A stretch of 64,000 nt of DNA. It comes from Massilia sp. erpn (GTDB lineage: Bacteria; Pseudomonadota; Gammaproteobacteria; Burkholderiales; Burkholderiaceae_D). A program made the position numbers and the translations under genes. The notes under the pieces are model-generated. The model did not search any database and had not been told where the DNA came from. It worked only from the letters and a program-made list of their open reading frames with translations. Position 1 is the stretch's first letter; every line of letters starts with the position of its first letter. The stretch is taken from NCBI RefSeq assembly GCF_024400215.1, contig NZ_CP053748.1:186001-250000 (forward strand). The letters are read 5' to 3'. Shown here piece by piece: positions 1-64,000 of this stretch.

Positions 1-830
1 GTACCTTCTTGCGTGACCACGCTAACCGGATAGCCCGTCTTGGTCGGAAAGTCGTCGTTACTGGTCGACAGCTCAGGGAATGGATTCGTCGCTTCCACGC
101 CGGTATGCAAGCCGACCCCGGTTTGTTTGTCAGCAGGATAAACGCCCAGGAAATCGCTGGCGTTGGTCTGCGGTTTGCCGTAGCCCATCTCAAGCACGAA
201 GGTCTGAGATCTGTCCTTGCCGACGGCGATACCCACATCACGCAACCCCTGGTACATCAGGCCTGCGCGGTGGTAGATCGTCGACGTAACGCTATCGAGA
301 GCCGCTGCTGCACCTTTACCGCCGCCAAACATGCCTTCTTCACCGACATAGATGCCGGGATAGCCAGCAGCCTTCGCGCGATCCAGCTCCTGCGTACCGG
401 AAAACAACTGCTTGCCAGCAGTTTCGATATGGAAGAAGTTACGGCGCGTTACCGGATCAATAGCCCGCATGTCGACGCTGCCGCCATACTTCACGTCATT
501 GGCGAGGACATAATTGAGGTGGTTCGTCGCCGCTGCGTCCAGCTGGGTGCTTTGTGCCAACAGGCCGAGTCCGACTTGGGCGCGGAAGGCGTTGAGCGCA
601 CTGACGAAGGCCGCCTGCTCGCTGCCCGGAACATAGCTCATGGCCGGAACGGTCGTTTGCAGATCACCGGGAATGACGACCGGTACGGTCGGCTCGGTCG
701 GCGTCGGATTGCCTGTTCCCGGGCCAGTGGGCGCCGGAGTTGCTGGAGAACTGCCACCCCCACCGCCGCAAGCGGAAAGGAGAGCGACGATAGCGGCCAT
801 AGCCATGGTGTTTTTGAAGTTGTTTTTCAT
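1..830 (-). CDS. CAP/SCP-domain lipoprotein, 3' end cut by window edge
   Basis: I read this by translating the minus strand from an ATG at 830, with AAGGA as ribosome binding site about 7 bases upstream; the frame stays open to base 1. The N-terminus is a lipoprotein signal ending in LLSACGGGG, followed by a Pro/Thr/Gly linker. The body looks like a CAP (SCP/PR-1) domain: a helix with NAFRAQVGLG and LDAAATNHLNYVL, a glycine-rich central part, then YHRAGLMYQGLRDVGIAVG, the family pattern around the second conserved His. Bacterial CAP lipoproteins are exported; most have no known activity. The C-terminus is missing, so a second domain cannot be excluded. It may belong to the accessory region or to the flanking chromosome. 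Confidence 0.75.
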   Translation of the reverse strand, partial: MKNNFKNTMAMAAIVALLSACGGGGGSSPATPAPTGPGTGNPTPTEPTVPVVIPGDLQTTVPAMSYVPGSEQAAFVSALNAFRAQVGLGLLAQSTQLDAAATNHLNYVLANDVKYGGSVDMRAIDPVTRRNFFHIETAGKQLFSGTQELDRAKAAGYPGIYVGEEGMFGGGKGAAAALDSVTSTIYHRAGLMYQGLRDVGIAVGKDRSQTFVLEMGYGKPQTNASDFLGVYPADKQTGVGLHTGVEATNPFPELSTSNDDFPTKTGYPVSVVTQEG

Positions 831-1157
831 ATGAAGTCCTTAAGGAATAGATAGTGCATCCGGAGCAAAGCAGGATTGCTTGTCAGGATGATTTTTGAAA
901 ACAGAGCGAAGACCGCTGCTGTGGGGGAAACCGATGCGGCCCCGGAAGGAGCTGCAGATACCGCATGGCGGTGGTCGGTAAGGGGAAGGGCTTTCTGCTG
1001 GCGAAACCAGTGGAAAGCGTTTGAGAGGGCTATGCCGCTAGGCGACGGTTAAATTCTATAACAAAAAATTGATTTAAGGAAAAATTATTTTTAAATGAGC
1101 AAGCCCATCGAGGCCGGCAAGGGGCGCCGGCACCCGTCGCTGAGTGCCGGCGTTTCG
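831..1157. other. Non-coding stretch with structured GC-rich core
   Basis: No convincing gene. It is the 5' region of the CAP lipoprotein gene (minus strand). Bases 910-1045 are rich in potential hairpins: ATGCGG near 923 pairs with CCGCAT at 961-966, and CTGGCGAAACCAG near 998-1010 is a small stem. Two segments each begin with a G-rich tract plus AAACC and end with a GCCGC/ACCGC-type motif, as if a unit were repeated. No known riboswitch consensus was matched. Confidence 0.4.
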
Positions 1158-1382
1158 TCATTTCAGGGCATGCGCAAGGTGTGCCTCGGGTGAGTCACTC
1201 TTGAGTATGCCGGTGATCGCGGTCGTCCAGATACGTTCGACGCGCTCGCGGTTGCCGAGCAGGTGCAGTTCGATCGAACCACTCATGCCTTCAAGCCAAT
1301 TAACATCGTCCTGAGTCACATCCAGGGCGAGCATCCATTGAAACGACGTGTTCTTCAGGGCGGCCGGGGTAACAGCGTTCAT
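1158..1382 (-). CDS. Small hypothetical protein (74 aa)
   Basis: Start ATG at 1382 has GAGGAAAG as ribosome binding site. The product is 74 residues, soluble, slightly acidic in the middle (DVTQDDVNWLEGM), with no signal peptide, membrane segment or recognised motif. It lies downstream of the MazF/PemK-like pair in the same direction, separated by a strong hairpin at 1408-1463. Function unknown. Confidence 0.5.
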   Translation of the reverse strand: MNAVTPAALKNTSFQWMLALDVTQDDVNWLEGMSGSIELHLLGNRERVERIWTTAITGILKSDSPEAHLAHALK

Positions 1383-1407
1383 ACAGGTCTTTCCTCAAAA
1401 GGTAGAT

Positions 1408-1463
1408 GGGCGGGTTGTCCCAGCTGCGGTCTCGCTTGAAACCGCACCAGGGACAACCCGCCC
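1408..1463. repeat. Long nested inverted repeat
   Basis: Arms of 14 bases (GGGCGGGTTGTCCC and its exact reverse complement) enclose a second stem, TGCGGT/ACCGCA at 1425-1430 and 1441-1446. No T-run follows on either strand, so it is not a standard intrinsic terminator. It sits between the toxin-like gene and the 74-residue gene and could act as an attenuator or mRNA-end hairpin, or be a small repeat element. Confidence 0.7.
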
Positions 1464-1498
1464 CAGATGGGGAGAGTTGTCTGCGCTACCCTTGCCGG

Positions 1499-1933
1499 TT
1501 AAAGCCGGACGCCAAAATGACTAAGCGTTTGACCGACCTTTGCATACTGCATGGCTTCTGCAGCACGTTGGAAAAGGTGTTGCGGGAGCTTGGCTACCCG
1601 CAGGCTTGTTTCTTTCTTGTTCACCGAGAAGAACTCGGTGCTTGCCGGCAGAGCGAATACACGATTGAAGTCGAATCGACTATCGCTGTGCAGGATGCCA
1701 CTTCGGTCGTCGATGACGCGAACGAGGAAGTCGCCTCCATTTTTGGATTCCTTGTGGGCATCCATCTTGGTTGTGCCATAGGCGACAACCCAGTGCGTAA
1801 GCCCATCAATTTTTGTTTCGCCCAAAAAAATAACCGGTCGAAACTTCGGACCGGCTACTTTCGGGGATTCGTCAAAGGGAACCCAGGCTCTAATTATGTC
1901 CCCCATTACGAGGGTTGGGTCTTGCATTTTCAT
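1499..1933 (-). CDS. MazF/PemK-like protein, possible toxin (144 aa)
   Basis: Start chosen at the ATG at 1933, preceded by AGGAGATAACC, rather than a longer frame without a ribosome site. The N-terminal pattern GDIIRAWVPFDES...GPKFRPVIFLGE fits the start of the PemK/MazF fold, where a GDI/V...PF strand is followed by a K.RP(V/A) motif; WVVAYGTTK would be the next strand. Members of this superfamily are mRNA endonucleases paired with an antitoxin. The start overlaps the upstream gene by 44 bases, as expected for a coupled pair. The C-terminal half (about residues 80-144) is not typical, so the toxin call is inferred from motif and arrangement. Confidence 0.5.
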   Translation of the reverse strand: MKMQDPTLVMGDIIRAWVPFDESPKVAGPKFRPVIFLGETKIDGLTHWVVAYGTTKMDAHKESKNGGDFLVRVIDDRSGILHSDSRFDFNRVFALPASTEFFSVNKKETSLRVAKLPQHLFQRAAEAMQYAKVGQTLSHFGVRL

Positions 1934-2282
1934 GGTTATCTCCTGGACCCTCGGAGAAGCGCTTGAACGCATCTGTGAGTGTTGGTGGCTGGGAAGTTGT
2001 GGTGGCAGCACGCGAGTTCTCGCGCTGTTTGAGGTATTCATTCTGGGCAGGCGTGAGTTCAGGCGTATCCAGATCGAAATCGGGAATATCGGCCTGGGCC
2101 CACGCGGTCGCCGCGCGAACGAGTAATGCTTCTGGGGTGATTCCGTGGCTGGCGGCCAGCGCACGCAAGGTATCTGCGGAGATACCGAAGGCGCTGTTAA
2201 CCTGTTCTAAAGTGACGGTGAAGCTGTTTTCCTGGTCCGTAGACGAAGATCCCAGCCCCGCTTTATCGCTGTTCTCGTGCAT
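1890..2282 (-). CDS. Small protein upstream of MazF-like gene, possible antitoxin
   Basis: 130 residues, start ATG at 2282 with AGGAC before it. Residues about 20-55 (VTLEQVNSAFGISADTLRALAASHGITPEALLV) look like a helical, HTH-like N-terminus, and the C-terminal third is low-complexity and polar, as in many antitoxins with a disordered toxin-binding tail. It overlaps the downstream MazF/PemK-like gene. I do not recognise the family; the antitoxin role is inferred from size, order and overlap. Confidence 0.5.
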   Translation of the reverse strand: MHENSDKAGLGSSSTDQENSFTVTLEQVNSAFGISADTLRALAASHGITPEALLVRAATAWAQADIPDFDLDTPELTPAQNEYLKQRENSRAATTTSQPPTLTDAFKRFSEGPGDNHENARPNPRNGGHN

Positions 2283-2505
2283 GACTGTCCTATTGGGAAG
2301 AATTGACCTTGCGAGGTCGGTTCATGGTCGATGGTCCGGCACAGCAGTTGAAAGCCTTGCCGTGTTATGACCAGTAAGATGCACTGATAATACCACCCGC
2401 TTCCTCGACGTAGATTGCGTCTGGGAATGCGCAGATGACGACCGGAATAGGCGCGAGTTATCGCAGAATTTTTGCAGCTAGCTTGAAAGAATTTCCGCAG
2501 AGGCG

Positions 2506-3354
2506 GTGAAAAAAATCCTCGAGCACTTTTTGAAGCTCACGGATGGATGGACAGCCGTGAACTGGAGATGGCCATCGGGCCGGATATGCATGCCGGAAGC
2601 CGGCGTCGGGAATAGTAACACCGTTTTTCGCTGGCCGACAAATATTAATTCCATTGAGGAATATTGGGACCGCGCGCGTTCTCCCCTCCCCGGCCATCAA
2701 GCGCTGGCGGCCATGAATGCGATGCAAAAAGCGCCAGCATTTGCAGGTCCGCACTATTCCGATAGCACTAATCTTGTGCCCATGGAACATCACCCGCCCC
2801 TCCCCAACCTTGTTGTCGGTGTTGACGGCACAACCGTCACCGACGATGGCCTTGTCGTCAAGAACGTTCAGCGCGCAGAACGCATCAATACGAACTATGA
2901 GGCGCGTATCGAGGCGCCATTCGAATCGTGGCAGGTTTGCCGCATGGTCCGCCGAGACTTCAACTTCGTCACGACGAAAAGCTTCCATCGCGGCACCGGC
3001 AAGCGCCACGTCAAGGAACAGCTGCGCGAACTGGTCCTTGACCTGCGCCTCCAGTCGGAATTCTTCCGCGACGACGTTGCATCCCTCGCGCTCAATCCAC
3101 AGCCCGATGTCCGCATCGTCCCGATCCGGCTGTTCAATCAGCATGCCGGCAGTATCCATCGCTCGATGCTCATCGCCGACAAGGCATATGCTCGCATCAA
3201 CCACGCCTTCAAGCAGGGCTTGCTGAGCGAGAACGAGCACCGGGCATATTGCCGCAATTTCGAGTTGGCCTGGGCCAGCATCAAGGCCTACCTGAATAAG
3301 GGCCAGTCCGATAAGTCGGCACAAGAACTCGGCGCCGATCAAGGAATCGCCTGA
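2506..3354 (+). CDS. Hypothetical protein, possibly AcaB/PFL_4669-like ICE family
   Basis: 282 residues from a GTG at 2506 with a weak GAGG upstream. The plus-strand frame reads as a normal protein; the overlapping minus frame does not. The C-terminal half has helices and a pattern near VPIRLFNQHAGS...MLIADKAYARINHA resembling, in order and spacing, the conserved core of the uncharacterised PFL_4669-type proteins of integrative conjugative elements. That resemblance is weak and from memory. No signal peptide or membrane segment. It runs opposite to, and converges on, the YcbK-like gene. Confidence 0.45.
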   Translation: MKKILEHFLKLTDGWTAVNWRWPSGRICMPEAGVGNSNTVFRWPTNINSIEEYWDRARSPLPGHQALAAMNAMQKAPAFAGPHYSDSTNLVPMEHHPPLPNLVVGVDGTTVTDDGLVVKNVQRAERINTNYEARIEAPFESWQVCRMVRRDFNFVTTKSFHRGTGKRHVKEQLRELVLDLRLQSEFFRDDVASLALNPQPDVRIVPIRLFNQHAGSIHRSMLIADKAYARINHAFKQGLLSENEHRAYCRNFELAWASIKAYLNKGQSDKSAQELGADQGIA

Positions 3355-3387
3355 ATAGGCTTGCGTGCGGACCTTGAGTCCGCCGCC

Positions 3388-3966
3388 CTACCCCACCCAC
3401 GTCCTCACGCGTCCACGGTCCAGGTGCGTGAAATTCTTCCCCGGATAGAAACCCACGCCACCGCCGCACAGGTACTGGCCAAAACGCCCCACCGCCGCCG
3501 AGCTGACACCGTCGATGCGCAGGTCCAGCGCCTGTGCTTTGGTATGAAAGCTGTTGCGTACCCCACCTTCATGCGCGTTGGTGTGAATGGCGCGGAATCC
3601 GCTGTTGATGATGAGGGGCTTGTCGATGCCGTTGGCACGCAGCCAGCCGTATACGCCGCGCGCGATGTCGAGTGTGACCAGGTCGAATTGTACGACAGCG
3701 CCAGCCTGCACATCGCGCAGCAGCCGGCAGATCTGGACATAGCCGTCCAGCACCAGCCGGCCATCCGCCCAGTACACGGCGCGTACTTGCTCGCCTGTCG
3801 CCGGGCGGTATAGCCACAATTCGCGCGGCAAAGACCAGAAGTCCGTGGACTGGGCAAACGCCGGCGCGATCGCGGCAGCGGCGGCGCCGGCCAGGGCTTG
3901 CAGGAACCGGCGGCGGCCGGGAAGCAGGATGTCCGTTACGCCAGGCGGCGTGATCAGGGAAGTCAT
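3388..3966 (-). CDS. YcbK-like (DUF882/M15-type) Tat-exported protein
   Basis: 192 residues from the ATG at 3966, which overlaps the rnc stop codon as ATGA, so translation is likely coupled; another ATG lies at 3975. A twin-arginine signal (GRRRFLQALAGAAAAAIAPAFA) directs export of a folded protein. The C-terminal domain has INSGFR near its centre, then NSFHTKAQALDLR and HLDRGRVRTW, the His/Asp pattern of peptidase M15-like YcbK proteins linked to peptidoglycan cleavage or binding. In a secretion locus it could help pass the murein layer. Family assignment is good; the role here is inference. Confidence 0.7.
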   Translation of the reverse strand: MTSLITPPGVTDILLPGRRRFLQALAGAAAAAIAPAFAQSTDFWSLPRELWLYRPATGEQVRAVYWADGRLVLDGYVQICRLLRDVQAGAVVQFDLVTLDIARGVYGWLRANGIDKPLIINSGFRAIHTNAHEGGVRNSFHTKAQALDLRIDGVSSAAVGRFGQYLCGGGVGFYPGKNFTHLDRGRVRTWVG

Positions 3967-4631
3967 CGCGGGCATAGCGCCATGGCTTTGGCGGCAGCAT
4001 CCTTTTCCGCCTGCTTGCGGTTGCCCCCGGTGCCGGTACTCTGTATGTTCAGGCGCGGGATCGAACAGGTGACGGCGAACGGTCGCTTGCCGGGTTCGCC
4101 CTTGGTGAGCAATTCGTAGGCCGGTACTGGAATTGCCCTGGCCTGCAGGAATTCCTGGAGCGAGGTCTTCGGGTCCTTGCTTAGTTCAACCTGGCCGCTT
4201 TCAAGCAGTGCCAAGATGTGCACCTCGACCAGCTGCTTCGCCTTCTCGTGCCCAGCGTCCAGCTGCACCGCCGCGAACAGCGCTTCCAGCGCATCCGAAA
4301 GGATGGATTCCCGTGACCGGCCGCCGCGGAAGGTTTCCGACACGCGCAGCAAGCGCGCGAGGCCAATGTTGACCGCGATCTTGACCAGGGATTCGTGGCA
4401 AACCAGTCCCGCGCGGATGCGGGACATCTCGCCTTCGGACAGGGCCTCGTAACGCCGGTGGAGCATGTCGGCAACACAGTAGTTGACGATCGAGTCGCCC
4501 AGGAACTCGAGCCGTTCATTCGATTGCCGCGGGTCGAAACTCTTGTGTGTCAGCGCACGAAGGAGAAGTCGTGCATCCGTGAAATGGTGCCCTAATTTGG
4601 CTTGCAATGCGTCTATTGACGAACTAGACAT
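3963..4631 (-). CDS. rnc: Ribonuclease III, accessory copy
   Basis: 222 residues, the normal length for bacterial RNase III. The endonuclease domain holds the signature NERLEFLGDS (E39, E42, D46) and the second acidic pair SDALEALFAA (D113, E116), so the metal-binding catalytic residues are intact. Residues about 153-218 form a double-stranded RNA-binding domain ending QAEKDAAAKAM. It cleaves double-stranded RNA. Housekeeping rnc normally lies in the lepA-lepB-rnc-era group; here it sits in an accessory locus, coupled to a YcbK-like gene, so it is probably a second copy. Confidence 0.88.
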   Translation of the reverse strand: MSSSSIDALQAKLGHHFTDARLLLRALTHKSFDPRQSNERLEFLGDSIVNYCVADMLHRRYEALSEGEMSRIRAGLVCHESLVKIAVNIGLARLLRVSETFRGGRSRESILSDALEALFAAVQLDAGHEKAKQLVEVHILALLESGQVELSKDPKTSLQEFLQARAIPVPAYELLTKGEPGKRPFAVTCSIPRLNIQSTGTGGNRKQAEKDAAAKAMALCPR

Positions 4632-4752
4632 GTTTTATTCTCCAGTAGAGCCGCGATTTTAGGCGGCTCCGGGAAACCGGTGCCGGCGAAACGCTCCGCT
4701 TATTTCAGCCGACTCCATATGCCTAAAAACGCATAGATAGAAAGGCTCGCCT

Positions 4753-5466
4753 ATGGCGGGAAGCAGCATGACAAGAACATTGAGCGGGAACCCGCATTTC
4801 TTCGTATCCTCGATGCCCGAAGTACGGCAGGTGCAGCGGTTTGAGCGGCAGCCGATCATGTCGCTGCGGGGGGGCGAGGTCGTCGGGCACGAATTGCTGT
4901 ACCGTGGTAAGTTTCCCGGCACGTGGGCGCAAATCGACGCGTCCCTGCTACGCCACCTGCAGGTCGCGCGCTCCCATCCCCTCCTGTTCATCAATCTGTC
5001 GAACCAGGGATTGCTCGACGCTGCCGTCGACGACCTGGTGCGGGCATCCGAGCGCAATGCGGTGATCTTCGAACTGAGCGAATCGGTTGCCGAGTATGCC
5101 CTGCGCGAGCGCATCGCTGAAAAGGTGAATACGTTGATGGAGCGCGGGGTGCGCGTGGCCATCGATGATTTCGGCGCCGGCCGTGATTCGCTTGAGCGCC
5201 TCTATGAACTCGGGCCGACGACCGCAGTCAAGATCGACGGGGTGTTCCTGCAGACCTGCGCGCGCCGCGCCGATGCCGCCAAGACCTTGCAGTATTTGAT
5301 CGGGCAATGGCGCGAGGCCGGTGTCCTTTCAATCGCTGAAGGCGTCGAGAACGCTGCCCTGTACGAGTTTGCGCAGTTGCTGGGCTGCGATATGGTCCAG
5401 GGTTGGTATGTTGATGCGCTGGTGAACCAGGCCGGGCTGAAAACGGGTGTTTTTTCCCGTGCTTAA
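4753..5466 (+). CDS. EAL-domain c-di-GMP phosphodiesterase
   Basis: 237 residues consisting of one EAL domain without sensor, membrane or GGDEF part. Catalytic positions are present: E47 in the EAL position (GHELLYRG), N81 (FINLS), E107/E110 (FELSE), D138-D139 (DDFG), K160, E196 (EGVE) and Q216. It probably hydrolyses cyclic di-GMP to pGpG. The gene is divergent from rnc across a 121-base promoter region. The ATG at 4768 could also be the start. Lowering c-di-GMP could bias cells toward motility or pilus use, but that link is inference. Confidence 0.85.
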   Translation: MAGSSMTRTLSGNPHFFVSSMPEVRQVQRFERQPIMSLRGGEVVGHELLYRGKFPGTWAQIDASLLRHLQVARSHPLLFINLSNQGLLDAAVDDLVRASERNAVIFELSESVAEYALRERIAEKVNTLMERGVRVAIDDFGAGRDSLERLYELGPTTAVKIDGVFLQTCARRADAAKTLQYLIGQWREAGVLSIAEGVENAALYEFAQLLGCDMVQGWYVDALVNQAGLKTGVFSRA

Positions 5467-5545
5467 ATACAGGACTTCTCGGAACCGCATGTGACACTTC
5501 ATGGCCGATTGCACAAAGCCGCAATCCTGCCTTTTGGAGAATCCC

Positions 5546-5659
5546 ATGATCCATGCTGAACTACGCGCTATCCTACAACAGCGCTACACACCGATTAGCC
5601 CTCGCCGCGCAGCGGCAGGTCCGGCCAGCCTTCCGCGCATGAGGAGGTGCCGGCAATGA
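5546..5659 (+). CDS. Small coupled ORF upstream of HTH-like gene (37 aa)
   Basis: ATG at 5546 is preceded by GGAGAATCCC. The 37-residue frame is basic (several Arg, sequence RMRRCRQ at the end) and its TGA overlaps the next ATG (ATGA at 5656-5659). The internal RMRRC segment is read from the next gene's ribosome site. This looks like a leader or a small protein translationally coupled to the downstream gene. Confidence 0.4.
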   Translation: MIHAELRAILQQRYTPISPRRAAAGPASLPRMRRCRQ

Positions 5660-5997
5660 TCCGCTCCGCCAAGGAAGACAATCCCCATTACGATCCGGGA
5701 CACATGCTCAATACGCTCCAACGCGTTTTCAACGTGAAGAATGACCGTCAGCTCGCCTCAAGGCTCCAGGTCCAGCCGGCGCTGCTCTGCAAGGTTCGCG
5801 GCAGCAAAATCGACATTCCGTCATGGCTGCTGATTCACCTTTACGAGGAAACGAATTTCAGCATCCGCGAGTTGCGCGCTTTGATGGGCGACTATCGTGA
5901 ACATAGCGGACCATCCGCACGCCATCCAAGCAAGGCTGAACTGTCGGCTCAACGTACAGTCAGGATTGAGATGATCCCGCGCCCGGGCGCCGGGTAG
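5656..5997 (+). CDS. Small HTH-like protein (113 aa)
   Basis: The ATG at 5656 has GAGGAGG about 9 bases upstream, so it is preferred to the GTG at 5647. Residues around 20-65 (MLNTLQRVFNVKNDRQLASRLQ, then LCKVRGSKIDIPSWLL) fit a Cro/XRE-like helix-turn-helix. The tail is polar. The gene is downstream of the EAL gene in the same direction and converges on the lytic transglycosylase gene. A regulatory role is likely; the target is unknown. Confidence 0.55.
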   Translation: MIRSAKEDNPHYDPGHMLNTLQRVFNVKNDRQLASRLQVQPALLCKVRGSKIDIPSWLLIHLYEETNFSIRELRALMGDYREHSGPSARHPSKAELSAQRTVRIEMIPRPGAG

Positions 5998-6031
5998 CGC
6001 AGTCTTGTCCGGTACGCCTGCAGACCTACTG

Positions 6032-6520
6032 CTAGCGCATCAAGCCTTGCGCCGCCCAGAACTCAATGATCTGCCGGATCAGCGATGCATACCGGTCACG
6101 GTACTTGGGCGTTTCGCTGTGGTAGGCCCCGACCGCCTCCCAGGTATTCCCGTATTTCCTCACCTGCTTCGCCAGGCGCCAGGCCGCCACATAGCTCGCT
6201 TTGCAACCGTCGAGCAAATCGCCCTGGCTGATCCCATAACGCGCCAGCTCCGGCAGATGAACGCTGTTGGTGCCGGTCATTCCTATGTCGACCGTGCCGT
6301 TCGAATTGCGCGACACTGTGGCCGGATTGAAGCGCGATTCCCGCGCCGCGATCGCACGCAATATCCAGGGATTCACCTGGTGAAACTGCGCAGCCTCGTC
6401 AAAGCAGTCGGCCTGCGCATAGGCTGGCGCAGCGCCCGCGGCAAGCGCCAGACAGATGCTCAGGGCACGCCGGCGTAGCGCAGTCATCAGCGGCCCGATG
6501 CTAAAACATGACAGCTTCAT
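6032..6520 (-). CDS. pilT: Lytic transglycosylase, PilT/VirB1/IagB type
   Basis: 162 residues; ATG at 6520 shares one base with the dsbC stop codon (TAATG), so it is translationally coupled. Signal peptide ends APAYA. The SLT domain shows the catalytic Glu (E61) in AARESRFNP, followed by GTVDIGMTGTNSVH and GAYHSETPKYRDRYA. Such small enzymes open the peptidoglycan for secretion systems and thin pili; in R64 the equivalent is called PilT (not the retraction ATPase). Clustering with the pil and virB operons supports this. Confidence 0.85.
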   Translation of the reverse strand: MKLSCFSIGPLMTALRRRALSICLALAAGAAPAYAQADCFDEAAQFHQVNPWILRAIAARESRFNPATVSRNSNGTVDIGMTGTNSVHLPELARYGISQGDLLDGCKASYVAAWRLAKQVRKYGNTWEAVGAYHSETPKYRDRYASLIRQIIEFWAAQGLMR

Positions 6521-7236
6521 TACTTCAATTTCGCCTCGATCTGGTCCGCAGTAGCGAAGCCCTTTTCCTTGGGTGCATTCTTGAAGAATATCGCGGGCGT
6601 GCCCATGATATGCAGCTTGCGCGACAACGCCAGGTTGCGATCGAGCGGCGTTTCGCAGCTGGCTGCCACTTGTGATGGAAGCGGCGTGTTCTTACCCATG
6701 AAATCCGTCCAGGCCTTGGCTGGATCGGGCGCGCACCAGATCGCTTTGGCCTTGGTCGCGGAATCCGGCGAAAGGATCGGGATCAGGAAGGTGTAGATGG
6801 TGACATTATCGAGCTTGTTGAACTCGCCCATGAGCTTCTTGCAGTAACCGCAGTTTGGATCTTCAAACGTGACCATCAGGCGCGAACCGTCGCCCTTGAC
6901 GGTTTTGACGGCGTCCTTGAGCGGGAAGTCGGCGAAATCGACTTTGATCAACGCGTCCATTCGGCGTTCGGTGAGATTGACCTTGGTTTTACTGTCGATC
7001 ATGACACCGTTGAAAAGCACAAAGCTGCCAGTCCTGTCCGTATACACGAGTCCGCGTGGGGTCAAGACTTCGTACAAGCCCGCGCGATCGCTGGGGATGA
7101 CCTTCTCGATCGGCATATTGTTCAGTAAGGGACCGACGTTGCGGATAATCTCGTTCTCGATCGGGCCGGCCTGCGCCAGGCCGGCCGCAAACAGCGTTGC
7201 GCGTACAGCTGCCTTGATCATCGTAGTGCGCTCCAT
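6520..7236 (-). CDS. dsbC: DsbC/TrbB-type thiol-disulfide isomerase
   Basis: 238 residues from the ATG at 7236 (GGAGAACCC upstream). Signal peptide, then an N-terminal dimerisation region (about 25-100) and a thioredoxin fold with the CGYC active site (C129, C132) and a GTPAIFF cis-proline loop. It reshuffles disulfides in periplasmic proteins. Conjugative and pilus loci often carry a dedicated DsbC. Here the two proteins encoded upstream contain about 32 cysteines each and are obvious clients. It heads a two-gene unit with the transglycosylase, behind palindrome copy A. Confidence 0.88.
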   Translation of the reverse strand: MERTTMIKAAVRATLFAAGLAQAGPIENEIIRNVGPLLNNMPIEKVIPSDRAGLYEVLTPRGLVYTDRTGSFVLFNGVMIDSKTKVNLTERRMDALIKVDFADFPLKDAVKTVKGDGSRLMVTFEDPNCGYCKKLMGEFNKLDNVTIYTFLIPILSPDSATKAKAIWCAPDPAKAWTDFMGKNTPLPSQVAASCETPLDRNLALSRKLHIMGTPAIFFKNAPKEKGFATADQIEAKLK

Positions 7237-7278
7237 GGGTTCTCCGGTAAGGTGGGTGCGGGAAAGTGCAGGATCTGT

Positions 7279-7298
7279 CCGGGGACACGTGTCCCCGG
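7279..7298. promoter_or_regulatory. Palindrome copy A upstream of dsbC
   Basis: A perfect 20-base palindrome with core GGGGACACGTGTCCCC, 42 bases upstream of the dsbC start. Four further copies of the core occur at 21393, 31521, 40134 and 40233. The position at the head of a transcription unit suggests an operator. Confidence 0.6.
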
Positions 7299-7303
7299 AA
7301 AGC

Positions 7304-7330
7304 AAAAAAACCCACACCCGAGGGTGTGGG
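7304..7330 (-). terminator. Intrinsic terminator after the Ig-repeat lipoprotein gene
   Basis: On the minus strand CCCACACCC/GGGTGTGGG forms a stem followed by seven T, 14 bases past the lipoprotein stop. It separates that gene from dsbC. Confidence 0.85.
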
Positions 7331-7344
7331 TCATGCCGGGTCAA

Positions 7345-8718
7345 TTACTGGACCGCCACCACGATATTGACGGCACTGCCATTGGCATCATGGATGGTGA
7401 TGGTGGCCGGCCCGGCAGACACGCCGGTCGCGGTGAAGGTCGTGCCAGTCTGGCTGACCGTGACGACTTTGACGTTGCTGCTCGTGACCGTATACGGCGA
7501 TGCGCCGCCGGCGATCGTATAAGTCGGCGTGGCGCCAACCGCAACCGTGATCGACTGCGGCGCCGTGGAGTACAGCGGAACCGTCGCGGAACCGCCTTGA
7601 ACGGTCGCGGTTATCTTCACCGATGCCCCGGTCGAATCAAAGATCACGACGTCAGCGACACCGGCATTCAGCCCGGTGAGGTTCAGCGTATTGCCCGAAA
7701 CGCTGGCCTTCGCAACGCCGGCGTTGCTGCTGGTTGCCGTGAACGGAGCAATGCCGCCCTGGATGGTGTATGCCGGCGCGGCGCCCAAGCCAATCGCAAC
7801 CGCGGACGGCGCCGTGGTATAGAGCGGAACACCCGAATTGCCGCTGACATTGGCGGTGATCACAAGCAGCGCGCCTTTCGCATCACGGATATGGATGGCG
7901 GTCTTCCCTGCAGCGCCTTTGGAGCGCACGGTCAGGATACCGCTCTCGACCGTCGCATCGGCGATGCCAGTGTCGGCACTCGTGACGGTGTAGGGGCCAA
8001 GACCGCCAGCAATCTTATAGCTGGCAGTGGCGTTGGCCGGCATGAAGAAGGCTTCCGGCGCCGTGGTATAAAGGGCCGCCGACTCGCTGCCGCCCGCCAC
8101 GGTCAAATCGAATTTGGCCGATGCGCCAGTCCGGTCGTAGACGACCACGGTCGCGGTACCGGGGTTGGCCGCGGTGACGGAGACCGAGTCCAGGCCGGCG
8201 GCCAGGGCCACCACATTGGGGTTGCTGGCGACGGCCGTGAACGGGCCGATACCACCGTTGATCTTGTATTGGGCCGTGTTGCCCGGTACCAGGGTCACGC
8301 CAGGCGGTACTGCAATTGCGAGGCCCGATACGTGGGTATTCGGCACCGTCACATTGATGACCACGTTGGCGCCGGCGGAGTCGACTACCTGAATGGCCGC
8401 CGTGCCGCCGGCGTGCCCGGTGATGATCAGACTGGTCTTGTCCACCTTGACCGTGGCGACTTGCTCATTGCTGCTCGATGCCTTGTAACTCACAAATCCC
8501 GCCGTGCCGCCGCCGCCGCCAATGGTGTAGGTGCTGGTGGCGCCAGCGGCAACCGTAACCTGGTTGGGAGCGGTCGTGTAGAGGCCCATACCAGGTTTTT
8601 CGACGACCGTATTGCCGCTTCCACCGCCGCCACACGCGGCCAGCGCAGTCGCCGACATGACTGCGGCTGCCAGCTGGATAAGGCGCAGACGTGCGCCAGG
8701 GAAGACTTTGGATTTCAT
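7345..8718 (-). CDS. Surface lipoprotein with five Ig-like (Big-type) repeats
   Basis: 457 residues from the ATG at 8718 (AGGCGG upstream). Lipobox LAACGGGG, then five repeats of about 80-90 residues, most starting (L)YTTAP or LYSTAP, followed by YTI.GG..P(F/Y)T..SS, and ending (V)VIFDSTGAS-type strands. This is the pattern of bacterial Ig-like/Big domains that form rod-like surface proteins. The repeats are similar enough to suggest internal duplication. Its place after the cysteine-rich pilus-associated genes suggests adhesion, mating-pair contact or surface exclusion, none shown by sequence. Confidence 0.75.
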   Translation of the reverse strand: MKSKVFPGARLRLIQLAAAVMSATALAACGGGGSGNTVVEKPGMGLYTTAPNQVTVAAGATSTYTIGGGGGTAGFVSYKASSSNEQVATVKVDKTSLIITGHAGGTAAIQVVDSAGANVVINVTVPNTHVSGLAIAVPPGVTLVPGNTAQYKINGGIGPFTAVASNPNVVALAAGLDSVSVTAANPGTATVVVYDRTGASAKFDLTVAGGSESAALYTTAPEAFFMPANATASYKIAGGLGPYTVTSADTGIADATVESGILTVRSKGAAGKTAIHIRDAKGALLVITANVSGNSGVPLYTTAPSAVAIGLGAAPAYTIQGGIAPFTATSSNAGVAKASVSGNTLNLTGLNAGVADVVIFDSTGASVKITATVQGGSATVPLYSTAPQSITVAVGATPTYTIAGGASPYTVTSSNVKVVTVSQTGTTFTATGVSAGPATITIHDANGSAVNIVVAVQ

Positions 8719-8860
8719 GGGATTCCGCCTTTCAGGTAAGTTTTGTTGCACTCTACCAATACGACACAACAATCCCCCTTCAAAAGCGGGAAACAAATTG
8801 CAAGGATTTCTCGTGGCCTTATTCACCTTGTCCTATCCAGTGCAAATGCCAGGATGGACG

Positions 8861-8885
8861 AAAAAAAGCCCGCGTTAAGCGGGCT
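8861..8885 (-). terminator. Intrinsic terminator after the first cysteine-rich gene
   Basis: Minus strand AGCCCGC-loop-GCGGGCT followed by seven T, about 60 bases past the stop at 8945. It likely ends the pil operon transcript. Confidence 0.85.
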
Positions 8886-8944
8886 GGCAAGTTACTTACT
8901 CACGTTGGCGCGGAGCTTTTCTGGCAGGGCGCTGTAGGAGAGCA

Positions 8945-10174
8945 TTATCGGCATGGTGGCTGCTTCTCCCAGCTTTCAAATTCTTCATAATCTTCATACG
9001 TGGTAACACCGTCCGTACAAATTCGCGTATGCCAAAGATATACAGGTTGTTCAAGCATGCAAATTAATTTCCCCTGGTCCGACCAACGGCCGCAAGTTAT
9101 CTGTTTCGGTGGCGGTGGGGGCGGAACGTATGGCGGCGTGCAGGCCGGATAGTCGTTACCGCCGTTGGCACAGCCGCATCCACTGTCGTTATACCACTGG
9201 CTCGTCCCGCTCGGGCATCTATGTTGGGTAATCAAGTACTTGGTTCCGGTGTAGGCGCCGCCACATGCCATCGGCGTACTGTCCTGGTATTCAGTACAGG
9301 CAGGTGGAGTCGGACCGGAAGTGCATTTTTCAGTATGCCATCCGCTGTAAGAGTAGGAAGGCGAACCGCTGGCCCCACTTGGGCAATAGGTGTTCACACT
9401 GCGCCATTGCGTACCCGAGCCGGAAGCGCAAGGCGCCTCTTCATAGTCGGTGCTGCTCGAGCAGGTCTGCGGTGGTGGCGATGTCGCCTTGCAGGCGGAG
9501 GTATCGACCGAATCGGACACGCTGGCCGAACCGAAAGGACCATAAGGGCAGGAGACGCTGCGGCTGACGAATTCCGTGGCATTGGCGCCGTTGGAGCAAG
9601 CCTGGGACCAGCCGGAGCTGCTCGGCGTGCAGCTGGGGGCGGCGCACGTCGAACCCGTCCACGAAGTTCCCGACGAGCAGGCGCATGACTTCCCATCGCT
9701 TTGCAGGACCTGGTTCGCGGGACAGGTATTCTGTTCGCAACTCGGATTGCCCAGCGAGTCATGCTTGAGCGAGGTCCCCCATGGACAGTTCGGATCGTCC
9801 AGCACGCAATGCGCGATGCCGGACCCTAACAGGGTCCAGTGCGCGCCGCCAGGGCAGTTTTGCGCGACCGGCGCCACAGCACAGGCGTCGGGCGTCAAGG
9901 CACACTTCGAGGTATTGTTGACGGTGCCTGCCGGGGCCGGCGCGGCGGTGCAAGCACTGGTGTCATACTCGGACGACTGCGTCACAACGCCGCTTGGACA
10001 GGCTTTGGTGGCGGTCTTGAATTTCGAGCCAATCAGGCCAGGTCCGCAAGCCGTGATCGTGGATTCGATCGGCATCTTGTACGGGACGCAGGCCGTATCT
10101 GCAGCGCTCTTCGCTGACGCGCTTCCCACTACGCACAAGGCTAATAGTGCAAGGATTTTTCCTATGATTTGCAA
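8945..10174 (-). CDS. Cysteine-rich exported protein, copy 1
   Basis: 409 residues starting at a TTG at 10174, six bases after GGGAGG; the signal peptide (GKILALLALCVVGSASA) begins right there, so the longer frame is rejected. The mature chain has about 32 cysteines in repeated short modules, several ending W/CPSG or CPYGP, reminiscent of extracellular cysteine-rich repeat folds. After a proline run (VPPPPPPK) comes a private tail of about 55 residues with four cysteines. The first 350 residues are almost identical to the protein encoded at 10490-11725. It follows pilV and is probably a pilus- or mating-associated surface protein. I recognise no named family. Confidence 0.75.
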   Translation of the reverse strand: MQIIGKILALLALCVVGSASAKSAADTACVPYKMPIESTITACGPGLIGSKFKTATKACPSGVVTQSSEYDTSACTAAPAPAGTVNNTSKCALTPDACAVAPVAQNCPGGAHWTLLGSGIAHCVLDDPNCPWGTSLKHDSLGNPSCEQNTCPANQVLQSDGKSCACSSGTSWTGSTCAAPSCTPSSSGWSQACSNGANATEFVSRSVSCPYGPFGSASVSDSVDTSACKATSPPPQTCSSSTDYEEAPCASGSGTQWRSVNTYCPSGASGSPSYSYSGWHTEKCTSGPTPPACTEYQDSTPMACGGAYTGTKYLITQHRCPSGTSQWYNDSGCGCANGGNDYPACTPPYVPPPPPPKQITCGRWSDQGKLICMLEQPVYLWHTRICTDGVTTYEDYEEFESWEKQPPCR

Positions 10175-10292
10175 GTAACCTCCCTTTATGAATTCGAGGG
10201 TTGATGGAAGCCCGGCCCGAAAACCGGATATGGCGTTGTATGGCATCAATGTAAGGTGCATCTTCGGCAGATTGTCCTTCAATCCTCACGTG

Positions 10293-10346
10293 TTAATACG
10301 CACATTCCGCTTTCATAGCAGCCGAAACTGAATATGTGTTCGCGGG
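10293..10346 (-). pseudogene. Remnant of the pilV 3' end between the duplicated genes
   Basis: Read on the minus strand it encodes ANTYSVSAAMKAECAY and a stop, nearly the same as the last residues of intact PilV (ANTYSVSAVMKVECAY). Sequence between it and the next gene also resembles the pilV to copy-2 spacer. The fragment shows that the duplicated unit began inside pilV. Confidence 0.85.
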
Positions 10347-10407
10347 AATTCCAACGCGCCGGGAGGCGTACTCCATTTTTTACTTTGGATAGTGGTATGG
10401 GAAGTCG

Positions 10408-10436
10408 AGCACGATGCGACAGCTGCACATCGTGCT
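10408..10436. other. Hairpin downstream of second cysteine-rich gene
   Basis: AGCACGATG and its exact complement flank an 11-base loop, about 55 bases past the stop at 10490. No T-run follows on the minus strand; it may mark an RNA end or be incidental. Confidence 0.4.
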
Positions 10437-10489
10437 GTAGCGTGAAAGAGGACTGCTGCAGCGCACCTTCTCACCGCAATCGAGCGAGG

Positions 10490-11725
10490 CTAGAACCTGC
10501 ATCCCCCCCAGTTGGATCCCCACGTTACTCTGTAGGGTTCACATGTCGGACCTTCATAGTAAATCATTCCCCAATCAAAGATATCTTCGCGCGGATCGTT
10601 ACCTTGCCCCCACTGGGTTTGCTCACAAAACTGATGCGGTGAAGGGCACACAAGTGGCGGTTTGTATGGCGGCGTGCAGGTCGGATAGTCGTTGCCGCCG
10701 TTGGCGCAGCCGCATCCACTCTCGTCATACGATTGTCCAGTCCCACTTGGGCATCTATGGTGCGTGATCAAATACCTGGTTCCGGTGTAACCGCTGCCAC
10801 ATGCCATCGGCGTGCTGTCCTGGTATTCTGTGCATGCAGGTGGCGTCGGCGGCTTGGGCGTTGGGGCCGCGGTGCAGTTCTCGGTATGCCATCCGCTGTA
10901 GGAGTAGGAAGGCGAACCGCTGGCCCCACTTGGGCAGTAGGTGTTCACACTACGCCATTGCGTACCCGAGCCGGAAGCGCAAGGCGCCTCTTCATAGTCG
11001 GTGCTGCTCGAGCAGGTCTGCGGTGGTGGCGATGTCGCCTTGCAGGCGGAGGTATCGACCGAATCGGACACGCTGGCCGAGCCGAAAGGACCATAAGGGC
11101 AGGAAACGCTGCGGCTGACGAATTCCGTGGCATTGGCGCCGTTGGAGCAAGCCTGGGACCAGCCGGAGCTGCTCGGTGCGCAACTTGGGGCGGCGCACGT
11201 CGAACCCGTCCACGAAGTTCCCGACGAGCAGGCGCATGACTTCCCATCGCTCTGCAGGACCTGGTTCGCGGGGCAGGTGTTCTGTTCACAGCGCGGATTG
11301 CCCAGCGAGTCATGCTTGAGCGAGGTGCCCCATGGGCAGTTCGGATCGTCCAGCACGCAATGCGCAATGCCGGACCCCAACAGTGTCCAGTGCGCGCCAC
11401 CAGGGCAGTTTTGCGCGACCGGTGCCACAGCGCAGGCGTCGGGCGTCAAGGCGCACTTCGAGGTATTGTTGACGGTGCCGGCCGGGGCCGGCGCGGCGGC
11501 GCAAGCGCTGGTGTCATACTCGGACGACTGCGTCACAACGCCGCCTGGACAGGCTTTGGTGGCGGTCTTGAATTTCGAGCCAATCAGACCAGGTCCGCAA
11601 GCCGTGATCGTGGATTCGATCGGCATCTTGTACGGGACGCAGGCCACGTCGGCAGCGCCCTTCGCAAACGCGCTTCCCGCTACGCACACTGCTAACAGTG
11701 CAAGGATTTTTCCTACGATTTTCAA
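10490..11725 (-). CDS. Cysteine-rich exported protein, copy 2
   Basis: 411 residues from a TTG at 11725 placed after GGGAGGCTTC, with signal GKILALLAVCVAGSAFA. The trunk matches copy 1 almost residue for residue, with a slightly longer linker (TAAPTPKPPTPP). After CTPPYKPP the tail is unrelated (CPSPHQFCEQ ... GSNWGGCRF) yet again carries four cysteines. It lies directly downstream of pilV. Shared trunk plus exchanged tail suggests that the C-terminal domain gives binding specificity. Folding probably needs the DsbC encoded nearby. Confidence 0.78.
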   Translation of the reverse strand: MKIVGKILALLAVCVAGSAFAKGAADVACVPYKMPIESTITACGPGLIGSKFKTATKACPGGVVTQSSEYDTSACAAAPAPAGTVNNTSKCALTPDACAVAPVAQNCPGGAHWTLLGSGIAHCVLDDPNCPWGTSLKHDSLGNPRCEQNTCPANQVLQSDGKSCACSSGTSWTGSTCAAPSCAPSSSGWSQACSNGANATEFVSRSVSCPYGPFGSASVSDSVDTSACKATSPPPQTCSSSTDYEEAPCASGSGTQWRSVNTYCPSGASGSPSYSYSGWHTENCTAAPTPKPPTPPACTEYQDSTPMACGSGYTGTRYLITHHRCPSGTGQSYDESGCGCANGGNDYPTCTPPYKPPLVCPSPHQFCEQTQWGQGNDPREDIFDWGMIYYEGPTCEPYRVTWGSNWGGCRF

Positions 11726-11840
11726 GAAGCCTCCCTTTATGAATGGATGATGGATGGAAGGCCGGCCCGAAAAACGGGCCGGCTGGTCTACCTTCAATAT
11801 AAGGGGCTTCTTCGGCCGGTTGCCCAGCAATCCTCACGGA

Positions 11841-13235
11841 TTAATACGCGCATTCCACCTTCATAACAGCCGAGACCGAATATGTGTTCGCGGAAACCTC
11901 GGCGCCGGTGTTGTCCTTCACCTTGATCTTGATCGTCCAGCTTGGGCCCACATCGGTGGCGGCGACATACATTGCCTGGCGCGGCGGCGTAACCGAGACA
12001 TCGACGACGGTTTGCGTCAGCTGGAAAGAGTAGGCTGCAGTGCCGCCGGCATCGCAGGCCGGTTTGTTGACGGTCGTTCCATCCGTAACCAGCTGGCGCG
12101 ACACTTCCACACTCTTGTTGAGCAGGTTCATCAGCTTGACGTAGCTGCCGTTCTTGCAAACAAGCTGCTCTTTTGTGACCGTCGTGGCCAACCGTCCATC
12201 CGGTGCGCAGGCGCCGTTGAGCGCCGCGCTGGTGTTCACGGAACTCCAGACTGCGCCATTACACACGAAGGAGACGCCGGTCGCATTGCTGCCGAGCTGG
12301 CCAGGTGACGAGCATGCCACTCCTTCCCCGATGCCGGTCACGACGCTGCCGATCAGCTGCCAAATCCCGCCGGAACAGATGACCATCGCGTTTCCGCTTG
12401 CCGTCTTGCGCACGATCGGGTCAGCGCCACAGGCAGCACCAGGTGCGGCACCGGCACCCAGCATGCCGAGGGCTGCGTTGACGTTGACGTTAGTGGCCTG
12501 CAGGCTGCCAACGTTTTTTATGTCATTGTTGTTGGCATCCATCGCGCCATTCAGCTTCTTGCTGCCATCGAGGCGGTAGTAGGGGTTGAGCAGTCCGGTC
12601 AGGCCCGAACCATTGCCAACACGGATCGCCAGCACGCCGGCGATATTCCCCGCGGGGTTCGCCAACGTCTGTCCACCCTGGAAGCGCAGTTGGGCCGGCG
12701 CGTCCGCATAGGACATTGCACCGTCCGGCCCAAGGCCGGAGAACGCCTTGGCAAGCACGTCGATACGTGCCTGGCCGCTGAGATCCTTATAACCGCTTGT
12801 CGAGTAGATGGTGCCAGTGATCACGCAATCGGTGCCACCGGGACAGCTTCCCTGCTTGTTAAGCTGGACGACGAAGGACAGGCCCAAAGCCGACGTATTG
12901 CCAAACGACGCATCCAGATAATTGCCCGTGGTTTTCAACTGCGTCAAAGTCGGCTGCAAGGGAACCGTGAATCCGGTGACCGCATCGCCGTTTTTTAAGG
13001 CCTGTACATTATCCTCGATGTACCGGTTCAGCCCCCCCTGAAATTCCTTCAGATAGTCACCGGTCGATTCGGCGTTCAACTGGTCGACCGCATCGATAAT
13101 CTTGCTGAATGTACCGGCCAGCAGGATCGTGGAAATCACCAGAACCAGTCCCAGCTCCATGAGGAGATAGCCGCGCTGGCGCGCGCGGGACATCTTTGGC
13201 AAAGGGCGTGAAGAGTTGAGGCGATTTCTCGACAT
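11841..13235 (-). CDS. pilV: PilV-type minor pilin/adhesin of the thin pilus
   Basis: 464 residues. A short basic leader ends RQRG, then the mature pilin begins YLLMELGLVLVISTILLAG, with Glu at +5 and a hydrophobic helix as in class B prepilins. A long C-terminal part contains NP..RLDG and repeated CxxxG-type motifs (GAACGADPIVRKT, GACAPDGRLA), as in R64 PilV. In R64 the PilV C-terminus decides recipient recognition and is switched by a shufflon; no recombinase or inverted segments are visible here. A second possible start is the Met at residue 15. Confidence 0.85.
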   Translation of the reverse strand: MSRNRLNSSRPLPKMSRARQRGYLLMELGLVLVISTILLAGTFSKIIDAVDQLNAESTGDYLKEFQGGLNRYIEDNVQALKNGDAVTGFTVPLQPTLTQLKTTGNYLDASFGNTSALGLSFVVQLNKQGSCPGGTDCVITGTIYSTSGYKDLSGQARIDVLAKAFSGLGPDGAMSYADAPAQLRFQGGQTLANPAGNIAGVLAIRVGNGSGLTGLLNPYYRLDGSKKLNGAMDANNNDIKNVGSLQATNVNVNAALGMLGAGAAPGAACGADPIVRKTASGNAMVICSGGIWQLIGSVVTGIGEGVACSSPGQLGSNATGVSFVCNGAVWSSVNTSAALNGACAPDGRLATTVTKEQLVCKNGSYVKLMNLLNKSVEVSRQLVTDGTTVNKPACDAGGTAAYSFQLTQTVVDVSVTPPRQAMYVAATDVGPSWTIKIKVKDNTGAEVSANTYSVSAVMKVECAY

Positions 13236-13321
13236 CGATGGATTCTCGTTTGGATTTCGGGCGGCAAATATTCCCGATAGCAGGCCAGCCGCCCCCTGGA
13301 AGGCCGGCCCTGCCGCAGCGA

Positions 13322-13897
13322 TTACTGGACCTGGAAGGTGATGGTGTTGTTGTCGGCAGCGCAGGTGATCTTCGACGGATCAGGCAGGCCGCCAGCAGCT
13401 TTCACTGTGTTGGAGCCGACCGTCATCGTGGTCGCGGCCTTCGCCATCGCCGTCACGAACGGCTGGCAGGCAGCGTCCGGTATGTGCGTAATGACATATT
13501 TCACGCTGTCGTTATCCGCAGTTACCTTGCCCGGAGAGACGGCGAGGGTGCCACCGCCCATCGCGGTCGTGACGGTGCCGGCGTTATTGGTCAGCGCCGG
13601 GTAGCCGCCGAAGAAGCCGCCAGTGTTCAGCTTTTCATTCGAGACGTTGGCGTACTGGCCGGCGTAGGCACTTTTCACCTTACCGATCAACATGCTGATG
13701 TCCGTAGCCAACTGGTTCGCTTGCGAGCTGGTGTTGTTGCTCGAAAAATAGGCCACAGCGCCAGCGACAGAACCAAGGGCAATGATCAGAACCAGGCTGG
13801 TTTCGACCATCGTCATGCCGGCTTCCTTCATGCGGCGGCGGACGGGATTTTGACGGCGGGCTGTGCTCATTGGCGTGTTGGAGAGAGTGTTTTTCAT
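13322..13897 (-). CDS. pilS: PilS-type major prepilin
   Basis: 191 residues from the ATG at 13897. A 27-residue basic leader ends RRRMKEAG, followed by MTMVETSLVLIIALGSVAGAVAYF, a class B prepilin helix with Glu at +5. The mature protein has two late cysteines (DAACQPF, ITCAAD) suited to the pilin disulfide loop. It is the likely main subunit of the thin pilus. No prepilin peptidase (PilU) is encoded in the window, so a chromosomal PilD probably processes it. Confidence 0.88.
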   Translation of the reverse strand: MKNTLSNTPMSTARRQNPVRRRMKEAGMTMVETSLVLIIALGSVAGAVAYFSSNNTSSQANQLATDISMLIGKVKSAYAGQYANVSNEKLNTGGFFGGYPALTNNAGTVTTAMGGGTLAVSPGKVTADNDSVKYVITHIPDAACQPFVTAMAKAATTMTVGSNTVKAAGGLPDPSKITCAADNNTITFQVQ

Positions 13898-13923
13898 GGT
13901 TTCTTCAGTTTCGGTTTCGATGG

Positions 13924-15024
13924 TTAATGAAGCATGGCTTTCATGGTTACGGCAGTTTTGAACAACTCGACAAGGGCGATCGTGCCGGCATAAACCCCGA
14001 GCATCGTCACCAGGCACAAGCCCATCAGAACGATCCTTACCGTGCCTGCCTTCGCCTTGATTTCCTGGGGCGAGGTTTTGAGAATGATTTCTCCAATTTT
14101 CTTCAACATCACCGGCACGTCGGAGTAATCCGATATATCGAGAATCCGGTAATACATTGAGCGGTTGGCAATGCCGGTGTCAAAAATCTCACCCTTTCCG
14201 TTCGGGTTGGCGGCCAGGTTTTCAAGAATTTTTGTCGTCTGCCAGCGTAACCAGGGATAAGCGTTGGCCTTGGTCTGCACCAGCGCATCGTGGAGCTGGA
14301 CCACGTTGTTGTTGCGAACCGTCGTGATCATGCCGACCGTTGCGAAGAACGCTGCCGAGTTGAAGTCACGCGCCATCTGGAATGGCAGGAAGCGATCGTC
14401 CAGCCAGCGCCGGTGCTTGCCGACGTAATGCTTCAGCGCCCAGACCACGACTGCGACCGCGGCGCCCACCAGAATCAGCCAGGCCCACCACCAGCCGCGG
14501 ATGAATTCAGCGCCGCCAAACAGGATCGCGCCGACCTTGCCGAGCTGGACGAAATCCACTTGCGCCGATAAAACGGCTTTTTCCAGCTTGGGCATCACGA
14601 CAAATGACTGAATCAGCAAGTAGGCATGGAAGATGACGACCATGACAAGCGCGGACACCATCAGTTTTCTGATGTCATTCCGCGTCTCCTGCATTGCCAG
14701 GATGTTCGTTCCCAATTTTTCCAATCCAAGACGCAGGTCGCCGGCCGACTCCGATGCGGCCAGCGCCGCCAGATCCTCATCGGGAATGGTGCCGCGCAGC
14801 GCCTCGGTGAAAGTGCCGACCTGTGCGAACCGGTCCAGCCAGTGGCGGCACAAAATCCCCACTGATTTCTTTTTGTAGCGCTCGGCGTAGCGCGCCAGGA
14901 TCTTGGTAATGGATTCGCCGGGACTGGCCTCCATCACGCTCGCCAGGTCCAGATATAAATTTCCTCGTTTGTCCCTGAAATCGTATGCCGCGTTCTTGAT
15001 CGTAAAGCTAAGGCCCTGCTTCAT
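13924..15024 (-). CDS. pilR: PilR, inner-membrane platform protein (GspF family)
   Basis: 366 residues with the two repeated helical cytoplasmic domains of GspF/PilC proteins and three or so membrane segments (LMVSALVMVVIFHAYLLI near 122, WWWAWLILVGAAVAVVVWAL near 176, and a C-terminal helix near 330). It would anchor pilus assembly and contact the ATPase PilQ. Gene order pilQ-pilR-pilS matches the R64 thin pilus operon. Confidence 0.88.
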   Translation of the reverse strand: MKQGLSFTIKNAAYDFRDKRGNLYLDLASVMEASPGESITKILARYAERYKKKSVGILCRHWLDRFAQVGTFTEALRGTIPDEDLAALAASESAGDLRLGLEKLGTNILAMQETRNDIRKLMVSALVMVVIFHAYLLIQSFVVMPKLEKAVLSAQVDFVQLGKVGAILFGGAEFIRGWWWAWLILVGAAVAVVVWALKHYVGKHRRWLDDRFLPFQMARDFNSAAFFATVGMITTVRNNNVVQLHDALVQTKANAYPWLRWQTTKILENLAANPNGKGEIFDTGIANRSMYYRILDISDYSDVPVMLKKIGEIILKTSPQEIKAKAGTVRIVLMGLCLVTMLGVYAGTIALVELFKTAVTMKAMLH

Positions 15025-15136
15025 TTTCCCTATCCCGTTTTCGTCGGGCTGCCGGTGCTGCCCGACGCCATGGAGTAACTATAGATTCGCTGGAAAGCCG
15101 GCATCGCTCAAAAGCGCCCATGAAATCGGCAGGACT

Positions 15137-16915
15137 TCAGGAATGTTCGTCGCAGCGTGCGTCGCCATCATCGTCGGCGAGTTCGCGTTCGTACTGCTCA
15201 AAGGTGCCGAATTTGCGTTCGACTTCTTTCGGATCGAGCAGGCCGTGCGCGACGTGGTACATTGCGACCTCCAAGGCGCTCTTGCCGGTCGAATCGGGCT
15301 GGTCGAAACCAGCCCGGCGTTGACTGCGGATATAGCGCTTCAACTCCAGGTTCTTCGCATCCCGGAACAGCAGCAGCATCCTTGGCGTCGGCTCAATCAT
15401 TTCCGCCACCATAAGCCGCCCCTTGGTGCCGGCCAGCTCCGGCAGATCCTTGCGCAGGCATGCCTCGCACCCGGCCTCGTTTTCCGCCTTGATCCGGCTG
15501 CGCTCGATCTGGAACAGGCGCTCGATACGGGCCAGGTAGGCATCGTCATAGGCTTCCGTCGCCGCCTTTTTGCAAGTGCACAGCTTCGGCACCAGCGCCT
15601 GGTATACAAGCAAGGTCAGAAAGCCGGGCGTGGCAATCACATCACGCGGGATGCCCAGTTCGCTGGAGGAAAGACGCAGCGAAATAATGTCGGTGGCCGA
15701 GGGAGCGTGGATCGTGGAGAAGGCCCGATGACCGGACTCGGCAATATCACGGAAAAGCGCGGCGCTTTCCCTGTCTCGAATCTCCGCGATCATGACCGCG
15801 TCCGGGTCCATCCGCTTGGTTTGCCGCTTGGCCGCGAGGAAGGGGTCCTCGTCATCGCTGGTCAGGGAGCGCGAGACGGAAAACTGGTCTGAATTGGGAA
15901 TCAGGTTTTCGACCGGATCTTCAACCGTCATGATCTCCATCCAGTCCGGCAAGGAGGCGAGAACCGACTGCAGCGAAGTCGACTTACCCGAGTTCACCAC
16001 TCCGCTAATGAGGATGCCGCCGCCCAGGCGCGAAATGGCGCGGGACCAGATCGCCAGCTGCGGCGCCAGGTAGCCCAGCTCGGCCAGGGTGCGGATGTTT
16101 TGTTCGCTGTCCTGAATAATGACCCGCATCACGACCTTCGTGCCCCGCGCCGTCTTGTTCGAAGCCCAACGGAACTGCAGCTTGGTGCCCTTGATGGTTG
16201 CGGCGACCTGGCACTGCTGTGGTGCATTTTCGTTAAAGATGTTCTCGCTGCCGGACTGGCCATGCATGTTGTACACATAGGCGGTCATGTCCAGCAGGCG
16301 ATCGGTGCTCAAGGTGAACTCCCGCGGCTTGGTCAGCCTGCCATCGATACGGAACATGATCTGGGAAGTCGGCTGGTTGCGGTTGATCCGGATGTGGATA
16401 TCGGACGCGCCATTGTCGAGCGCGAAGACGGCTGCGCTCTGGAACAAACCCCACAGGGCGCTATCGTGTTTCTTGGCATCGCTGCCTTTGCCGCTCTTGC
16501 GGTTGGCATTGATACCGTCGCGGGCCAGTTCGTCCATGACCGAGGGCGAGGCGACGTAATACGCCGTTTGCGCCATCGTCCAATGCTTGCCCTGCAGGGA
16601 AGCCAGCAGCGCTTCGGTGATATCGGAATTCAACTCGCTCTGGAGCAGCACCAAGGCAAAGCGTTTGGGCTCCTCTTCGGTGCTGACGTCGATCGGGCAC
16701 ACGCGATGCTTCAGCGACAAGGACAGCATGACGACGTCGTAGAGTTTGCGCGAGAACACCGGCAGATCATCTGGATGTTCGACCGTGACCGGGTGGTCGC
16801 CCAAGTCCTTAATCGGTGTTACCGTGGCCAGCGCCGCGGGCGCTGAAGCCAGGAATGGCAGTGCGGCTGCCGGTGGCGTGACAGGTTCGGATTTGGGCCA
16901 GCTGAACGTAGACAT
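15137..16915 (-). CDS. pilQ: PilQ, thin-pilus assembly ATPase (GspE family)
   Basis: 592 residues. Walker A GVVNSGKST at about 305-312, Asp box MTVEDPVE, Walker B DAVMIAEIRD, and a His box near SGHRAFSTIHAPSATD. A late cysteine cluster (CTCKK ... CEACLRK) fits the GspE zinc motif. Note that PilQ is the ATPase in the R64 naming, not the secretin. It powers pilin polymerisation. Upstream gene is pilP, 55 bases away. Confidence 0.9.
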   Translation of the reverse strand: MSTFSWPKSEPVTPPAAALPFLASAPAALATVTPIKDLGDHPVTVEHPDDLPVFSRKLYDVVMLSLSLKHRVCPIDVSTEEEPKRFALVLLQSELNSDITEALLASLQGKHWTMAQTAYYVASPSVMDELARDGINANRKSGKGSDAKKHDSALWGLFQSAAVFALDNGASDIHIRINRNQPTSQIMFRIDGRLTKPREFTLSTDRLLDMTAYVYNMHGQSGSENIFNENAPQQCQVAATIKGTKLQFRWASNKTARGTKVVMRVIIQDSEQNIRTLAELGYLAPQLAIWSRAISRLGGGILISGVVNSGKSTSLQSVLASLPDWMEIMTVEDPVENLIPNSDQFSVSRSLTSDDEDPFLAAKRQTKRMDPDAVMIAEIRDRESAALFRDIAESGHRAFSTIHAPSATDIISLRLSSSELGIPRDVIATPGFLTLLVYQALVPKLCTCKKAATEAYDDAYLARIERLFQIERSRIKAENEAGCEACLRKDLPELAGTKGRLMVAEMIEPTPRMLLLFRDAKNLELKRYIRSQRRAGFDQPDSTGKSALEVAMYHVAHGLLDPKEVERKFGTFEQYERELADDDGDARCDEHS

Positions 16916-16970
16916 GGTGATGGATTTCGATGCGTTGTAGATGCGCTGCCGTCAGGCAATACGCTCCTGT

Positions 16971-17414
16971 TTAATGCGCAGCCAGCGGGGCGAACACGAT
17001 CATTTTTTGCGGTTCGGCTGCGCTCTGCTTCTTGCCGCTTTTCTTCGGCGCAACCAGCTTGCTCAGTTCGATACCATGCGGCGTGACCGCTGTCACCGTA
17101 TAGCCCTGCACCGGAGTGCCGTTGCGCACGGTGTAGGTGCGCCCCCCCATGGACAACTGGCCCTCGTAAAAGGTGGCGCTCGTGCCGTACACCGCCAGGG
17201 TTTCGGTCGGGTACACGATCTTCTGCGCCGGCGGCGCAATCACGATCGGAACTGGTGGCGGCGCGTTTGGATTCGGCTTCGACAGTTCGTCCGTCATCTT
17301 CTTGACCATGATGCGTTCTTCGAGATCGAGAACGTCGCCCACCCTTACTTGCTCCTGCGCATGAGTAATGGCCGGGATGGCGAAAAACGAAAAGAGGAGA
17401 AAGAAACGTTTCAT
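16971..17414 (-). CDS. pilP: PilP, thin-pilus biogenesis protein
   Basis: 147 residues with signal peptide ending THAQ. Conserved parts include QVRVGDVLDLEERIMVKKM and a late TYTVRNGTPVQGYTVTAVTPHGIEL, the GTPV-type region found in R64-type PilP. It is thought to be a periplasmic alignment protein between inner-membrane PilO and outer-membrane PilN. The position between pilO and pilQ supports the call. Confidence 0.8.
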   Translation of the reverse strand: MKRFFLLFSFFAIPAITHAQEQVRVGDVLDLEERIMVKKMTDELSKPNPNAPPPVPIVIAPPAQKIVYPTETLAVYGTSATFYEGQLSMGGRTYTVRNGTPVQGYTVTAVTPHGIELSKLVAPKKSGKKQSAAEPQKMIVFAPLAAH

Positions 17415-17426
17415 TGTTTTTAGTCG

Positions 17427-18710
17427 TCAGTGAGGTTTCGAAAAAATCCGGCCGGACACGGTGACCATCGCCAGCGACTGCCGCAGTTCGTAGGCAGGCT
17501 TGTCGCTGAAGGTCACCACAATCCTTGAAACCGTGGCATACGCGGGGAAGGCCGCCAGCCCCTTCACGCTGCGCAGCGGCCCGACGAACTCCCAATTCGC
17601 CGCGCCAATCGGCGGTGCTGCCAACTCCCCGAGCACGGCGCTGGCTGGCAGCGCAAAGGGCTGGTGCTCTTCCAGCTTGGGCTTGCCGAACATGGCGAGC
17701 CGTTGCAGCGCAGAACCGAACTCGATGGTTTCCTCGCGCTGGCCCTGCGCCGCGTCGATCACCTTGCCCTGCGCCAGCAGTGCTGCCGACTTGTATTGCT
17801 TGGTCGCCTTGATCAAGTCGCCGGCAAACTCAATGCTGTCGAAGCTCTTCCCGGCGGCATCCACGAAGGTCTTGTTGGTTGCCGCGCTATGCTGGCGCCG
17901 CGCGTATTCGAAGGTGCACACCAGCAGCTTTTCGATGGACACGTTGCAGCTGGCCTTGGTGAGCGGCCAGCCCCCGTTGGTCAGCCCCATGCCCTGGATC
18001 GGTGCCAGGATTTCGGCAACCGACCGGGCCGGCAAGGCCGCATCATTCCTGCGGGCCGCCAATTCTTCGGCGTACAGGGTCTGGGACGATTTCTGCGCCG
18101 CCAGTGCAAGGCGCTGTGCCTCCGCAGCGCGGTACTGCTGGTAGGTGTGGACCGAATAGGCGACGACGGCGATGGCCACCGCGCCAGCGCCCATGGCAGC
18201 CAGCGGGTTGACGAACGCACTCTTGACACGGCGCAGCTGGGCCGTGTTGTCGATGCTCCCGACCAGGTCCGCCATGGAAACGTGCTCGATGCCCGCGATC
18301 CGGGCGTCACCATACAAATTGAAGGAAGCGGCACCACACAGTTCCTTGAACGAACTGAGCAGCGCATCCAGCGCCGCCCTGTCCGCCACCACGGCGTCGA
18401 AGCCGCTACGCGGCCGGCCCTGGTGCAGGCCGCAGGCGATGTAAGTGCCGTTCGGGACTTCCAGTACGAGCATGAGGTTCTGCTCGTCCGGGTAACGGTG
18501 CTGCAGCACGATGGCCCCCGAATACAAGGGCATCCGCAGCTTCTCTTCACGGTCCGCTACGTTCAGCACGCCGTAATAGAAGGCCTTGTCCTGCGTCCAG
18601 ACATAGCGCGACTTGCCTGTCCTGGCCTTGCTGTGTACGTCGGCATCGGACAGCAAGGCTTCCCACTGCATGCCGAAGACGAGGCGCTTGCCATTTACAT
18701 CGAAAATCAT
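17427..18710 (-). CDS. pilO: PilO2-type inner-membrane pilus assembly protein
   Basis: 427 residues. The N-terminal cytoplasmic part (ILVFG-like start, FYYGVLN, QHRYP) is followed by one membrane helix near residue 165 (PLAAMGAGAVAIAVVAYSV) and a periplasmic region with a coiled-coil-like stretch. This matches the PilO2 family of type IVB pilus operons by length, layout and position between pilN and pilP. It likely links the cytoplasmic ATPase complex to the secretin. Confidence 0.8.
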   Translation of the reverse strand: MIFDVNGKRLVFGMQWEALLSDADVHSKARTGKSRYVWTQDKAFYYGVLNVADREEKLRMPLYSGAIVLQHRYPDEQNLMLVLEVPNGTYIACGLHQGRPRSGFDAVVADRAALDALLSSFKELCGAASFNLYGDARIAGIEHVSMADLVGSIDNTAQLRRVKSAFVNPLAAMGAGAVAIAVVAYSVHTYQQYRAAEAQRLALAAQKSSQTLYAEELAARRNDAALPARSVAEILAPIQGMGLTNGGWPLTKASCNVSIEKLLVCTFEYARRQHSAATNKTFVDAAGKSFDSIEFAGDLIKATKQYKSAALLAQGKVIDAAQGQREETIEFGSALQRLAMFGKPKLEEHQPFALPASAVLGELAAPPIGAANWEFVGPLRSVKGLAAFPAYATVSRIVVTFSDKPAYELRQSLAMVTVSGRIFSKPH

Positions 18711-18717
18711 CGGCGCC

Positions 18718-20490
18718 TCAATCGCTGCTGCCGTCGACCACTTCCGCAGTCATCAGGACGATGGTGGTCGAACGGCTTTCGGAGGCGCGCAGGGCGCCGC
18801 CGGCGATGACCGGCAGGTGCGCGCCGAGGGTGCGCTTATCGTACTGGTTCGACTTGGTGTCGAAACCGGTCAGCAGGATTGTCTGGCCGTTGCGGATCGG
18901 CACCACTTGCGACGAACCTTCGCCATCCTTGTTCGGCAATTGCACCGACTGGGCGCTGGCGCCGCTGCCCGAGGTGAAAGTCACCAGGCTCTTGAGCGTA
19001 CTCTGGTCGAGCGCAATATTGACCGTGATGGTATCGCGGTTGACCTCGGGAACCAGGAACAGCTTCAGGCCGACCGTATCCTGCGCCGTTGTAATGCCGG
19101 GCGTGCCGCCGGTACCGCCAGTTGTCGCCGCTGCCGGCGTGGTCGATGCGACGTAGGAGAAGGTGTTGCGCACGCTGTAGGTGACGCCGCGGCGGTTCCG
19201 CGTGGACAGCGGGATCTCGTTCGATACCTCGACGTCGCCGATGTCCTGCAAGGCCGTGATCATCGCGGAACTGCCCGCGGCCGATCCGGAATAGACCTGG
19301 GCGCGGATCATGCCGGTGCCGGTCGAGCTCAGACTGCTTGGCGAACCATACGTCATCCGGAAATCGGGCAGATTTTGCAGGGCGCGCGCCACCACGGCCG
19401 ACATATCGAGACCGGTTTCGCCATTGTTCTTCGAGCTGACCTTGATGGTCTGCATGCGCATGCGCACGATCCGCGAGAGCGACTTGATCCCGTTCCGGAT
19501 AATCTCGTCGGCCGCATCCACGGCGTCCGGCGTATCGGTGAGCGTGATCGCGCCGGTGGCCGGGTTGGCGAATGCCTGGCCCGAACGCGTCATGACGGTC
19601 TCGAGACTCTCGCGCATGGAATTCAGTTCCACCAAATCCTTTAACTCGTCGCCGACCGGCGAGGCCGTGTTGCGGCTGGTCAGCACGTTCTGGTTGGTCG
19701 AGGAGGTGGTCTCGCCTTCCAGGGCAGACTTGTAGCTTGCCTTGGACACCATGAACGGCGTTTCCCAGGTCTTCGTGATCATCCGGTAAAAGCGGATGCT
19801 GTTGGATACATCGTCATATTTCCAGCGGATACCGAGCTTGGTCGAGATGATGTCGAGCACCTGCGACAGCGGTGCGTTCACACGCGGGAAATCAAAACCG
19901 TTGGCCGAATCGGGCGGACGCTGGGCCTTGCCGGCGCCGCCGGTGACGACCGCTGCCTTGCCGTACGCCGATGGCAGCGGCAGCGGGACCGGTGCCACGG
20001 CAGGCATGACGGGCATGCCGACCGGCATCGCGGCGAAAGCTGCCTGACCATTGTTCGCGGCACCACCGGCACCGCTATCCTTGACGGCCTTGCGCTGTAG
20101 CGCAGCGCTGTCGAGGTAGACGTCAGGGTTGATCGTCACCACCATCCCGGTGGCCAGCATGATGCGTTCGGCCGCGGCGCTCAGGCTCACCCATGGGTCG
20201 CCATCGAACATCATCGCGGTCTTCACATCCTTTTGCAGGGCGGGAGGCAGTGCCACCGAACGCGCGAGCGGAACCGACTTGCCGACGATCCAGGGCGCGT
20301 CCACTTCCTGCGACTTTTCATAGGCCGCCCTGGATGCCGTCGGCGCGGCGGCGCCGGCCAGGGTTTGATCCGCATTCGCCCTGGCGGTGCTGATGTGCGC
20401 CTTGATATTGCCCGTGAGCTGGGTCGATACGCAACCAGTGGCAAGCACGGCGGTCGTGAGCAGCGAAAGATGAAGGACTGGCTTTTTCAT
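18718..20490 (-). CDS. pilN: PilN, lipoprotein secretin of the thin pilus
   Basis: 590 residues with lipobox LATGCVST. A central N-domain (LDIISTKLGIRWKYDD) and a C-terminal secretin domain (VGLKLFLVPEVNRDTITVNIALDQS ... VVPIRNGQTILLTGFD) are visible. It would form the outer-membrane pore through which the thin pilus passes. Gene order pilL-pilN-pilO is preserved; pilM, present in R64, is not found. Confidence 0.88.
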   Translation of the reverse strand: MKKPVLHLSLLTTAVLATGCVSTQLTGNIKAHISTARANADQTLAGAAAPTASRAAYEKSQEVDAPWIVGKSVPLARSVALPPALQKDVKTAMMFDGDPWVSLSAAAERIMLATGMVVTINPDVYLDSAALQRKAVKDSGAGGAANNGQAAFAAMPVGMPVMPAVAPVPLPLPSAYGKAAVVTGGAGKAQRPPDSANGFDFPRVNAPLSQVLDIISTKLGIRWKYDDVSNSIRFYRMITKTWETPFMVSKASYKSALEGETTSSTNQNVLTSRNTASPVGDELKDLVELNSMRESLETVMTRSGQAFANPATGAITLTDTPDAVDAADEIIRNGIKSLSRIVRMRMQTIKVSSKNNGETGLDMSAVVARALQNLPDFRMTYGSPSSLSSTGTGMIRAQVYSGSAAGSSAMITALQDIGDVEVSNEIPLSTRNRRGVTYSVRNTFSYVASTTPAAATTGGTGGTPGITTAQDTVGLKLFLVPEVNRDTITVNIALDQSTLKSLVTFTSGSGASAQSVQLPNKDGEGSSQVVPIRNGQTILLTGFDTKSNQYDKRTLGAHLPVIAGGALRASESRSTTIVLMTAEVVDGSSD

Positions 20491-20493
20491 GGT

Positions 20494-21270
20494 TTATTCG
20501 TTCGGATTGCACTTCGTCGTTTTACGCACGACACGGATGACGTTGTTGCTGTAGAAGCAGGGCTTGGCCGGGAGGTCGCCGAATTCGGTGGCGGCCAGGA
20601 GGCGGCGCACCGCCGACCGGAAATCGTTTTCCTTGGCATCGGCCATATTGATCGGGATGTCACGCTCGATGTCCCACACCGAGGTCCAGCCCACCAGCCT
20701 TGCCCAATGCCCGATCACGGTCCGCAAATCATGTTGGGCCGGGGTCACCTGGTACACCACGACATCGGAGGCGCTCAGGATCTTCGGCTCCGTCCCCGCC
20801 GGCAGCACCAGCGGGGTTCTGGCCGCCGCGGCACCTGTGGCCGGCACGGCGGCGCGCGCCGCCGGCGCCGCGGCAGGGGCCGCCCCTGGTGCCGTGGCCG
20901 CCGCCTTCGACGACAGGGCCGCCAGCTCGTCCGTCAGGCGCTTGAGTTCGGCGTTAACATTGTGCGGCTCGACCGCCGCCGGCCGCGGCACCGGTGGCGT
21001 TCCACGCATGATCGTGATCGGCTTCCCATTCATGAAGCCGCGGATCGAAGCCGGCACGCCTTTGACGATGAAGAACTCGCCGTCCGCCGTCGCGCCGCCC
21101 ACGACCAGTCCAGGAATCGATTGCAGGAAGGTGTTCCGGCCATCGTTATAGACGTCGAATTTCTGCTGGGGGGACAATTCGGTGACGTAATAGCTGCGGT
21201 CGTTGGCAGCGTAAGCGCCGGCCGAAACGGCGGCGAGCAGCAGCGTGGCGATGATGGATGGTAGTTTCAT
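20494..21270 (-). CDS. pilL: PilL/TcpQ-domain periplasmic protein
   Basis: 258 residues with a signal peptide (LLLAAVSAGAYA). The N-terminal domain (YYVTELSPQQKFDVYNDGRNT) resembles the VirB9/TcpQ-like beta domain; an Ala/Pro linker covers about residues 110-150; the C-terminus (residues about 165-258, DLRTVIGHWARLVGWTSVWD...) is the TcpQ/PilL fold that assists the secretin. It opens the pil operon, with palindrome copy B 122 bases upstream. Confidence 0.8.
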   Translation of the reverse strand: MKLPSIIATLLLAAVSAGAYAANDRSYYVTELSPQQKFDVYNDGRNTFLQSIPGLVVGGATADGEFFIVKGVPASIRGFMNGKPITIMRGTPPVPRPAAVEPHNVNAELKRLTDELAALSSKAAATAPGAAPAAAPAARAAVPATGAAAARTPLVLPAGTEPKILSASDVVVYQVTPAQHDLRTVIGHWARLVGWTSVWDIERDIPINMADAKENDFRSAVRRLLAATEFGDLPAKPCFYSNNVIRVVRKTTKCNPNE

Positions 21271-21392
21271 ATTCGGTATGGTGTGCGGTGTTGTGATTGT
21301 CGAATAGCGCGGCCCTTGTCCACAGGCAAGAGCGTGCTTTTATCTGGGCGGATTCCATTTCGGGGTGCCGGGCCTCGCCAAAGACCGGCGGA

Positions 21393-21412
21393 CCGGGGCC
21401 ACGTGTCCCCGG
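21393..21412. promoter_or_regulatory. Palindrome copy B upstream of pilL
   Basis: CCGGGGCCAC followed by GTGTCCCCGG: the same palindrome as copy A with one changed base. It sits in the 169-base gap between virB10 and pilL, so it would serve the pil operon. Confidence 0.55.
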
Positions 21413-21439
21413 CATGCGCCGATGTCGGCCGGGAGCGGC

Positions 21440-22831
21440 TTACCTGTAGGGCAACAGCAGCATGTCCTGGTTGGCCATGAAGATGAATTCCTGCCCGGCG
21501 CCAAGTTGCAGGGTCGGCGCGATATTCTTGTTCCGCTCCATCAGCGTCTTCAGCACATCATTGAGCGTGGTCGCAAACACCGAACCGGCGGTGGCGGCCC
21601 CGCTCGCGCCGGTCGTGCCGGGCAAGGTCGTGACTGACGTGTCGGCCCGCGGCAGCATCAAGGTCGACGCGCCGATGATCAGGCTGCTGGAAAACATCTT
21701 CATGAAGTGATTGTTCACCTCCGCATCCATGCCTGACGTTCCCATCATGTCCGTCGCTGCCACCCCGGCCAGCGGAATCCAGTTGCCGTTGGGCAGTGTC
21801 AACCGCGTCATGGCCATCAGCAGCCGCTCCTGGCCGATAATGATCTGGCTGTTGTACACGCCGTTCAGCAAGCTACCCTTCGGGATCAGCACATGCTTTT
21901 GGCTGCTGTCGTACACGTCGGAACTGATGCGGGCCAGAATACGTCCCGGCAGATCGCTATTGACATTGGTCAGTAATACGGCGCGGATGACGGCGCCCTC
22001 CCCCACCAGATAGCGGCCAGCCGCATTCTGCATGGCCGCGACCGGCGTTCGGGCGCCCGCCGAGGCCGCCGCACTGGCCAGGAAATCCTGGTTCGCGCCC
22101 TTGCTCTTCGGCGCCTCCTTGGGCGCCAACGCGGCCAGCATCTGTTCCTGCATGGCTTGCTGCGAACGCGCAACCGCGGCACGCTCGCCAGCGATGTCGG
22201 CCTGCAAGTCGGCGACCACGCCCGGCAGTTTCGCCACCTCCGCCGGGCCGCCCTGGGCCAGCAGGCGCACCTGGCCGGCTTCCATTGGCGCAGCACGGAT
22301 ATCTTCCATCCGCTTCTGCTGCTCCGCCGCACGCTTCTGCACGTCCGCCATCGCCTCATCCGGCATGGCGGACGGCATCGGGGCCGCGGCGGCATAGGCG
22401 GCGGCTGGCGGGCCAGGGGCACGCTGGGCATGGCCAAAGCCGGGCGGCAACGGCCCGGAAGCGGCCGCAGCGGACGCGGGCGGCGATCCTGGCATCAGGG
22501 GAAGCACCACCGGCTGCGACTTCTCGGCGGCGGACTTCATGCTCTTCAACATCGATTCGGTTTCAATCGTCTGCTGCCGGGTATCGACCTCGACCTTCTG
22601 CGCCTCCAGACGCCCGCGTGGCTTGTCCGGCGACACGAACAGCCAGATCAAGGTTCCGCCGAAAAAGATGGGGACGGTCCACTTCGTCAAGGACTTGAGC
22701 AAATTGCGTGGCGGCGCGGACGCCGCGATGTCGTTCGCATTCTCCGCCGCGGCGCGCCGCAGGTCCGGAGCGTGTCCGTGTTCGCCTTCCGGCTCGAGCT
22801 TCGGCAGTTCTTGGAATGGATCTTTGGCCAT
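21440..22831 (-). CDS. virB10: VirB10/TrbI, T4SS core-complex protein
   Basis: 463 residues: cytoplasmic N-terminus, one membrane helix (about 52-67, TVPIFFGGTLIWLFV), a long Pro/Ala periplasmic stretch with coiled-coil (180-260), and the C-terminal beta-barrel domain with AVLLTNVNSDLPGRILARIS, LIPKGSLLNGVYNS and LPNGNWIPLAG, typical of VirB10. It bridges both membranes and senses ATP use by the cytoplasmic ATPases. Last gene of the T4SS operon, three bases past virB9. Confidence 0.92.
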   Translation of the reverse strand: MAKDPFQELPKLEPEGEHGHAPDLRRAAAENANDIAASAPPRNLLKSLTKWTVPIFFGGTLIWLFVSPDKPRGRLEAQKVEVDTRQQTIETESMLKSMKSAAEKSQPVVLPLMPGSPPASAAAASGPLPPGFGHAQRAPGPPAAAYAAAAPMPSAMPDEAMADVQKRAAEQQKRMEDIRAAPMEAGQVRLLAQGGPAEVAKLPGVVADLQADIAGERAAVARSQQAMQEQMLAALAPKEAPKSKGANQDFLASAAASAGARTPVAAMQNAAGRYLVGEGAVIRAVLLTNVNSDLPGRILARISSDVYDSSQKHVLIPKGSLLNGVYNSQIIIGQERLLMAMTRLTLPNGNWIPLAGVAATDMMGTSGMDAEVNNHFMKMFSSSLIIGASTLMLPRADTSVTTLPGTTGASGAATAGSVFATTLNDVLKTLMERNKNIAPTLQLGAGQEFIFMANQDMLLLPYR

Positions 22832-22834
22832 TGC

Positions 22835-23644
22835 TTACCACCTCGAGCGAGGGTTTGGGATGCCGCGCCTGGTCACACGCACCTCGGCTGCGCCCAGCTT
22901 CAGCAGCAAGCGCTGCGCATAGCGTTCGACGACGATCATGCGTCCCTTCACCTGGTAGTTGATGAGCGAAGGATGGTTGTCTTCGTCCAGCAGGAAGACG
23001 GCCGGGCTGTCCTGGGTATCCGGCATGACGAGGAAGGTGAACTGTCCGTTGGAGTACACCGCCGTCGGCTTAAAGCGCGCATTGCCCTCGATGTCGAAAG
23101 CGAAGTCGAGCGTGGCTGGGTCGATATTCGGCGCAACGACCTGGTCGGCCAGGCGGACTTTCTCCGCTTCGGCCGCACCGGCTTCCGCCTCCTTGCGCAA
23201 CCTGATTTCCAGCTCGCGGTCCGGGTAGAGAAAACTGACTTTCTGGTATTGCTCGCCCGCCGCCTTTCCAGCGACCAGCTGGAACTGGTAAGTGCGCTTG
23301 TTGGTGACCAGCGTCATCGACGTTTCGAGGTCGTGGCGCAAGGGTTTGATGTAGAGGTTGCGCGGCCCGCCGCTCACGCGCCACTGCAGCGAATCGCCGA
23401 CCACCGGGGTTTCGATCACGCCTTCGTCCTCCGCCAGCTGGATATGGGTATGCATTTCGGGCAGCGTCAGCAGCCGGAAGATGATATCCGGCGAATAGTT
23501 GTAGGTAACGATACGGTTTTCCTTCGGTGCCGGGGTCGCTTTTGCGGCCTCATCAGCAACCGGCGCCGCGCGCTTCGGCGCCGCGGCACCCGCGACGCCC
23601 GCGCAGGCCAATGCCATGCATACAGCAATCTTGGCGATTCTCAT
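22835..23644 (-). CDS. virB9: VirB9/TrbG, T4SS outer-membrane core protein
   Basis: 269 residues, signal peptide ending VAGAA. N-terminal domain carries RIVTYNYSPDIIFRLLTLPEMHTHIQL (the usual YxPxxVxxLxxxxGxxTxIxL pattern) and the C-terminal beta-sandwich has TAVYSNGQFTFLVMP and the RMIVVERYAQRLLLKLG end. It forms the core ring with VirB10. Start overlaps the virB8 stop by four bases (ATGA). Confidence 0.92.
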   Translation of the reverse strand: MRIAKIAVCMALACAGVAGAAAPKRAAPVADEAAKATPAPKENRIVTYNYSPDIIFRLLTLPEMHTHIQLAEDEGVIETPVVGDSLQWRVSGGPRNLYIKPLRHDLETSMTLVTNKRTYQFQLVAGKAAGEQYQKVSFLYPDRELEIRLRKEAEAGAAEAEKVRLADQVVAPNIDPATLDFAFDIEGNARFKPTAVYSNGQFTFLVMPDTQDSPAVFLLDEDNHPSLINYQVKGRMIVVERYAQRLLLKLGAAEVRVTRRGIPNPRSRW

Positions 23645-24357
23645 TTCGAAACACTTTCCTCTGTCGGATTGAAGCTGGTGATGAACAGGCCGGCCGGGTT
23701 CTTCATCACTTCTGAGCGGGTACGCGGCTTGATGCGGGTGAAGGTCACCGTCATGGCGTACGTGGTGATTCTTGGTGCCGCTTCGGGGCTCAGCCGCGTA
23801 ATGGTGCGGAAGCGCACCAGACGCACGTCGTCCTTCACCTTGTTCATGCTGACGAACTCGTAGATGCGGCTGTAGCCCGGGTTGTCATGCAGCGAGGCCA
23901 GGGGATTGTCGTTCTTGCGCAGCTCCTGCATCTGCACCTTCGCCATGCCGACGGCCTGCTCCGCCGATTCCGCGAAGGTGTTTTCGATCGTCGCGCGGTT
24001 CACGTCCCAGGTCTTGCTGGCCCACTGGTTGACGAAGTAGTCGATGGCGTCATCGTCCGGCGTCCAGGTGCCGACCGGCGTACCATCCGCGACGAGACGG
24101 CCCTTATCGACCTGGTTGACGACGTAGGTCTCAACCGTTTTCAAGGGCAGGAAACCATTCCAGGCGATGCCTTGAACGACGTGACCGGCTGCCAGCAAGA
24201 TGGCAATGAAAAACAGGCGGTTGTTCTCGATGCGCTTTTTGGCGCCGCGCTCGAAGAATTCCAGCTCGGCAGCCTGGCGGGTCGGACCCGGGGCGAAATC
24301 CGGAGGGGCGTTCGGCGTGGGCGCCGTCTTTTGGTGGGGAGGCAGAGAGTTTTGCAT
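23641..24357 (-). CDS. virB8: VirB8/TrbF, inner-membrane T4SS assembly protein
   Basis: 238 residues from the ATG at 24357; the longer upstream frame runs antisense into the OmpA-lipoprotein gene and is rejected. One membrane helix near residue 45 (LFFIAILLAAGHVVQGI) and a periplasmic NTF2-like domain. VirB8 nucleates the inner-membrane complex. It lies between an intrinsic terminator-like hairpin (24427-24460) and virB9. Confidence 0.85.
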   Translation of the reverse strand: MQNSLPPHQKTAPTPNAPPDFAPGPTRQAAELEFFERGAKKRIENNRLFFIAILLAAGHVVQGIAWNGFLPLKTVETYVVNQVDKGRLVADGTPVGTWTPDDDAIDYFVNQWASKTWDVNRATIENTFAESAEQAVGMAKVQMQELRKNDNPLASLHDNPGYSRIYEFVSMNKVKDDVRLVRFRTITRLSPEAAPRITTYAMTVTFTRIKPRTRSEVMKNPAGLFITSFNPTEESVSK

Positions 24358-24426
24358 GGTTCGAGTATTTTCGCCAAGCTTGCGCCGGCCATGCCACGGA
24401 TTGCAGAACGGAAATAAGAAGGATTC

Positions 24427-24460
24427 GTAAAAGACAATCCCGCCTCCATGGGCGGGATTG
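24427..24460 (-). terminator. Hairpin between OmpA-lipoprotein gene and virB8
   Basis: Perfect 10-base stem (CAATCCCGCC) with a six-base loop, followed on the minus strand by TCTTTTA. It may end or attenuate transcription within the T4SS operon, so virB8-B9-B10 may be expressed at a lower level or from their own promoter. Confidence 0.65.
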
Positions 24461-24481
24461 CGGGGTGGCGCGGGAGCGCCG

Positions 24482-25327
24482 TCAGCTCGCCTGGATCTCC
24501 ACCCGGCGGTTGGCGGCCCGTCCCTCTTCCGTGCCATTATCGGCCGCGAACTTGCCGGCCGGCTCATACTGGACCGAGATTTTCTTCGGGTCGACGCCCA
24601 GGCGCACCAAGAAGCGCTTGGCCGCCGCCGCCCGCCCTTTTGCCAGCGCCTCGGAAGCCGGCGACGGCTGCGCACTGTCGGTAAAGCCGCGTACCGCGAC
24701 GCTGCCACCGCCCTGCGCCAGCGTAGCAAGACGAGCCCGGACTTCGCGCGGTGGCGTGAAGCGCTGGCTATTGTCGCGGAACGAAACGCGGATGATCGCA
24801 GCCTGGGGCGGCGCGTCCACCACCGCCGGCGCCATGGCGGCCGGCGCGTCCGCGGCAACAGCCAGCCGGTTCCGCAGTTCAGCGATTTCCTTTTTGATGC
24901 GCGCGATTTCGGCCAGCATGGTGCCGCCGTCCTGCTCTTTTGCCGCCGGAGCAGCCGGGACGGGCAACGCGCCGCCGGCCGCCACCGCGGTCGGCAGCGG
25001 GACAGTACGCACGATGCGCGACGCGGCCAGGCGCGACGAGACCGTGAAGCTACCTTGCAAACCGCGCAGCACCACGTTCTCCCCCACAATCTCATGGGGG
25101 ATTTCGACGTTCTGCGCGTTGTAGAAGCGGGTCGACTTCGGATCGACGTGACGGATCTGGACCACGGTATTGCCGGACAAATCGAAAACCTGCACGATAC
25201 GGTTCGCCTGGCCGTTATCCACCTGGTAGTTGAAGCCGACCGGCGAAGGCGGCGTGGTGGTGCATGCCCCGACGCCGATCCCCGCCAGCGCCCCCCCCAT
25301 CATCATGCCGATCTTCATTCTTTTCAT
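24482..25327 (-). CDS. Lipoprotein with VirB9-like N-domain and OmpA C-domain
   Basis: 281 residues from the ATG at 25327. Lipobox (GIGVGACTTT), an N-terminal beta domain (FNYQVDNGQANRIVQVFDLS ... GSFTVSSRL) similar in pattern to the start of PilL and VirB9, a Pro/Ala linker with coiled coil (about 150-180), and a C-terminal OmpA-like peptidoglycan-binding domain with RVSFRDNSQRF, VRGFTDSAQ and NRRVEI. It lies exactly where VirB7 would be, between virB6 and virB8. A plausible role is anchoring the core complex to both outer membrane and murein. The combination is unusual. Confidence 0.75.
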   Translation of the reverse strand: MKRMKIGMMMGGALAGIGVGACTTTPPSPVGFNYQVDNGQANRIVQVFDLSGNTVVQIRHVDPKSTRFYNAQNVEIPHEIVGENVVLRGLQGSFTVSSRLAASRIVRTVPLPTAVAAGGALPVPAAPAAKEQDGGTMLAEIARIKKEIAELRNRLAVAADAPAAMAPAVVDAPPQAAIIRVSFRDNSQRFTPPREVRARLATLAQGGGSVAVRGFTDSAQPSPASEALAKGRAAAAKRFLVRLGVDPKKISVQYEPAGKFAADNGTEEGRAANRRVEIQAS

Positions 25328-25355
25328 GGCGCACCCGTTCCTGTTAAGGCGTTTA

Positions 25356-26540
25356 TTAAGAGATTTTTCGTATGGCGGCTTTTGCCAAGGTCGCCGCCTT
25401 GGCACCGAGATATTTCGTTCCCGAGGCAAGATGTTTCGAAGCCGATACGCTCATCTTCGCTCCCTTCTGGCCATGGCCCTTCGCCTTTTCCACGGCCATA
25501 CGCACACCGCCGCTGGCTCCCTTACTGGCACCAAGCGAGCCCGGCAGCAACGCGCTGGCGATGGACGGGGCCTGGGCGATCAGCGAATTCACGGTCAACA
25601 GCAACACGGTCACGATAACCAAGCCTGCGGCGTTCGGCTCGCCGCCGCTCAATTCGGCCAAGCCCAGTCCAGATGGTCCAAGCAGCGACCCGGCGATCGC
25701 CAGCGTAACGTTGAGGACCCCCGTCAGGGCTGCCGAAACCACCAGGAATTGGAGCCATTTTTTGAAATAATCCATGGTCCAGGGGGTCACCAGGCCCACA
25801 ATCAACAGCGGACCAAAACCCATGCCGATCGCCGACAGGAAGGGACCGAACAGCAGCAGCCCCATCACCTCCGCAATCCCCAGCAAGACCAGGTAGAGGA
25901 TGACCAGGGCGAAAAGAATGGTGGCGATGAAATTGGCGAGGCTGGAAAACCACTTGCCGGGCTGCATAAAGACATCCGACACGTCCACCAGATTGCCGAA
26001 CAAATACATGATGGCACGGCCGATATCGGCCATAACGCCGCCGTAGAGCGACATGAGCTGGCCGGTCGGACTGGTTTGCAGGCTCGCCATCCGGAACACA
26101 TCGAGCATCTCGTCGAATTGCATGATGCGCAGCTCGTAGTTATGGATCAGGAAGGCTGCCAATGTGCAAGGAATGCCCACGTCGGCGAGCACCGTCGCCA
26201 TCGAGCTGCGGCTGCCAACGATGAATTGCAGACACTCCCACAGCAAATACACCAAGGCGAGGACACCGCCGATTACCAGGGCCGGTTGTTTGATTTTCGA
26301 CGCCACGTCGTACACCGCGTAGTGCTTCATGGTCTTGGCCAGATCGAGATTGAGCCTGTCGTTGAATTGACGGACCGCGCCTTCGAGATTCGAGAAGAAG
26401 TTCCCGTTTTGGGGCGCGGCCGGGGCGGCCGCAGCGGAGGCCCGCGCGGGCGCGGCCGGCGTGGTTTGCGCGTAAGCCAGCTGCGCCAGCATGGACAGCG
26501 CCAGAAATAGCAGCGAGAAAAGGAGATTGCGATGGGTCAT
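25356..26540 (-). CDS. virB6: VirB6/TrbL, polytopic T4SS membrane protein
   Basis: 394 residues from the ATG at 26540. Signal-like N-terminus, then five or more membrane segments, among them PALVIGGVLALVYLLWECL, ANFIATILFALVILYLVLL and GLVIVTVLLLTVNSLIA, with the central VGLVTPWTMDYFKKWLQF region of TrbL-type proteins. The tail is basic and rich in Lys/Ala/Ser. It forms the inner-membrane channel. Position between virB5 and the lipoprotein gene supports the call. Confidence 0.85.
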   Translation of the reverse strand: MTHRNLLFSLLFLALSMLAQLAYAQTTPAAPARASAAAAPAAPQNGNFFSNLEGAVRQFNDRLNLDLAKTMKHYAVYDVASKIKQPALVIGGVLALVYLLWECLQFIVGSRSSMATVLADVGIPCTLAAFLIHNYELRIMQFDEMLDVFRMASLQTSPTGQLMSLYGGVMADIGRAIMYLFGNLVDVSDVFMQPGKWFSSLANFIATILFALVILYLVLLGIAEVMGLLLFGPFLSAIGMGFGPLLIVGLVTPWTMDYFKKWLQFLVVSAALTGVLNVTLAIAGSLLGPSGLGLAELSGGEPNAAGLVIVTVLLLTVNSLIAQAPSIASALLPGSLGASKGASGGVRMAVEKAKGHGQKGAKMSVSASKHLASGTKYLGAKAATLAKAAIRKIS

Positions 26541-26581
26541 GTTCAAATGCCTGTGGATATGCCGCGCGCCTGGCCGCCGGC

Positions 26582-27292
26582 TCAGTACTTCTGCGCCGCC
26601 TGGCGCAGGCGCTGCTGGTAGAGCTCCAACTGGTTCCTGGCCCATTGCTCTTCGGCGGCGCTGCGGTTTGCCTGGTCTTCGCTGGTCTTGTCTTTGGCGG
26701 CCATGGCCGCGACGATCTGCTGGTTTTGGCCGATCAGCACATCGAGGGCCGCGCCCAGTGTCTGCATGGCCTCGGTCTGTCCCTGCACCTGCGACAGCTG
26801 GGCCACGATTGCCTGCCGGCGGCGCGCAGTTTCCTCCAGCGCCTGCGCGATGGCGTTGTAGCGGTCGCGGGACAATTGGCGCTGCTGGCTTTCCATCTGC
26901 TTGCGCGAGGTGGCGAACTGCTCCCAGGACATATTCGATGCGCCGAACTGGGCGCGCAAGTCCTGCAGGATCCTGGCATTACGCTCCAGGTTCATATCGA
27001 GCCGCCCATCCACTTCGATCAGCGAGCGGTAGAGTCCATGCGCCTGTTCCACGCCGGCCAGGGCGGCCACGTTCTTCAGCCCCGCTGTGGAGCGGGCCAG
27101 ATCCCTGGCGGCATTGACCTGCTGGATCAATGTCCGGGCGGTATTGATTTCGTTGGCAACCGCCGAGCGCGAGCTGATCATGTTCTGGATCCAGTTGACG
27201 GGATCGTAAACCGTCCATTGGGCCGAGGCCGAAAGACTCGTTAGCGACAGCATCGCCGCCACGGCGAGGCGGCGCAGGAAGGGGATGGTCAT
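26582..27292 (-). CDS. virB5: VirB5/TrbJ, exported minor pilus component
   Basis: 236 residues from the ATG at 27292 (AGGACAAGC upstream). Signal peptide ending SASAQ, then WTVYDPVNWIQN, the start typical of TrbJ (DP.N...N), followed by long amphipathic helices rich in Gln and Arg. VirB5 proteins sit at the pilus tip and aid recipient contact. The family is variable, but position directly after virB4 fits. Confidence 0.82.
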   Translation of the reverse strand: MTIPFLRRLAVAAMLSLTSLSASAQWTVYDPVNWIQNMISSRSAVANEINTARTLIQQVNAARDLARSTAGLKNVAALAGVEQAHGLYRSLIEVDGRLDMNLERNARILQDLRAQFGASNMSWEQFATSRKQMESQQRQLSRDRYNAIAQALEETARRRQAIVAQLSQVQGQTEAMQTLGAALDVLIGQNQQIVAAMAAKDKTSEDQANRSAAEEQWARNQLELYQQRLRQAAQKY

Positions 27293-27318
27293 GCTTGTCC
27301 TTTCTTGTTGGGGTATGG

Positions 27319-29781
27319 TCACAGGCTGGCCACTTCGCGCAGATAGCGTTCCTTCCAGTCGGGCACCCGCTCCGCCTCGACCCGGTCCAGGACATTCAGC
27401 ACGGCTTTTTCGGAGCGCAGGTAGGCCAGGGCTTCCGGCGAGAAGTCCGTGGTCATGATCCGGGCCTTGCCGTCCTGGACCAGCAGATAGTCGCGCTTGG
27501 GCTGAAGCTGCGCGATCATGTCGACCTGGTGGTCTTCGAAACCGAAATTGGTTTTGTAGGCGTCGCGGTGTGTCTCGATTTTCTTGTTGTAGAGCAGCAG
27601 GAAGCTGTAAATATTGTCCAGGATCGTCGCCGCCATCTCCGCATTCGTCACCGACTGCGGCGACTGGATCGTGAGCCACAGGAAGCCGTTGCGGCCGCGG
27701 ATGGCTTTTAGCCATTCATCGATCATAGGGGCGAAACGCGGGTCGTTCAGCAGGAACGAGGCCTCTTCGATATAGATGAAAGTCGGCGTGCCATCCAGTG
27801 CGGTGTAAATCTTGCGGAAGACCAGGTCGATGAAGGCGCGGGCAATGCGGTCGACGGCAAGGATCGCGGACATCTCGATCGTGGTCCAGTTTGACAGCGA
27901 GAGGTCATCCTCCTCATTGTCGAACATGCCGTAGGGCCGCCCCTTGAGCCACTCGCCCAATTCCCTTTCGAGCTTCTTCGAAACGAGCACGGCAAGCTTG
28001 CTCATGCTCGGCTGCCCCATTGCCGCGAGCTGCGCCAGTGCGCTGTCGAGGTTGCCGCGGTCGTCGGTATCGGCCTCGAAGCCGCCCTCGGCCAGGCGGC
28101 GCAGGATGAATTCACGCACCCAGGTGCGGCCGTCTTCGCTACCATCCATCATCATGGCCAGCGGATTGAGCCGCGTGCCGCTTTTCTTGATATCGATGTG
28201 CTGGCCATCGTGCAGCTTGGTCACGACTTCGCAACTGCGGTTGCGGTCGAAGATAAAGGTGCGCACCTTGCCGTAGCGCTGAAACTGCGACAGGCAGAAG
28301 TTCACGAACGTCGACTTGCCGCTGCCAGTCGGCGCGATCACGAGCATGTGCCCGACCTGCTCGACGTGGGAAGAGAAGTTGAAGCGGCCGCCATAGCGGT
28401 TGCCGAACACGGCGAACTGCGGCACCGGCTTGCGGAATACCGTCTTCGAAAAGAAGCCGTGCGTGCGCGGCCCCTCATCCATCGTGTACAGCGGATACGC
28501 GTCGGCGGCATTCTCGACGGAGATGAGGTCGTAGCGCGATTGCGTGGCCCATTGACCAGGTTGCAGCGCGGCAAACGCCGGCCCGAGATTCAGGCGTTCG
28601 CGGTTGGCGTTGAACTTTTCGTTTTCCAGGGCCGTCACGACCATATCGCAATTGCGCTTCACTTCCTGGCGGCTGGCGCCGGCAACGAAGATCGTGGTCG
28701 CCATATAGCAGTACGTCAGCCCTTCGGCGCCGATCCGTTCCTGCGCCTGTTTGCACTCGTCCAGCAGCTGGGCCTTGCCCGGCTTGGACTCGGGTTCACT
28801 GCCCGTCGCCTTGGCGATCGCATGCGTAATGAGATTGTATTGCGTCAGATTGTAATACTCGATCGCTTCCTGGATCGCTTTCATGCTCTCGACCTGGTTC
28901 ATGTACCGGACGACGATGCAGATCGTCAGTTCCATATCGAGCGCAGCCAGCACCTCAAACAGCATCGGCGACGAAGTCTTCGGCCATTTTTTGAGGCCGA
29001 CCGCGCCGACGTACACCGAGCGCTGGCTGCCTTCGAAGTACAGCAGGTCGTCGCCCTTCGCCATATAGTCGCGCGGCAGCCAGGCGTCGAGCATGGCACC
29101 GCGGGGCTTGCTTTGCTGGACGGCATTGCTGGCGCGGTTGAGCGTCCGGCTCAGGGCGCTGGTAAAGTGGTCGCCGGCCAGGCGCGCAAGCTTGATCGGC
29201 GCCGAATTCACGAAACTCGAGAGCACACGCTCAAAGGTCAGGATATTTTCGCGCAGCGTACCGACGTCGGCCGCGAAGGCCCGGGTACCGGACAGCGATT
29301 CCTTCAGCGCCGACAGCAGGGCGGGCGCGATGGCTTTCCCGGTTTCCCGCTGGATCCGGGCCACGCGGTCAAAGAATTTGTCCGCGCCGGTGGCGCCGGT
29401 AAACAGCAGGAACAGTGAATAGCGCGTGGTGTAGCGGCCGCCGCTGGTGAATTTCGCCGAGTATATGCGGTCCAGCTGGGCTGCCGTTTCATTGTGGAAT
29501 TCGCCGCGCTCATAGCTGGCATCCTCGCGCTTGTCGACAATCCACCAGGCGCTGACCCGGCTGTCCAGGCGCTGCGAAATGGTTTGCATCTGCTCCGAGA
29601 GCGCGTCGACCTGTTCGTCGAAGAGGTCGTCAGGATCGGCGCCGCGATAATCGAAGGCGGCCAGCAAGGAACCGTCCTTGTTGAGCACGAGTCCGTCCGT
29701 AATGAAGTCCAGCCATGGGCAAAGTGCCTGCAGCGGATGCAGGTCGTCGTCGTCGTTTTCGCGGAATTTAAGCTTGAGCAT
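27319..29781 (-). CDS. virB4: VirB4/TrbE, T4SS ATPase
   Basis: 820 residues, normal for the family. Walker A APTGSGKST at about 484-491, Walker B-like TPTFIYIEEASF near 690, and a late WLTIQSPQ motif as in VirB4 (RAIRGRNGFLWLTIQSPQ). The N-terminal half contains the VirB4 domain with LLYFEGSQRS. It powers pilus assembly and substrate transfer at the inner membrane. It ends 26 bases before virB5 and starts two bases after virB3. Confidence 0.93.
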   Translation of the reverse strand: MLKLKFRENDDDDLHPLQALCPWLDFITDGLVLNKDGSLLAAFDYRGADPDDLFDEQVDALSEQMQTISQRLDSRVSAWWIVDKREDASYERGEFHNETAAQLDRIYSAKFTSGGRYTTRYSLFLLFTGATGADKFFDRVARIQRETGKAIAPALLSALKESLSGTRAFAADVGTLRENILTFERVLSSFVNSAPIKLARLAGDHFTSALSRTLNRASNAVQQSKPRGAMLDAWLPRDYMAKGDDLLYFEGSQRSVYVGAVGLKKWPKTSSPMLFEVLAALDMELTICIVVRYMNQVESMKAIQEAIEYYNLTQYNLITHAIAKATGSEPESKPGKAQLLDECKQAQERIGAEGLTYCYMATTIFVAGASRQEVKRNCDMVVTALENEKFNANRERLNLGPAFAALQPGQWATQSRYDLISVENAADAYPLYTMDEGPRTHGFFSKTVFRKPVPQFAVFGNRYGGRFNFSSHVEQVGHMLVIAPTGSGKSTFVNFCLSQFQRYGKVRTFIFDRNRSCEVVTKLHDGQHIDIKKSGTRLNPLAMMMDGSEDGRTWVREFILRRLAEGGFEADTDDRGNLDSALAQLAAMGQPSMSKLAVLVSKKLERELGEWLKGRPYGMFDNEEDDLSLSNWTTIEMSAILAVDRIARAFIDLVFRKIYTALDGTPTFIYIEEASFLLNDPRFAPMIDEWLKAIRGRNGFLWLTIQSPQSVTNAEMAATILDNIYSFLLLYNKKIETHRDAYKTNFGFEDHQVDMIAQLQPKRDYLLVQDGKARIMTTDFSPEALAYLRSEKAVLNVLDRVEAERVPDWKERYLREVASL

Positions 29782-29783
29782 GA

Positions 29784-30116
29784 TTACATGCGCACGCCAC
29801 GGCCGAACTTTGCCGGCCGCTCGTACGTTTCGGGGAGTTGTTCTCGTGAATCCGGGTGGTAGCGCTTGCCCATGCGCGCGTATTGAATGTAAATCGAAAA
29901 GATGTGCGTATCTTTTTTATATGCCCAGGCGAGCACGGCATGAATCGCCGCAGACAGGGCAAGCGGGAGTGCGGCGTACCAGACCTGGATGCCGCTGGTG
30001 GCGACCAGGGCGGCGGTGAACGCGCCCGGTCCCCAGCACAGGCCGAGCGCCTTGCTCGAAACCCCGCTGCTTAGGCGGGGCTCGAGAAGCGCGTGGTTGA
30101 CTTCGGAAACGCGCAT
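29784..30116 (-). CDS. virB3: VirB3/TrbD, small T4SS membrane protein
   Basis: 110 residues from the ATG at 30116, which touches the virB2 stop. Two adjacent membrane segments (LGLCWGPGAFTAALVATSGI, WYAALPLALSAAIHAVLAWAY) and a basic tail with YKKDTHIFSIYIQYARMGKRY, the DP/D..(F/I) region typical of VirB3. It supports VirB4 in pilus assembly. Confidence 0.85.
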   Translation of the reverse strand: MRVSEVNHALLEPRLSSGVSSKALGLCWGPGAFTAALVATSGIQVWYAALPLALSAAIHAVLAWAYKKDTHIFSIYIQYARMGKRYHPDSREQLPETYERPAKFGRGVRM

Positions 30117-30484
30117 TAGATGCTGCAGGTCGGCGGCACCATGCCGGAGTTGGCGATGATCAGCGACGAGCCGGCCACGATGGCGGCGCCGATGCCGACC
30201 CGGATGACGATGTCGTGCAGCTTCGAAACACCGAAGAAGTGCTCGATCGCCCACAGCAGGATCACCACCAGGGCGCAGCCGCCGACGATGCCCTTGAAGT
30301 AGTTGGCGATGAAGCAGAAGAACTGGTTGCCGTTGGCGTCGGCCGCCAAAGCCAGGCTCGGGCTCATCAGCATGGCGCCGGCCACGCCCGCCTTGCAGGC
30401 CGACTTCGCCGTCGGCGGCAAACCATCCCAGGCGGCGCTGAGTTGATGGCGCTTAGCCGAGAGTTTCGAGAAGATAGTTTTCAT
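30116..30484 (-). CDS. virB2: VirB2/TrbC, T4SS pilin
   Basis: 122 residues from the ATG at 30484 (CTGGAG upstream). Long signal ending SLALA, then two hydrophobic helices (YFKGIVGGCALVVILLWAI and DIVIRVGIGAAIVAGSSLII) around a short loop, as in VirB2/TrbC propilins. Its start lies 32 bases inside the virB11 3' end. Two cysteines flank the mature chain (FFCF, TCSI), which could form a bond as in some conjugative pilins. Confidence 0.87.
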   Translation of the reverse strand: MKTIFSKLSAKRHQLSAAWDGLPPTAKSACKAGVAGAMLMSPSLALAADANGNQFFCFIANYFKGIVGGCALVVILLWAIEHFFGVSKLHDIVIRVGIGAAIVAGSSLIIANSGMVPPTCSI

Positions 30485-31442
30485 TATGGACTCCAGTGAT
30501 AAGGGAAATTTGTTCGATGCGTCGAACCACGTGCTGCACGCCATCCACCGGCACGATGCGGCGGGCGGCGAAAACGATGACATGGACCGATTCGGCGAGG
30601 TAGCGCTTGACCAGTTCCGGCGGCATGGAGGCGTTAGGTGGCAGGCTCATTTGGAAGAGCATCTCCAGCGCGGACAAGGCTTGCACCGCCGAGTCGGCGT
30701 GAATGGTCGAGACCGAACCTGGGTGGCCCGAGTTGAAGGCCCGGATCAAGTCATAGGTTTCGTCGCCCCGCGTTTCACCGAGGATGAGGCGGTCAGGCCG
30801 CATGCGCATCGCCAGCTTGACCAGGTCGCGCGCCGCAATGCCGTCGTCGGGATTGGACAGGACGGAAATCACGTTGGGCACCGCGATATGGATTTCGCGC
30901 GAGTCTTCGATGGTCAGGATGCGTTCATGCGCGCCGATCTGGCTCAGCAAGGCGTTCAGCAAGGTCGTCTTGCCGCTGCCGGTGCCACCGGCGATGATGC
31001 AGTTCTTGTGTTCCTGGATGACCAGGCGGATCAGCAAATCAGCCTGCTCCCGGGTGAGTGCCCGGTACTTGTGAATCAGTTCGTCGAGCGTCGGCCGCCG
31101 GCTTTTATCCTTGTGCTTGCGGATCGTCATAAACGAGCCGTCCGGGCACACGGGCGCCTTGGCGCCGGCGATCCGCATATCTTCAATGCTGGCATTGACG
31201 ATGGCGGTCGCCGAGTTGGCGATGGAATCCTTCCCGACCAGCTTGGCAATGGCGGTCAAGGCCATATTGATCGAGCCCTCGGTGAGCAGCGCCCCCTGCG
31301 GCACAATGACGCCGTCGGCTTCGACGAAGACCAGGCCGCCGGGATTAATCATCAGCTCGGTTACGGAAGGGTCATCCAGCCATTGGCGCACAGGCTGCAG
31401 CTGCGCGGCGAGGATGTCGAGTGCGACTTTCGGATTTAACAT
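30453..31442 (-). CDS. virB11: VirB11/TrbB, T4SS hexameric ATPase
   Basis: 329 residues. Walker A IAGGTGSGKTT at about 151-160, Asp box LTIEDSREI, Walker B LILGETRGDE and His box GHPGSVSTIHADSA. First gene of the T4SS operon, as in Trb systems (trbB-C-D-E). It switches the machine between pilus formation and substrate transfer. Palindrome copy C is 78 bases upstream of its start. Confidence 0.93.
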   Translation of the reverse strand: MLNPKVALDILAAQLQPVRQWLDDPSVTELMINPGGLVFVEADGVIVPQGALLTEGSINMALTAIAKLVGKDSIANSATAIVNASIEDMRIAGAKAPVCPDGSFMTIRKHKDKSRRPTLDELIHKYRALTREQADLLIRLVIQEHKNCIIAGGTGSGKTTLLNALLSQIGAHERILTIEDSREIHIAVPNVISVLSNPDDGIAARDLVKLAMRMRPDRLILGETRGDETYDLIRAFNSGHPGSVSTIHADSAVQALSALEMLFQMSLPPNASMPPELVKRYLAESVHVIVFAARRIVPVDGVQHVVRRIEQISLITGVHNENYLLETLG

Positions 31443-31520
31443 GGAGCCATTGTCATATACGCATTGCCCTGAAGAGCATCAAAAGCACCATCCTTTTCGC
31501 CGGTATTTGCGTTTGGATGC

Positions 31521-31536
31521 GGGGACATGTGTCCCC
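31521..31536. promoter_or_regulatory. Palindrome copy C upstream of virB11
   Basis: GGGGACAT followed by GTGTCCCC, one mismatch from a perfect palindrome, in the 150-base gap before virB11. Same core as copies A, B, D and E. Confidence 0.55.
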
Positions 31537-31592
31537 CGGACGGCAGGGTGGACCGGCTGGTGCGGCCGGCGCCATTGCCGCGCGGCGCCGCT

Positions 31593-32387
31593 TCACGCCA
31601 CGGCTGGGGCTGTGGCCAGCTGGGAGGCGGCCGTCGGCGCCGGCTCTTTCACTTCGGTCTTGTTCTGGATGCCGCGCAGGGTGCGGGCGATGAACTGGGC
31701 CAGGTCGCGCACTTCCTTTTTGATCTGGTACTCGGTCTGCTCGACGTCATCGCCATCGGCTTCACCGTTCCACACCAGCTGGTTGAGGTTCTGCAGGTAG
31801 CGGTCCTGCAGCAGGAAGGCGGTGGCGACGCGGTTGGCCAGTGGGGTGCGGATCTGCACCGTGTGCCTTGCCGCCGGGTTGCTGTATTCCGGGCGGATCC
31901 ATTCAGCGTTCTCCGCGTGCGCCTCCAGCACCAGGGCGATCTGGCTGGCTTCCTTGCGGATCCGGCCTTCCATCTCAGCAATCTTCTCCTTGATGGTGTC
32001 GAGCAGCTTTTCCGCATTGGCGTCACCGACGAAGAAGCCGCCCAGCTTCACGATGAAGTGGATGCCGTGCTCGATGGAGGCGTAATAGCGTTCGAAGGCG
32101 GAGCCGACCACACGTTCTTGCAGTTCCACGGTGCGGATCATCGACGCCACGCCATCGTGGCGACGGGCCAGTCCCTGGATGCCACGGTCGCGCTGGCGCT
32201 TGGCGCGATTGCGCAGCAGTTGAATGCGCGCTTCGTCGGCTGCTTGCTGAATGGCCTGATCCGCGCTGACGAGGGAGGGTAAGCGGTCTTCGGCCATGCT
32301 CTGCTGTGCAAGCTGATTGGCGTGATCGAGTTGACGCAGGGCGTCGCGTGCTGCGGCATCGGTCAGAACTTCATTGGCGATGGTCAT
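31593..32387 (-). CDS. Conjugation-region protein, possibly DUF1845/AcaB-like
   Basis: 264 residues, soluble, largely helical. The C-terminal part (HTVQIRTPLANRVATAFLLQDRYLQNLNQLVWNGEAD) has the pattern TP.A.R....L...D.....N.L...G seen in DUF1845-type proteins of conjugative elements; the match is from memory and moderate. The tail is Ala/Pro-rich. Located between the plus-strand cassette and virB11, it may be cotranscribed with the T4SS or end before palindrome C. A regulatory or accessory transfer role is inferred. Confidence 0.5.
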   Translation of the reverse strand: MTIANEVLTDAAARDALRQLDHANQLAQQSMAEDRLPSLVSADQAIQQAADEARIQLLRNRAKRQRDRGIQGLARRHDGVASMIRTVELQERVVGSAFERYYASIEHGIHFIVKLGGFFVGDANAEKLLDTIKEKIAEMEGRIRKEASQIALVLEAHAENAEWIRPEYSNPAARHTVQIRTPLANRVATAFLLQDRYLQNLNQLVWNGEADGDDVEQTEYQIKKEVRDLAQFIARTLRGIQNKTEVKEPAPTAASQLATAPAVA

Positions 32388-32599
32388 ATTTCCCTCGGGA
32401 ATAAAAAGTATTTGGAAACCGCATCGTGCCTATTGCGTGAAGGCTGCATCGGGCGAAAGCGCCGCTTTTTTCCAAGGCATTCCGTGGACCGCCGCCTGTC
32501 CCCCAAGTGCAAACGATTGAGGCAAAAAAACCGCGTGGTTTCGGCACGGCGGCGCGGCCACGCGCGGCTATAGTTCGGCACCATCGATAGGAGGCCTGT

Positions 32600-33058
32600 G
32601 TGAAGAATGGTGAAACAATGCGGAAGCTGGCTGTGTCCGGCGCGATGGCAGCCACCGCCGTGCTGGCCGTGGAAGGCTATCTGCGCGCCCGCGCCTTTGC
32701 CGACCGCGTCGAGGCCACGCAACGCCAGATCGCCCTGCTCAGGAACGAGCTTGAGGCGCTGCGCGTCCAGGCCGATATGACGCCGCGCCCGGCCGGCCCG
32801 TGGGCGCCAGCGACGGCCGCCACAGCGGGCCCGAATCTTGTCCTGCCGCTCCCTGAGCCCATGCGCCTGCCGCTGCCGGCAGCGGAACGCCAGTTAAAGG
32901 CGCCGCCCCCGAAGGCCGCGGCCGGCGCACATGCCCAGGCAGGGGTAGAAGCCATTTCCGACGACGGCAAGGTCGTCCTCGCGCAGGAGGGCAAGCCCGC
33001 GCCGGCGGCGGCAGGAGCGCAGCCCGCCGTCGACGTCAAGCTGATGGCGAAGCAATGA
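32600..33058 (+). CDS. Membrane-anchored coiled-coil protein, first of a cassette
   Basis: 152 residues from a GTG at 32600 five bases after AGGAGG. A membrane segment (LAVSGAMAATAVLAVEGYL, about 9-27) is followed by a heptad-like stretch (VEATQRQIALLRNELEALRV) and a long Pro/Ala-rich tail. The stop overlaps the next ATG. Unknown family. It begins a four-gene plus-strand unit inserted between minus-strand transfer genes. Confidence 0.55.
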   Translation: MKNGETMRKLAVSGAMAATAVLAVEGYLRARAFADRVEATQRQIALLRNELEALRVQADMTPRPAGPWAPATAATAGPNLVLPLPEPMRLPLPAAERQLKAPPPKAAAGAHAQAGVEAISDDGKVVLAQEGKPAPAAAGAQPAVDVKLMAKQ

Positions 33059-33276
33059 GCGGCCGCAAGCTCAGCAGGCGCCGCCCCAAGCCCTTGTACT
33101 GCGCCGTGAAGCTGCCGCTACTCGCCATTGGCCTGGCCGCGCTATGCCTGACCAGCAATCTCGTCGGCATCATCCAAACCGTGCTCGCCGCCACCGAAGC
33201 CGCGGCAGCCGCCGTCCAACAAGTAATCCAGCAACAAGCAAGGCAGCAGCCAGACAATGAATCCCCGAGCCCTTGA
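33055..33276 (+). CDS. Small membrane protein (73 aa)
   Basis: ATG at 33055 overlaps the preceding stop (ATGA). A basic N-terminus (GRKLSRRRPK) precedes one hydrophobic helix (LPLLAIGLAALCLTSNLVGII), then an Ala/Gln-rich amphipathic helix. It overlaps the next gene by 20 bases. No family recognised; probably works with its cassette partners. Confidence 0.5.
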   Translation: MSGRKLSRRRPKPLYCAVKLPLLAIGLAALCLTSNLVGIIQTVLAATEAAAAAVQQVIQQQARQQPDNESPSP

Positions 33277-33460
33277 TAAAGACACCGCAGAAGAACACCT
33301 GCGCGACGGCCAGGACAGCATCAAAGAGTGCGTTAAAACACTCCAGCGCGTCCTGAAAAGCTTTCCCGAACATGGCGCCGCTCTCGCGGTGGCGATCGGC
33401 ACACTCACGACCACCAGAGCCGAAATCGCCAGCGTCGCCGAGCGCATCAAGCGTGGCTGA
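33257..33460 (+). CDS. Small helical protein (67 aa)
   Basis: ATG at 33257 lies inside the end of the previous gene. The product is soluble and predicted helical (DKDTAEEHLRDGQDSIKECV, then TTTRAEIASVAERIKRG). No motif recognised. The overlap with its neighbours argues that it is translated as part of the unit. Confidence 0.45.
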   Translation: MNPRALDKDTAEEHLRDGQDSIKECVKTLQRVLKSFPEHGAALAVAIGTLTTTRAEIASVAERIKRG

Positions 33461-33465
33461 GTGCG

Positions 33466-33996
33466 ATGACGCTGGTCTGTCTGATCGGCCGCCACGGCAG
33501 CGGAAAATCGACGATAGGCACGCAGCTCGCCGCCCAAGGCTACCGGCACATCAGTGCCGGGCTGCTGCGCCGCCTGGCCCAATCCCGGCAGTACCCGTCG
33601 GACGTGCCTGCCGGCCTTATCTCGGCCATGGGGCGCGAGCGGCCCGGTGCCCTGCTGTCCCTGGCGACAGCGCGGCGCCTGGTGGCGCATGCCTGCACCA
33701 GCCCGCTCACCGTGCTCGATGGCTTCCCTGCGGCCCCAGAGCAGATCGCCCTGCTGCCGCCGGACACGCTCTTTTGCCTCGTATGGGCGCCAGCCGCCTT
33801 GCGCGGCCATCGCTTGGCCAGCCGCGCGGCCACCACGCAGCGCCAGTGGCAGCCAGGCCGTGCATCCGGGCGCGAGGCGGCACTGGCGCATCTGATTGCC
33901 CACCTCCGCTGCATGCGGCGCTGCCTGTTTGTCCGTAACGCCGGCGCGGCCGGCATGACGGCGGCTGACTTGCTGGCTAAGATCGCCCGCACTTAA
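33466..33996 (+). CDS. Adenylate-kinase-like P-loop protein
   Basis: 176 residues, six bases after the previous stop. P-loop LIGRHGSGKST (about 6-15), then HISAGLLRRL, corresponding to the adenylate kinase NMP-binding start, and TVLDGFPAAPEQ, matching the DGFPR motif but with Ala for Arg. The lid region is short and lacks the usual arginines (HRLASRAATTQRQW). It may be a divergent nucleotide kinase or a non-catalytic relative. It ends the plus-strand cassette, with an intrinsic terminator 28 bases later. Confidence 0.65.
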   Translation: MTLVCLIGRHGSGKSTIGTQLAAQGYRHISAGLLRRLAQSRQYPSDVPAGLISAMGRERPGALLSLATARRLVAHACTSPLTVLDGFPAAPEQIALLPPDTLFCLVWAPAALRGHRLASRAATTQRQWQPGRASGREAALAHLIAHLRCMRRCLFVRNAGAAGMTAADLLAKIART

Positions 33997-34023
33997 GCGC
34001 CGCCTCAAGCTGCAGCACAAAGC

Positions 34024-34053
34024 AAAACGGCCCTCATGAGAGGGCCGTTTTTT
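34024..34053 (+). terminator. Intrinsic terminator after the plus-strand cassette
   Basis: AAAACGGCCCTC pairs with GAGGGCCGTTTT around an ATGA loop, followed by further T. It closes the 32.6-34.0 kb unit. Confidence 0.9.
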
Positions 34054-34093
34054 CGCCAAGGCCCAGGCCTTGGATGCCTTGCAGCTTTTTTCC

Positions 34094-34213
34094 TTATGGC
34101 GCCGGGCGCGTAAAATCACGCTTGACCGCCTTGTACACCAGCACAAACGGGTGGAAGAAATCACGGAAATCTTCCATGGCAACACTCTTCATATATTGAA
34201 GGACGTCCTTCAT
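34094..34213 (-). CDS. Very small protein (39 aa), coupled to membrane protein gene
   Basis: ATG at 34213 lies one base after the stop of the upstream gene, with AGAGGG as ribosome site. The chain is MKDVLQYMKSVAMEDFRDFF... with a basic end. Longer upstream frames are antisense-like and rejected. Function unknown. Confidence 0.4.
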   Translation of the reverse strand: MKDVLQYMKSVAMEDFRDFFHPFVLVYKAVKRDFTRPAP

Positions 34214-34214
34214 T

Positions 34215-34496
34215 TCAATGGCCCTCTTCTTTATTATCAAGAAATACCTTAGCTGCGATGTAGAGCAGAACGCAATACACGTCAAACAGCAGCAGCGCGT
34301 GTGCGAGCAGGCGCATGACGACCAGATCGAAGCCATCTACCCCGATGCTTTCGATCCAGTCCAGCGCCTTGATCAACAGGACAGCCGGCATTGCAACGCA
34401 GAAGAAGCTCACCAGGCCGACGATAGCGTGAACAATACGCTGCGCTATCACAAGGTGCCACTTCTCTTCCTTTTTCCTTTTTTCGTTTTTTACCAT
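34215..34496 (-). CDS. Small two-helix membrane protein (93 aa)
   Basis: The ATG at 34496 begins a basic stretch (VKNEKRKKEEK), followed by two hydrophobic helices (AIVGLVSFFCVAMPAVLLI and LLAHALLLFDVYCVLLYIAAKV). Earlier starts would add an unlikely N-terminus. No family recognised; it may be a small accessory of the transfer or surface machinery. Confidence 0.55.
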   Translation of the reverse strand: MVKNEKRKKEEKWHLVIAQRIVHAIVGLVSFFCVAMPAVLLIKALDWIESIGVDGFDLVVMRLLAHALLLFDVYCVLLYIAAKVFLDNKEEGH

Positions 34497-35055
34497 CGTT
34501 TCCAATCCCTTCTTGCGAAACATCCGAAGTCGGTTGATTTTTTGAAATCCAGGCACGCTCGCTCCACTGGGGGAAAAAGACGTGGACTGGAGGTTGTTGA
34601 ATGCCCGAAAAGGCATGCGGTATCGATGCCGGAAACCGGCGGACGAAAATTGGAGCGTTGCTCATCGGTACAAGCACCGATGAGAAAGTGGATTTGCGGG
34701 ATGGCCCACGGCACGCGGGGGAATGCAAGCTGCACGCCGGCCGATAGCGGACAGGGTTGAGGGAAGCTGAAGGGATTGCTACGCCGCTTGAATGCCGATG
34801 CATTGAAGAAGCTGGATTGAATTACCTGCTGGGAGGTAAGGGAGAGACATTGCCGCAGGACGGCAGTCAAACTTTACTGGATTTCGGCGGCGCCGCCAAC
34901 GGTTTTCTCAAGCCGAGAGCAGCGCAATTTCGCCGCGCATTCCGGCCGGCGTCGCCGGTGGCCGGGTTATGCTCGCGCAAACGCGCACGCGTTCGCTGAA
35001 ACGGCTTGACGGCCCAACCGGCCAAGCCCCTCCCCTCACCTTCATCCTCGCCAAT
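34497..35055. other. 559 bases without a supported gene
   Basis: Several short frames overlap here on both strands but none has a good ribosome site and protein-like composition together. It holds the 5' regions of the divergent small membrane protein (minus) and the next plus-strand gene. The plus-strand frame could begin at 34969 instead of 35056. I see no clear promoter or repeat. Confidence 0.4.
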
Positions 35056-35505
35056 ATGAAAGAACACCTCCCGAAACTCTTTACCGCCATGGACGAAAAG
35101 CTGTGGTTGCGTATGCTCGTCTGCTTCCTGCCAGGGCTGATCCTGGGCAAGCTGGCCGGCCAGCATCCGGGGCTCATCATGGGCCTGCTGGGCACGGGGT
35201 CCCTCATCCTCGGCATCACCCTTTTCTTCCTGTGGCCACGCTTGCGCAGCCTCGTCGCCGGCGACGATGGGGACGCAGCCGGCGAGCCGGCTGCTACGGC
35301 AGCGGCCGCGCCCCACGCGGCGGCACCGCGCCCCGGCATGGAATCGGCACAGTTGATGGACGAGCTGCAGGCACTGTGCGGCGACTCCGGCGCCCAGGCC
35401 ATCGCCGCGGTGCAGACGGAGCTCATGGTAAATCCCAAGCTCTCATATGCCGAGGCAATCGAACTGGCGCATCGGCGGAAGGGACTCGAAAGCGGCAGGC
35501 AGTAG
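35056..35505 (+). CDS. Membrane protein with soluble helical C-domain (149 aa)
   Basis: Start uncertain: ATG at 35056 or 34969. Two closely spaced hydrophobic segments (LWLRMLVCFLPGLILGKLAG and LIMGLLGTGSLILGITLFFL) form an inner-membrane hairpin, followed by an Ala/Pro linker and a C-terminal helix pair (LMDELQALCGDSGAQAIAAV ... SYAEAIELAHRRKG). No family recognised. It converges on the DUF4400 gene. Confidence 0.6.
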   Translation: MKEHLPKLFTAMDEKLWLRMLVCFLPGLILGKLAGQHPGLIMGLLGTGSLILGITLFFLWPRLRSLVAGDDGDAAGEPAATAAAAPHAAAPRPGMESAQLMDELQALCGDSGAQAIAAVQTELMVNPKLSYAEAIELAHRRKGLESGRQ

Positions 35506-35548
35506 CGCAGCCAGGACAAAGGGCGCCGCCGCCCCCTTGTCCAGATGA

Positions 35549-36166
35549 TCAGTTACCTGTCTGGAAGTTCGCCGCCGACAGCCATACGCCGGCACCCAGC
35601 GCCAGCAGGAGCGCCACCAGCACGGTCGACGATAGCGGAATCGGCGCCAGCGGCAGAAAAGCGAACAGGCCGCACATCATCACCACCAGGTGCGTCGAGG
35701 AATAGAAGAATACCGGATTGGACATTTCGAACTTGTACTTCTTGCGGGCACGCACCCCGGAACCATCCACGGCAGCCGCCACGACGAGCACCAGGAGCGG
35801 GAGGAAGAAGATGCGGGTCAGCACATAAGTGCGCCACAAGGCCTTGTAAATCATCATCCACACGCCGTTCATCCAGCGTTGCGGCAAGCCGCCGGCAAAC
35901 AGCACGCCGTCGCTGCTGAAGAGCGCTTCCGACTTCGGCTTGATGCCGCTGTCGATGAAGAGGCTGGTGAACTTGCCGTTGGCGGACTCCGTGAGCGCAT
36001 TGACGTTGATATCGAGGCTGGCCACCATCCACACCTCGGCTTCGCTGATCGGCTGGTTCGGAAAAACCAGGGGCAGGAAGATCAGCGACAACAGCGGCAG
36101 GAACAGGCACCACAGGGCCAGATGACTGCCAAAGCTGTTCTTGATGGCGACAGGATGGATGGCCAT
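35549..36166 (-). CDS. DUF4400 (PFL_4697-type) ICE membrane protein
   Basis: 205 residues with four hydrophobic segments: near 18-36, 117-133, 155-170 and 178-198. The region from LTRIFFLPLLVLVVAAAVDGSG through ARKKYKFEMSNPVFFYSSTHLV to the final membrane pair fits the DUF4400 family, which has PL..A...DGL..R..RR....ES...Y. Such proteins are encoded next to traD in integrative conjugative elements. The role is unknown, probably membrane-associated transfer. Confidence 0.75.
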   Translation of the reverse strand: MAIHPVAIKNSFGSHLALWCLFLPLLSLIFLPLVFPNQPISEAEVWMVASLDINVNALTESANGKFTSLFIDSGIKPKSEALFSSDGVLFAGGLPQRWMNGVWMMIYKALWRTYVLTRIFFLPLLVLVVAAAVDGSGVRARKKYKFEMSNPVFFYSSTHLVVMMCGLFAFLPLAPIPLSSTVLVALLLALGAGVWLSAANFQTGN

Positions 36167-36170
36167 GCGC

Positions 36171-36680
36171 TCACGCCAGCATTTCGGCGCCGTTGAACAG
36201 CTCGCTCAACGAGCGCTGGTCCAGCACGCTGCTCGGGATGATTTTGGTCATCATGAAGGTGCGGGCCAGCATCGGTGCAATCAGGCATTCCTTGCGCGTG
36301 ACCGTAGGAATGGCGTGCGGCAGCTGGGCCAGGAAGGCCATCAAGCCGCCAGCAAACTGCGACCACTCGATTTCACCTTGCGGCGTTTCGACAACGATGT
36401 CTTGCGCGAACACGTCGCAACTGTATTCGAGCAGCGCGTTGACGAAGGCGGCCCGGGCCGCATCTTCATCGTCTTCGCGCTGCCGGAATTCCGCCAAGGC
36501 TTTCCTGATCGCGGTGACGAGCAGGGGCTTGCCGGATGCGTCAATCGACTCCATGCCAACATAGCCGGCAAAGCTTGTTGCGATCTGCTCGAGCAGTGGA
36601 TACTGAATCCAAATCACCTTTGCAGCTGCCTGGTCACCGGTCTCTTTGACGGCGACCGTCAGGATCTTCTTTTCATTCAC
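36171..36680 (-). CDS. Hypothetical protein between traD and DUF4400 gene (169 aa)
   Basis: Starts with GTG at 36680 after AGAAGG. Soluble, mixed alpha/beta, acidic in the middle (FRQREDDEDAARAAF). No recognised motif. A possible 15-residue leader frame (MKFLQSYKN...) at 36724-36677 overlaps its start codon. Four bases separate it from the DUF4400 gene, so the two are cotranscribed. Confidence 0.55.
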   Translation of the reverse strand: MNEKKILTVAVKETGDQAAAKVIWIQYPLLEQIATSFAGYVGMESIDASGKPLLVTAIRKALAEFRQREDDEDAARAAFVNALLEYSCDVFAQDIVVETPQGEIEWSQFAGGLMAFLAQLPHAIPTVTRKECLIAPMLARTFMMTKIIPSSVLDQRSLSELFNGAEMLA

Positions 36681-36858
36681 GAGGCACCTTCTTCGGTATT
36701 TTTATAGCTTTGCAAGAACTTCATATGGTCGCTGCTGTACGCATTTATCGAAATTGAATCAACGATTGCCTACTGTAACTATTTTTAGTAGGAATGAAAC
36801 AGTTTTTATACTTATTGTCGTATTTACGGCGCACAATTGGACGAAAGTGCTACCGCCC

Positions 36859-38733
36859 CTACTCCAGCAGGGGCAGACGCCCCTTATACAGCGCGCTGCC
36901 GGCGAGGAAGGCGAAATACTGCAAGCCAGGCAAGCGGGTCAGCAAATCCTGGCTGACCAACGGAATTTCAGTTTCGCTCAAGCTTCGGCTGGTCGAGCCG
37001 CTGAACTCGGTAAATGAGGTGGAGGAACCCGATCCGGTGGAATGGGAAACACGCACATCGCGCGCGGCGGTCTGGCCAAAGGACGTGGCAATCCACTTCG
37101 CCATGTCCGGGTCTTTCACACGCAGGCAGATCACGTTGTTCAGGTTACCCAGCGCCTGGCCGGTGCGGGCTGCGTTGCCGAAGACCACGTCGAAGTCGGC
37201 AATGGTCTGGGTTGCAATGAACGCTTTGATGCCCGCGCCGCCACCCTTGTTCAGCAACTGGATGCCCTGCTCGTTCATCACTTCGGCCGCCTCGTCAACG
37301 AACACATAGATATCCTCGGGCTGGCGGAAATTGTAGATCGCGCCGGCCACGCTGGCCAGGTCCGCCAGCAGGATCGAGCCGATGGCCGAGCCGATGGTCT
37401 TGTTCGACAGCGAATCCAGTCCAACGTAAAGGACCGCTTTCTCTTCAATGATTTTCTGCGTGTCGTAGATCGGCCGGTTGTCGTTCATGTCCAGCGGATC
37501 GGGCGATAGCATGGCGCCCAGCTCGTCCGAGCCGAGCATTTCCAGGATTGGCTCAAGCACCTGGATCATCTTGCTGTAATGCTCTTTCGGATGCTGCGCC
37601 ATGGCGATGAGCGACTCGATGGTTTCATCGTCAAGGGCGAGCGCCTGGAATTTGCCGATCATGCTTTCCAGCCGTCCCGACGCGAGCGGCGACGCCTTGC
37701 CCCGGGCTGGTTTCTGGGCGTAGGCCGCGAGATCCTGGTCCCAGGCGCCCCCCTGCAGGGCGTACAGCTTTTTCTGGATAAGCCGTTCCAGCAGGGCTTC
37801 GACGCCATTCTGCACATACTGCCTGGCGCTGCGAATCGTCGGCCTCTCACCGTCCGCCACCTGGGCGCGCATGACGCGGAACAGGGTCTTCCAGGCGAAA
37901 GCGCCGAACGTGCCGTCCGCGTCGATCAACTGGCCGATACGGGTCGCCGCCTCCGAGACCGTGTTCCAGTTGGCCAGTGGATTCATGCGTATCGAGCGCG
38001 AGGGGTGGGCCGGGTGGAAGAACAGGAACTTGCGGCCGGCGCGTTGGCATTCCTCACGTACGCGCCGCTCCCAGTCCTTGTCGCCCTTCGGATCGATGAT
38101 GATCAGGATCTTCCCGGCATGGATAATCTGGCTCGAAAGCAATTCGTAAAGCCGTGTCTTGCCGGCCCGCGTAGTCCCAACCACCAGGGTGTGGCCGGAC
38201 AGCGCCTCGATCGGCAAGGTCAATTCCGCTTCTTCGGTACTGAGGCCGTGGATCCAGGAGACACCAATGGCATCCTCTTTCAGCGGCACGAAGTTGGCAG
38301 GTTGAATAGCCCGCAAAACCGGCTTGGGCAACCAGGCCGGCGGTCCGGCAATCTCGCCCGGACTGCGGAACATGATCTGCCGCGCGACTTCGGCGTGATG
38401 CTGTGTCCAGCGAAAGCCCCTGCCCAGCCAAAAGCCCCCTTTGCCGCTGGCGCCACCGTTTTTTCCCCCATCGGGCTTGAGGTGCTCGCGCGAAAGCTGG
38501 ATCGCCTGCGCGACGGGCATCACCTCGACGCGTAGTGCGGCTATCGAAGCGCGGAAGCGATACAGGTCGAGCGCCTGCTTGCCGCGCACTGCGGAGGCGG
38601 CGATCATGCCGGCCGCGAGCGCCGGCCACATCGGCGGGTGCAGGACGCTGAACGCGGCGGACGCCAGCGCCCAGCCTGCGCATGCCGGCAGCTCGTACGC
38701 CGGCCGGAACATATCATGGTAACTCCGCGCCAT
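36859..38733 (-). CDS. traD: TraD/VirD4-type coupling protein (SXT/R391-like)
   Basis: 624 residues. Membrane segments near 18-50, Walker A VVGTTRAGKT at about 185-193, IIIDPKGDKDWERRV, Walker B IYVFVDEAAEVMN near 475 and the FIATQTIADF motif, all typical of the MOBH-associated TraD family. It brings substrates to the T4SS and powers their entry. It is 16 bases downstream of the TraI-like gene, the usual traI-traD order of SXT and ICE families. Confidence 0.9.
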   Translation of the reverse strand: MARSYHDMFRPAYELPACAGWALASAAFSVLHPPMWPALAAGMIAASAVRGKQALDLYRFRASIAALRVEVMPVAQAIQLSREHLKPDGGKNGGASGKGGFWLGRGFRWTQHHAEVARQIMFRSPGEIAGPPAWLPKPVLRAIQPANFVPLKEDAIGVSWIHGLSTEEAELTLPIEALSGHTLVVGTTRAGKTRLYELLSSQIIHAGKILIIIDPKGDKDWERRVREECQRAGRKFLFFHPAHPSRSIRMNPLANWNTVSEAATRIGQLIDADGTFGAFAWKTLFRVMRAQVADGERPTIRSARQYVQNGVEALLERLIQKKLYALQGGAWDQDLAAYAQKPARGKASPLASGRLESMIGKFQALALDDETIESLIAMAQHPKEHYSKMIQVLEPILEMLGSDELGAMLSPDPLDMNDNRPIYDTQKIIEEKAVLYVGLDSLSNKTIGSAIGSILLADLASVAGAIYNFRQPEDIYVFVDEAAEVMNEQGIQLLNKGGGAGIKAFIATQTIADFDVVFGNAARTGQALGNLNNVICLRVKDPDMAKWIATSFGQTAARDVRVSHSTGSGSSTSFTEFSGSTSRSLSETEIPLVSQDLLTRLPGLQYFAFLAGSALYKGRLPLLE

Positions 38734-38749
38734 TTTTCTTTATCTCGAG

Positions 38750-40006
38750 TCAGGAGTGCAGGGAGTGTTGCGCAGCGGCGCCCGCACTGTCGCCGAAGAA
38801 GAGCGTACTCAACGACGCGTTGACGATCAGGCTGCGCGCATCATCGGAACGGCGGATAACCAGTTGGGCGTCTTCCATCATCTTGCGGACGGCCGCACCG
38901 GAGGTCCCGAACATCCCCAGCATATTGATCGGCACTTCGATGCCCTCCTCGCTGACGCTCAAGTGCTCCCGCAGCGCGGGATAACGGGCATGCTGCCGGA
39001 GGGCGGCGAACCAGGCCACCAGTATCGTGTCCGCCGCGTGCAAGGACTCATGGCGCTGCGGCAGCGCCGCCGGGGGGGGCGCCAGGGCCTCGTCTGTTGC
39101 GGCTGCCGGGCCGGGCGCCGCTGCGCGCGGGGCATCCGGGACCGGTGCTGGCGCGGCCGGCGAACCGGCCGCAGGCTGCGGCGGCAGGGCTGGGGGAACC
39201 GCTGGCGCAGCGGCGGGCGGACTGGCTGGCATGCCCGGCTGCGCCCCGGCCACGGCCCGGCTGGCAAGGGCGGCGGCTTCCGCCACCGAGATGTGCAGCG
39301 CGTGCGGCGGCGCCTGGAAGAGCGCGGCCTGTTTGGCCGCATAGTGCGCCATCACGGCCTGGATCGACGCGCAGACGACGCGCGCCACAGGATTTTCAAG
39401 ACCGTTCGGCGCCGTCTTCACCGCCACGGCGTCGTACAGCATCAGCACCACGCGCGGGTCGAACGATTCGAACAGGCCCACCGGGATGAACCGCGCGGCG
39501 ATCGCCGCGCATGCCGGCGCGCTCAGCGGCGCTTCCCCGCTGCGCCAGTTGAAGCTGGCGTCCGCGCGGTCTTTCAGCCATCCGGCCAGCGAGGTGCAGG
39601 CTGTGAGCGGATGGTATTGCTCGCCGGCGCAAGTAACTCTTGCCGCGGCGGCGACCATGGCCACGCTGGCCGCAAGCGTGGCCGCAAAGCCCATGTATTT
39701 GCATTGCGGCTCAAGGCGCCGTCGTTCCTCGGCACCCAGTTCGGGGAAGAAAATGACGGTCTCGGCGTAGCTCAAGGCGACCTTTGCCGCCACCAGGCCA
39801 AAATCCCAGGCGCCGCGCACCGCAGCGAACGCCGTGGCGGACAAGGGCAAGCCCTGTACGGAGTTAGCGTAAGCGCTAAGGAGCGGCATGCAGAGGCCGT
39901 TGAACTGCGCCGCCGTCAGGCCGGCAGCCGTCTTGATGCTTTCAATCTGCTCGGCAGATTCAACGATGAGCTGCGCAGCAGCGATAGGGGCGGTGAGTCG
40001 ATCCAT
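38750..40006 (-). CDS. TraI-like (MOBH-family) protein lacking relaxase metal ligands
   Basis: 418 residues from the ATG at 40006 (a TTG at 40030 is possible; neither has a clear ribosome site). The N-terminal domain follows TraI_2: LCMPLLSAYANSVQGLPLS and then, at about 60-75, where active members have HH...GGLL.H, it reads FAAVRGAWDFGLVAAKV. The second site (LLHD.GK in relatives) reads SVAMVAAAARVT. The YHPLTACTSLAGWL region is kept. A 90-residue Pro/Ala linker leads to a winged-helix TraI_2_C-like end (GIEVPINMLGMFGTSGAAV). It probably binds DNA or TraD but should not nick by the known mechanism. Confidence 0.65.
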   Translation of the reverse strand: MDRLTAPIAAAQLIVESAEQIESIKTAAGLTAAQFNGLCMPLLSAYANSVQGLPLSATAFAAVRGAWDFGLVAAKVALSYAETVIFFPELGAEERRRLEPQCKYMGFAATLAASVAMVAAAARVTCAGEQYHPLTACTSLAGWLKDRADASFNWRSGEAPLSAPACAAIAARFIPVGLFESFDPRVVLMLYDAVAVKTAPNGLENPVARVVCASIQAVMAHYAAKQAALFQAPPHALHISVAEAAALASRAVAGAQPGMPASPPAAAPAVPPALPPQPAAGSPAAPAPVPDAPRAAAPGPAAATDEALAPPPAALPQRHESLHAADTILVAWFAALRQHARYPALREHLSVSEEGIEVPINMLGMFGTSGAAVRKMMEDAQLVIRRSDDARSLIVNASLSTLFFGDSAGAAAQHSLHS

Positions 40007-40107
40007 TACTGCATTATGTCGGCGTGACAAATACGCGCCGATTGGAATGCTGACGAATTACGCGAACGGCTCGGTTTTTTTTGATGGATCGACATACGGG
40101 GTTCGCT

Positions 40108-40131
40108 GATGCCAAGATCTCTTGGCATCAG
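40108..40131. repeat. Inverted repeat next to palindrome D
   Basis: TGATGCCAAGA and TCTTGGCATCA separated by two bases, in the gap upstream of the TraI-like gene. Together with the following 40-base palindrome it makes two consecutive cruciform-capable sequences. Confidence 0.75.
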
Positions 40132-40133
40132 GC

Positions 40134-40173
40134 CGGCCCTGATCCGGGGACACGTGTCCCCGGATCAGGGCCG
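40134..40173. promoter_or_regulatory. Palindrome copy D, 40-base perfect palindrome upstream of traI-like gene
   Basis: Centred on CAC/GTG at 40153-40154 and containing the core GGGGACACGTGTCCCC, extended by CCCTGATCC arms to 20 bases each side without a mismatch. It lies 127 bases upstream of the TraI-like start. It could be the strongest operator copy or part of a transfer origin. Confidence 0.65.
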
Positions 40174-40211
40174 TGACGCAACGGCCGCCATCGACGTGCC
40201 CGCCAGCCGCC

Positions 40212-40733
40212 TTAGCGGCGTTCGCCGGTTTCGGGGACACATGTCCCCCGCAGTGCCGATGCCTTCCCGGTTGCCGGCTCATCGATGACCATGGTCATGG
40301 CATCGATGGCGAACAAGGGCTCCGTCCCGGCATATTCGCTGCGCAGACAGACATGCCATTCGCCGCGGCGCAAGAAGGCGGCGAAGCGCTGCCTGGACAC
40401 CTTGCGCGCTGCGCCGATCCTGATCTGGCAGGGCAAGCGGTGACTGCCAAGGACGAACAGCGCCTTTGTCCAGCTCTGCATGCCTTTCACGCCGGGGTGC
40501 ACCGCATCCAGCTGCACGCGCAACAGCTCGACGCCATAGGCGATTTCAATGGCTTCAATCTGGGGCAGCGTGAAAGCGCTGGCCCCGTTCAGCTTCCGAT
40601 ACGCTTGGGCGATCGCAACGCCGATAACGCTGGATAAAGCCTTGGCATATGCCTGGGGTTGGACACCCACAGTTGCAAGGACGAGCTTAACCTTCGTAAT
40701 CAGGTCGTGGCGGCGCTGTTCCTGCATAATCAT
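40212..40733 (-). CDS. Candidate DNA-binding regulator (173 aa)
   Basis: ATG at 40733 (TTG starts and a second ATG lie nearby). Residues about 8-60 include LVLATVGVQPQAYAKALSSVIGVAIAQAYRKLNG and FTLPQIEAIEIAYGV, an arrangement like an XRE-type helix-turn-helix followed by a helix. The C-terminal half has short strands and ends PETGERR. It is the first gene upstream of the transfer genes and contains palindrome copy E in its last codons, which suggests it could autoregulate and control the other copies. Both points are inference. Confidence 0.5.
   Translation of the reverse strand: MIMQEQRRHDLITKVKLVLATVGVQPQAYAKALSSVIGVAIAQAYRKLNGASAFTLPQIEAIEIAYGVELLRVQLDAVHPGVKGMQSWTKALFVLGSHRLPCQIRIGAARKVSRQRFAAFLRRGEWHVCLRSEYAGTEPLFAIDAMTMVIDEPATGKASALRGTCVPETGERR
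40233..40248. promoter_or_regulatory. Palindrome copy E inside the candidate regulator gene
   Basis: GGGGACAC followed by ATGTCCCC, one mismatch from the perfect core, within the 3' end of the regulator gene, about 60 bases from copy D. Confidence 0.5.
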
Positions 40734-41144
40734 GCTCAACAACTGTTAAATAATTGGAAAGAGTAGAGTCTACCAAAAGACTTCGCTTCAAGGGAATTTT
40801 CCGTCCCCTACATGAGGCTTCCGAGCACAAATATTGCTATCCAGCTCAAAGTAATAGAACATTTATGTGCAGGCAAAAAATAACAGGAATGCACTAATTA
40901 TTTCTACAAGGCTACATATTCGCTTGACATGATAATAACACGGAGAAATACTGCTGTTTTTATCAAATGAATTTGCAGCCCCCTCCCCCACATACGTATC
41001 GCTGCCAGCGCCTCATTGCTTATTTCCGACCGTCGCAAGACGGATCTTGAATTCTCGTAAATAACCGTGACTTTTTGAAGCGATTGCCTATGGGAAATCC
41101 TGCATACTTTTTTTACCATTTTGTAGCTTTGCAAAGGCCCCCAT
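40734..41144. other. 411-base AT-richer gap with divergent regulatory regions
   Basis: Clearly lower in GC than its surroundings. It separates the candidate regulator (minus) from the coiled-coil/FlhDC-like operon (plus). A short minus-strand frame (41134-40904) lacks a ribosome site and looks spurious. A promoter-like sequence lies at 40924-40952. Confidence 0.55.
40924..40952 (+). promoter_or_regulatory. Sigma70-like promoter for the regulator operon
   Basis: TTGACA and AATACT separated by 17 bases, in an AT-rich setting, about 190 bases upstream of the gene at 41145. The -35 is perfect; the -10 matches TATAAT moderately. Confidence 0.4.
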
Positions 41145-42200
41145 ATGTCAGCAAGTGAAGTTGGTTTTCTCGCCCAGGTCTTTCAATTTGACGAGCCGGG
41201 TGATGACGAGGCGCCAGTCCCCTTGGACCTGGCTGACGTCTCTGAAGAGAACCGTGCCGTTTTAAATACCTGCGTTGCCGAATATCGTTCCGCCGGCCGC
41301 CGCGTGGTCAGCGAGCTGCTGACCATGACCGAACAGTTGGTCAAGATGCGAGAAATCCTTGGCGACCGCCACTTTTACCCGTTTGTACGCAACGAGCTGG
41401 GCCTGAAAAAGCGCACCATTACTCGTTACCTGCACTTGAATAAGGTTCTACAACAACACTTCGCGGTCGAGGGCAAAGTTCCTTTGGCCGTTACCAATTC
41501 GATTTCCCAACGCGCCCTGTTACTCCTGAGCCCGGAAACCGATGCCGCGGTCATTCAAGAGGTTAAGGCGGTGATCGACGATGGCGGCAAGATCGACAGC
41601 CGGGCGGTGGAACAAATCCTGGCCGAGCGCGAAGCGGCACATGCCGCGCAGCTGGCCGGCGCGCAGGCCGAGGCCCAATCGGCCGCGCGGGCACTGGAGC
41701 GCCAGCGCGATCAGCACGTGCTCGAGCTGGCCCGCGCCCAGCGGGAACTGGGCAGTCAAACTGAGTTGCTGCGCCGCGCCGAGGAAACCAGCCAAATCCT
41801 CGAGCAGGAAAACGATACGCTGCGCCGCCAAGCCACCGAAGTGCGCTACGAGGAAAAAAAGGTCGAGGTCATCCCGGCCGGCTTCACCTCGCTACAAGAG
41901 GCGATCGACGCCAAGCGCGGCGAGATCAACGCGCTCGCTTCGGAACAGGATGGCATTGCCGGCAACATCGCCGCACTCAAGGAAAAGCGCCGCGTGCTGG
42001 AGCAACAACTGGCCCCGCTCAGCGACGGCGTCGACGACTTCCTCGCGCTGAAAGGTCAAATCGAAGCCCTGATCACGCGGTTTCCCCTTGGACTGCTTAA
42101 AGAGCTGGGGGTGGGCGATAAGACGGTCAAGCTGGCCCTGGCGGGACTCGGCCAGACGATGAAGCTGTTTGGTGAACAGCTCAGCGCTGCCGGTGCGTGA
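41145..42200 (+). CDS. Coiled-coil protein with DUF3102-like N-terminus
   Basis: 351 residues. Residues about 45-95 (LTMTEQLVKMREILGDRHFYPFVRNELGLKKRTITRYLHL) fit a DUF3102-type helical region with HTH character. Residues about 160-275 form a long coiled coil rich in Glu, Gln, Arg and Ala, and a helical C-terminus follows. The layout recalls KfrA-like plasmid proteins that bind DNA and structure or regulate operons. It heads the flhDC-like operon. Confidence 0.65.
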   Translation: MSASEVGFLAQVFQFDEPGDDEAPVPLDLADVSEENRAVLNTCVAEYRSAGRRVVSELLTMTEQLVKMREILGDRHFYPFVRNELGLKKRTITRYLHLNKVLQQHFAVEGKVPLAVTNSISQRALLLLSPETDAAVIQEVKAVIDDGGKIDSRAVEQILAEREAAHAAQLAGAQAEAQSAARALERQRDQHVLELARAQRELGSQTELLRRAEETSQILEQENDTLRRQATEVRYEEKKVEVIPAGFTSLQEAIDAKRGEINALASEQDGIAGNIAALKEKRRVLEQQLAPLSDGVDDFLALKGQIEALITRFPLGLLKELGVGDKTVKLALAGLGQTMKLFGEQLSAAGA

Positions 42201-42211
42201 GGGGGTTCGAC

Positions 42212-42577
42212 ATGTCTGATGATTTTAAAAGCAGGGACATTCCCGCGTCCAAGGCGATCTTTGATACGCATACCGCTGTCCGGACGAAGATCGAAGCGGC
42301 GAACCGTGCCGTGCATGAGGCGCTGGTCGCGATGGTCGCCTACCGGGACCCGATGGCACCGGTGGTCTTCGGTGCGACCCAGGAACAGCTCGAAGCCATC
42401 GCCAACGCGCCGAAGTCCAAGCTAAACCAGATCTTCATGACCGGTATCCCTACTTTTTCGCTGGCGATGGCCAACGAGAAGTTCAGCACGGTCCTGAGCA
42501 ACTCCGATGATCCGGATGCCTGGCTGCGCGTCCTGCTCCAATCCTTCCCTGCGATCCTGCCAATCGCCTCGCTGTAA
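42212..42577 (+). CDS. FlhD-like (SetD/AcaD-type) activator subunit
   Basis: 121 residues from the ATG at 42212 (GAGGGGG upstream), 11 bases after the coiled-coil gene. The middle (VVFGATQEQLEAIANAPKSKLNQIFMTGI) follows the FlhD pattern F.LG....A..LA.L....L..L, which forms the dimer and DNA-contact region. Similarity is weak on its own; the adjacent FlhC-like gene makes the assignment likely. Partner of the next gene in a heteromeric activator. Confidence 0.65.
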   Translation: MSDDFKSRDIPASKAIFDTHTAVRTKIEAANRAVHEALVAMVAYRDPMAPVVFGATQEQLEAIANAPKSKLNQIFMTGIPTFSLAMANEKFSTVLSNSDDPDAWLRVLLQSFPAILPIASL

Positions 42578-42586
42578 GAGGACAAT

Positions 42587-43171
42587 GTGGAACATACCTC
42601 CGGACATCTCGCCCACAAGGCCAGTGCTCCTTACGCATCCAAGGTGGCGATCGCGCAGGCCTTGGCTGGAATGGGCGCGCGCGCGGTGACCATCACCGCC
42701 GTCGCGCGCACCAAGCCGGCTGATTCGCGGGCAATCTATAAAGAAGTCAACGGCACCCAGTCGCTCTCCGGCCAGACCCCGACCAACCACGAATGGTTTC
42801 TCGGCAGCCGCAGCCTGCGCTTGCAAGCCGCGTTTTTGCTGCTCATGTATGTCAGCTATCGTGAGCGCCACAGCGCCGATGCCGATGCGCATGGGATCGC
42901 CTTTACGCTGGCCTACCATAACTATCGCCGCCTGTATCCGGGCGAGGTCTTGATCAGCCCCGAGCGCCTGGCTTTGCTGATCGGGGGCGGCTATAGCATT
43001 GGCTGGCGCGAAATCCCCAGGGGCGGGGTCTCGAAGTTTGCAGCAGGCAACGTCAAGGTGACGAAGTGCCGTAAGTGCGCCCTGCCCCACCTGGTCGAAG
43101 CCCACTTCCGCAAGTACGAGTGCGCCGACTGCCAGGCCAAGGTGGAAGCGCCGCAACTGCTGGCCGCTTAA
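42587..43171 (+). CDS. FlhC-like (SetC/AcaC-type) master activator subunit
   Basis: 194 residues from a GTG at 42587 (AGAGGACAAT upstream). ALAGMGARAVTITAVA and SRAIYKEVNGTQSLSGQTP match the conserved FlhC start (LI.LGAR ... LYKE..G....G..P), and C161/C164/C179/C182 form the C-terminal CX2C-X14-CX2C zinc site. In SXT/R391 (SetCD) and IncC (AcaCD) elements such pairs switch on transfer genes. Chromosomal flhDC drives flagella, but the location in a transfer region favours the element type. It is the last gene before the chromosomal block. Confidence 0.8.
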   Translation: MEHTSGHLAHKASAPYASKVAIAQALAGMGARAVTITAVARTKPADSRAIYKEVNGTQSLSGQTPTNHEWFLGSRSLRLQAAFLLLMYVSYRERHSADADAHGIAFTLAYHNYRRLYPGEVLISPERLALLIGGGYSIGWREIPRGGVSKFAAGNVKVTKCRKCALPHLVEAHFRKYECADCQAKVEAPQLLAA

Positions 43172-43339
43172 AGGCAGCAGGGCAATCGCCGCATGCCACG
43201 CAGGGCACAGCGGCGCGGATGGCGGTCATGAATTTTCCTTGCAAGATGCAGGTGAATTGAAAGCAAAACAGGGCGCAATCGGATAGACTTCCGGTCATAA
43301 CGATATTTGCTTTTCACCTAAACAATTGACGGAGCCATC

Positions 43340-45106
43340 ATGGCCAATATGCAGCTGACCCCACAGGAATTTGTCCCCGAAGCGAACCGCGACGAGCCGG
43401 TCTCGCCCAGCCTGCACAATCTGGAGTCGCGCCGCCACCAATCCAATCCCGTGCTCACGCCGCAAGAGCTGAAACGCCTGCAGCGCTTTGGTTCGGTGCG
43501 CAGCTATGCCAACGGCGTGCGCATCCTGGAAGCGGGCCACACCACCTATGGCATGCTGGTGACGCTGTCGGGCATCGTGGCGATCAACCGCTACGATGGC
43601 CTGGGCAATTCGGCCCTGCTGGTGGAACATGGTCCGGGTGAATTTACCGCCGAGGTGGCGCAGCTGGCGGGCCGTCCTTCGCTGGTCAATGCGCATGCCG
43701 TCGGCGCAGTGGAAGTGCTGGTGATACCGCCCGAGAATCTGCGCGCGCTGGTGATTGCCGAGGCCGAACTGGGCGAGCGCATCGTGCGCGCCCTGATTCT
43801 GCGCCGTGTCGGTCTGATCGAACTCAATTCGGGCGGGCCGCTGCTGGTGGCGCCGGCCGGCCATCCTTCGCTGCATACGCTGCAAAGCTTTTTGACCAGT
43901 AACGGTCATCCGCATTCCCTGCTCGACTCCAACACCGACCAGCAGGCCGCCGCGCTGGTCGAGTACTATCAGCCCAAGGCCGAGGACTGGCCGCTGGTGG
44001 TGTGCCCGGACGGCACGGTCAAAAAGAATCCCAGCAATGCCGAGATGGGCCGCTGCCTCGGCATGCTGCCCGAGCTGGACGAAGAAAAAGTGTGGGATGT
44101 GATCGTGGTCGGCGCCGGCCCTTCCGGCCTGGCGACGGCCGTGTATGCCGGTTCGGAAGGATTGTCGGTGCTGGCATTGGAACACCATGCCTTCGGCGGA
44201 CAGGCCGCCGCCAGCGCCCGCATCGAAAACTATCTGGGCTTCCCGACCGGGATTTCCGGTGGCGCCTTGGCCGGCCGCGCCTTCGTGCAGGCGCAGAAAT
44301 TCGGCGTCGAAGTGGCAATTCCCGCGCCGGCCGCGCGCCTGCTGTGCGACCAGTATCCGCTGCGCATCGAGCTGGCCGATGGCAAGCGGGTGCAGGCGCG
44401 CAGCGTGGTGCTGTCCTGCGGCGCGCGCTACCGCCGCCCCGCCCTGCACAATGTGGCGCAGTTCGAAGGCAAGGGCGTGTTCTTCTGGGCTTCGCGCATC
44501 GAGGCGAATCTGTGCAAATCCTCGGAAGTGGTGCTGGTCGGCGGCGGCAACTCGGCCGGACAGGCAGCCGTCTTCCTCTCCGCCCATGCGGCCAAGGTGC
44601 ATATGGTGATCCGCGGCGACGGCCTGAAAGCCACCATGTCCACCTACCTGATCGACCGCATCAAGGCCACGCCGAATATCGAGCTGCACACGCACACTGA
44701 AATCACGGCGCTGGAAGGCGACGAGGAAGGCTTGCGCCAGGTCAGCTTCCGCTGCAACGACACGGGCCAGGAATTCCACCACGAAGTCTGCCACCTCTTC
44801 CTCTTCATCGGCGCCGATCCGAACACCGCCTGGCTGCAGGACTGCGGCGTCGAGGTGGATGAGCAAGGATTCATCCGCACCGGCTTCGACGTGAACAAAG
44901 GTGAATGCCGCGCCAAGCTCGAACAAGGCGCGCGTCCACCCGAGAAGCCGCAGCGCGCCGCGCTCGAAACCAGCGTCCCCGGCGTATTCGCCATCGGCGA
45001 CGTGCGCGCCGGCTCCACCAAGCGCGTCGCCGCAGCGGTCGGCGAAGGCGCCGCCGTCGTCTCCCAGATCCACGCCTTCCTCGCCGCCCAGCCCTTCACC
45101 GCCTGA
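43340..45106 (+). CDS. FAD oxidoreductase with N-terminal cNMP-binding domain, TrxR-like
   Basis: 588 residues. Residues about 40-160 form a cyclic-nucleotide-binding-type beta barrel (GVRILEAGHTTYGMLVTLSG). A short thioredoxin-like stretch (about 175-235) follows, then a thioredoxin-reductase-like fold with VIVVGAGPSGLATAVYAGSE (FAD), VVLVGGGNSAGQAAVFLS (NAD(P)H) and the end GVFAIGDVRAGSTKRVAAAVGEGA. The CxxC of true TrxB is missing; that region reads FFWASRIEANLC. Likely an NAD(P)H-dependent FAD reductase with a different partner. First chromosomal-type gene on this side. Confidence 0.82.
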   Translation: MANMQLTPQEFVPEANRDEPVSPSLHNLESRRHQSNPVLTPQELKRLQRFGSVRSYANGVRILEAGHTTYGMLVTLSGIVAINRYDGLGNSALLVEHGPGEFTAEVAQLAGRPSLVNAHAVGAVEVLVIPPENLRALVIAEAELGERIVRALILRRVGLIELNSGGPLLVAPAGHPSLHTLQSFLTSNGHPHSLLDSNTDQQAAALVEYYQPKAEDWPLVVCPDGTVKKNPSNAEMGRCLGMLPELDEEKVWDVIVVGAGPSGLATAVYAGSEGLSVLALEHHAFGGQAAASARIENYLGFPTGISGGALAGRAFVQAQKFGVEVAIPAPAARLLCDQYPLRIELADGKRVQARSVVLSCGARYRRPALHNVAQFEGKGVFFWASRIEANLCKSSEVVLVGGGNSAGQAAVFLSAHAAKVHMVIRGDGLKATMSTYLIDRIKATPNIELHTHTEITALEGDEEGLRQVSFRCNDTGQEFHHEVCHLFLFIGADPNTAWLQDCGVEVDEQGFIRTGFDVNKGECRAKLEQGARPPEKPQRAALETSVPGVFAIGDVRAGSTKRVAAAVGEGAAVVSQIHAFLAAQPFTA

Positions 45107-45113
45107 GCTCCCC

Positions 45114-45169
45114 CAGCCGAGCCCGTGTCCACCTTGGGGTCAGACCCCAATCGGACACGAGCTCGGCTG
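45114..45169. repeat. REP-like palindromic element with TTGGGGTCAGACCCCAA core
   Basis: Outer arms CAGCCGAGCCCGTGTCC and its complement (one mismatch) flank an inner palindrome TTGGGGTCAGACCCCAA. Similar GGGGTCAGACCCC repeats are frequent between genes in Oxalobacteraceae. It lies just after the oxidoreductase stop. Confidence 0.75.
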
Positions 45170-45178
45170 TAGGGCATG

Positions 45179-45206
45179 AAAAAACCCGGAGCAAGTCCGG
45201 GTTTTT
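45179..45206. terminator. Bidirectional intrinsic terminator
   Basis: AAAAACCCGGA-loop-TCCGGGTTTTT between two convergent genes, usable from both strands. Confidence 0.85.
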
Positions 45207-45223
45207 ATTGAGGCGCGAGCCGC

Positions 45224-45694
45224 TTATTTCTTGGCGGGCTCTTTTTTGGCGTCGGCGGATTTGCCGGCATCGGCGGCTTTCATGTCGGCCGGTTTGGCGG
45301 CCTTGTCGGCTTTCTCGGCTTTCTCGGCTTTCATGTCCGCCTTGGCGTCCGCCTTGGCTTCGGCTTTGCCGGCCTTGTCAGCCTTGGCGGCTTTCTCGGC
45401 AGCTGGTTTGGCGGCGGCGCCGTCCAGCGCTTTGCCGTTCACTTGCAGGCCGGCTTCGGACAGCTTGGCTGCGCTCTTGGCGCCAATGCCTTTTACGCGT
45501 TTTTCCAGATCGGCCCAGTCCTTGAATTCGCCGTTCTTGTTACGCTCATCCAGGATAGCCTTGGTTTTGGCCGGGCCCAGACCCTTCACGCTGTCCAGCG
45601 CGGCCTGATCGGCTTTGTTGACGTCGACCTGGGCGAACGCAAAGCCCATCGTTGCAATCAGGGTTGCAACTGCCAGCATGAGTTTCTTGAACAT
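45224..45694 (-). CDS. ComEA-like helix-hairpin-helix exported protein with Lys/Ala tail
   Basis: 156 residues. Signal peptide ending FAFAQ, then VDVNKADQAALDSVKGLGPAKTKAILDERNK and a second hairpin (VKGIGAKSAAKL), the ComEA-type HhH DNA-binding domain of about 65 residues. The last 75 residues are almost only Lys, Ala, Asp and Glu in KAEKA/KADKA-like repeats. It probably binds DNA in the periplasm and may help DNA uptake; the charged tail is unusual for ComEA. Confidence 0.8.
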   Translation of the reverse strand: MFKKLMLAVATLIATMGFAFAQVDVNKADQAALDSVKGLGPAKTKAILDERNKNGEFKDWADLEKRVKGIGAKSAAKLSEAGLQVNGKALDGAAAKPAAEKAAKADKAGKAEAKADAKADMKAEKAEKADKAAKPADMKAADAGKSADAKKEPAKK

Positions 45695-45813
45695 GACTTT
45701 CCTCCGTTAGGGTGATTGGCAAGGCGCGCTCGCCTTGTGCGTTCTTTAACGGGATCGCGCGCGACTTGGTTGACAGTGAATCTTTGCGCTTGATCAAGCT
45801 TGCCAGCGGCAAT

Positions 45814-45845
45814 AAAAAACCCGCAGGCCGGGGCGCTGCGGGTTT
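45814..45845 (-). terminator. Intrinsic terminator after hldA
   Basis: Minus strand AACCCGCAG/CTGCGGGTT stem followed by six T, 18 bases past the hldA stop. Confidence 0.85.
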
Positions 45846-45862
45846 CATAAAGAAAGCTTGTA

Positions 45863-46807
45863 TCAGCCGAACAGTTCTTCGCGCGTGACGGTGGCCGTCC
45901 CCAGCTTGCCGACCACGATGCCGCCGGCGCGGTTGGCGGTCTGCACCGCTTCCTGCCAGCCCGCACCCGCGCCCAGCATGGCGGCCATGGTGGCGATCAC
46001 CGTGTCGCCGGCGCCGGACACGTCGAACACTTCGCGCGCATCGGCCGGGATGTGGAAGTTATCGTTTTCGGTGTACAGGGTCATGCCCTCTTCCGAACGG
46101 GTCAGCAGCAGCGCGTCCAGACGCAGTTCCTGGCGCAGATTCTGCGCCTTGGTGGTCAGCTGCTCTTCGCTCGACCAGCTGCCCACGATGCGCTTGAATT
46201 CCGATTTGTTCGGGGTCAGCACGGTGGCACCGGCGTAGCGCGCGAAGTCGTCGCCTTTCGGGTCGACCATCACCACCTTGCCTTCGGCGCGGGCCGAGGC
46301 GATCATGTCGGCCACGTTCACCAGGCTGCCCTTGGCGTAATCGGACAGCACGATCACGTCGTAGTCCGGCAGCAGGGTCTTGTACTGCATCAGCTTATTG
46401 CGCAGCACGGAGTCGCTCGGCGCCTCCTCGAAGTCGATGCGCAGCATCTGCTGCTGGCGGCCGATCACGCGCAGCTTGATGATGGTGGAGATGGCTTCGT
46501 CGCGTTTCAGATAGCTGTGGATGCCGCCGCCGTGCAGCAGGTGCTCGACTTCAGCCCCGGCCTCATCGGCGCCGACCACGCCCAGCAGGCCGGCGTGCGC
46601 GCCCAGCGCGGCGGCATTGCGCGCCACGTTGGCGGCGCCGCCCAGGCGCGCTTCGCGCTTCTCGATGCGCACGATGGGCACCGGCGCTTCCGGCGAAATG
46701 CGGCCGACATCGCCGAACCAGTAGCGGTCCAGCATGACGTCGCCCACGACCAGGATGCGCACTTTGTCCAGTGCCGGCGCTTGATAAGTAGTCAGGGTAG
46801 TGCTCAC
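45863..46807 (-). CDS. hldA: D-glycero-beta-D-manno-heptose-7-phosphate kinase
   Basis: 314 residues. PfkB/ribokinase fold with VGDVMLDRYWFGD near the start, RLGGAANVARNAAALGA, and the C-terminal signature DVSGAGDTVIATMAAML. It phosphorylates heptose 7-phosphate at C1 in ADP-heptose synthesis for LPS core. Only the kinase half of HldE is present (normal for this group, where the nucleotidyltransferase is a separate gene). Follows lapB by 8 bases. Confidence 0.92.
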   Translation of the reverse strand: MSTTLTTYQAPALDKVRILVVGDVMLDRYWFGDVGRISPEAPVPIVRIEKREARLGGAANVARNAAALGAHAGLLGVVGADEAGAEVEHLLHGGGIHSYLKRDEAISTIIKLRVIGRQQQMLRIDFEEAPSDSVLRNKLMQYKTLLPDYDVIVLSDYAKGSLVNVADMIASARAEGKVVMVDPKGDDFARYAGATVLTPNKSEFKRIVGSWSSEEQLTTKAQNLRQELRLDALLLTRSEEGMTLYTENDNFHIPADAREVFDVSGAGDTVIATMAAMLGAGAGWQEAVQTANRAGGIVVGKLGTATVTREELFG

Positions 46808-46815
46808 GATAAGCC

Positions 46816-47991
46816 TCAGTTCATTACATTCAATTCTTCACTGCGGCGCGGCGGGTAGGAATCCCAGCGGCTGCATCCCGGGCAATGCCAGTAGAACTGG
46901 CGCGCCTTGAAGCCGCAGTGGCCGCACTGGTAGCGCGCCAGGCGCGTGGTGTAGCTGTGCACCAGGTTCTGCACCAGGGACAGTTCGGACACCACGCCGG
47001 CCGGCGCATCCATCATGCGCGCTTCCAGCAGCTTGTCGAGGCCGAGCAGGGTCGGCGTGCGGCGCAGCTCATCGACCACCAGTTGCTTGGCCGCTTCCAC
47101 GCCATCGAGTTCGAGGACGGCCTTGAACACCACTTCCAGCAGGTCGATGGAGGAAGCCTGTTCCAGATAGGACTTGAGCAGGCTGACGCCTTCCTCCGCC
47201 TTGCCCAGCTTGCGGTAGCCGTCCATCAGGCGCTGCGCCAGCAGGGCCGTATGCGGCACGCTCTGGTGCTCGACGCGGCGCCAGGTGGCCAGCGCGCCTG
47301 CCACATCGCCCTGCGCCAGCTGCACGTCGCCGACCAGGATGGTGGCGCGCACGCTGCTGCGGTCGGCCTGCACGGCCTTGTCCAGCAGCGGCATGGCGTC
47401 TTCCGGATGCATGCGCACCAGCGCGTCCTGCGCCAGCTCGCAATAGAACTGCGAGATTTCCTTCTGGCGGTTACCGGCGCCGGCTTCCTGCAGGGCGACG
47501 GCCGCTTCGATGGCGCGCTCCCATTCTTTCTCGCGCTGGAAAATCTCCAGCAGGGCGCGCCGCGCCTGCACTTCGTAGGAGCTGCCGATCAGGCGCTTAT
47601 AGGTTTCCTCGGCGCGGTCCAGCAGGCCGGCTTTCAGGTAATCCTGGCCCAGCTCATATTCGGCGTGGGCGCGCTCCTCGGGCGGCAGGTCGGGACGGGC
47701 CAGCAGGTTCTGGTGGACGCGGATGGCGCGCTCGGTTTCGCCGCGGCGGCGGAACAGATTGCCGAGCGCGAAATGCAGCTCCACCGTTTCCGGGTCGAGC
47801 TTGACGATTTCGATGAAGGAATCGATGGCCTTGTCCGGCTGCTCGTTGAGCAGATGGTTGAGGCCCTTGAAATAGCCGCGCGGCAGGGTGCGCGACTCGG
47901 ACACCAGCTGCCGGATGTCGACGCGCGCGGCGATCCAGCCCAGCGCGAAGAAGGCCGGTATGCCCAGTAACCACCAGAGTTCAAAATCCAT
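46816..47991 (-). CDS. lapB: LapB (YciM), LPS assembly regulator
   Basis: 391 residues: N-terminal membrane anchor (LWWLLGIPAFFALGWIAAR), a series of TPR helices through residue 350, and the C-terminal rubredoxin-like metal site with YQCGHCGF and HCPGCSRW. It guides FtsH to degrade LpxC and so limits LPS synthesis. Between lapA and hldA, the usual order. Confidence 0.93.
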   Translation of the reverse strand: MDFELWWLLGIPAFFALGWIAARVDIRQLVSESRTLPRGYFKGLNHLLNEQPDKAIDSFIEIVKLDPETVELHFALGNLFRRRGETERAIRVHQNLLARPDLPPEERAHAEYELGQDYLKAGLLDRAEETYKRLIGSSYEVQARRALLEIFQREKEWERAIEAAVALQEAGAGNRQKEISQFYCELAQDALVRMHPEDAMPLLDKAVQADRSSVRATILVGDVQLAQGDVAGALATWRRVEHQSVPHTALLAQRLMDGYRKLGKAEEGVSLLKSYLEQASSIDLLEVVFKAVLELDGVEAAKQLVVDELRRTPTLLGLDKLLEARMMDAPAGVVSELSLVQNLVHSYTTRLARYQCGHCGFKARQFYWHCPGCSRWDSYPPRRSEELNVMN

Positions 47992-48024
47992 GGAGTACTT
48001 ATGCTTAGAGGGAGAGAGGCGGCA

Positions 48025-48330
48025 TTACTGCTGCACGTTGACGCTGTCCGGCTGGGTCGGGGTGGCGGCCTGCAGGGCCGACGACTGCAGCGACTGGATG
48101 GTGGTCTTTTGTTTGTTCGCTTCGCGCCGGTGGCGGAAGACGGTCGGGGTCAGGGCGAGCACGCCGAGGGCCGCGCCGGCAACAAAGAAGCCGAGCAGCA
48201 TCAGCACCAGGGGGCCGCGCAATTCATAGTTGAGGAAGAAGTGCAGATCCACTTCCTGGGTGTTTTTCAGTGCAAAACCAAAGAACAGGACGAAAAGTAC
48301 AACACCGAATACCGTTGATAAGATTTTCAT
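48025..48330 (-). CDS. lapA: LapA-domain membrane protein
   Basis: 101 residues with two membrane segments (STVFGVVLFVLFFGFALKN, VLMLLGFFVAGAALGVLAL) split by a short periplasmic loop with NTQEVDLHFFL, then a charged tail. The pattern and place before lapB fit LapA (DUF1049). Confidence 0.88.
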   Translation of the reverse strand: MKILSTVFGVVLFVLFFGFALKNTQEVDLHFFLNYELRGPLVLMLLGFFVAGAALGVLALTPTVFRHRREANKQKTTIQSLQSSALQAATPTQPDSVNVQQ

Positions 48331-48347
48331 CTTCAGCTTCCTGCTTC

Positions 48348-48376
48348 AAAAAAAAACGGCATCCACGGACGCCGCT
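48348..48376 (-). terminator. Likely terminator between ihfB and lapA
   Basis: Minus strand CGGCGTCC...GGATGCCG stem with one mismatch followed by nine T. Confidence 0.7.
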
Positions 48377-48429
48377 CTTTCAGATCGAACAAGGGGCGGG
48401 CCGCAGCCCGCCCCCGACTATCCTGAGAC

Positions 48430-48735
48430 TCAGTCCTCGATGATCGGCTGCCCGACCATCGCATCGACCCGCTCACGCAACTGCTTGCCCGGTTTGAAGT
48501 GGGGCACCCGTTTTTCGGGCACCATCACCTTGTCGCCGGACTTCGGATTGCGGCCAATGCGCGGCGGCCGGCTATTCAGAGCAAAGCTGCCAAAACCGCG
48601 GATCTCGATGCGTTGACCGCTCGCCAGGGCGCCGGTCATCGCGTCGAGAATGGTCTTGACGGCATACTCCGCATCTTTGGCCACCAGCTGAGAATAACGC
48701 TCAGCCAGGCGGTTGATCAATTCGGACTTGGTCAT
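48430..48735 (-). CDS. ihfB: Integration host factor beta subunit
   Basis: 101 residues. HU/IHF fold with [12 protein letters not shown] at the start and the DNA-contact arm [23 protein letters not shown] with the proline that kinks DNA. Immediately downstream of rpsA, the standard order. It bends DNA at promoters, origins and recombination sites. Confidence 0.95.
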
Positions 48736-48754
48736 CGACTAATCGCAGACAGTC

Positions 48755-50440
48755 TTAGTTCTTGTTGTCGAACTTGGCTTTCAGCAGGGCGCCCAGGCTG
48801 GTGGTGCCGGAGGCGGCGCTGCTGTCAGCTGCCATCTTCTGCATCGCTTCTGCGGTCTCGGCGTTGTCTTTTGCCTTGATCGACAGCTGGATGCTGCGTG
48901 CTTTGCGGTCGATGTTGATGACCAGGGCTTCCACGGAATCGCCCACTTTCAGGTGGGTGCCGGCATCTTCCACGCGGTCGCGGGAGATTTCGGAAGCGCG
49001 CAGGTAGCCTTCAACTTCTTCGGACAGCTGGATCACGGCGCCTTTTGGCTCAACCGATTTCACAGTGCCGGTCACCAGCGAACCTTTGTCGTTCATGGCG
49101 GCGAAGTTGTTGAATGGGTCGCCTTCCAGCTGCTTCACGCCCAGGGAAACGCGCTCGCGCTCGACGTCGATGGCCAGAACCACGGCTTCCAGTTCGTCGC
49201 CTTTCTTGAACTTGCGCACGGCTTCTTCGCCGGACTCGGTCCAGGACAGGTCGGACAGGTGCACCAGGCCGTCGATGTTGCCGGCCAGACCGATGAACAC
49301 GCCGAAGTCGGTGATCGATTTGATCGCGCCTTTGACTTTGTCACCTTTCTTGTGGGTCATGCCGAAGTCATCCCATGGGTTGGCTTTGCACTGTTTCATG
49401 CCCAGCGAAATACGACGACGCTCTTCGTCGATTTCCAGAACCATGACTTCCACTTCGTCGCCCAGCTGAACAACTTTGTTCGGCGCCACGTTTTTGTTGG
49501 TCCAATCCATTTCGGACACGTGCACCAGACCTTCGATGCCCTGTTCCACTTCCACGAACGCGCCGTAGTCGGTCAGGTTGGTGACTTTGCCGAACAGACG
49601 GGTGCCTTGTGGGTAGCGACGGGACAGACCGGTCCATGGGTCGTCGCCCAGTTGCTTCACGCCCAGCGAAACACGGTTCTTCTCTTGATCGTATTTCAGC
49701 ACTTTGGCGGTGATTTCCTGACCCACGGTCAGCACTTCGGATGGGTGACGCACGCGACGCCATGCCAGGTCGGTGATGTGCAGCAGGCCGTCGATGCCGC
49801 CCAGGTCCACGAACGCGCCGTAGTCGGTGATGTTTTTCACCACGCCGGTCACCACGGTGCCTTCTTTCAGCGTTTCCATCAGTTTCTGACGCTCTTCGCC
49901 CATCGAAGCTTCGATCACGGCGCGGCGGGACAGAACGACGTTGTTACGCTTGCGGTCCAGTTTGATAACTTTGAATTCGAGGGTTTTGCCTTCGAATGGG
50001 GTGGTGTCCTTGACTGGACGGGTATCCACCAGCGAACCTGGCAGGAAAGCGCGGATGCCATTGGTCAGAACGGTCAGGCCGCCCTTAACTTTACCATTGA
50101 CGGTACCCACGACGATTTCGCCGGATTCCATTGCTTTTTCCAGTGCCAGCCACGAAGCCAGACGCTTGGCTTTGTCGCGCGACAGGATGGTATCGCCGAA
50201 ACCGTTTTCCAGCGATTCGATGGCCACGGAAACGAAGTCACCAACTTTGACTTCCAGTTCGCCCTGGTCATTCTTGAATTCTTCAACAGGGATGAAAGCT
50301 TCCGATTTCAGGCCGGCGTTGACGATCACAAAGTTGTGGTCCAGACGCACGACTTCAGCGGAAATCACTTCGCCGGAGCGCATATCCTGACGGGACAAGG
50401 ACTCTTCGAAGAGGGCTGCGAAACTTTCCATATTAGACAT
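48755..50440 (-). CDS. rpsA: 30S ribosomal protein S1
   Basis: 561 residues with six S1 OB-fold repeats, the middle ones marked by repeated [39 protein letters not shown] and [20 protein letters not shown], each followed by (R)(I/V)SLG. It unwinds and recruits mRNA on the 30S subunit. Lies between cmk and ihfB as in most proteobacteria. Confidence 0.96.
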
Positions 50441-50540
50441 ATTACTTCCAGGTTAGCCAGTAAGGCCCGCAGGGTGCGGCTTCAACTGGGTTAGGTTAAC
50501 GACACGCAGCGGCAGTCAGAGCCTGCCGCCACACCACTGC

Positions 50541-51209
50541 TTATTTCCCGATGGCCGCATACCAGGCCAGCACCTGAACCACGGCTTCGTCAGCCGTCAT
50601 AGTCGAGGTATCGAGCACGTGCGCCCCCTCTGCGGGGACCAGCGGCGCGATGGCCCGGTGAGTATCCCGGTCGTCGCGCGCTTTCAAATCCATCAAGAGA
50701 CCTTCCATATTAGCAGGAATTCCCTTGGCAATCAATTGCTTATAGCGGCGCTCGGCGCGCGCTTCCACACTCGCGGTCAAAAACACCTTCAAGGTGGCGT
50801 GCGGGAAGATCACCGTGCCCATATCGCGGCCGTCGGCCACCAGGCCGGGCGCCTTGCGAAAGCCCAGCTGCAGGCCGAACAAGGCCTGGCGCACGGCCGG
50901 CAAGGCGGCGATTTTCGATGCCGTATTGCCAACCTCTTCGGCGCGGATGGCGTCGCTGACATTTTCGTGCGAGAGGAAAATATCCTCGCCCGTGAAACTG
51001 ATGTGCAGATGTTCGGCCAGCTTGGCCAGCGCGTGCTCGTCGCCCAGGTCGGTGCCGCGGCGCAGCGCCTGCAGCGCGGTCAGGCGGTACAGCGCGCCCG
51101 AGTCGAGCAGGTGGTAGCCGAGCTTGTCGGCCACGCGCTGGGCCACGGTACCCTTGCCGGAGGCGGTCGGGCCGTCGATGGTAATAACAGGAATCTGCGA
51201 TGTAGGCAT
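50541..51209 (-). CDS. cmk: Cytidylate kinase
   Basis: 222 residues. P-loop [19 protein letters not shown] at the N-terminus, then [14 protein letters not shown] and the CMP-specificity region; [16 protein letters not shown] is the typical Cmk motif. It phosphorylates CMP and dCMP. Eleven bases downstream of aroA. Confidence 0.95.
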
Positions 51210-51220
51210 ATGTGAAACTT

Positions 51221-52561
51221 TTAGAAGCTATCCTTGCGGGCGATGGCCGCGAAGGCGGTGAAATACTCGGGGAAAGTCTTGGCCACGCATTTCGGATCGT
51301 TGATGCGCAGTTCGGCGCCGCGGCGCACAGCGCCGTCCAGCGTGGCGAGCGAGAAGCACATCGCCATGCGATGGTCGTCATAGGTGTCGATCGCAGCGCC
51401 TTTCAGCACGGCGGGCGGCGTCACGCGCAGGTAGTCGGCGCCCTCCTCCACCGTGGCGCCCAGCTTGCGCAGCTCGGTGGCCATGGCAGCAATGCGGTCG
51501 GTTTCCTTGACGCGCCAGCTGGCGATATTGCGCAGCGTGCTGGTGCCTTCGGCGTACAGGGCGGCAACGGCAATCGTCATAGCGGCGTCGGGAATGTGGT
51601 TGAAGTCGGCGTCGATGGCCTTCAGCGGGCCGCTGGCGCTGGACTCGATCCAGTTGTCGCCCATGGTGATGGTGGCGCCCATCTGTTCCATGGCCTGGGC
51701 GAAACGCACATCGCCCTGGATGCTGTTGCGGCCCACGCCTTCCACCCGCACCGGACCGCCGCCAATCGCGCCGGCCGCCATGAAGTAGGAGGCCGAGGAA
51801 GCGTCGCCCTCGACGTGGATGGTGCCGGGATTCTGGTAGCACTGGCCGGCCGGAATGGTGAACGCTTGCCAGCCGTCCTGCTCCACCCGCATGCCGAAGC
51901 GGCGCATCAGGTTCAGGGTGATCTCGATATAGGGCTTGGAAATCAGTTCGCCCTCCACCCTGATCGTCACCGGCTCGCTGCGCGCCATCAGCGGCGCGGC
52001 CATCAGCAGCGCGGTCAGGAACTGGCTGGAGACATTGCCGCGCACCGACAGCTCGCGCGTCTTGAATTCGCCGCCCAGGATGTGCAGCGGCGGGTAGCCG
52101 GGATTGCCCGTGTATTCGATCTGCGCGCCGACCGCGTTGAGTGCGTCGACCAGATCGCCGATGGGGCGTTCGTGCATGCGCGGCACGCCATGCACCTTGT
52201 AGTCGCCGCCGATCACGGCCAGGGCCGCCGTCAACGGGCGGATGGCGGTGCCGGCATTGCCCATGAAAAGATCGGCCTGGCGTTTCGGGAAGTTGCCGTT
52301 GGCGCCCAGCACGCGGTGCACGGTGGAGCCGTCCTCGCCCGCCTCTTCCTGCCATTGCACGCCGAGCGAGCGCAGGGCCGCCAGCATGACCTGGGTATCG
52401 TCCGAGGCCAGCAGATCGACCACGCGGGTTTCGCCTTCGGCCAGAGCGGCCAGCAGCAGGATGCGGTTGGAGATGCTCTTCGAGCCTGGCAGGCGCACCA
52501 CGCCTTGCACGCGCGGCACGGGTTTCAGGTCGAGGTGTTCAGGGTATGCGGTTTGCGTCAT
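51221..52561 (-). CDS. aroA: 3-phosphoshikimate 1-carboxyvinyltransferase (EPSP synthase)
   Basis: 446 residues. [19 protein letters not shown] at the start, [16 protein letters not shown] (the LFLGNAGTAMRPL signature) and [13 protein letters not shown] late. It joins shikimate 3-phosphate and PEP. Part of the serC-pheA-hisC-tyrA-aroA-cmk run for aromatic amino acids. Confidence 0.96.
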
Positions 52562-52588
52562 GCCTTCAGTCCTTCAAATCGTTGCGGT

Positions 52589-53506
52589 TCATTCGGCCAG
52601 GTCTTGCGGCTGCGGCGTTTCCGCCGCTTCGATAGCTTCGATCCACTGGCACCGCGCGCGCTGGGCGTTGGCGTAAGTGGCTTCCAGGACCGCGCCGTCG
52701 CCGGCGGCGAGACTGGCGCGTATTTGCGTCAATTGTGCCAGATAGGCATCCAGTTCGGTCAGCAGTGCGGCCTGATTGGCCAGGCTGATGTCGCGCCACA
52801 TTTCGGGCGAGCTGCCGGCAATGCGGGTGAAGTCGCGGAAGCCGCTGGCGGCGTACTGGAACAGCAGACCGGCGTGCGGCTTGCGTGCCACGTCGTCCAC
52901 CAGGGCGTAAGCCAAGAGATGCGGCAGATGGCTGACGGCGGCGAACACCTTGTCATGCTCTTCCGGCGTCAGGGTGTGGATGATGGCGCCGCAGGCGCGC
53001 CAGGCGGCGGCCACGCGTTCGACGGCGGCGGCCGGATTTTCCGGCAGCGGCGTGAGCACGGTTTTCTTGCCCTGGTATAGATCGTCGATGGCGGCATCGG
53101 GGCCATTGGTTTCGCGGCCGGCGATCGGATGGCCCGGCACGAACCGGGCGACGCTGCCGCCCAGGGCGCGCTGGGCGGCAGCCGCCACATCGCTCTTGGT
53201 GCTGCCGGCGTCGGTGATGACGGTGTCCCGCCCCAGATGCGGCAGGATGGCGGCCAAGATGCGTTCGGTCTGCGCCACCGGCGCCGCCAGCAGCACCAGG
53301 TCGGCACCGGACAGCACGGCCGCCAGTTCGGCCGCCGAAGCATCGCTCCCGATTTCATCGATAATGCCCAGCTCCAGGGCGCGCCGCAGCGCATCCCGGG
53401 AGCGGTCCATGCCGACGATATGCTGCGCGGCGCCGGCCTTTTTCAGGGCGCGCGCGAACGAGCCGCCGATCAGGCCAACGCCGTAGATAACAACTTTATT
53501 CAGCAC
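52589..53506 (-). CDS. tyrA: Prephenate dehydrogenase
   Basis: 305 residues. NAD-binding IYGVGLIGGSFARALKKAG, then TDAGSTKSDV and VPGHPIAGRETNGPDAA with the catalytic His, as in TyrA. It converts prephenate to 4-hydroxyphenylpyruvate. It starts within the last 11 bases of hisC, implying coupled translation. Confidence 0.94.
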   Translation of the reverse strand: MLNKVVIYGVGLIGGSFARALKKAGAAQHIVGMDRSRDALRRALELGIIDEIGSDASAAELAAVLSGADLVLLAAPVAQTERILAAILPHLGRDTVITDAGSTKSDVAAAAQRALGGSVARFVPGHPIAGRETNGPDAAIDDLYQGKKTVLTPLPENPAAAVERVAAAWRACGAIIHTLTPEEHDKVFAAVSHLPHLLAYALVDDVARKPHAGLLFQYAASGFRDFTRIAGSSPEMWRDISLANQAALLTELDAYLAQLTQIRASLAAGDGAVLEATYANAQRARCQWIEAIEAAETPQPQDLAE

Positions 53507-54617
53507 GGGTCCCCGCTAAAGCCTTTTGCAGCGCCGCGATCAGGATGGCGTTTTCCTGCGGCAGGCCGATGGAAATGCGCAGCCACTCAGGCAGGCCGTA
53601 ATTGCCGACAGGACGCACGATCACGCCCTGCTTCAGCAGTGCCAGGTTGACGCGCGCGCCGGCCGCCAGATCGTTGCCGACCTTGACCAGCACGAAGTTG
53701 CCGTGCGACGGCACGTATTCCAGGCCCATTTGCTGGAAGGCTTCCACGAACTGCTGGTAGCCGGCGGCGTTGTTCTGCGCGCTCTTGTCCAGGAAGTCCT
53801 TGTCATTCAAGGCGGCAATCGCCGCGGCCTGGGCCAGGGAGTTCACATTGAAGGGCTGGCGGATGCGGTTCATCATCTCGGTGATGCCCGGCTGCGCCAG
53901 GCCGAAGCCGACGCGCAGGCCGGCCAGGCCGTAGGCTTTGGAGAAGGTGCGCGACACCAGCAGGTTCGGATACTGCTTGACCCAGGCTGCCGATTCGTAC
54001 TGGTCTTCCTTGGACAGGAATTCGTTGTAGGCCTCGTCCAGCACCACCACCACGTGCGACGGCACTTTTTTCAGGAAGGCTTCGATTTCGGCGCCCTTGA
54101 CGAAGGTGCCGGTCGGGTTGTTCGGGTTGGCGATGAAGACCAGGCGGGTATCGTCCTGGATGGCGGCGGCCATGGCGTCCAGATCGTGGCCGTGGGCCTT
54201 GGCCGGCACGGCGATGTGGCGCGCGCCCACGCCCTGGGTAGCCAGCGCGTACACGGCGAAGGAGTACTGCGAATACACGATGGACTGGCCGGCTTCCACG
54301 AAGGCGTGGGCGGCGATTTCCAGGATGTCGTTGGAGCCGTTGCCGAGCGTGATCCACTCCATCGGCACGTCGTAGCGCTTGGACAGGGCCACTTTCAGCT
54401 CGTAGCCGTTGGCGTCCGGATAGCGACCCAGTTCAGCGGCCGCTTGCGCCATGGCCTGCTTGGCCGATTCCGGCACGCCGAAAGGATTTTCATTGGACGC
54501 CAGTTTGACGATATTGGCTTCGTCGAGGCCAAACTCGCGCGCCACTTCGGAGATCGGTTTGCCGGCTTGATAGGGGGCGATGGCGCGAACGTATTCAGGA
54601 CCGAATTGCTTGGACAT
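53496..54617 (-). CDS. hisC: Histidinol-phosphate/aromatic aminotransferase
   Basis: 373 residues, class II aminotransferase. SNENPFG and LGNGSNDILEI near the start, NPNNPTGT, VLDEAYNEF and SRTFSKAYGLAGLRVGFG with the PLP lysine. Standing between pheA and tyrA suggests use in phenylalanine/tyrosine transamination as well as histidine synthesis. Confidence 0.94.
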   Translation of the reverse strand: MSKQFGPEYVRAIAPYQAGKPISEVAREFGLDEANIVKLASNENPFGVPESAKQAMAQAAAELGRYPDANGYELKVALSKRYDVPMEWITLGNGSNDILEIAAHAFVEAGQSIVYSQYSFAVYALATQGVGARHIAVPAKAHGHDLDAMAAAIQDDTRLVFIANPNNPTGTFVKGAEIEAFLKKVPSHVVVVLDEAYNEFLSKEDQYESAAWVKQYPNLLVSRTFSKAYGLAGLRVGFGLAQPGITEMMNRIRQPFNVNSLAQAAAIAALNDKDFLDKSAQNNAAGYQQFVEAFQQMGLEYVPSHGNFVLVKVGNDLAAGARVNLALLKQGVIVRPVGNYGLPEWLRISIGLPQENAILIAALQKALAGTRAE

Positions 54618-54635
54618 AGATATTTTCTCTTAAAG

Positions 54636-55709
54636 TCAGTTGAGGCTGGTCGGGTAGGAACCCAGCACTTTGAAGAAGGCAGCGTTGTCCTTGAGTTCAG
54701 CCAACGCCTTGCTCACGGACGGGTTATGTACGTGGCCTTCAATATCGACGTAAAAATAATACTCCCAGGTGCCCATGCGCGCGGGACGCGATTCGAAACG
54801 CGTCATCGACACGCCATGCTTCGCCAGGTGGGCCAGCAGCTGGTACACGGCGCCTGCCTTGTTCGGGACGGCCAGCACGATCGAGGTCTGGTCTTTCCCG
54901 GACGGGTTGGTTTGCAGATGGCCGACCACGGCGAAGCGGGTGCGGTTGTGCGGGTCGTCCTGGATATGGCCTTTGACCACGCCCAGCTTGTACTGCGTGC
55001 CGGCCAGTTCGCTGGCAATGGCGGCAATCGACCCGTCTTCGCCCGCCATGCGCGCCGCCTCGGCATTCGAGGCGACGGCACGGCGTTCGATATTCGGATA
55101 ATTCAGGTTGAGCCAGACCTGGCACTGGGCCAGGGCCTGGGAATGGGCGCAGATCACTTTCACGCCATCCATGCTGCCGGTGCGCGTCATCAGGCTGTGG
55201 TGGACCGCGATCGCCACCTCGCCGCTGATGGTCAGGCTGGTTTGCAGCATCAGGTCGAGCGTGCGGTTGATCGCGCCTTCGGAGGAATTTTCCACCGGTA
55301 CCACGCCGAAATCGGCGGTGCCGGCCTCGGTGGCGCGGAACACCTCGTCGATGGAGGCGCAAGGCAGGCCTTCGACCGCGGTGCCGAACTGCTGGTACAC
55401 GGCCTGTTCGCTGAAGGTGCCGGCCGGGCCGAGATAGGCCACGGTGACGCGCTTTTCCAGCGCGCGGCAGGCCGACATGATCTCGCGGAAAATGGTCTGC
55501 ACTTCGATATTGCCCATGGGGCCGGGGTTGCGTTCGGCCACGCCGCGCAGCACCTGGGCTTCGCGTTCGGGACGGAACACCGGCGCCATGGTTTCGGCCT
55601 TCACATGGCCGACTTCCTGCGCCACCTGGGCGCGCTGGTTCAGCAGTTCGAGGATTTGCGCATCGATGGCATCGATCTTCTCGCGCAAGGGTTTTAATTT
55701 GTCTGTCAT
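54636..55709 (-). CDS. pheA: Bifunctional chorismate mutase/prephenate dehydratase
   Basis: 357 residues: N-terminal AroQ chorismate mutase (LREKIDAIDAQILELLNQRA), central prephenate dehydratase (VAYLGPAGTFSEQA, PVENSSEGAINRTLD, NRTRFAVVG) and C-terminal ACT domain for phenylalanine feedback (FESRPAR). 19 bases upstream of hisC. Confidence 0.95.
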   Translation of the reverse strand: MTDKLKPLREKIDAIDAQILELLNQRAQVAQEVGHVKAETMAPVFRPEREAQVLRGVAERNPGPMGNIEVQTIFREIMSACRALEKRVTVAYLGPAGTFSEQAVYQQFGTAVEGLPCASIDEVFRATEAGTADFGVVPVENSSEGAINRTLDLMLQTSLTISGEVAIAVHHSLMTRTGSMDGVKVICAHSQALAQCQVWLNLNYPNIERRAVASNAEAARMAGEDGSIAAIASELAGTQYKLGVVKGHIQDDPHNRTRFAVVGHLQTNPSGKDQTSIVLAVPNKAGAVYQLLAHLAKHGVSMTRFESRPARMGTWEYYFYVDIEGHVHNPSVSKALAELKDNAAFFKVLGSYPTSLN

Positions 55710-55757
55710 GGTCTGAATGCTAGGGTTTGGACTGCGGGCGCGGCGCCCATGGACGCT

Positions 55758-56846
55758 TCAGCGGCCCGCAAACTCGTTCAGATAATCGACCAGCGCTTGT
55801 ACGCCCTCGATCGGCATCGCATTGTAAATCGATGCCCGCATGCCGCCGACGGACTTGTGGCCCTTCAGTTGCAATAGCCCGCGCGCCTTGGCGCCGGCCA
55901 GGAATGCTTCGTTCTGAGATTCGTCGCGCAGGTAGAACGGCACGTTCATGCGCGAGCGGTATTCCTTCGCCACCCGATTCTGGTAGAAATCGTCGGCGTC
56001 CAGCGCCGCGTACAGCAGCGCCGCTTTCTGCATATTACGCTGTTCCATGGCTGCCACGCCACCCTGCTGTTTCAGCCACTGGAAAACCAGGCCGGCGATA
56101 TAGATGCCGTAGGTGGGCGGCGTGTTGTACATGGAGTCGTTTTCGGCCACATTCTTCCAGTCGAAAGCCGAGGGGCAGAAGGGCAAGGCCTTGCCGATCA
56201 GGTCATCGCGCACGATGGCGACGGTGACGCCGGCCGGGCCGATATTCTTTTGCGCGCCGCCGAAGATCACGCCGTACTTGCTGACATCGACGGGGCGCGA
56301 CAGGATGTGCGAGGACATATCGGCCACGACGGGCGTCGCGCCCTGCGCCGTCGGCACGAAGTTGAACTCGACGCCGTCGATGGTTTCATTGGTGCAGACG
56401 TGCAGGTAGGCGGCGTCCGGCGTGAGCTGCCACTCCGACTGCGGCGGCACGCGGGTGTAGCCGTCCGCCTTGGCGGAAGCGGCCACGTTCACCTTGGCGT
56501 AGCGGCCCGCTTCCTGGATCGACTTGCTGGACCAGGAACCGGTCTGGATGAAATCGATGGTGGCGTCCGGGCCTTTGTGGCCCAGCATATTCATTGGGAT
56601 CACGGCGTTCTGCGACAGGCCGCCGCCCTGCATGAACAGGATGCGGTAGTTGTCCGGCACGGCCAGCAGATCGCGTAGATCGCGCTCGGCGGCGCGGTAG
56701 ATCGAAATGAACTCCGGGCCGCGGTGGCTCATCTCCATGACGGACATTCCACTGCCATGCCAGTCCAGCATTTCAGCGGCGGCCTGCGCCAGCACTTCCT
56801 TCGGCAGCACGGCCGGGCCGGCGGAGAAGTTATAGATGTTCGTCAC
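55758..56846 (-). CDS. serC: Phosphoserine aminotransferase
   Basis: 362 residues. [15 protein letters not shown] at the start, [10 protein letters not shown], and the PLP lysine in [17 protein letters not shown]. It makes phosphoserine and also acts in pyridoxal phosphate synthesis. First enzyme of the serC-pheA-hisC-tyrA-aroA run. Confidence 0.95.
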
Positions 56847-56858
56847 AGTGGGAGCTCC

Positions 56859-57392
56859 TTACTTTTTCTTCGATTGCATGATCAGCTGGAAATGCGGCGC
56901 GATCACGCGCTGGCTCATCTCCATGGCCTCGCCCATCAACTGCGGCATGACTTGCAGGGTTTTCTTGCCGACCGGCGTGCGGTAGAAGGCGGCGATCTGG
57001 CGCATTTCATCGGCCGTGTAATGGCGCGCGTAGAGCGGCAGCGTCTCGGCAATGATATCGTCCATCAAGGCCGGGCTGAGCATGACTTCCTGCATGGTGT
57101 CCGCCATCTGCGGCAGTTCCTGCTCCATGCGCGCCAGCGCGGCCTTGCGGCCCGCCTCGTCCAGCTTGGGGTTGCTGAGGATCGCCTGCTCGGCATTGGC
57201 GCGCATCATGGTCGGCAGCGCCTGCCCCATTTGCCGCATGGCCGCCGTCATCACGGCGCGGTAATCCATCACGTCCAGCAATTCCTGAATGGCCGCCTTC
57301 TGCTCCGGCGACACGGCGGCATCTTGCGCTGCGGCCGGCTGGCCAGCGGCAAAGGCGAGGGAGGCCAGCAGGCTGGCAACGATTTTCTTCAT
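56859..57392 (-). CDS. DUF2059-domain exported protein
   Basis: 177 residues from the ATG at 57392 (a GTG at 57425 would add 11 residues). Signal peptide ending AAAQ. The rest is helical, with YTADEMRQIAAFYRTPVGKKTLQVMPQLM, the core of DUF2059. Found between gyrA and serC in this family of bacteria. Function unknown; exported. Confidence 0.85.
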   Translation of the reverse strand: MKKIVASLLASLAFAAGQPAAAQDAAVSPEQKAAIQELLDVMDYRAVMTAAMRQMGQALPTMMRANAEQAILSNPKLDEAGRKAALARMEQELPQMADTMQEVMLSPALMDDIIAETLPLYARHYTADEMRQIAAFYRTPVGKKTLQVMPQLMGEAMEMSQRVIAPHFQLIMQSKKK

Positions 57393-57426
57393 AAGCTTAT
57401 GCGTTTTATAACGGGTTAAAAACACT

Positions 57427-57461
57427 GCGGGCCCGATCCGAGATGCTCAGACCGGGCCCGC
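57427..57461 (-). terminator. Intrinsic terminator after gyrA
   Basis: GCGGGCCCG and CGGGCCCGC form a perfect nine-base stem; on the minus strand it is followed by AGTGTTTTTA. Confidence 0.85.
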
Positions 57462-57473
57462 CTTGCTGCCGTC

Positions 57474-60113
57474 TTACTCAGCCGGCGCTTCCGGTGCGGC
57501 GCCGCCATCGGCTTCGCCGCCCTCCTCTACCTCATCGGCATCCGCCTCCACGATGCGCTGCAGGCCGGACAGCTTGGTGCCATCCTCCACCGCGATCAGG
57601 GTCACGCCCTGGGTGGCGCGGCCCATCTCGCGGATCTCGGCCACGCGGGTGCGGATCAAGACGCCGCCGGTGGTGATCAGCATGATTTCGTCGCTGGAGT
57701 CGACCAGGGTCGCCGCCACCACCTTGCCGTTACGCTCGCTGGTCTGGATGGCGATCATGCCCTTGGTGCCGCGGCCGTGACGGGTGTACTCGGTGATCGG
57801 CGTGCGTTTGCCGAAGCCGTTTTCCGTGGCGGTCAGCACCGACTGCTGCTCGTTCTCGGCGACCAGCAGGGCGATCACGTTCTGGCCTTCTTCCAGATTC
57901 ATGCCGCGCACGCCGCGCGCCTGGCGGCCCATCGGACGCACATCGTTCTCGTCGAAGCGCACCGCCTTGCCGGAGTCGGAGAACAGCATCACATCGTGGG
58001 CGCCATCGGTCAGCGCGGCGCCGATCAGGAAGTCGCCCTCGTCCAGGTCGACAGCAATGATGCCGGCCTTGCGCGGATTGCTGAAGTCTTTCAGCGGCGT
58101 CTTCTTCACGGTGCCCAGGCTGGTGGCCATGAACACGTAGTGGTCTTCCGGGAAGGTGCGGTTTTCGCCCGACAGCGGCAGCACCACAGTGATCTTCTCG
58201 TTGTCCTGCAGCGGGAACATATTGACGATCGGCTTACCGCGCGAAGTGCGCGAGCCTTGCGGCACTTCCCACACCTTGAGCCAGTACAGGCGGCCGCGGT
58301 TGGAGAAGCACAGGATGTAATCGTGCGTGTTGGCGATGAAGAGCTGGTCGATCCAGTCTTCGTCCTTGGTCGCCATGGCCTGCTTGCCACGCCCGCCGCG
58401 CTTCTGGGCGCGGTATTCGGAGATCGGCTGCGCCTTCATATAACCCATATGCGACAGCGTCACGACCATGTCCTGCGGCGTGATCAGGTCTTCCGTTTCC
58501 AGGTCGGTGGCGTTGTGCTCGATGGTCGAACGGCGCGCATCCTTCTCGCCGTATTCCAGCATCGAGGCGTTCAGCTCATCGACGATGATGGCGGTGACGC
58601 GGGCCGGCTTGGCCAGGATGTCGAGCAGGTCGGCGATCTGCGCCATCACGTCCTTGTACTCGTTGACGATCTTGTCCTGCTCCAGACCGGTCAGGCGCTG
58701 CAGACGCATTTGCAGGATTTCCTGCGCCTGCTCGTCGGACAGCTTGTACAGGCCATCGGCCTGCATGCCGTAGTGCTTCGGCAGGTGCTCGGGACGGAAA
58801 GCTTCAATGCCCGCCTGGCCTTCTTCGCCGGTACGGGCCAGCATTTCGCGCACCAGGGAGGAATCCCAGGCGCGCTGCATCAGTTCCGCCTTGGCGATCG
58901 GCGGCGTCGGCGCAGCCTTGATGATGGCGATGAAGTCGTCGATATTCGCCAGCGCCACCGCCAGACCTTCCAGCATGTGGCCGCGTTCGCGCGCCTTGCG
59001 CAGTTCGAACACGGTGCGGCGCGTGACCACTTCGCGGCGGTGCGACAGGAAGCACTGCAGCATTTCCTTCAGGTTCAGCAGCTTGGGCTGGCCATCGACC
59101 AGGGCCACCATATTCATGCCGAAGGTGTCCTGCAACTGGGTCTGCTTGTACAGGTTGTTGAGCACCACTTCCGGCACTTCACCGCGTTTCAGCTCGATCA
59201 CCACGCGCATGCCCGATTTATCGGACTCGTCGCGGATGTCGGAAATGCCTTCGAGCTTCTTGTCGCGCACGTTCTCGGCGATGCGTTCGAGCAGGGACTT
59301 CTTGTTGACCTGGTAAGGCAGCTCGTCGACGATGATGGCGGTGCGGCCGCCTTCCTTGCCGAATTCCTCGAAGTGGGTCCTGGCGCGCATCACCACGCGG
59401 CCGCGGCCGGTGCGGTAGCCGTCGCGCACGCCGGACACGCCGTAGATGATGCCGGCGGTCGGGAAGTCGGGCGCCGGGATCAGTTCGATCAGCTCATCGA
59501 TCGAGCAATCCGGGTTGGCCAGCACGTGCAGGGCGCCCTTGATCACTTCCGACAGATTGTGCGGCGGTATATTGGTCGCCATGCCGACCGCGATGCCGGA
59601 GGAACCGTTGATCAGCAGATTGGGCAGGCGGGTCGGCAGAACCGTCGGTTCCTTTTCCTTGCCGTCATAGTTGGGGGCGTAGTCGACCGTATCCTTGTCG
59701 ATATCGGCCAGCAATTCGCTGGAAATCTTGTCCAGGCGGCACTCGGTATAACGCATGGCCGCCGCGTTGTCGCCGTCCACCGAACCGAAGTTGCCCTGGC
59801 CATCGACCAGGGTGTAGCGCAGGGAGAAGTCCTGGGCCATGCGCACCAGCGTGTCATAGATCGAGGCGTCGCCGTGCGGGTGGTATTTACCCATGACTTC
59901 ACCGACCACGCGCGCGCACTTCACGTAAGGCCGGTTCCACACATTATTCAGTTCGTGCATGCCGTACAGCACGCGGCGGTGCACCGGCTTCAGGCCGTCC
60001 CGCACGTCCGGCAAGGCGCGGCCCACGATCACGCTCATGGCGTAATCGAGGTAGCTCTTGCGCATCTCTTCTTCGAGGGAAATGGGGATTGTTTCTTTTG
60101 CGAATTGATCCAT
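57474..60113 (-). CDS. gyrA: DNA gyrase subunit A
   Basis: 879 residues. Active-site Tyr at Y122 in [26 protein letters not shown], the GyrA box QRGGRGKQ and C-terminal pinwheel repeats, ending in an acidic tail. It introduces negative supercoils with GyrB. At the position equal to E. coli S83 this protein has Ala, with Ser next to it (GDAS). Confidence 0.97.
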
Positions 60114-60554
60114 TGGCGGGTCGATCTTCTGTGACGTTGGTTTAGCTTGCCTGTGCCGTGCGCAACAGCTGGCAGACAGGACAAGCCTACGATTTTAGCA
60201 TGGCGCTCCTGTCCCCAGCGCAATTCCGGCCCGGCCCCGCCCCCAGCCACGCTTGGCGCGTGTTGATCGATGTCATGGCGGGGACATATTTACCAATTAT
60301 CATCGTCGCCAGCCCGTTGCACGAAAACAACATTTTGGTCGAACGCGCCCCGGCTTCTGATTTCTCCAGAAATGTAGGAATTTCCTGGCTGTGGCAAAAT
60401 GGACGAGAAGTTAATTGCATGTTTCGCAATCGGGAGGCTAGCGCGACGGGTGGGATTTAGTGTAGCTGGGGCAGCCATGGTAGTATTCGCCCCAGGCAAC
60501 AAATACGTCGCGCAGTTTTTCTGCGGATATCACCCCCGAAAGGAAAGAAAAAAT
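60114..60554. other. 441-base divergent intergenic region of gyrA and ompA
   Basis: No gene supported; short frames overlap but lack ribosome sites. It must hold the promoters of gyrA (minus) and ompA (plus); I could not place either with confidence. The ompA ribosome site AAAGGA lies at its right end. Confidence 0.55.
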
Positions 60555-61268
60555 ATGAAAAAACTCATTACAACCATCTTTGCCGCCTCGGCAGTTCTGT
60601 CCGTATCGGCACTGGCACAAGAGAAGCCAACCGCGCCCCCTTTCGCCCCTGTGACCCAAGACATCAAGGCGGCAACGCCTAAGAGCGCCTATGTGCAAGA
60701 TGCACGCGGCGTAATCGCCCGCGATCCATTCGGCCTGTGCTGGCGCACCGGCTACTGGACCCCGGCTGATGCCGTGCCAGGCTGCGATCTGCCCATCTGC
60801 GTCGAGCCAGAGAAGCTGGAAAACGGCAAGTGCGTAGCACCTCCGCCGCCACCAGCCCCGGCTCCAGTCGCACCGGCCCCAGCGCCAGTTGCCGCTCCAA
60901 TCGCCGCGCCGACCTCGGAAAAAGTCAGCTTCGCTGCTGACGCCTTCTTCGATTTCGACAAAGCCGTGCTGAAGCCAGAAGGCAAAGCCAAGCTGGACGA
61001 CGTTGCTTCGAAACTGGGCAGCATCAACCTGGAAGTCATCATCGCCGTCGGCCACACCGACTCCGTGGGCACCGATGCCTACAACGACAAACTGTCCGTG
61101 CGTCGTTCGGAAGCCGTGAAAGCGTATCTGATCTCCAAAGGCGTTGAAGCCAACCGCGTGTACACCGAAGGCAAAGGCGAGAAACAGCCGGTCGACGACA
61201 ACAAGACCGCCGCTGGCCGCGCCAAAAACCGCCGCGTTGAAATCGAAGTCGTGGGCACCAAGAAGTAA
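60555..61268 (+). CDS. ompA: OmpA-family outer-membrane/peptidoglycan protein
   Basis: 237 residues from the ATG at 60555, ten or so bases after AAAGGA. Signal peptide ending ALAQ, a central proline-rich hinge (APAPVAPAPAPVAAP), and a C-terminal OmpA domain with FFDFDKAVLKPEG, VGHTDSVGTDAYN and NRRVEIEV. It has no eight-stranded barrel; it is the short betaproteobacterial type that binds murein. Terminator follows at 61296. Confidence 0.92.
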   Translation: MKKLITTIFAASAVLSVSALAQEKPTAPPFAPVTQDIKAATPKSAYVQDARGVIARDPFGLCWRTGYWTPADAVPGCDLPICVEPEKLENGKCVAPPPPPAPAPVAPAPAPVAAPIAAPTSEKVSFAADAFFDFDKAVLKPEGKAKLDDVASKLGSINLEVIIAVGHTDSVGTDAYNDKLSVRRSEAVKAYLISKGVEANRVYTEGKGEKQPVDDNKTAAGRAKNRRVEIEVVGTKK

Positions 61269-61295
61269 TTAGCCCCTCTTCGGCTGACGCCACCC

Positions 61296-61321
61296 AACCC
61301 CGCTTCGGCGGGGTTTTTTTT
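61296..61321 (+). terminator. Intrinsic terminator after ompA
   Basis: AACCCCGC-TTCG-GCGGGGTT followed by a run of T. Confidence 0.95.
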
Positions 61322-61403
61322 GGCCTTTTTACCGGTCAATCATTTGATCGGTCCGCTTGCGCACGCCACCCCTGGCGACTACCGTGGGAGCAGGAGGTCC
61401 AAA

Positions 61404-61661
61404 ATGATTTATTCCAGCCTGAAGCGCGACGAATTCCTGCGCCAGCCAGCCCAAGCCGAAATAGCCAGTAAGCAAGGCCCGGTCCTGATCGCCGACCATG
61501 GCCACCCTTCTCACGTGCTGCTGACATTCGACGACTACCGCAAGCTCGCACTCGGCCATTTCACCCTGGCCGACATACTGGCGCTGCCGCCCGGCACTGC
61601 CGATATAGAGCTGGAATTGCCGGAGCGCGGCGAGCGGCCGCGCTCCGCCGATCTGAGCTGA
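61404..61661 (+). CDS. vapB: Phd/YefM-type antitoxin
   Basis: 85 residues from the ATG at 61404 with CAGGAGG upstream; the longer frame from 61320 is rejected. The N-terminus (YSSLKRDEFLRQPAQAEIAS) and PVLIADHGHPSHVLLTFDDYRKL fit the Phd/YefM fold. Its stop overlaps the next start by one base, as in TA pairs. It binds the toxin and represses the operon. Confidence 0.85.
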   Translation: MIYSSLKRDEFLRQPAQAEIASKQGPVLIADHGHPSHVLLTFDDYRKLALGHFTLADILALPPGTADIELELPERGERPRSADLS

Positions 61662-62092
61662 TGTACCTGCTCGATACCAACGCCATCTCGGAAATGCGCC
61701 GCCTTGGCAGTGGCAAATGCGACCCGCAGTTTGCCGCCTGGGCCAGCGACGCCCATCCTGGCGAGCTGTTTTTGTCCGCCATTACCATTCTGGAACTGGA
61801 AATTGGCGTCCTACGCGCTGAAAGGAGCGACACATCCAAAGGACAAGTGCTGCGAATTTGGCTGAACAAGCGCGTACTCCCCGCCTTTTGGGGCAGAATC
61901 CTACCAGTGACCACCAGCGTCGCCCTGCGCAGCGCACAGCTGCACGTGCCCAATCCCTGTTCACTGGCGGACGGACTGATTGCCGCCACCGCCGCCCTGC
62001 ATGACCTGACCCTGGTGACTCGCAATGTGCACGACTTTCGTCTGAGTGGAGTCAGGTTGGTGAATCCCTGGGAAGGTGGCGGGCTTTTTTGA
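61661..62092 (+). CDS. vapC: VapC-type PIN-domain toxin
   Basis: 143 residues. Acidic PIN residues D5 (YLLDTNAISE), E45 (ILELEIG), D104 (SLADGLIAA) and the late TRNVHDF are in place, so it is probably an active RNase. Start overlaps the antitoxin stop. The pair is inserted between ompA and ubiG. Confidence 0.9.
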   Translation: MYLLDTNAISEMRRLGSGKCDPQFAAWASDAHPGELFLSAITILELEIGVLRAERSDTSKGQVLRIWLNKRVLPAFWGRILPVTTSVALRSAQLHVPNPCSLADGLIAATAALHDLTLVTRNVHDFRLSGVRLVNPWEGGGLF

Positions 62093-62137
62093 CATCCCGG
62101 CTTTGGCGCCGGACAAAATGCGGCTATCATGCGGGCT

Positions 62138-62833
62138 ATGAACGCCGATCCTTTAGAACTGCAAAAATTCAGTGAGCTGGCCCATCGCTGGTGGGACCCC
62201 ACTTCCGAGTTTCGTCCGCTGCACGAAATCAATCCGCTACGCCTGGAGTGGATCAACGCGCGCGCCCCGCTGGCGGGCAAGAACGTGATCGACATCGGCT
62301 GCGGCGGCGGCATCCTGGCCGAATCGATGGCGCGCAAGGGCGCCAAGGTGACGGGCATCGACCTGTCGGAAAAAGCCCTGAAAGTGGCCGACCTGCACAG
62401 CCTGGAATCGGGCGTGCCGGTGCGCTACAAGCTGATCGCCGCCGAAGACATGGCGGCCCAGGAAGCGGGCCAGTACGATGTGGTGACCTGCATGGAAATG
62501 CTGGAACACGTGCCCGACCCGGCCGCCATCGTGCGCGCCGCCGCCACCTTGGTGAAACCGGGCGGCCAGGTCTTCTTCTCCACCCTGAACCGCAATCCGA
62601 AAGCCTATCTGTTCGCGGTGATCGGCGCCGAATACCTGCTGCGCCTGCTGCCCAAGGGCACGCACGATTATGAAAAATTCATCACCCCGGCCGAACTGAG
62701 CCAGGACATCCGCAGCGCCGGCCTGCAGGTGGAAGGCTTGAAAGGCATGGGCTACAACCCGCTGACCAAGATCTATTCGCTGAACGACGACACCAGCGTC
62801 AACTACCTGGTCGCCGCCAGCCGCCCGCTCTAA
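62138..62833 (+). CDS. ubiG: UbiG, ubiquinone O-methyltransferase
   Basis: 231 residues from the ATG at 62138. [17 protein letters not shown] start, SAM-binding [25 protein letters not shown] and FFSTLNRN, as in UbiG. It performs both O-methylations of ubiquinone synthesis. Followed by gph, a standard pairing. Confidence 0.95.
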
Positions 62834-62887
62834 ACACCCACGGGCGGCTGTAGCCGCCCCGTCGCCCATCCCAGCCCCTTCCCCACC

Positions 62888-63574
62888 ATGAGCCTTTCCG
62901 CCCCCCGCGCCATCCTCTTCGATCTGGACGGCACCCTGGCCGACACCGCGCCCGACCTGGCAGCCGCCATCAATCTGCTGCGCAGCAAGCGCGGCCTGGC
63001 GCCGACGCCCTATGACGTGCTGCGTCCGACCGCCTCGGCCGGCGCGCGCGGCATGATCGGCGCCTCCTTCGGCCTGGCGCCTGGTGACGCCGGCTTCGAG
63101 GAATTGCGCGTCGGCTTCCTGGCCAATTACGAAGCGGCCATCGCCGTGCACAGCACCCTCTTCCCCGGCGTGGCCGAGCTGCTGGACGGCATCCAGAGCG
63201 CCGGCTTGAGCTGGGGCATCGTCACCAATAAGGCCGCCCGCTTCACCGAGCCGCTGGTGCCGCTGATCGGCCTGCACCAGGCCGGCTGCGTGGTCTCGGG
63301 CGACACCACCGCCCATGCCAAGCCGCACCCCGCCCCGCTGCTGGAAGCGGCCGCGCGCCTGCAACTGGCACCGGAACAATGCTGGTATGTGGGCGACGAT
63401 CTGCGCGACATCCAGGCCGGCCGCGCCGCCGGCATGGCCACCGTCGCCTGCCAGTGGGGTTATTGCGGCGCCAGCGAACCGTCGAGCTGGGGCGCCGACC
63501 ACCTGCTGCCCACGCCGGACGCCTTGCTGGCCCTGATCCGCGCCACCGTTGCGGCGGCGCCGCTGGCCGCCTGA
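62888..63574 (+). CDS. gph: Phosphoglycolate phosphatase (HAD family)
   Basis: 228 residues. Catalytic FDLDGTLADTAPDL at the start, IVTNKAARF and GDDLRDIQAGRAAGM late, typical of Gph. It removes 2-phosphoglycolate from DNA repair and metabolism. Confidence 0.93.
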   Translation: MSLSAPRAILFDLDGTLADTAPDLAAAINLLRSKRGLAPTPYDVLRPTASAGARGMIGASFGLAPGDAGFEELRVGFLANYEAAIAVHSTLFPGVAELLDGIQSAGLSWGIVTNKAARFTEPLVPLIGLHQAGCVVSGDTTAHAKPHPAPLLEAAARLQLAPEQCWYVGDDLRDIQAGRAAGMATVACQWGYCGASEPSSWGADHLLPTPDALLALIRATVAAAPLAA

Positions 63575-63681
63575 TAATAAGTATTTTTATGCAACATTAA
63601 GTTGCCACATGGCAATCAACAGGCGTACTATACGGATATTAGAGTCAATACGTAGTATTACCGAATAGTCCGGAGAACAGT

Positions 63682-64000
63682 ATGTCGAGCGATGACGCAG
63701 CGGAGCTAGCACTGCCACGAAGTAGTGCTCCGCAGGTATGGGATGCCACGGTCAGCGAAACCAGCTTTTACTGGTATGACCTGATCAACGATCCCAAGGT
63801 AGCGGATTTCCACGACCCGATCGGGCGCTACCAGCGCCGCATGCAGTTTGCGCTGGACGCGACGATGGAAAAGCGCCTGATGTTCATGCTGGTCGCCCGC
63901 CCGCGCCTGCGCTTCGACCCCAAGCGCAGCACCAGTTGGGGCTTTTTTTCCCTGAAGCTGACCATCCCCATCCTGATCGGCGGCGAAGAGCGCAAAAGCA
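63682..64000 (+). CDS. Unidentified protein, cut by the window end
   Basis: ATG at 63682 with GGAGA upstream; open through base 64000 (106 residues). The sequence includes ETSFYWYDLINDPKVADFHD and KRLMFMLVARPRLRFD. No signal peptide. I do not recognise the family from this part. Confidence 0.65.
   Translation, partial: MSSDDAAELALPRSSAPQVWDATVSETSFYWYDLINDPKVADFHDPIGRYQRRMQFALDATMEKRLMFMLVARPRLRFDPKRSTSWGFFSLKLTIPILIGGEERKS

Follow-up and report, generated by a model that had tools for sequence, protein, structure and literature searches.

The TraI proteins of SXT, IncC, Rts1 and GGI are MOBH relaxases, and a review states, in its accessible text, that cleavage by GGI TraI requires both the 3H and the HD motifs (PMC12857230). 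Loss of TraI from IncC lowers transfer by about 3 logs in a plasmid assay or by 5 logs for SGI1 and does not abolish it; in the same paper, as far as its available sections go, the tyrosine-recombinase-like MpsA of SGI1, which uses the IncC apparatus, is a proposed relaxase, and TcpM of pCW3 is cited as a similar case (PMC6414798). MobK, another tyrosine-recombinase-like relaxase, is described in excerpt as nicking via its tyrosine (PMC8152469). The plasmid pMOL28 has been typed as MOBH and conjugative in the part of the source available (PMC6357080); the accessible portion of the CH34 genome paper describes this system as possibly 'sui generis', asks whether its pil block secretes rather than conjugates, and reports conjugation far more frequent for pMOL50 than for pMOL28 or pMOL30 (PMC2864759). 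Our literature search, beyond whose reach most subscription papers lay, found no report of ligand-less MOBH proteins.

The window analyzed here is a 64,000-nucleotide stretch (186001-250000) of the single-contig, 6.15 Mb genome of Massilia sp. erpn (G000), and its positions 1..43210 belong to a chromosomal island whose left boundary falls about 340 bases to the left of the window. Four relatives were fetched for comparison of the site; G028 gave the right flank alone in the sequence fetched, and G070, G053 and G013 have an empty site in which window positions of about -336 to -461 are joined to about 43210-43650 with 380-450 bases between them. Since three relatives have the empty site, the window genome carries about 43.5 kb extra. 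The interval in G070 reads by eye like an acetyltransferase gene, of which the ends alone remain in the window genome, so that part of the target gene seems to have been replaced. The island has a GC content of 61.0%, its flanks 63.0 and 64.5%; there is no tRNA in the window, and the junctions showed no end repeat when read by eye. Forty-four long reading frames, chosen for being open, were listed across the island, and in a Pfam scan of 30 of them no replication, partition or recombinase gene was recognised. A like island is present in G315, a member of another genus, with 29 of the 44 window genes and none of six window flank genes matched; it sits at a different chromosomal site although the island has no recognised integrase, replication or partition gene. 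A second contig of G315 encodes a longer ligand-less TraI.

At 38750..40006, on the reverse strand, the island encodes a 418-aa MOBH TraI-like protein with a TraI_2 domain (PF07514, 36.3 bits). A structural model and comparison with the PDB divide it into an HD-like domain (about 10-228), a Pro/Ala linker of low confidence (about 257-317) and a C-terminal domain (about 327-407); PDB sequence searches gave no convincing relative. Its scores are 58.8 with the NCBIfam MobH equivalog (cut-off 200) and a weak 26.7 bits with TIGR03760, the PFGI-1/ICE-type TraI, far below the cut-off of 161.4. We took as canonical yardstick eight MobH references, all of which possess the fourth H and HD, with HHH in six and DHH in two. 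None of the aligned 3H positions in the window protein is a His, H3 and H4 are both Phe, and HD reads AS. Ligands displaced to another part of the chain, which the first-pass annotation had named as something to look for, were rejected: the rest of the protein contains neither an HH nor an HD pair. That annotation had described a MOBH TraI-like protein without its metal-binding residues in which the fold, the traI-traD order and a separate C-terminal part are kept, and the alignment, the TraI_2 domain, the adjoining TraD (TIGR03743) and the domain at about 327-407 bear it out on each of these points. Its statement that a relaxase of this family needs the ligands holds for the one biochemically studied member, GGI TraI, in the accessible text of the review (PMC12857230), and is extended from there to the family. 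The best reading of the sequence is that the protein is a MOBH relaxase descendant which lost the nuclease site and kept the HD-type fold, the C-terminal domain and the place before TraD.

The loss is shared by the close relatives of the protein. Among 45 close homologues, database proteins found with the window protein, HD is intact in none, H3 and H4 are each F in 44, an H near the first position occurs in three, and the other motif positions are mostly small residues; the 46-row alignment of the window protein with these homologues nevertheless has 57 invariant columns, including G65, A66, W67 and G70. Because HD is intact in 0/45 and yet 57 columns are invariant, the family lost the site but conserves something else, and on this sequence evidence the missing ligands are not decay. 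TraI is less conserved than TraD in 7/7 pairs, none of them canonical (e.g. 40% vs 71%), which fits a loosened role as well as a changed one. An island with no recognised replication, partition or recombinase gene and a seemingly partly replaced target gene could be the decaying remnant of an integrated conjugative plasmid; however, the 44 long frames across it are open (and were chosen because open), members of the TraI family are conserved among database proteins and across 6 of 44 sampled genera, and the like island exists in G315, so that we regard such a remnant as very improbable.

The genes downstream of traI resemble those of a transfer system and lie on the reverse strand. Adjoining it is an SXT-type coupling protein, TraD (36859..38733, TIGR03743 664.7 bits, cut-off 366), followed by a small protein with no Pfam match (36171..36680), for which tblastn found a match at the equivalent place in G061, G167, G315 and G283 (4/12 sequences searched), and by a DUF4400 protein (35549..36166, PF14348 73.9 bits, cut-off 27), the TraJ of SXT and Rts1; the identity of Rts1 TraJ with DUF4400 is given in the accessible text of PMC10838148. 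The VirB-type apparatus comprises a VirB11/TrbB-type ATPase (30453..31442, PF00437 134 bits, cut-off 24.9), a VirB2-like pilin (30116..30484, PF04956 25.7 bits, just under the cut-off of 27.9) that is 62% identical to its positional counterpart in G315 and 35% identical to the one in USMAA2-4, a VirB4 ATPase (27319..29781, PF03135 39.5 bits, cut-off 21), and VirB10, VirB9, VirB8, an OmpA-type protein and VirB6 (21440..26645), with Pfam matches to TrbI, CagX and OmpA, and with VirB8 and VirB6 named by synteny and 26-39% identity to USMAA2-4 genes. It is followed by a type IVb pilus block (6032..21270) in which the SLT transglycosylase, DsbC, Big_2 protein, PilS, PilQ, PilO, secretin and TcpQ rest on Pfam, and PilV, PilR, PilP and two Cys-rich proteins are named by position and by eye. 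Profile scores above cut-off were obtained for TraD, DUF4400, VirB4, VirB9, VirB10, VirB11, PilS, PilO, secretin, TcpQ, PilQ and, narrowly, FlhC; the names VirB3, VirB5, VirB6, VirB8, PilV, PilR and PilP come from position, weak similarity or inspection by eye. The FlhC-type activator is encoded on the forward strand (42587..43171, PF05280 27.3 bits, cut-off 27); together with the two preceding genes (41145-42577) it has a tblastn match in 8 of the 12 sequences searched. The locus thus has the SXT-type TraD adjoining traI, the DUF4400 gene and, by a narrow pass, the master activator of an SXT/IncC-type module.

Several other genes of the region and its relatives deserve mention in their own right. 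The two Cys-rich proteins are very similar, lie in tandem (8945-10282 and 10490-11830) beside the pilV-like gene and resemble products of a duplicated pilus-tip or secreted-protein gene. An additional RNase III-like gene (3963-4631) adjoins DUF882-like and EAL-like genes named by eye, and all three are matched in the G315 island. An IscB RNA-guided endonuclease gene is annotated directly after traD in USMAA2-4 (28964-30382) and pPNAP01 (22316-26883), and pPNAP01 has a second IscB copy further on.

Beyond the window family, the short TraI-domain proteins of pMOL28 and of the self-transmissible pHG1 (413 and 418 aa) likewise lack HD. In the best 120 of 309 homologues of this type, HD is intact in none and H3 is kept in 118. 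In the pBN2-type set, 107 homologues of the 723-aa pBN2 MobH, E replaces D in 96, L or M stands at the fourth H in 95, and H3 is present in 69, a count that includes the set's five canonical HD proteins. Proteins from this set, in which E stands for D and L for the fourth H (pBN2 10647-12818; P0166, P0173, P0175, P0177), carry the NCBI name 'MobH family relaxase', which is therefore no guarantee of an active site. TraI_2 matches occur in 54 of 399 sampled genomes of the order, with 66 match rows in total, of which we read 50 (the 30 best loci and 20 picked mostly from weak ones): 28 have H4 and HD, 18 lack HD (six of these keep a D), three end before HD and one has no domain match. In a tree of 93 TraI_2 domains, for which database rows were sampled and 12 of 16 odd or partial loci left out, a single branch with support 100/99 parts 52 ligand-less from 41 canonical rows; the split persists with the motif columns masked (50 rows, 31 vs 19, support 100/99), where the tool warns of long branches. 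A 14-row TraD tree places nine window-type and two pMOL28-type rows in one clade (100/99), and HHalign comparisons among the C-terminal domains of the three ligand-less groups give E values of 3e-5, 3e-5 and 2e-11 with probabilities of 72, 73 and 97%. Judged by these alignments and trees, the window gene belongs to an extensive clade of MOBH-like proteins that lack the ligands, and we describe the family as old and large, with many members on environmental plasmids. The first-pass annotation had described this one element; the ligand loss stands, and it is no lone oddity, since the gene belongs to this clade. A further ligand-poor TraI_2 group (L125, L126, L128), found in other families of the order, reads RRY, LRY or SRY at the HHH positions, with an R replacing the fourth H and RD replacing HD.

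These replacements raise the question of a rebuilt site with which ligand-less proteins would still cut DNA, built for example from H3 and the conserved E of the ELHR motif in pBN2-type proteins, or from other invariant residues in the window group. The regular E and H3 of the pBN2 set, the H3 of the pMOL28 group, the NCBI relaxase names and, in the window family, the invariant H132, D183 and H221 with four Glu outside the motif are what such a site could be made of. Yet the motif positions of the window group are F, F and mostly small residues, and both motifs are needed for cleavage by GGI TraI in the available text of the review (PMC12857230); for the clade at large we consider a rebuilt site improbable, and an active site reassembled from the remaining invariant residues of the window protein likewise seems unlikely.

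If the TraI-like protein does not nick, another enzyme would have to be sought. In G000 the profiles of three other relaxase families, PF03432, PF08751 and PF03389, have no match, and the sole PF07514 match is the gene at 38750-40006. The same three profiles gave nothing above cut-off in seven plasmids, with one PF03432 match below cut-off in pPNAP01; G061 possesses TrwC. PF01076 was silent in every genome and in the controls and is thus uninformative, and a profile of the TraI family had no match in a scan of genome contigs. MOB-suite types pHG1 and USMAA2-4 as MOBP, a relaxase that the PF03432 profile did not show, and types pMOL28 as conjugative and MOBH; the PLSDB gene table of pMOL28, which is incomplete, has no product named relaxase among its 165 features.

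That table does list an 'integrase domain-containing protein' of 384 aa, locus tag RMET_RS31495, with PF12835 and a Fis-type helix-turn-helix, in which the recombinase catalytic residues R, K, HxxR, GH and Y are kept (14-row alignment, one row a fragment). It is present at 41-100% identity in 36/36 pMOL28-type plasmids, which come from the best 40 of 51 matching records, and lies 24-61 kb from traI in the nine measured. Canonical MOBH systems have it in 0/8 plasmids and 0/5 regions of 63-80 kb. Among window-type copies it accompanies traI in 6/10 (USMAA2-4, two near-identical B. contaminans plasmids, pPNAP01, Polaromonas P1-6, where it is in two frames, and G167, where it is on the traI contig 69 kb away), and among pBN2-type or other long forms in 7/10 (pBN2, G315 C2, on the same contig at about 125 kb, G429 C2, G024, G037, G044 and G785), all these counts being of replicons related by descent and so not independent. 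G000 has no relative of the pMOL28 recombinase in the whole genome at E 1e-3, nor in the island; the G315 chromosomal island has none within 60 kb and one copy 2.7 Mb away; G061 and G283 have none on their traI contigs and copies on other contigs; and G049, G156 and G070, of the pBN2 type, have none within the stretches searched. A further short copy, G457 C12, has the recombinase on the same contig, and G458, G204 and the copies in G055, G015 and G030 are outside these counts. Against the pattern, G479, where the sole TraI_2 match is to a canonical protein, encodes a relative of the recombinase (157 bits) on another contig. Relatives of the recombinase are found in 168 plasmid records, 38 of them from Acinetobacter. 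The Paraburkholderia plasmid NZ_LR699557.1 (64,284 bp) holds both a pMOL28-type traI and the recombinase, and could serve as a compact model plasmid. A tyrosine recombinase linked to transfer genes is thus found in many plasmid relatives and not in the window genome. From this association and the precedents we hypothesize that it would be the likeliest substitute nicking enzyme in the plasmid relatives. The recombinase could also act in dimer resolution or integration, its association with traI may reflect a shared plasmid backbone, and the transfer of pMOL28 could rely on other elements that its host carries.

The first-pass annotation had concluded that the element either depends on another relaxase or uses its type IV secretion system (T4SS) for something else. 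This fork names the right alternatives, and the interpretation as a whole is partly supported: no other relaxase was recognised in the window genome with PF03432, PF08751 and PF03389, and the recombinase provides a candidate in the plasmid relatives. We favor, with a probability of roughly 0.55, a nuclease-dead MOBH protein that serves as an adaptor to TraD. It would bind DNA or the relaxosome and hand the substrate to the coupling protein, and a different enzyme would nick the DNA; the best candidate for it in the plasmid relatives is the conserved tyrosine recombinase, whose gene is on the replicon of traI but at a distance from it. Because the window genome lacks that recombinase, the island is probably unable to start its own transfer, and the window copy would act in trans, or T4SS and pilus functions alone would have been retained. 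This proposal starts from the observed ligand loss, the family conservation, the one split from the canonical proteins and the open neighboring genes, and from there we infer the adaptor role and the nicking by a different enzyme. The other branch of the fork, in which the T4SS and type IVb pilus were recruited to deliver proteins, mediate adhesion or release DNA and the TraI-like protein, now an adaptor or regulator, takes no part in DNA processing, is consistent with a chromosomal island in which the Pfam scan recognised no replication, partition or recombinase gene, with its counterpart at another site in another genus, and with the question of secretion by the pMOL28 pil block in the accessible part of the CH34 paper (PMC2864759). 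However, TraD, DUF4400 and the FlhC-type activator are kept as in SXT/IncC elements, many relatives are on plasmids, and no effector or immunity genes were recognised, though they were not specifically searched for; recruitment is in our view a rather unlikely account.

The adaptor reading can be extended, as a tentative and still doubtful generalization, to a split relaxosome in many Burkholderiales megaplasmids and islands, where a nuclease-dead MOBH protein would escort DNA to TraD and a tyrosine recombinase elsewhere on the replicon would cut and rejoin it. If so, the MOB type 'MOBH', as given to pMOL28 by MOB-suite, names the wrong enzyme. The movement of pMOL28- and pHG1-type megaplasmids becomes testable, as HD is missing from the sole MOBH protein found on them, and the family provides a naturally occurring case in which the nuclease role of MOBH TraI is separated from its other roles. 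It is also a warning that MOB types and the label 'MobH family relaxase' extend to proteins without catalytic residues.

Compared with known systems, the locus resembles the MOBH relaxases of SXT, IncC, Rts1 and GGI in the TraI_2 fold, the place before traD and the downstream DUF4400 (TraJ) gene, but its protein has neither the 3H nor the HD metal ligands and measures 418 aa against 1017 aa in an Aeromonas example; unlike IncC, which is typed MPF_F, it has a VirB-type T4SS with a type IVb pilus. The likeness to the PFGI-1/ICE-type TraI (TIGR03760) is a weak domain match, and an example of that type, P0272, keeps the HHH motif, the fourth H and the D of HD, whose H is replaced by Y. TcpM (pCW3), MpsA (SGI1), which works with a MOBH TraI system, and MobK (pIGRK) are likened by class, not sequence, to the candidate partner in the relatives of the window, which is a tyrosine recombinase too; that recombinase is a putative relaxase, and the window genome is without such a gene. 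Also among the closest systems are the pMOL28/pHG1-type megaplasmids of Cupriavidus and Burkholderia: they are plasmids with a conserved tyrosine recombinase, whereas the window island is chromosomal in a genome without one, and they share with it the short ligand-less TraI, TraD, DUF4400, and the VirB and pilus genes.
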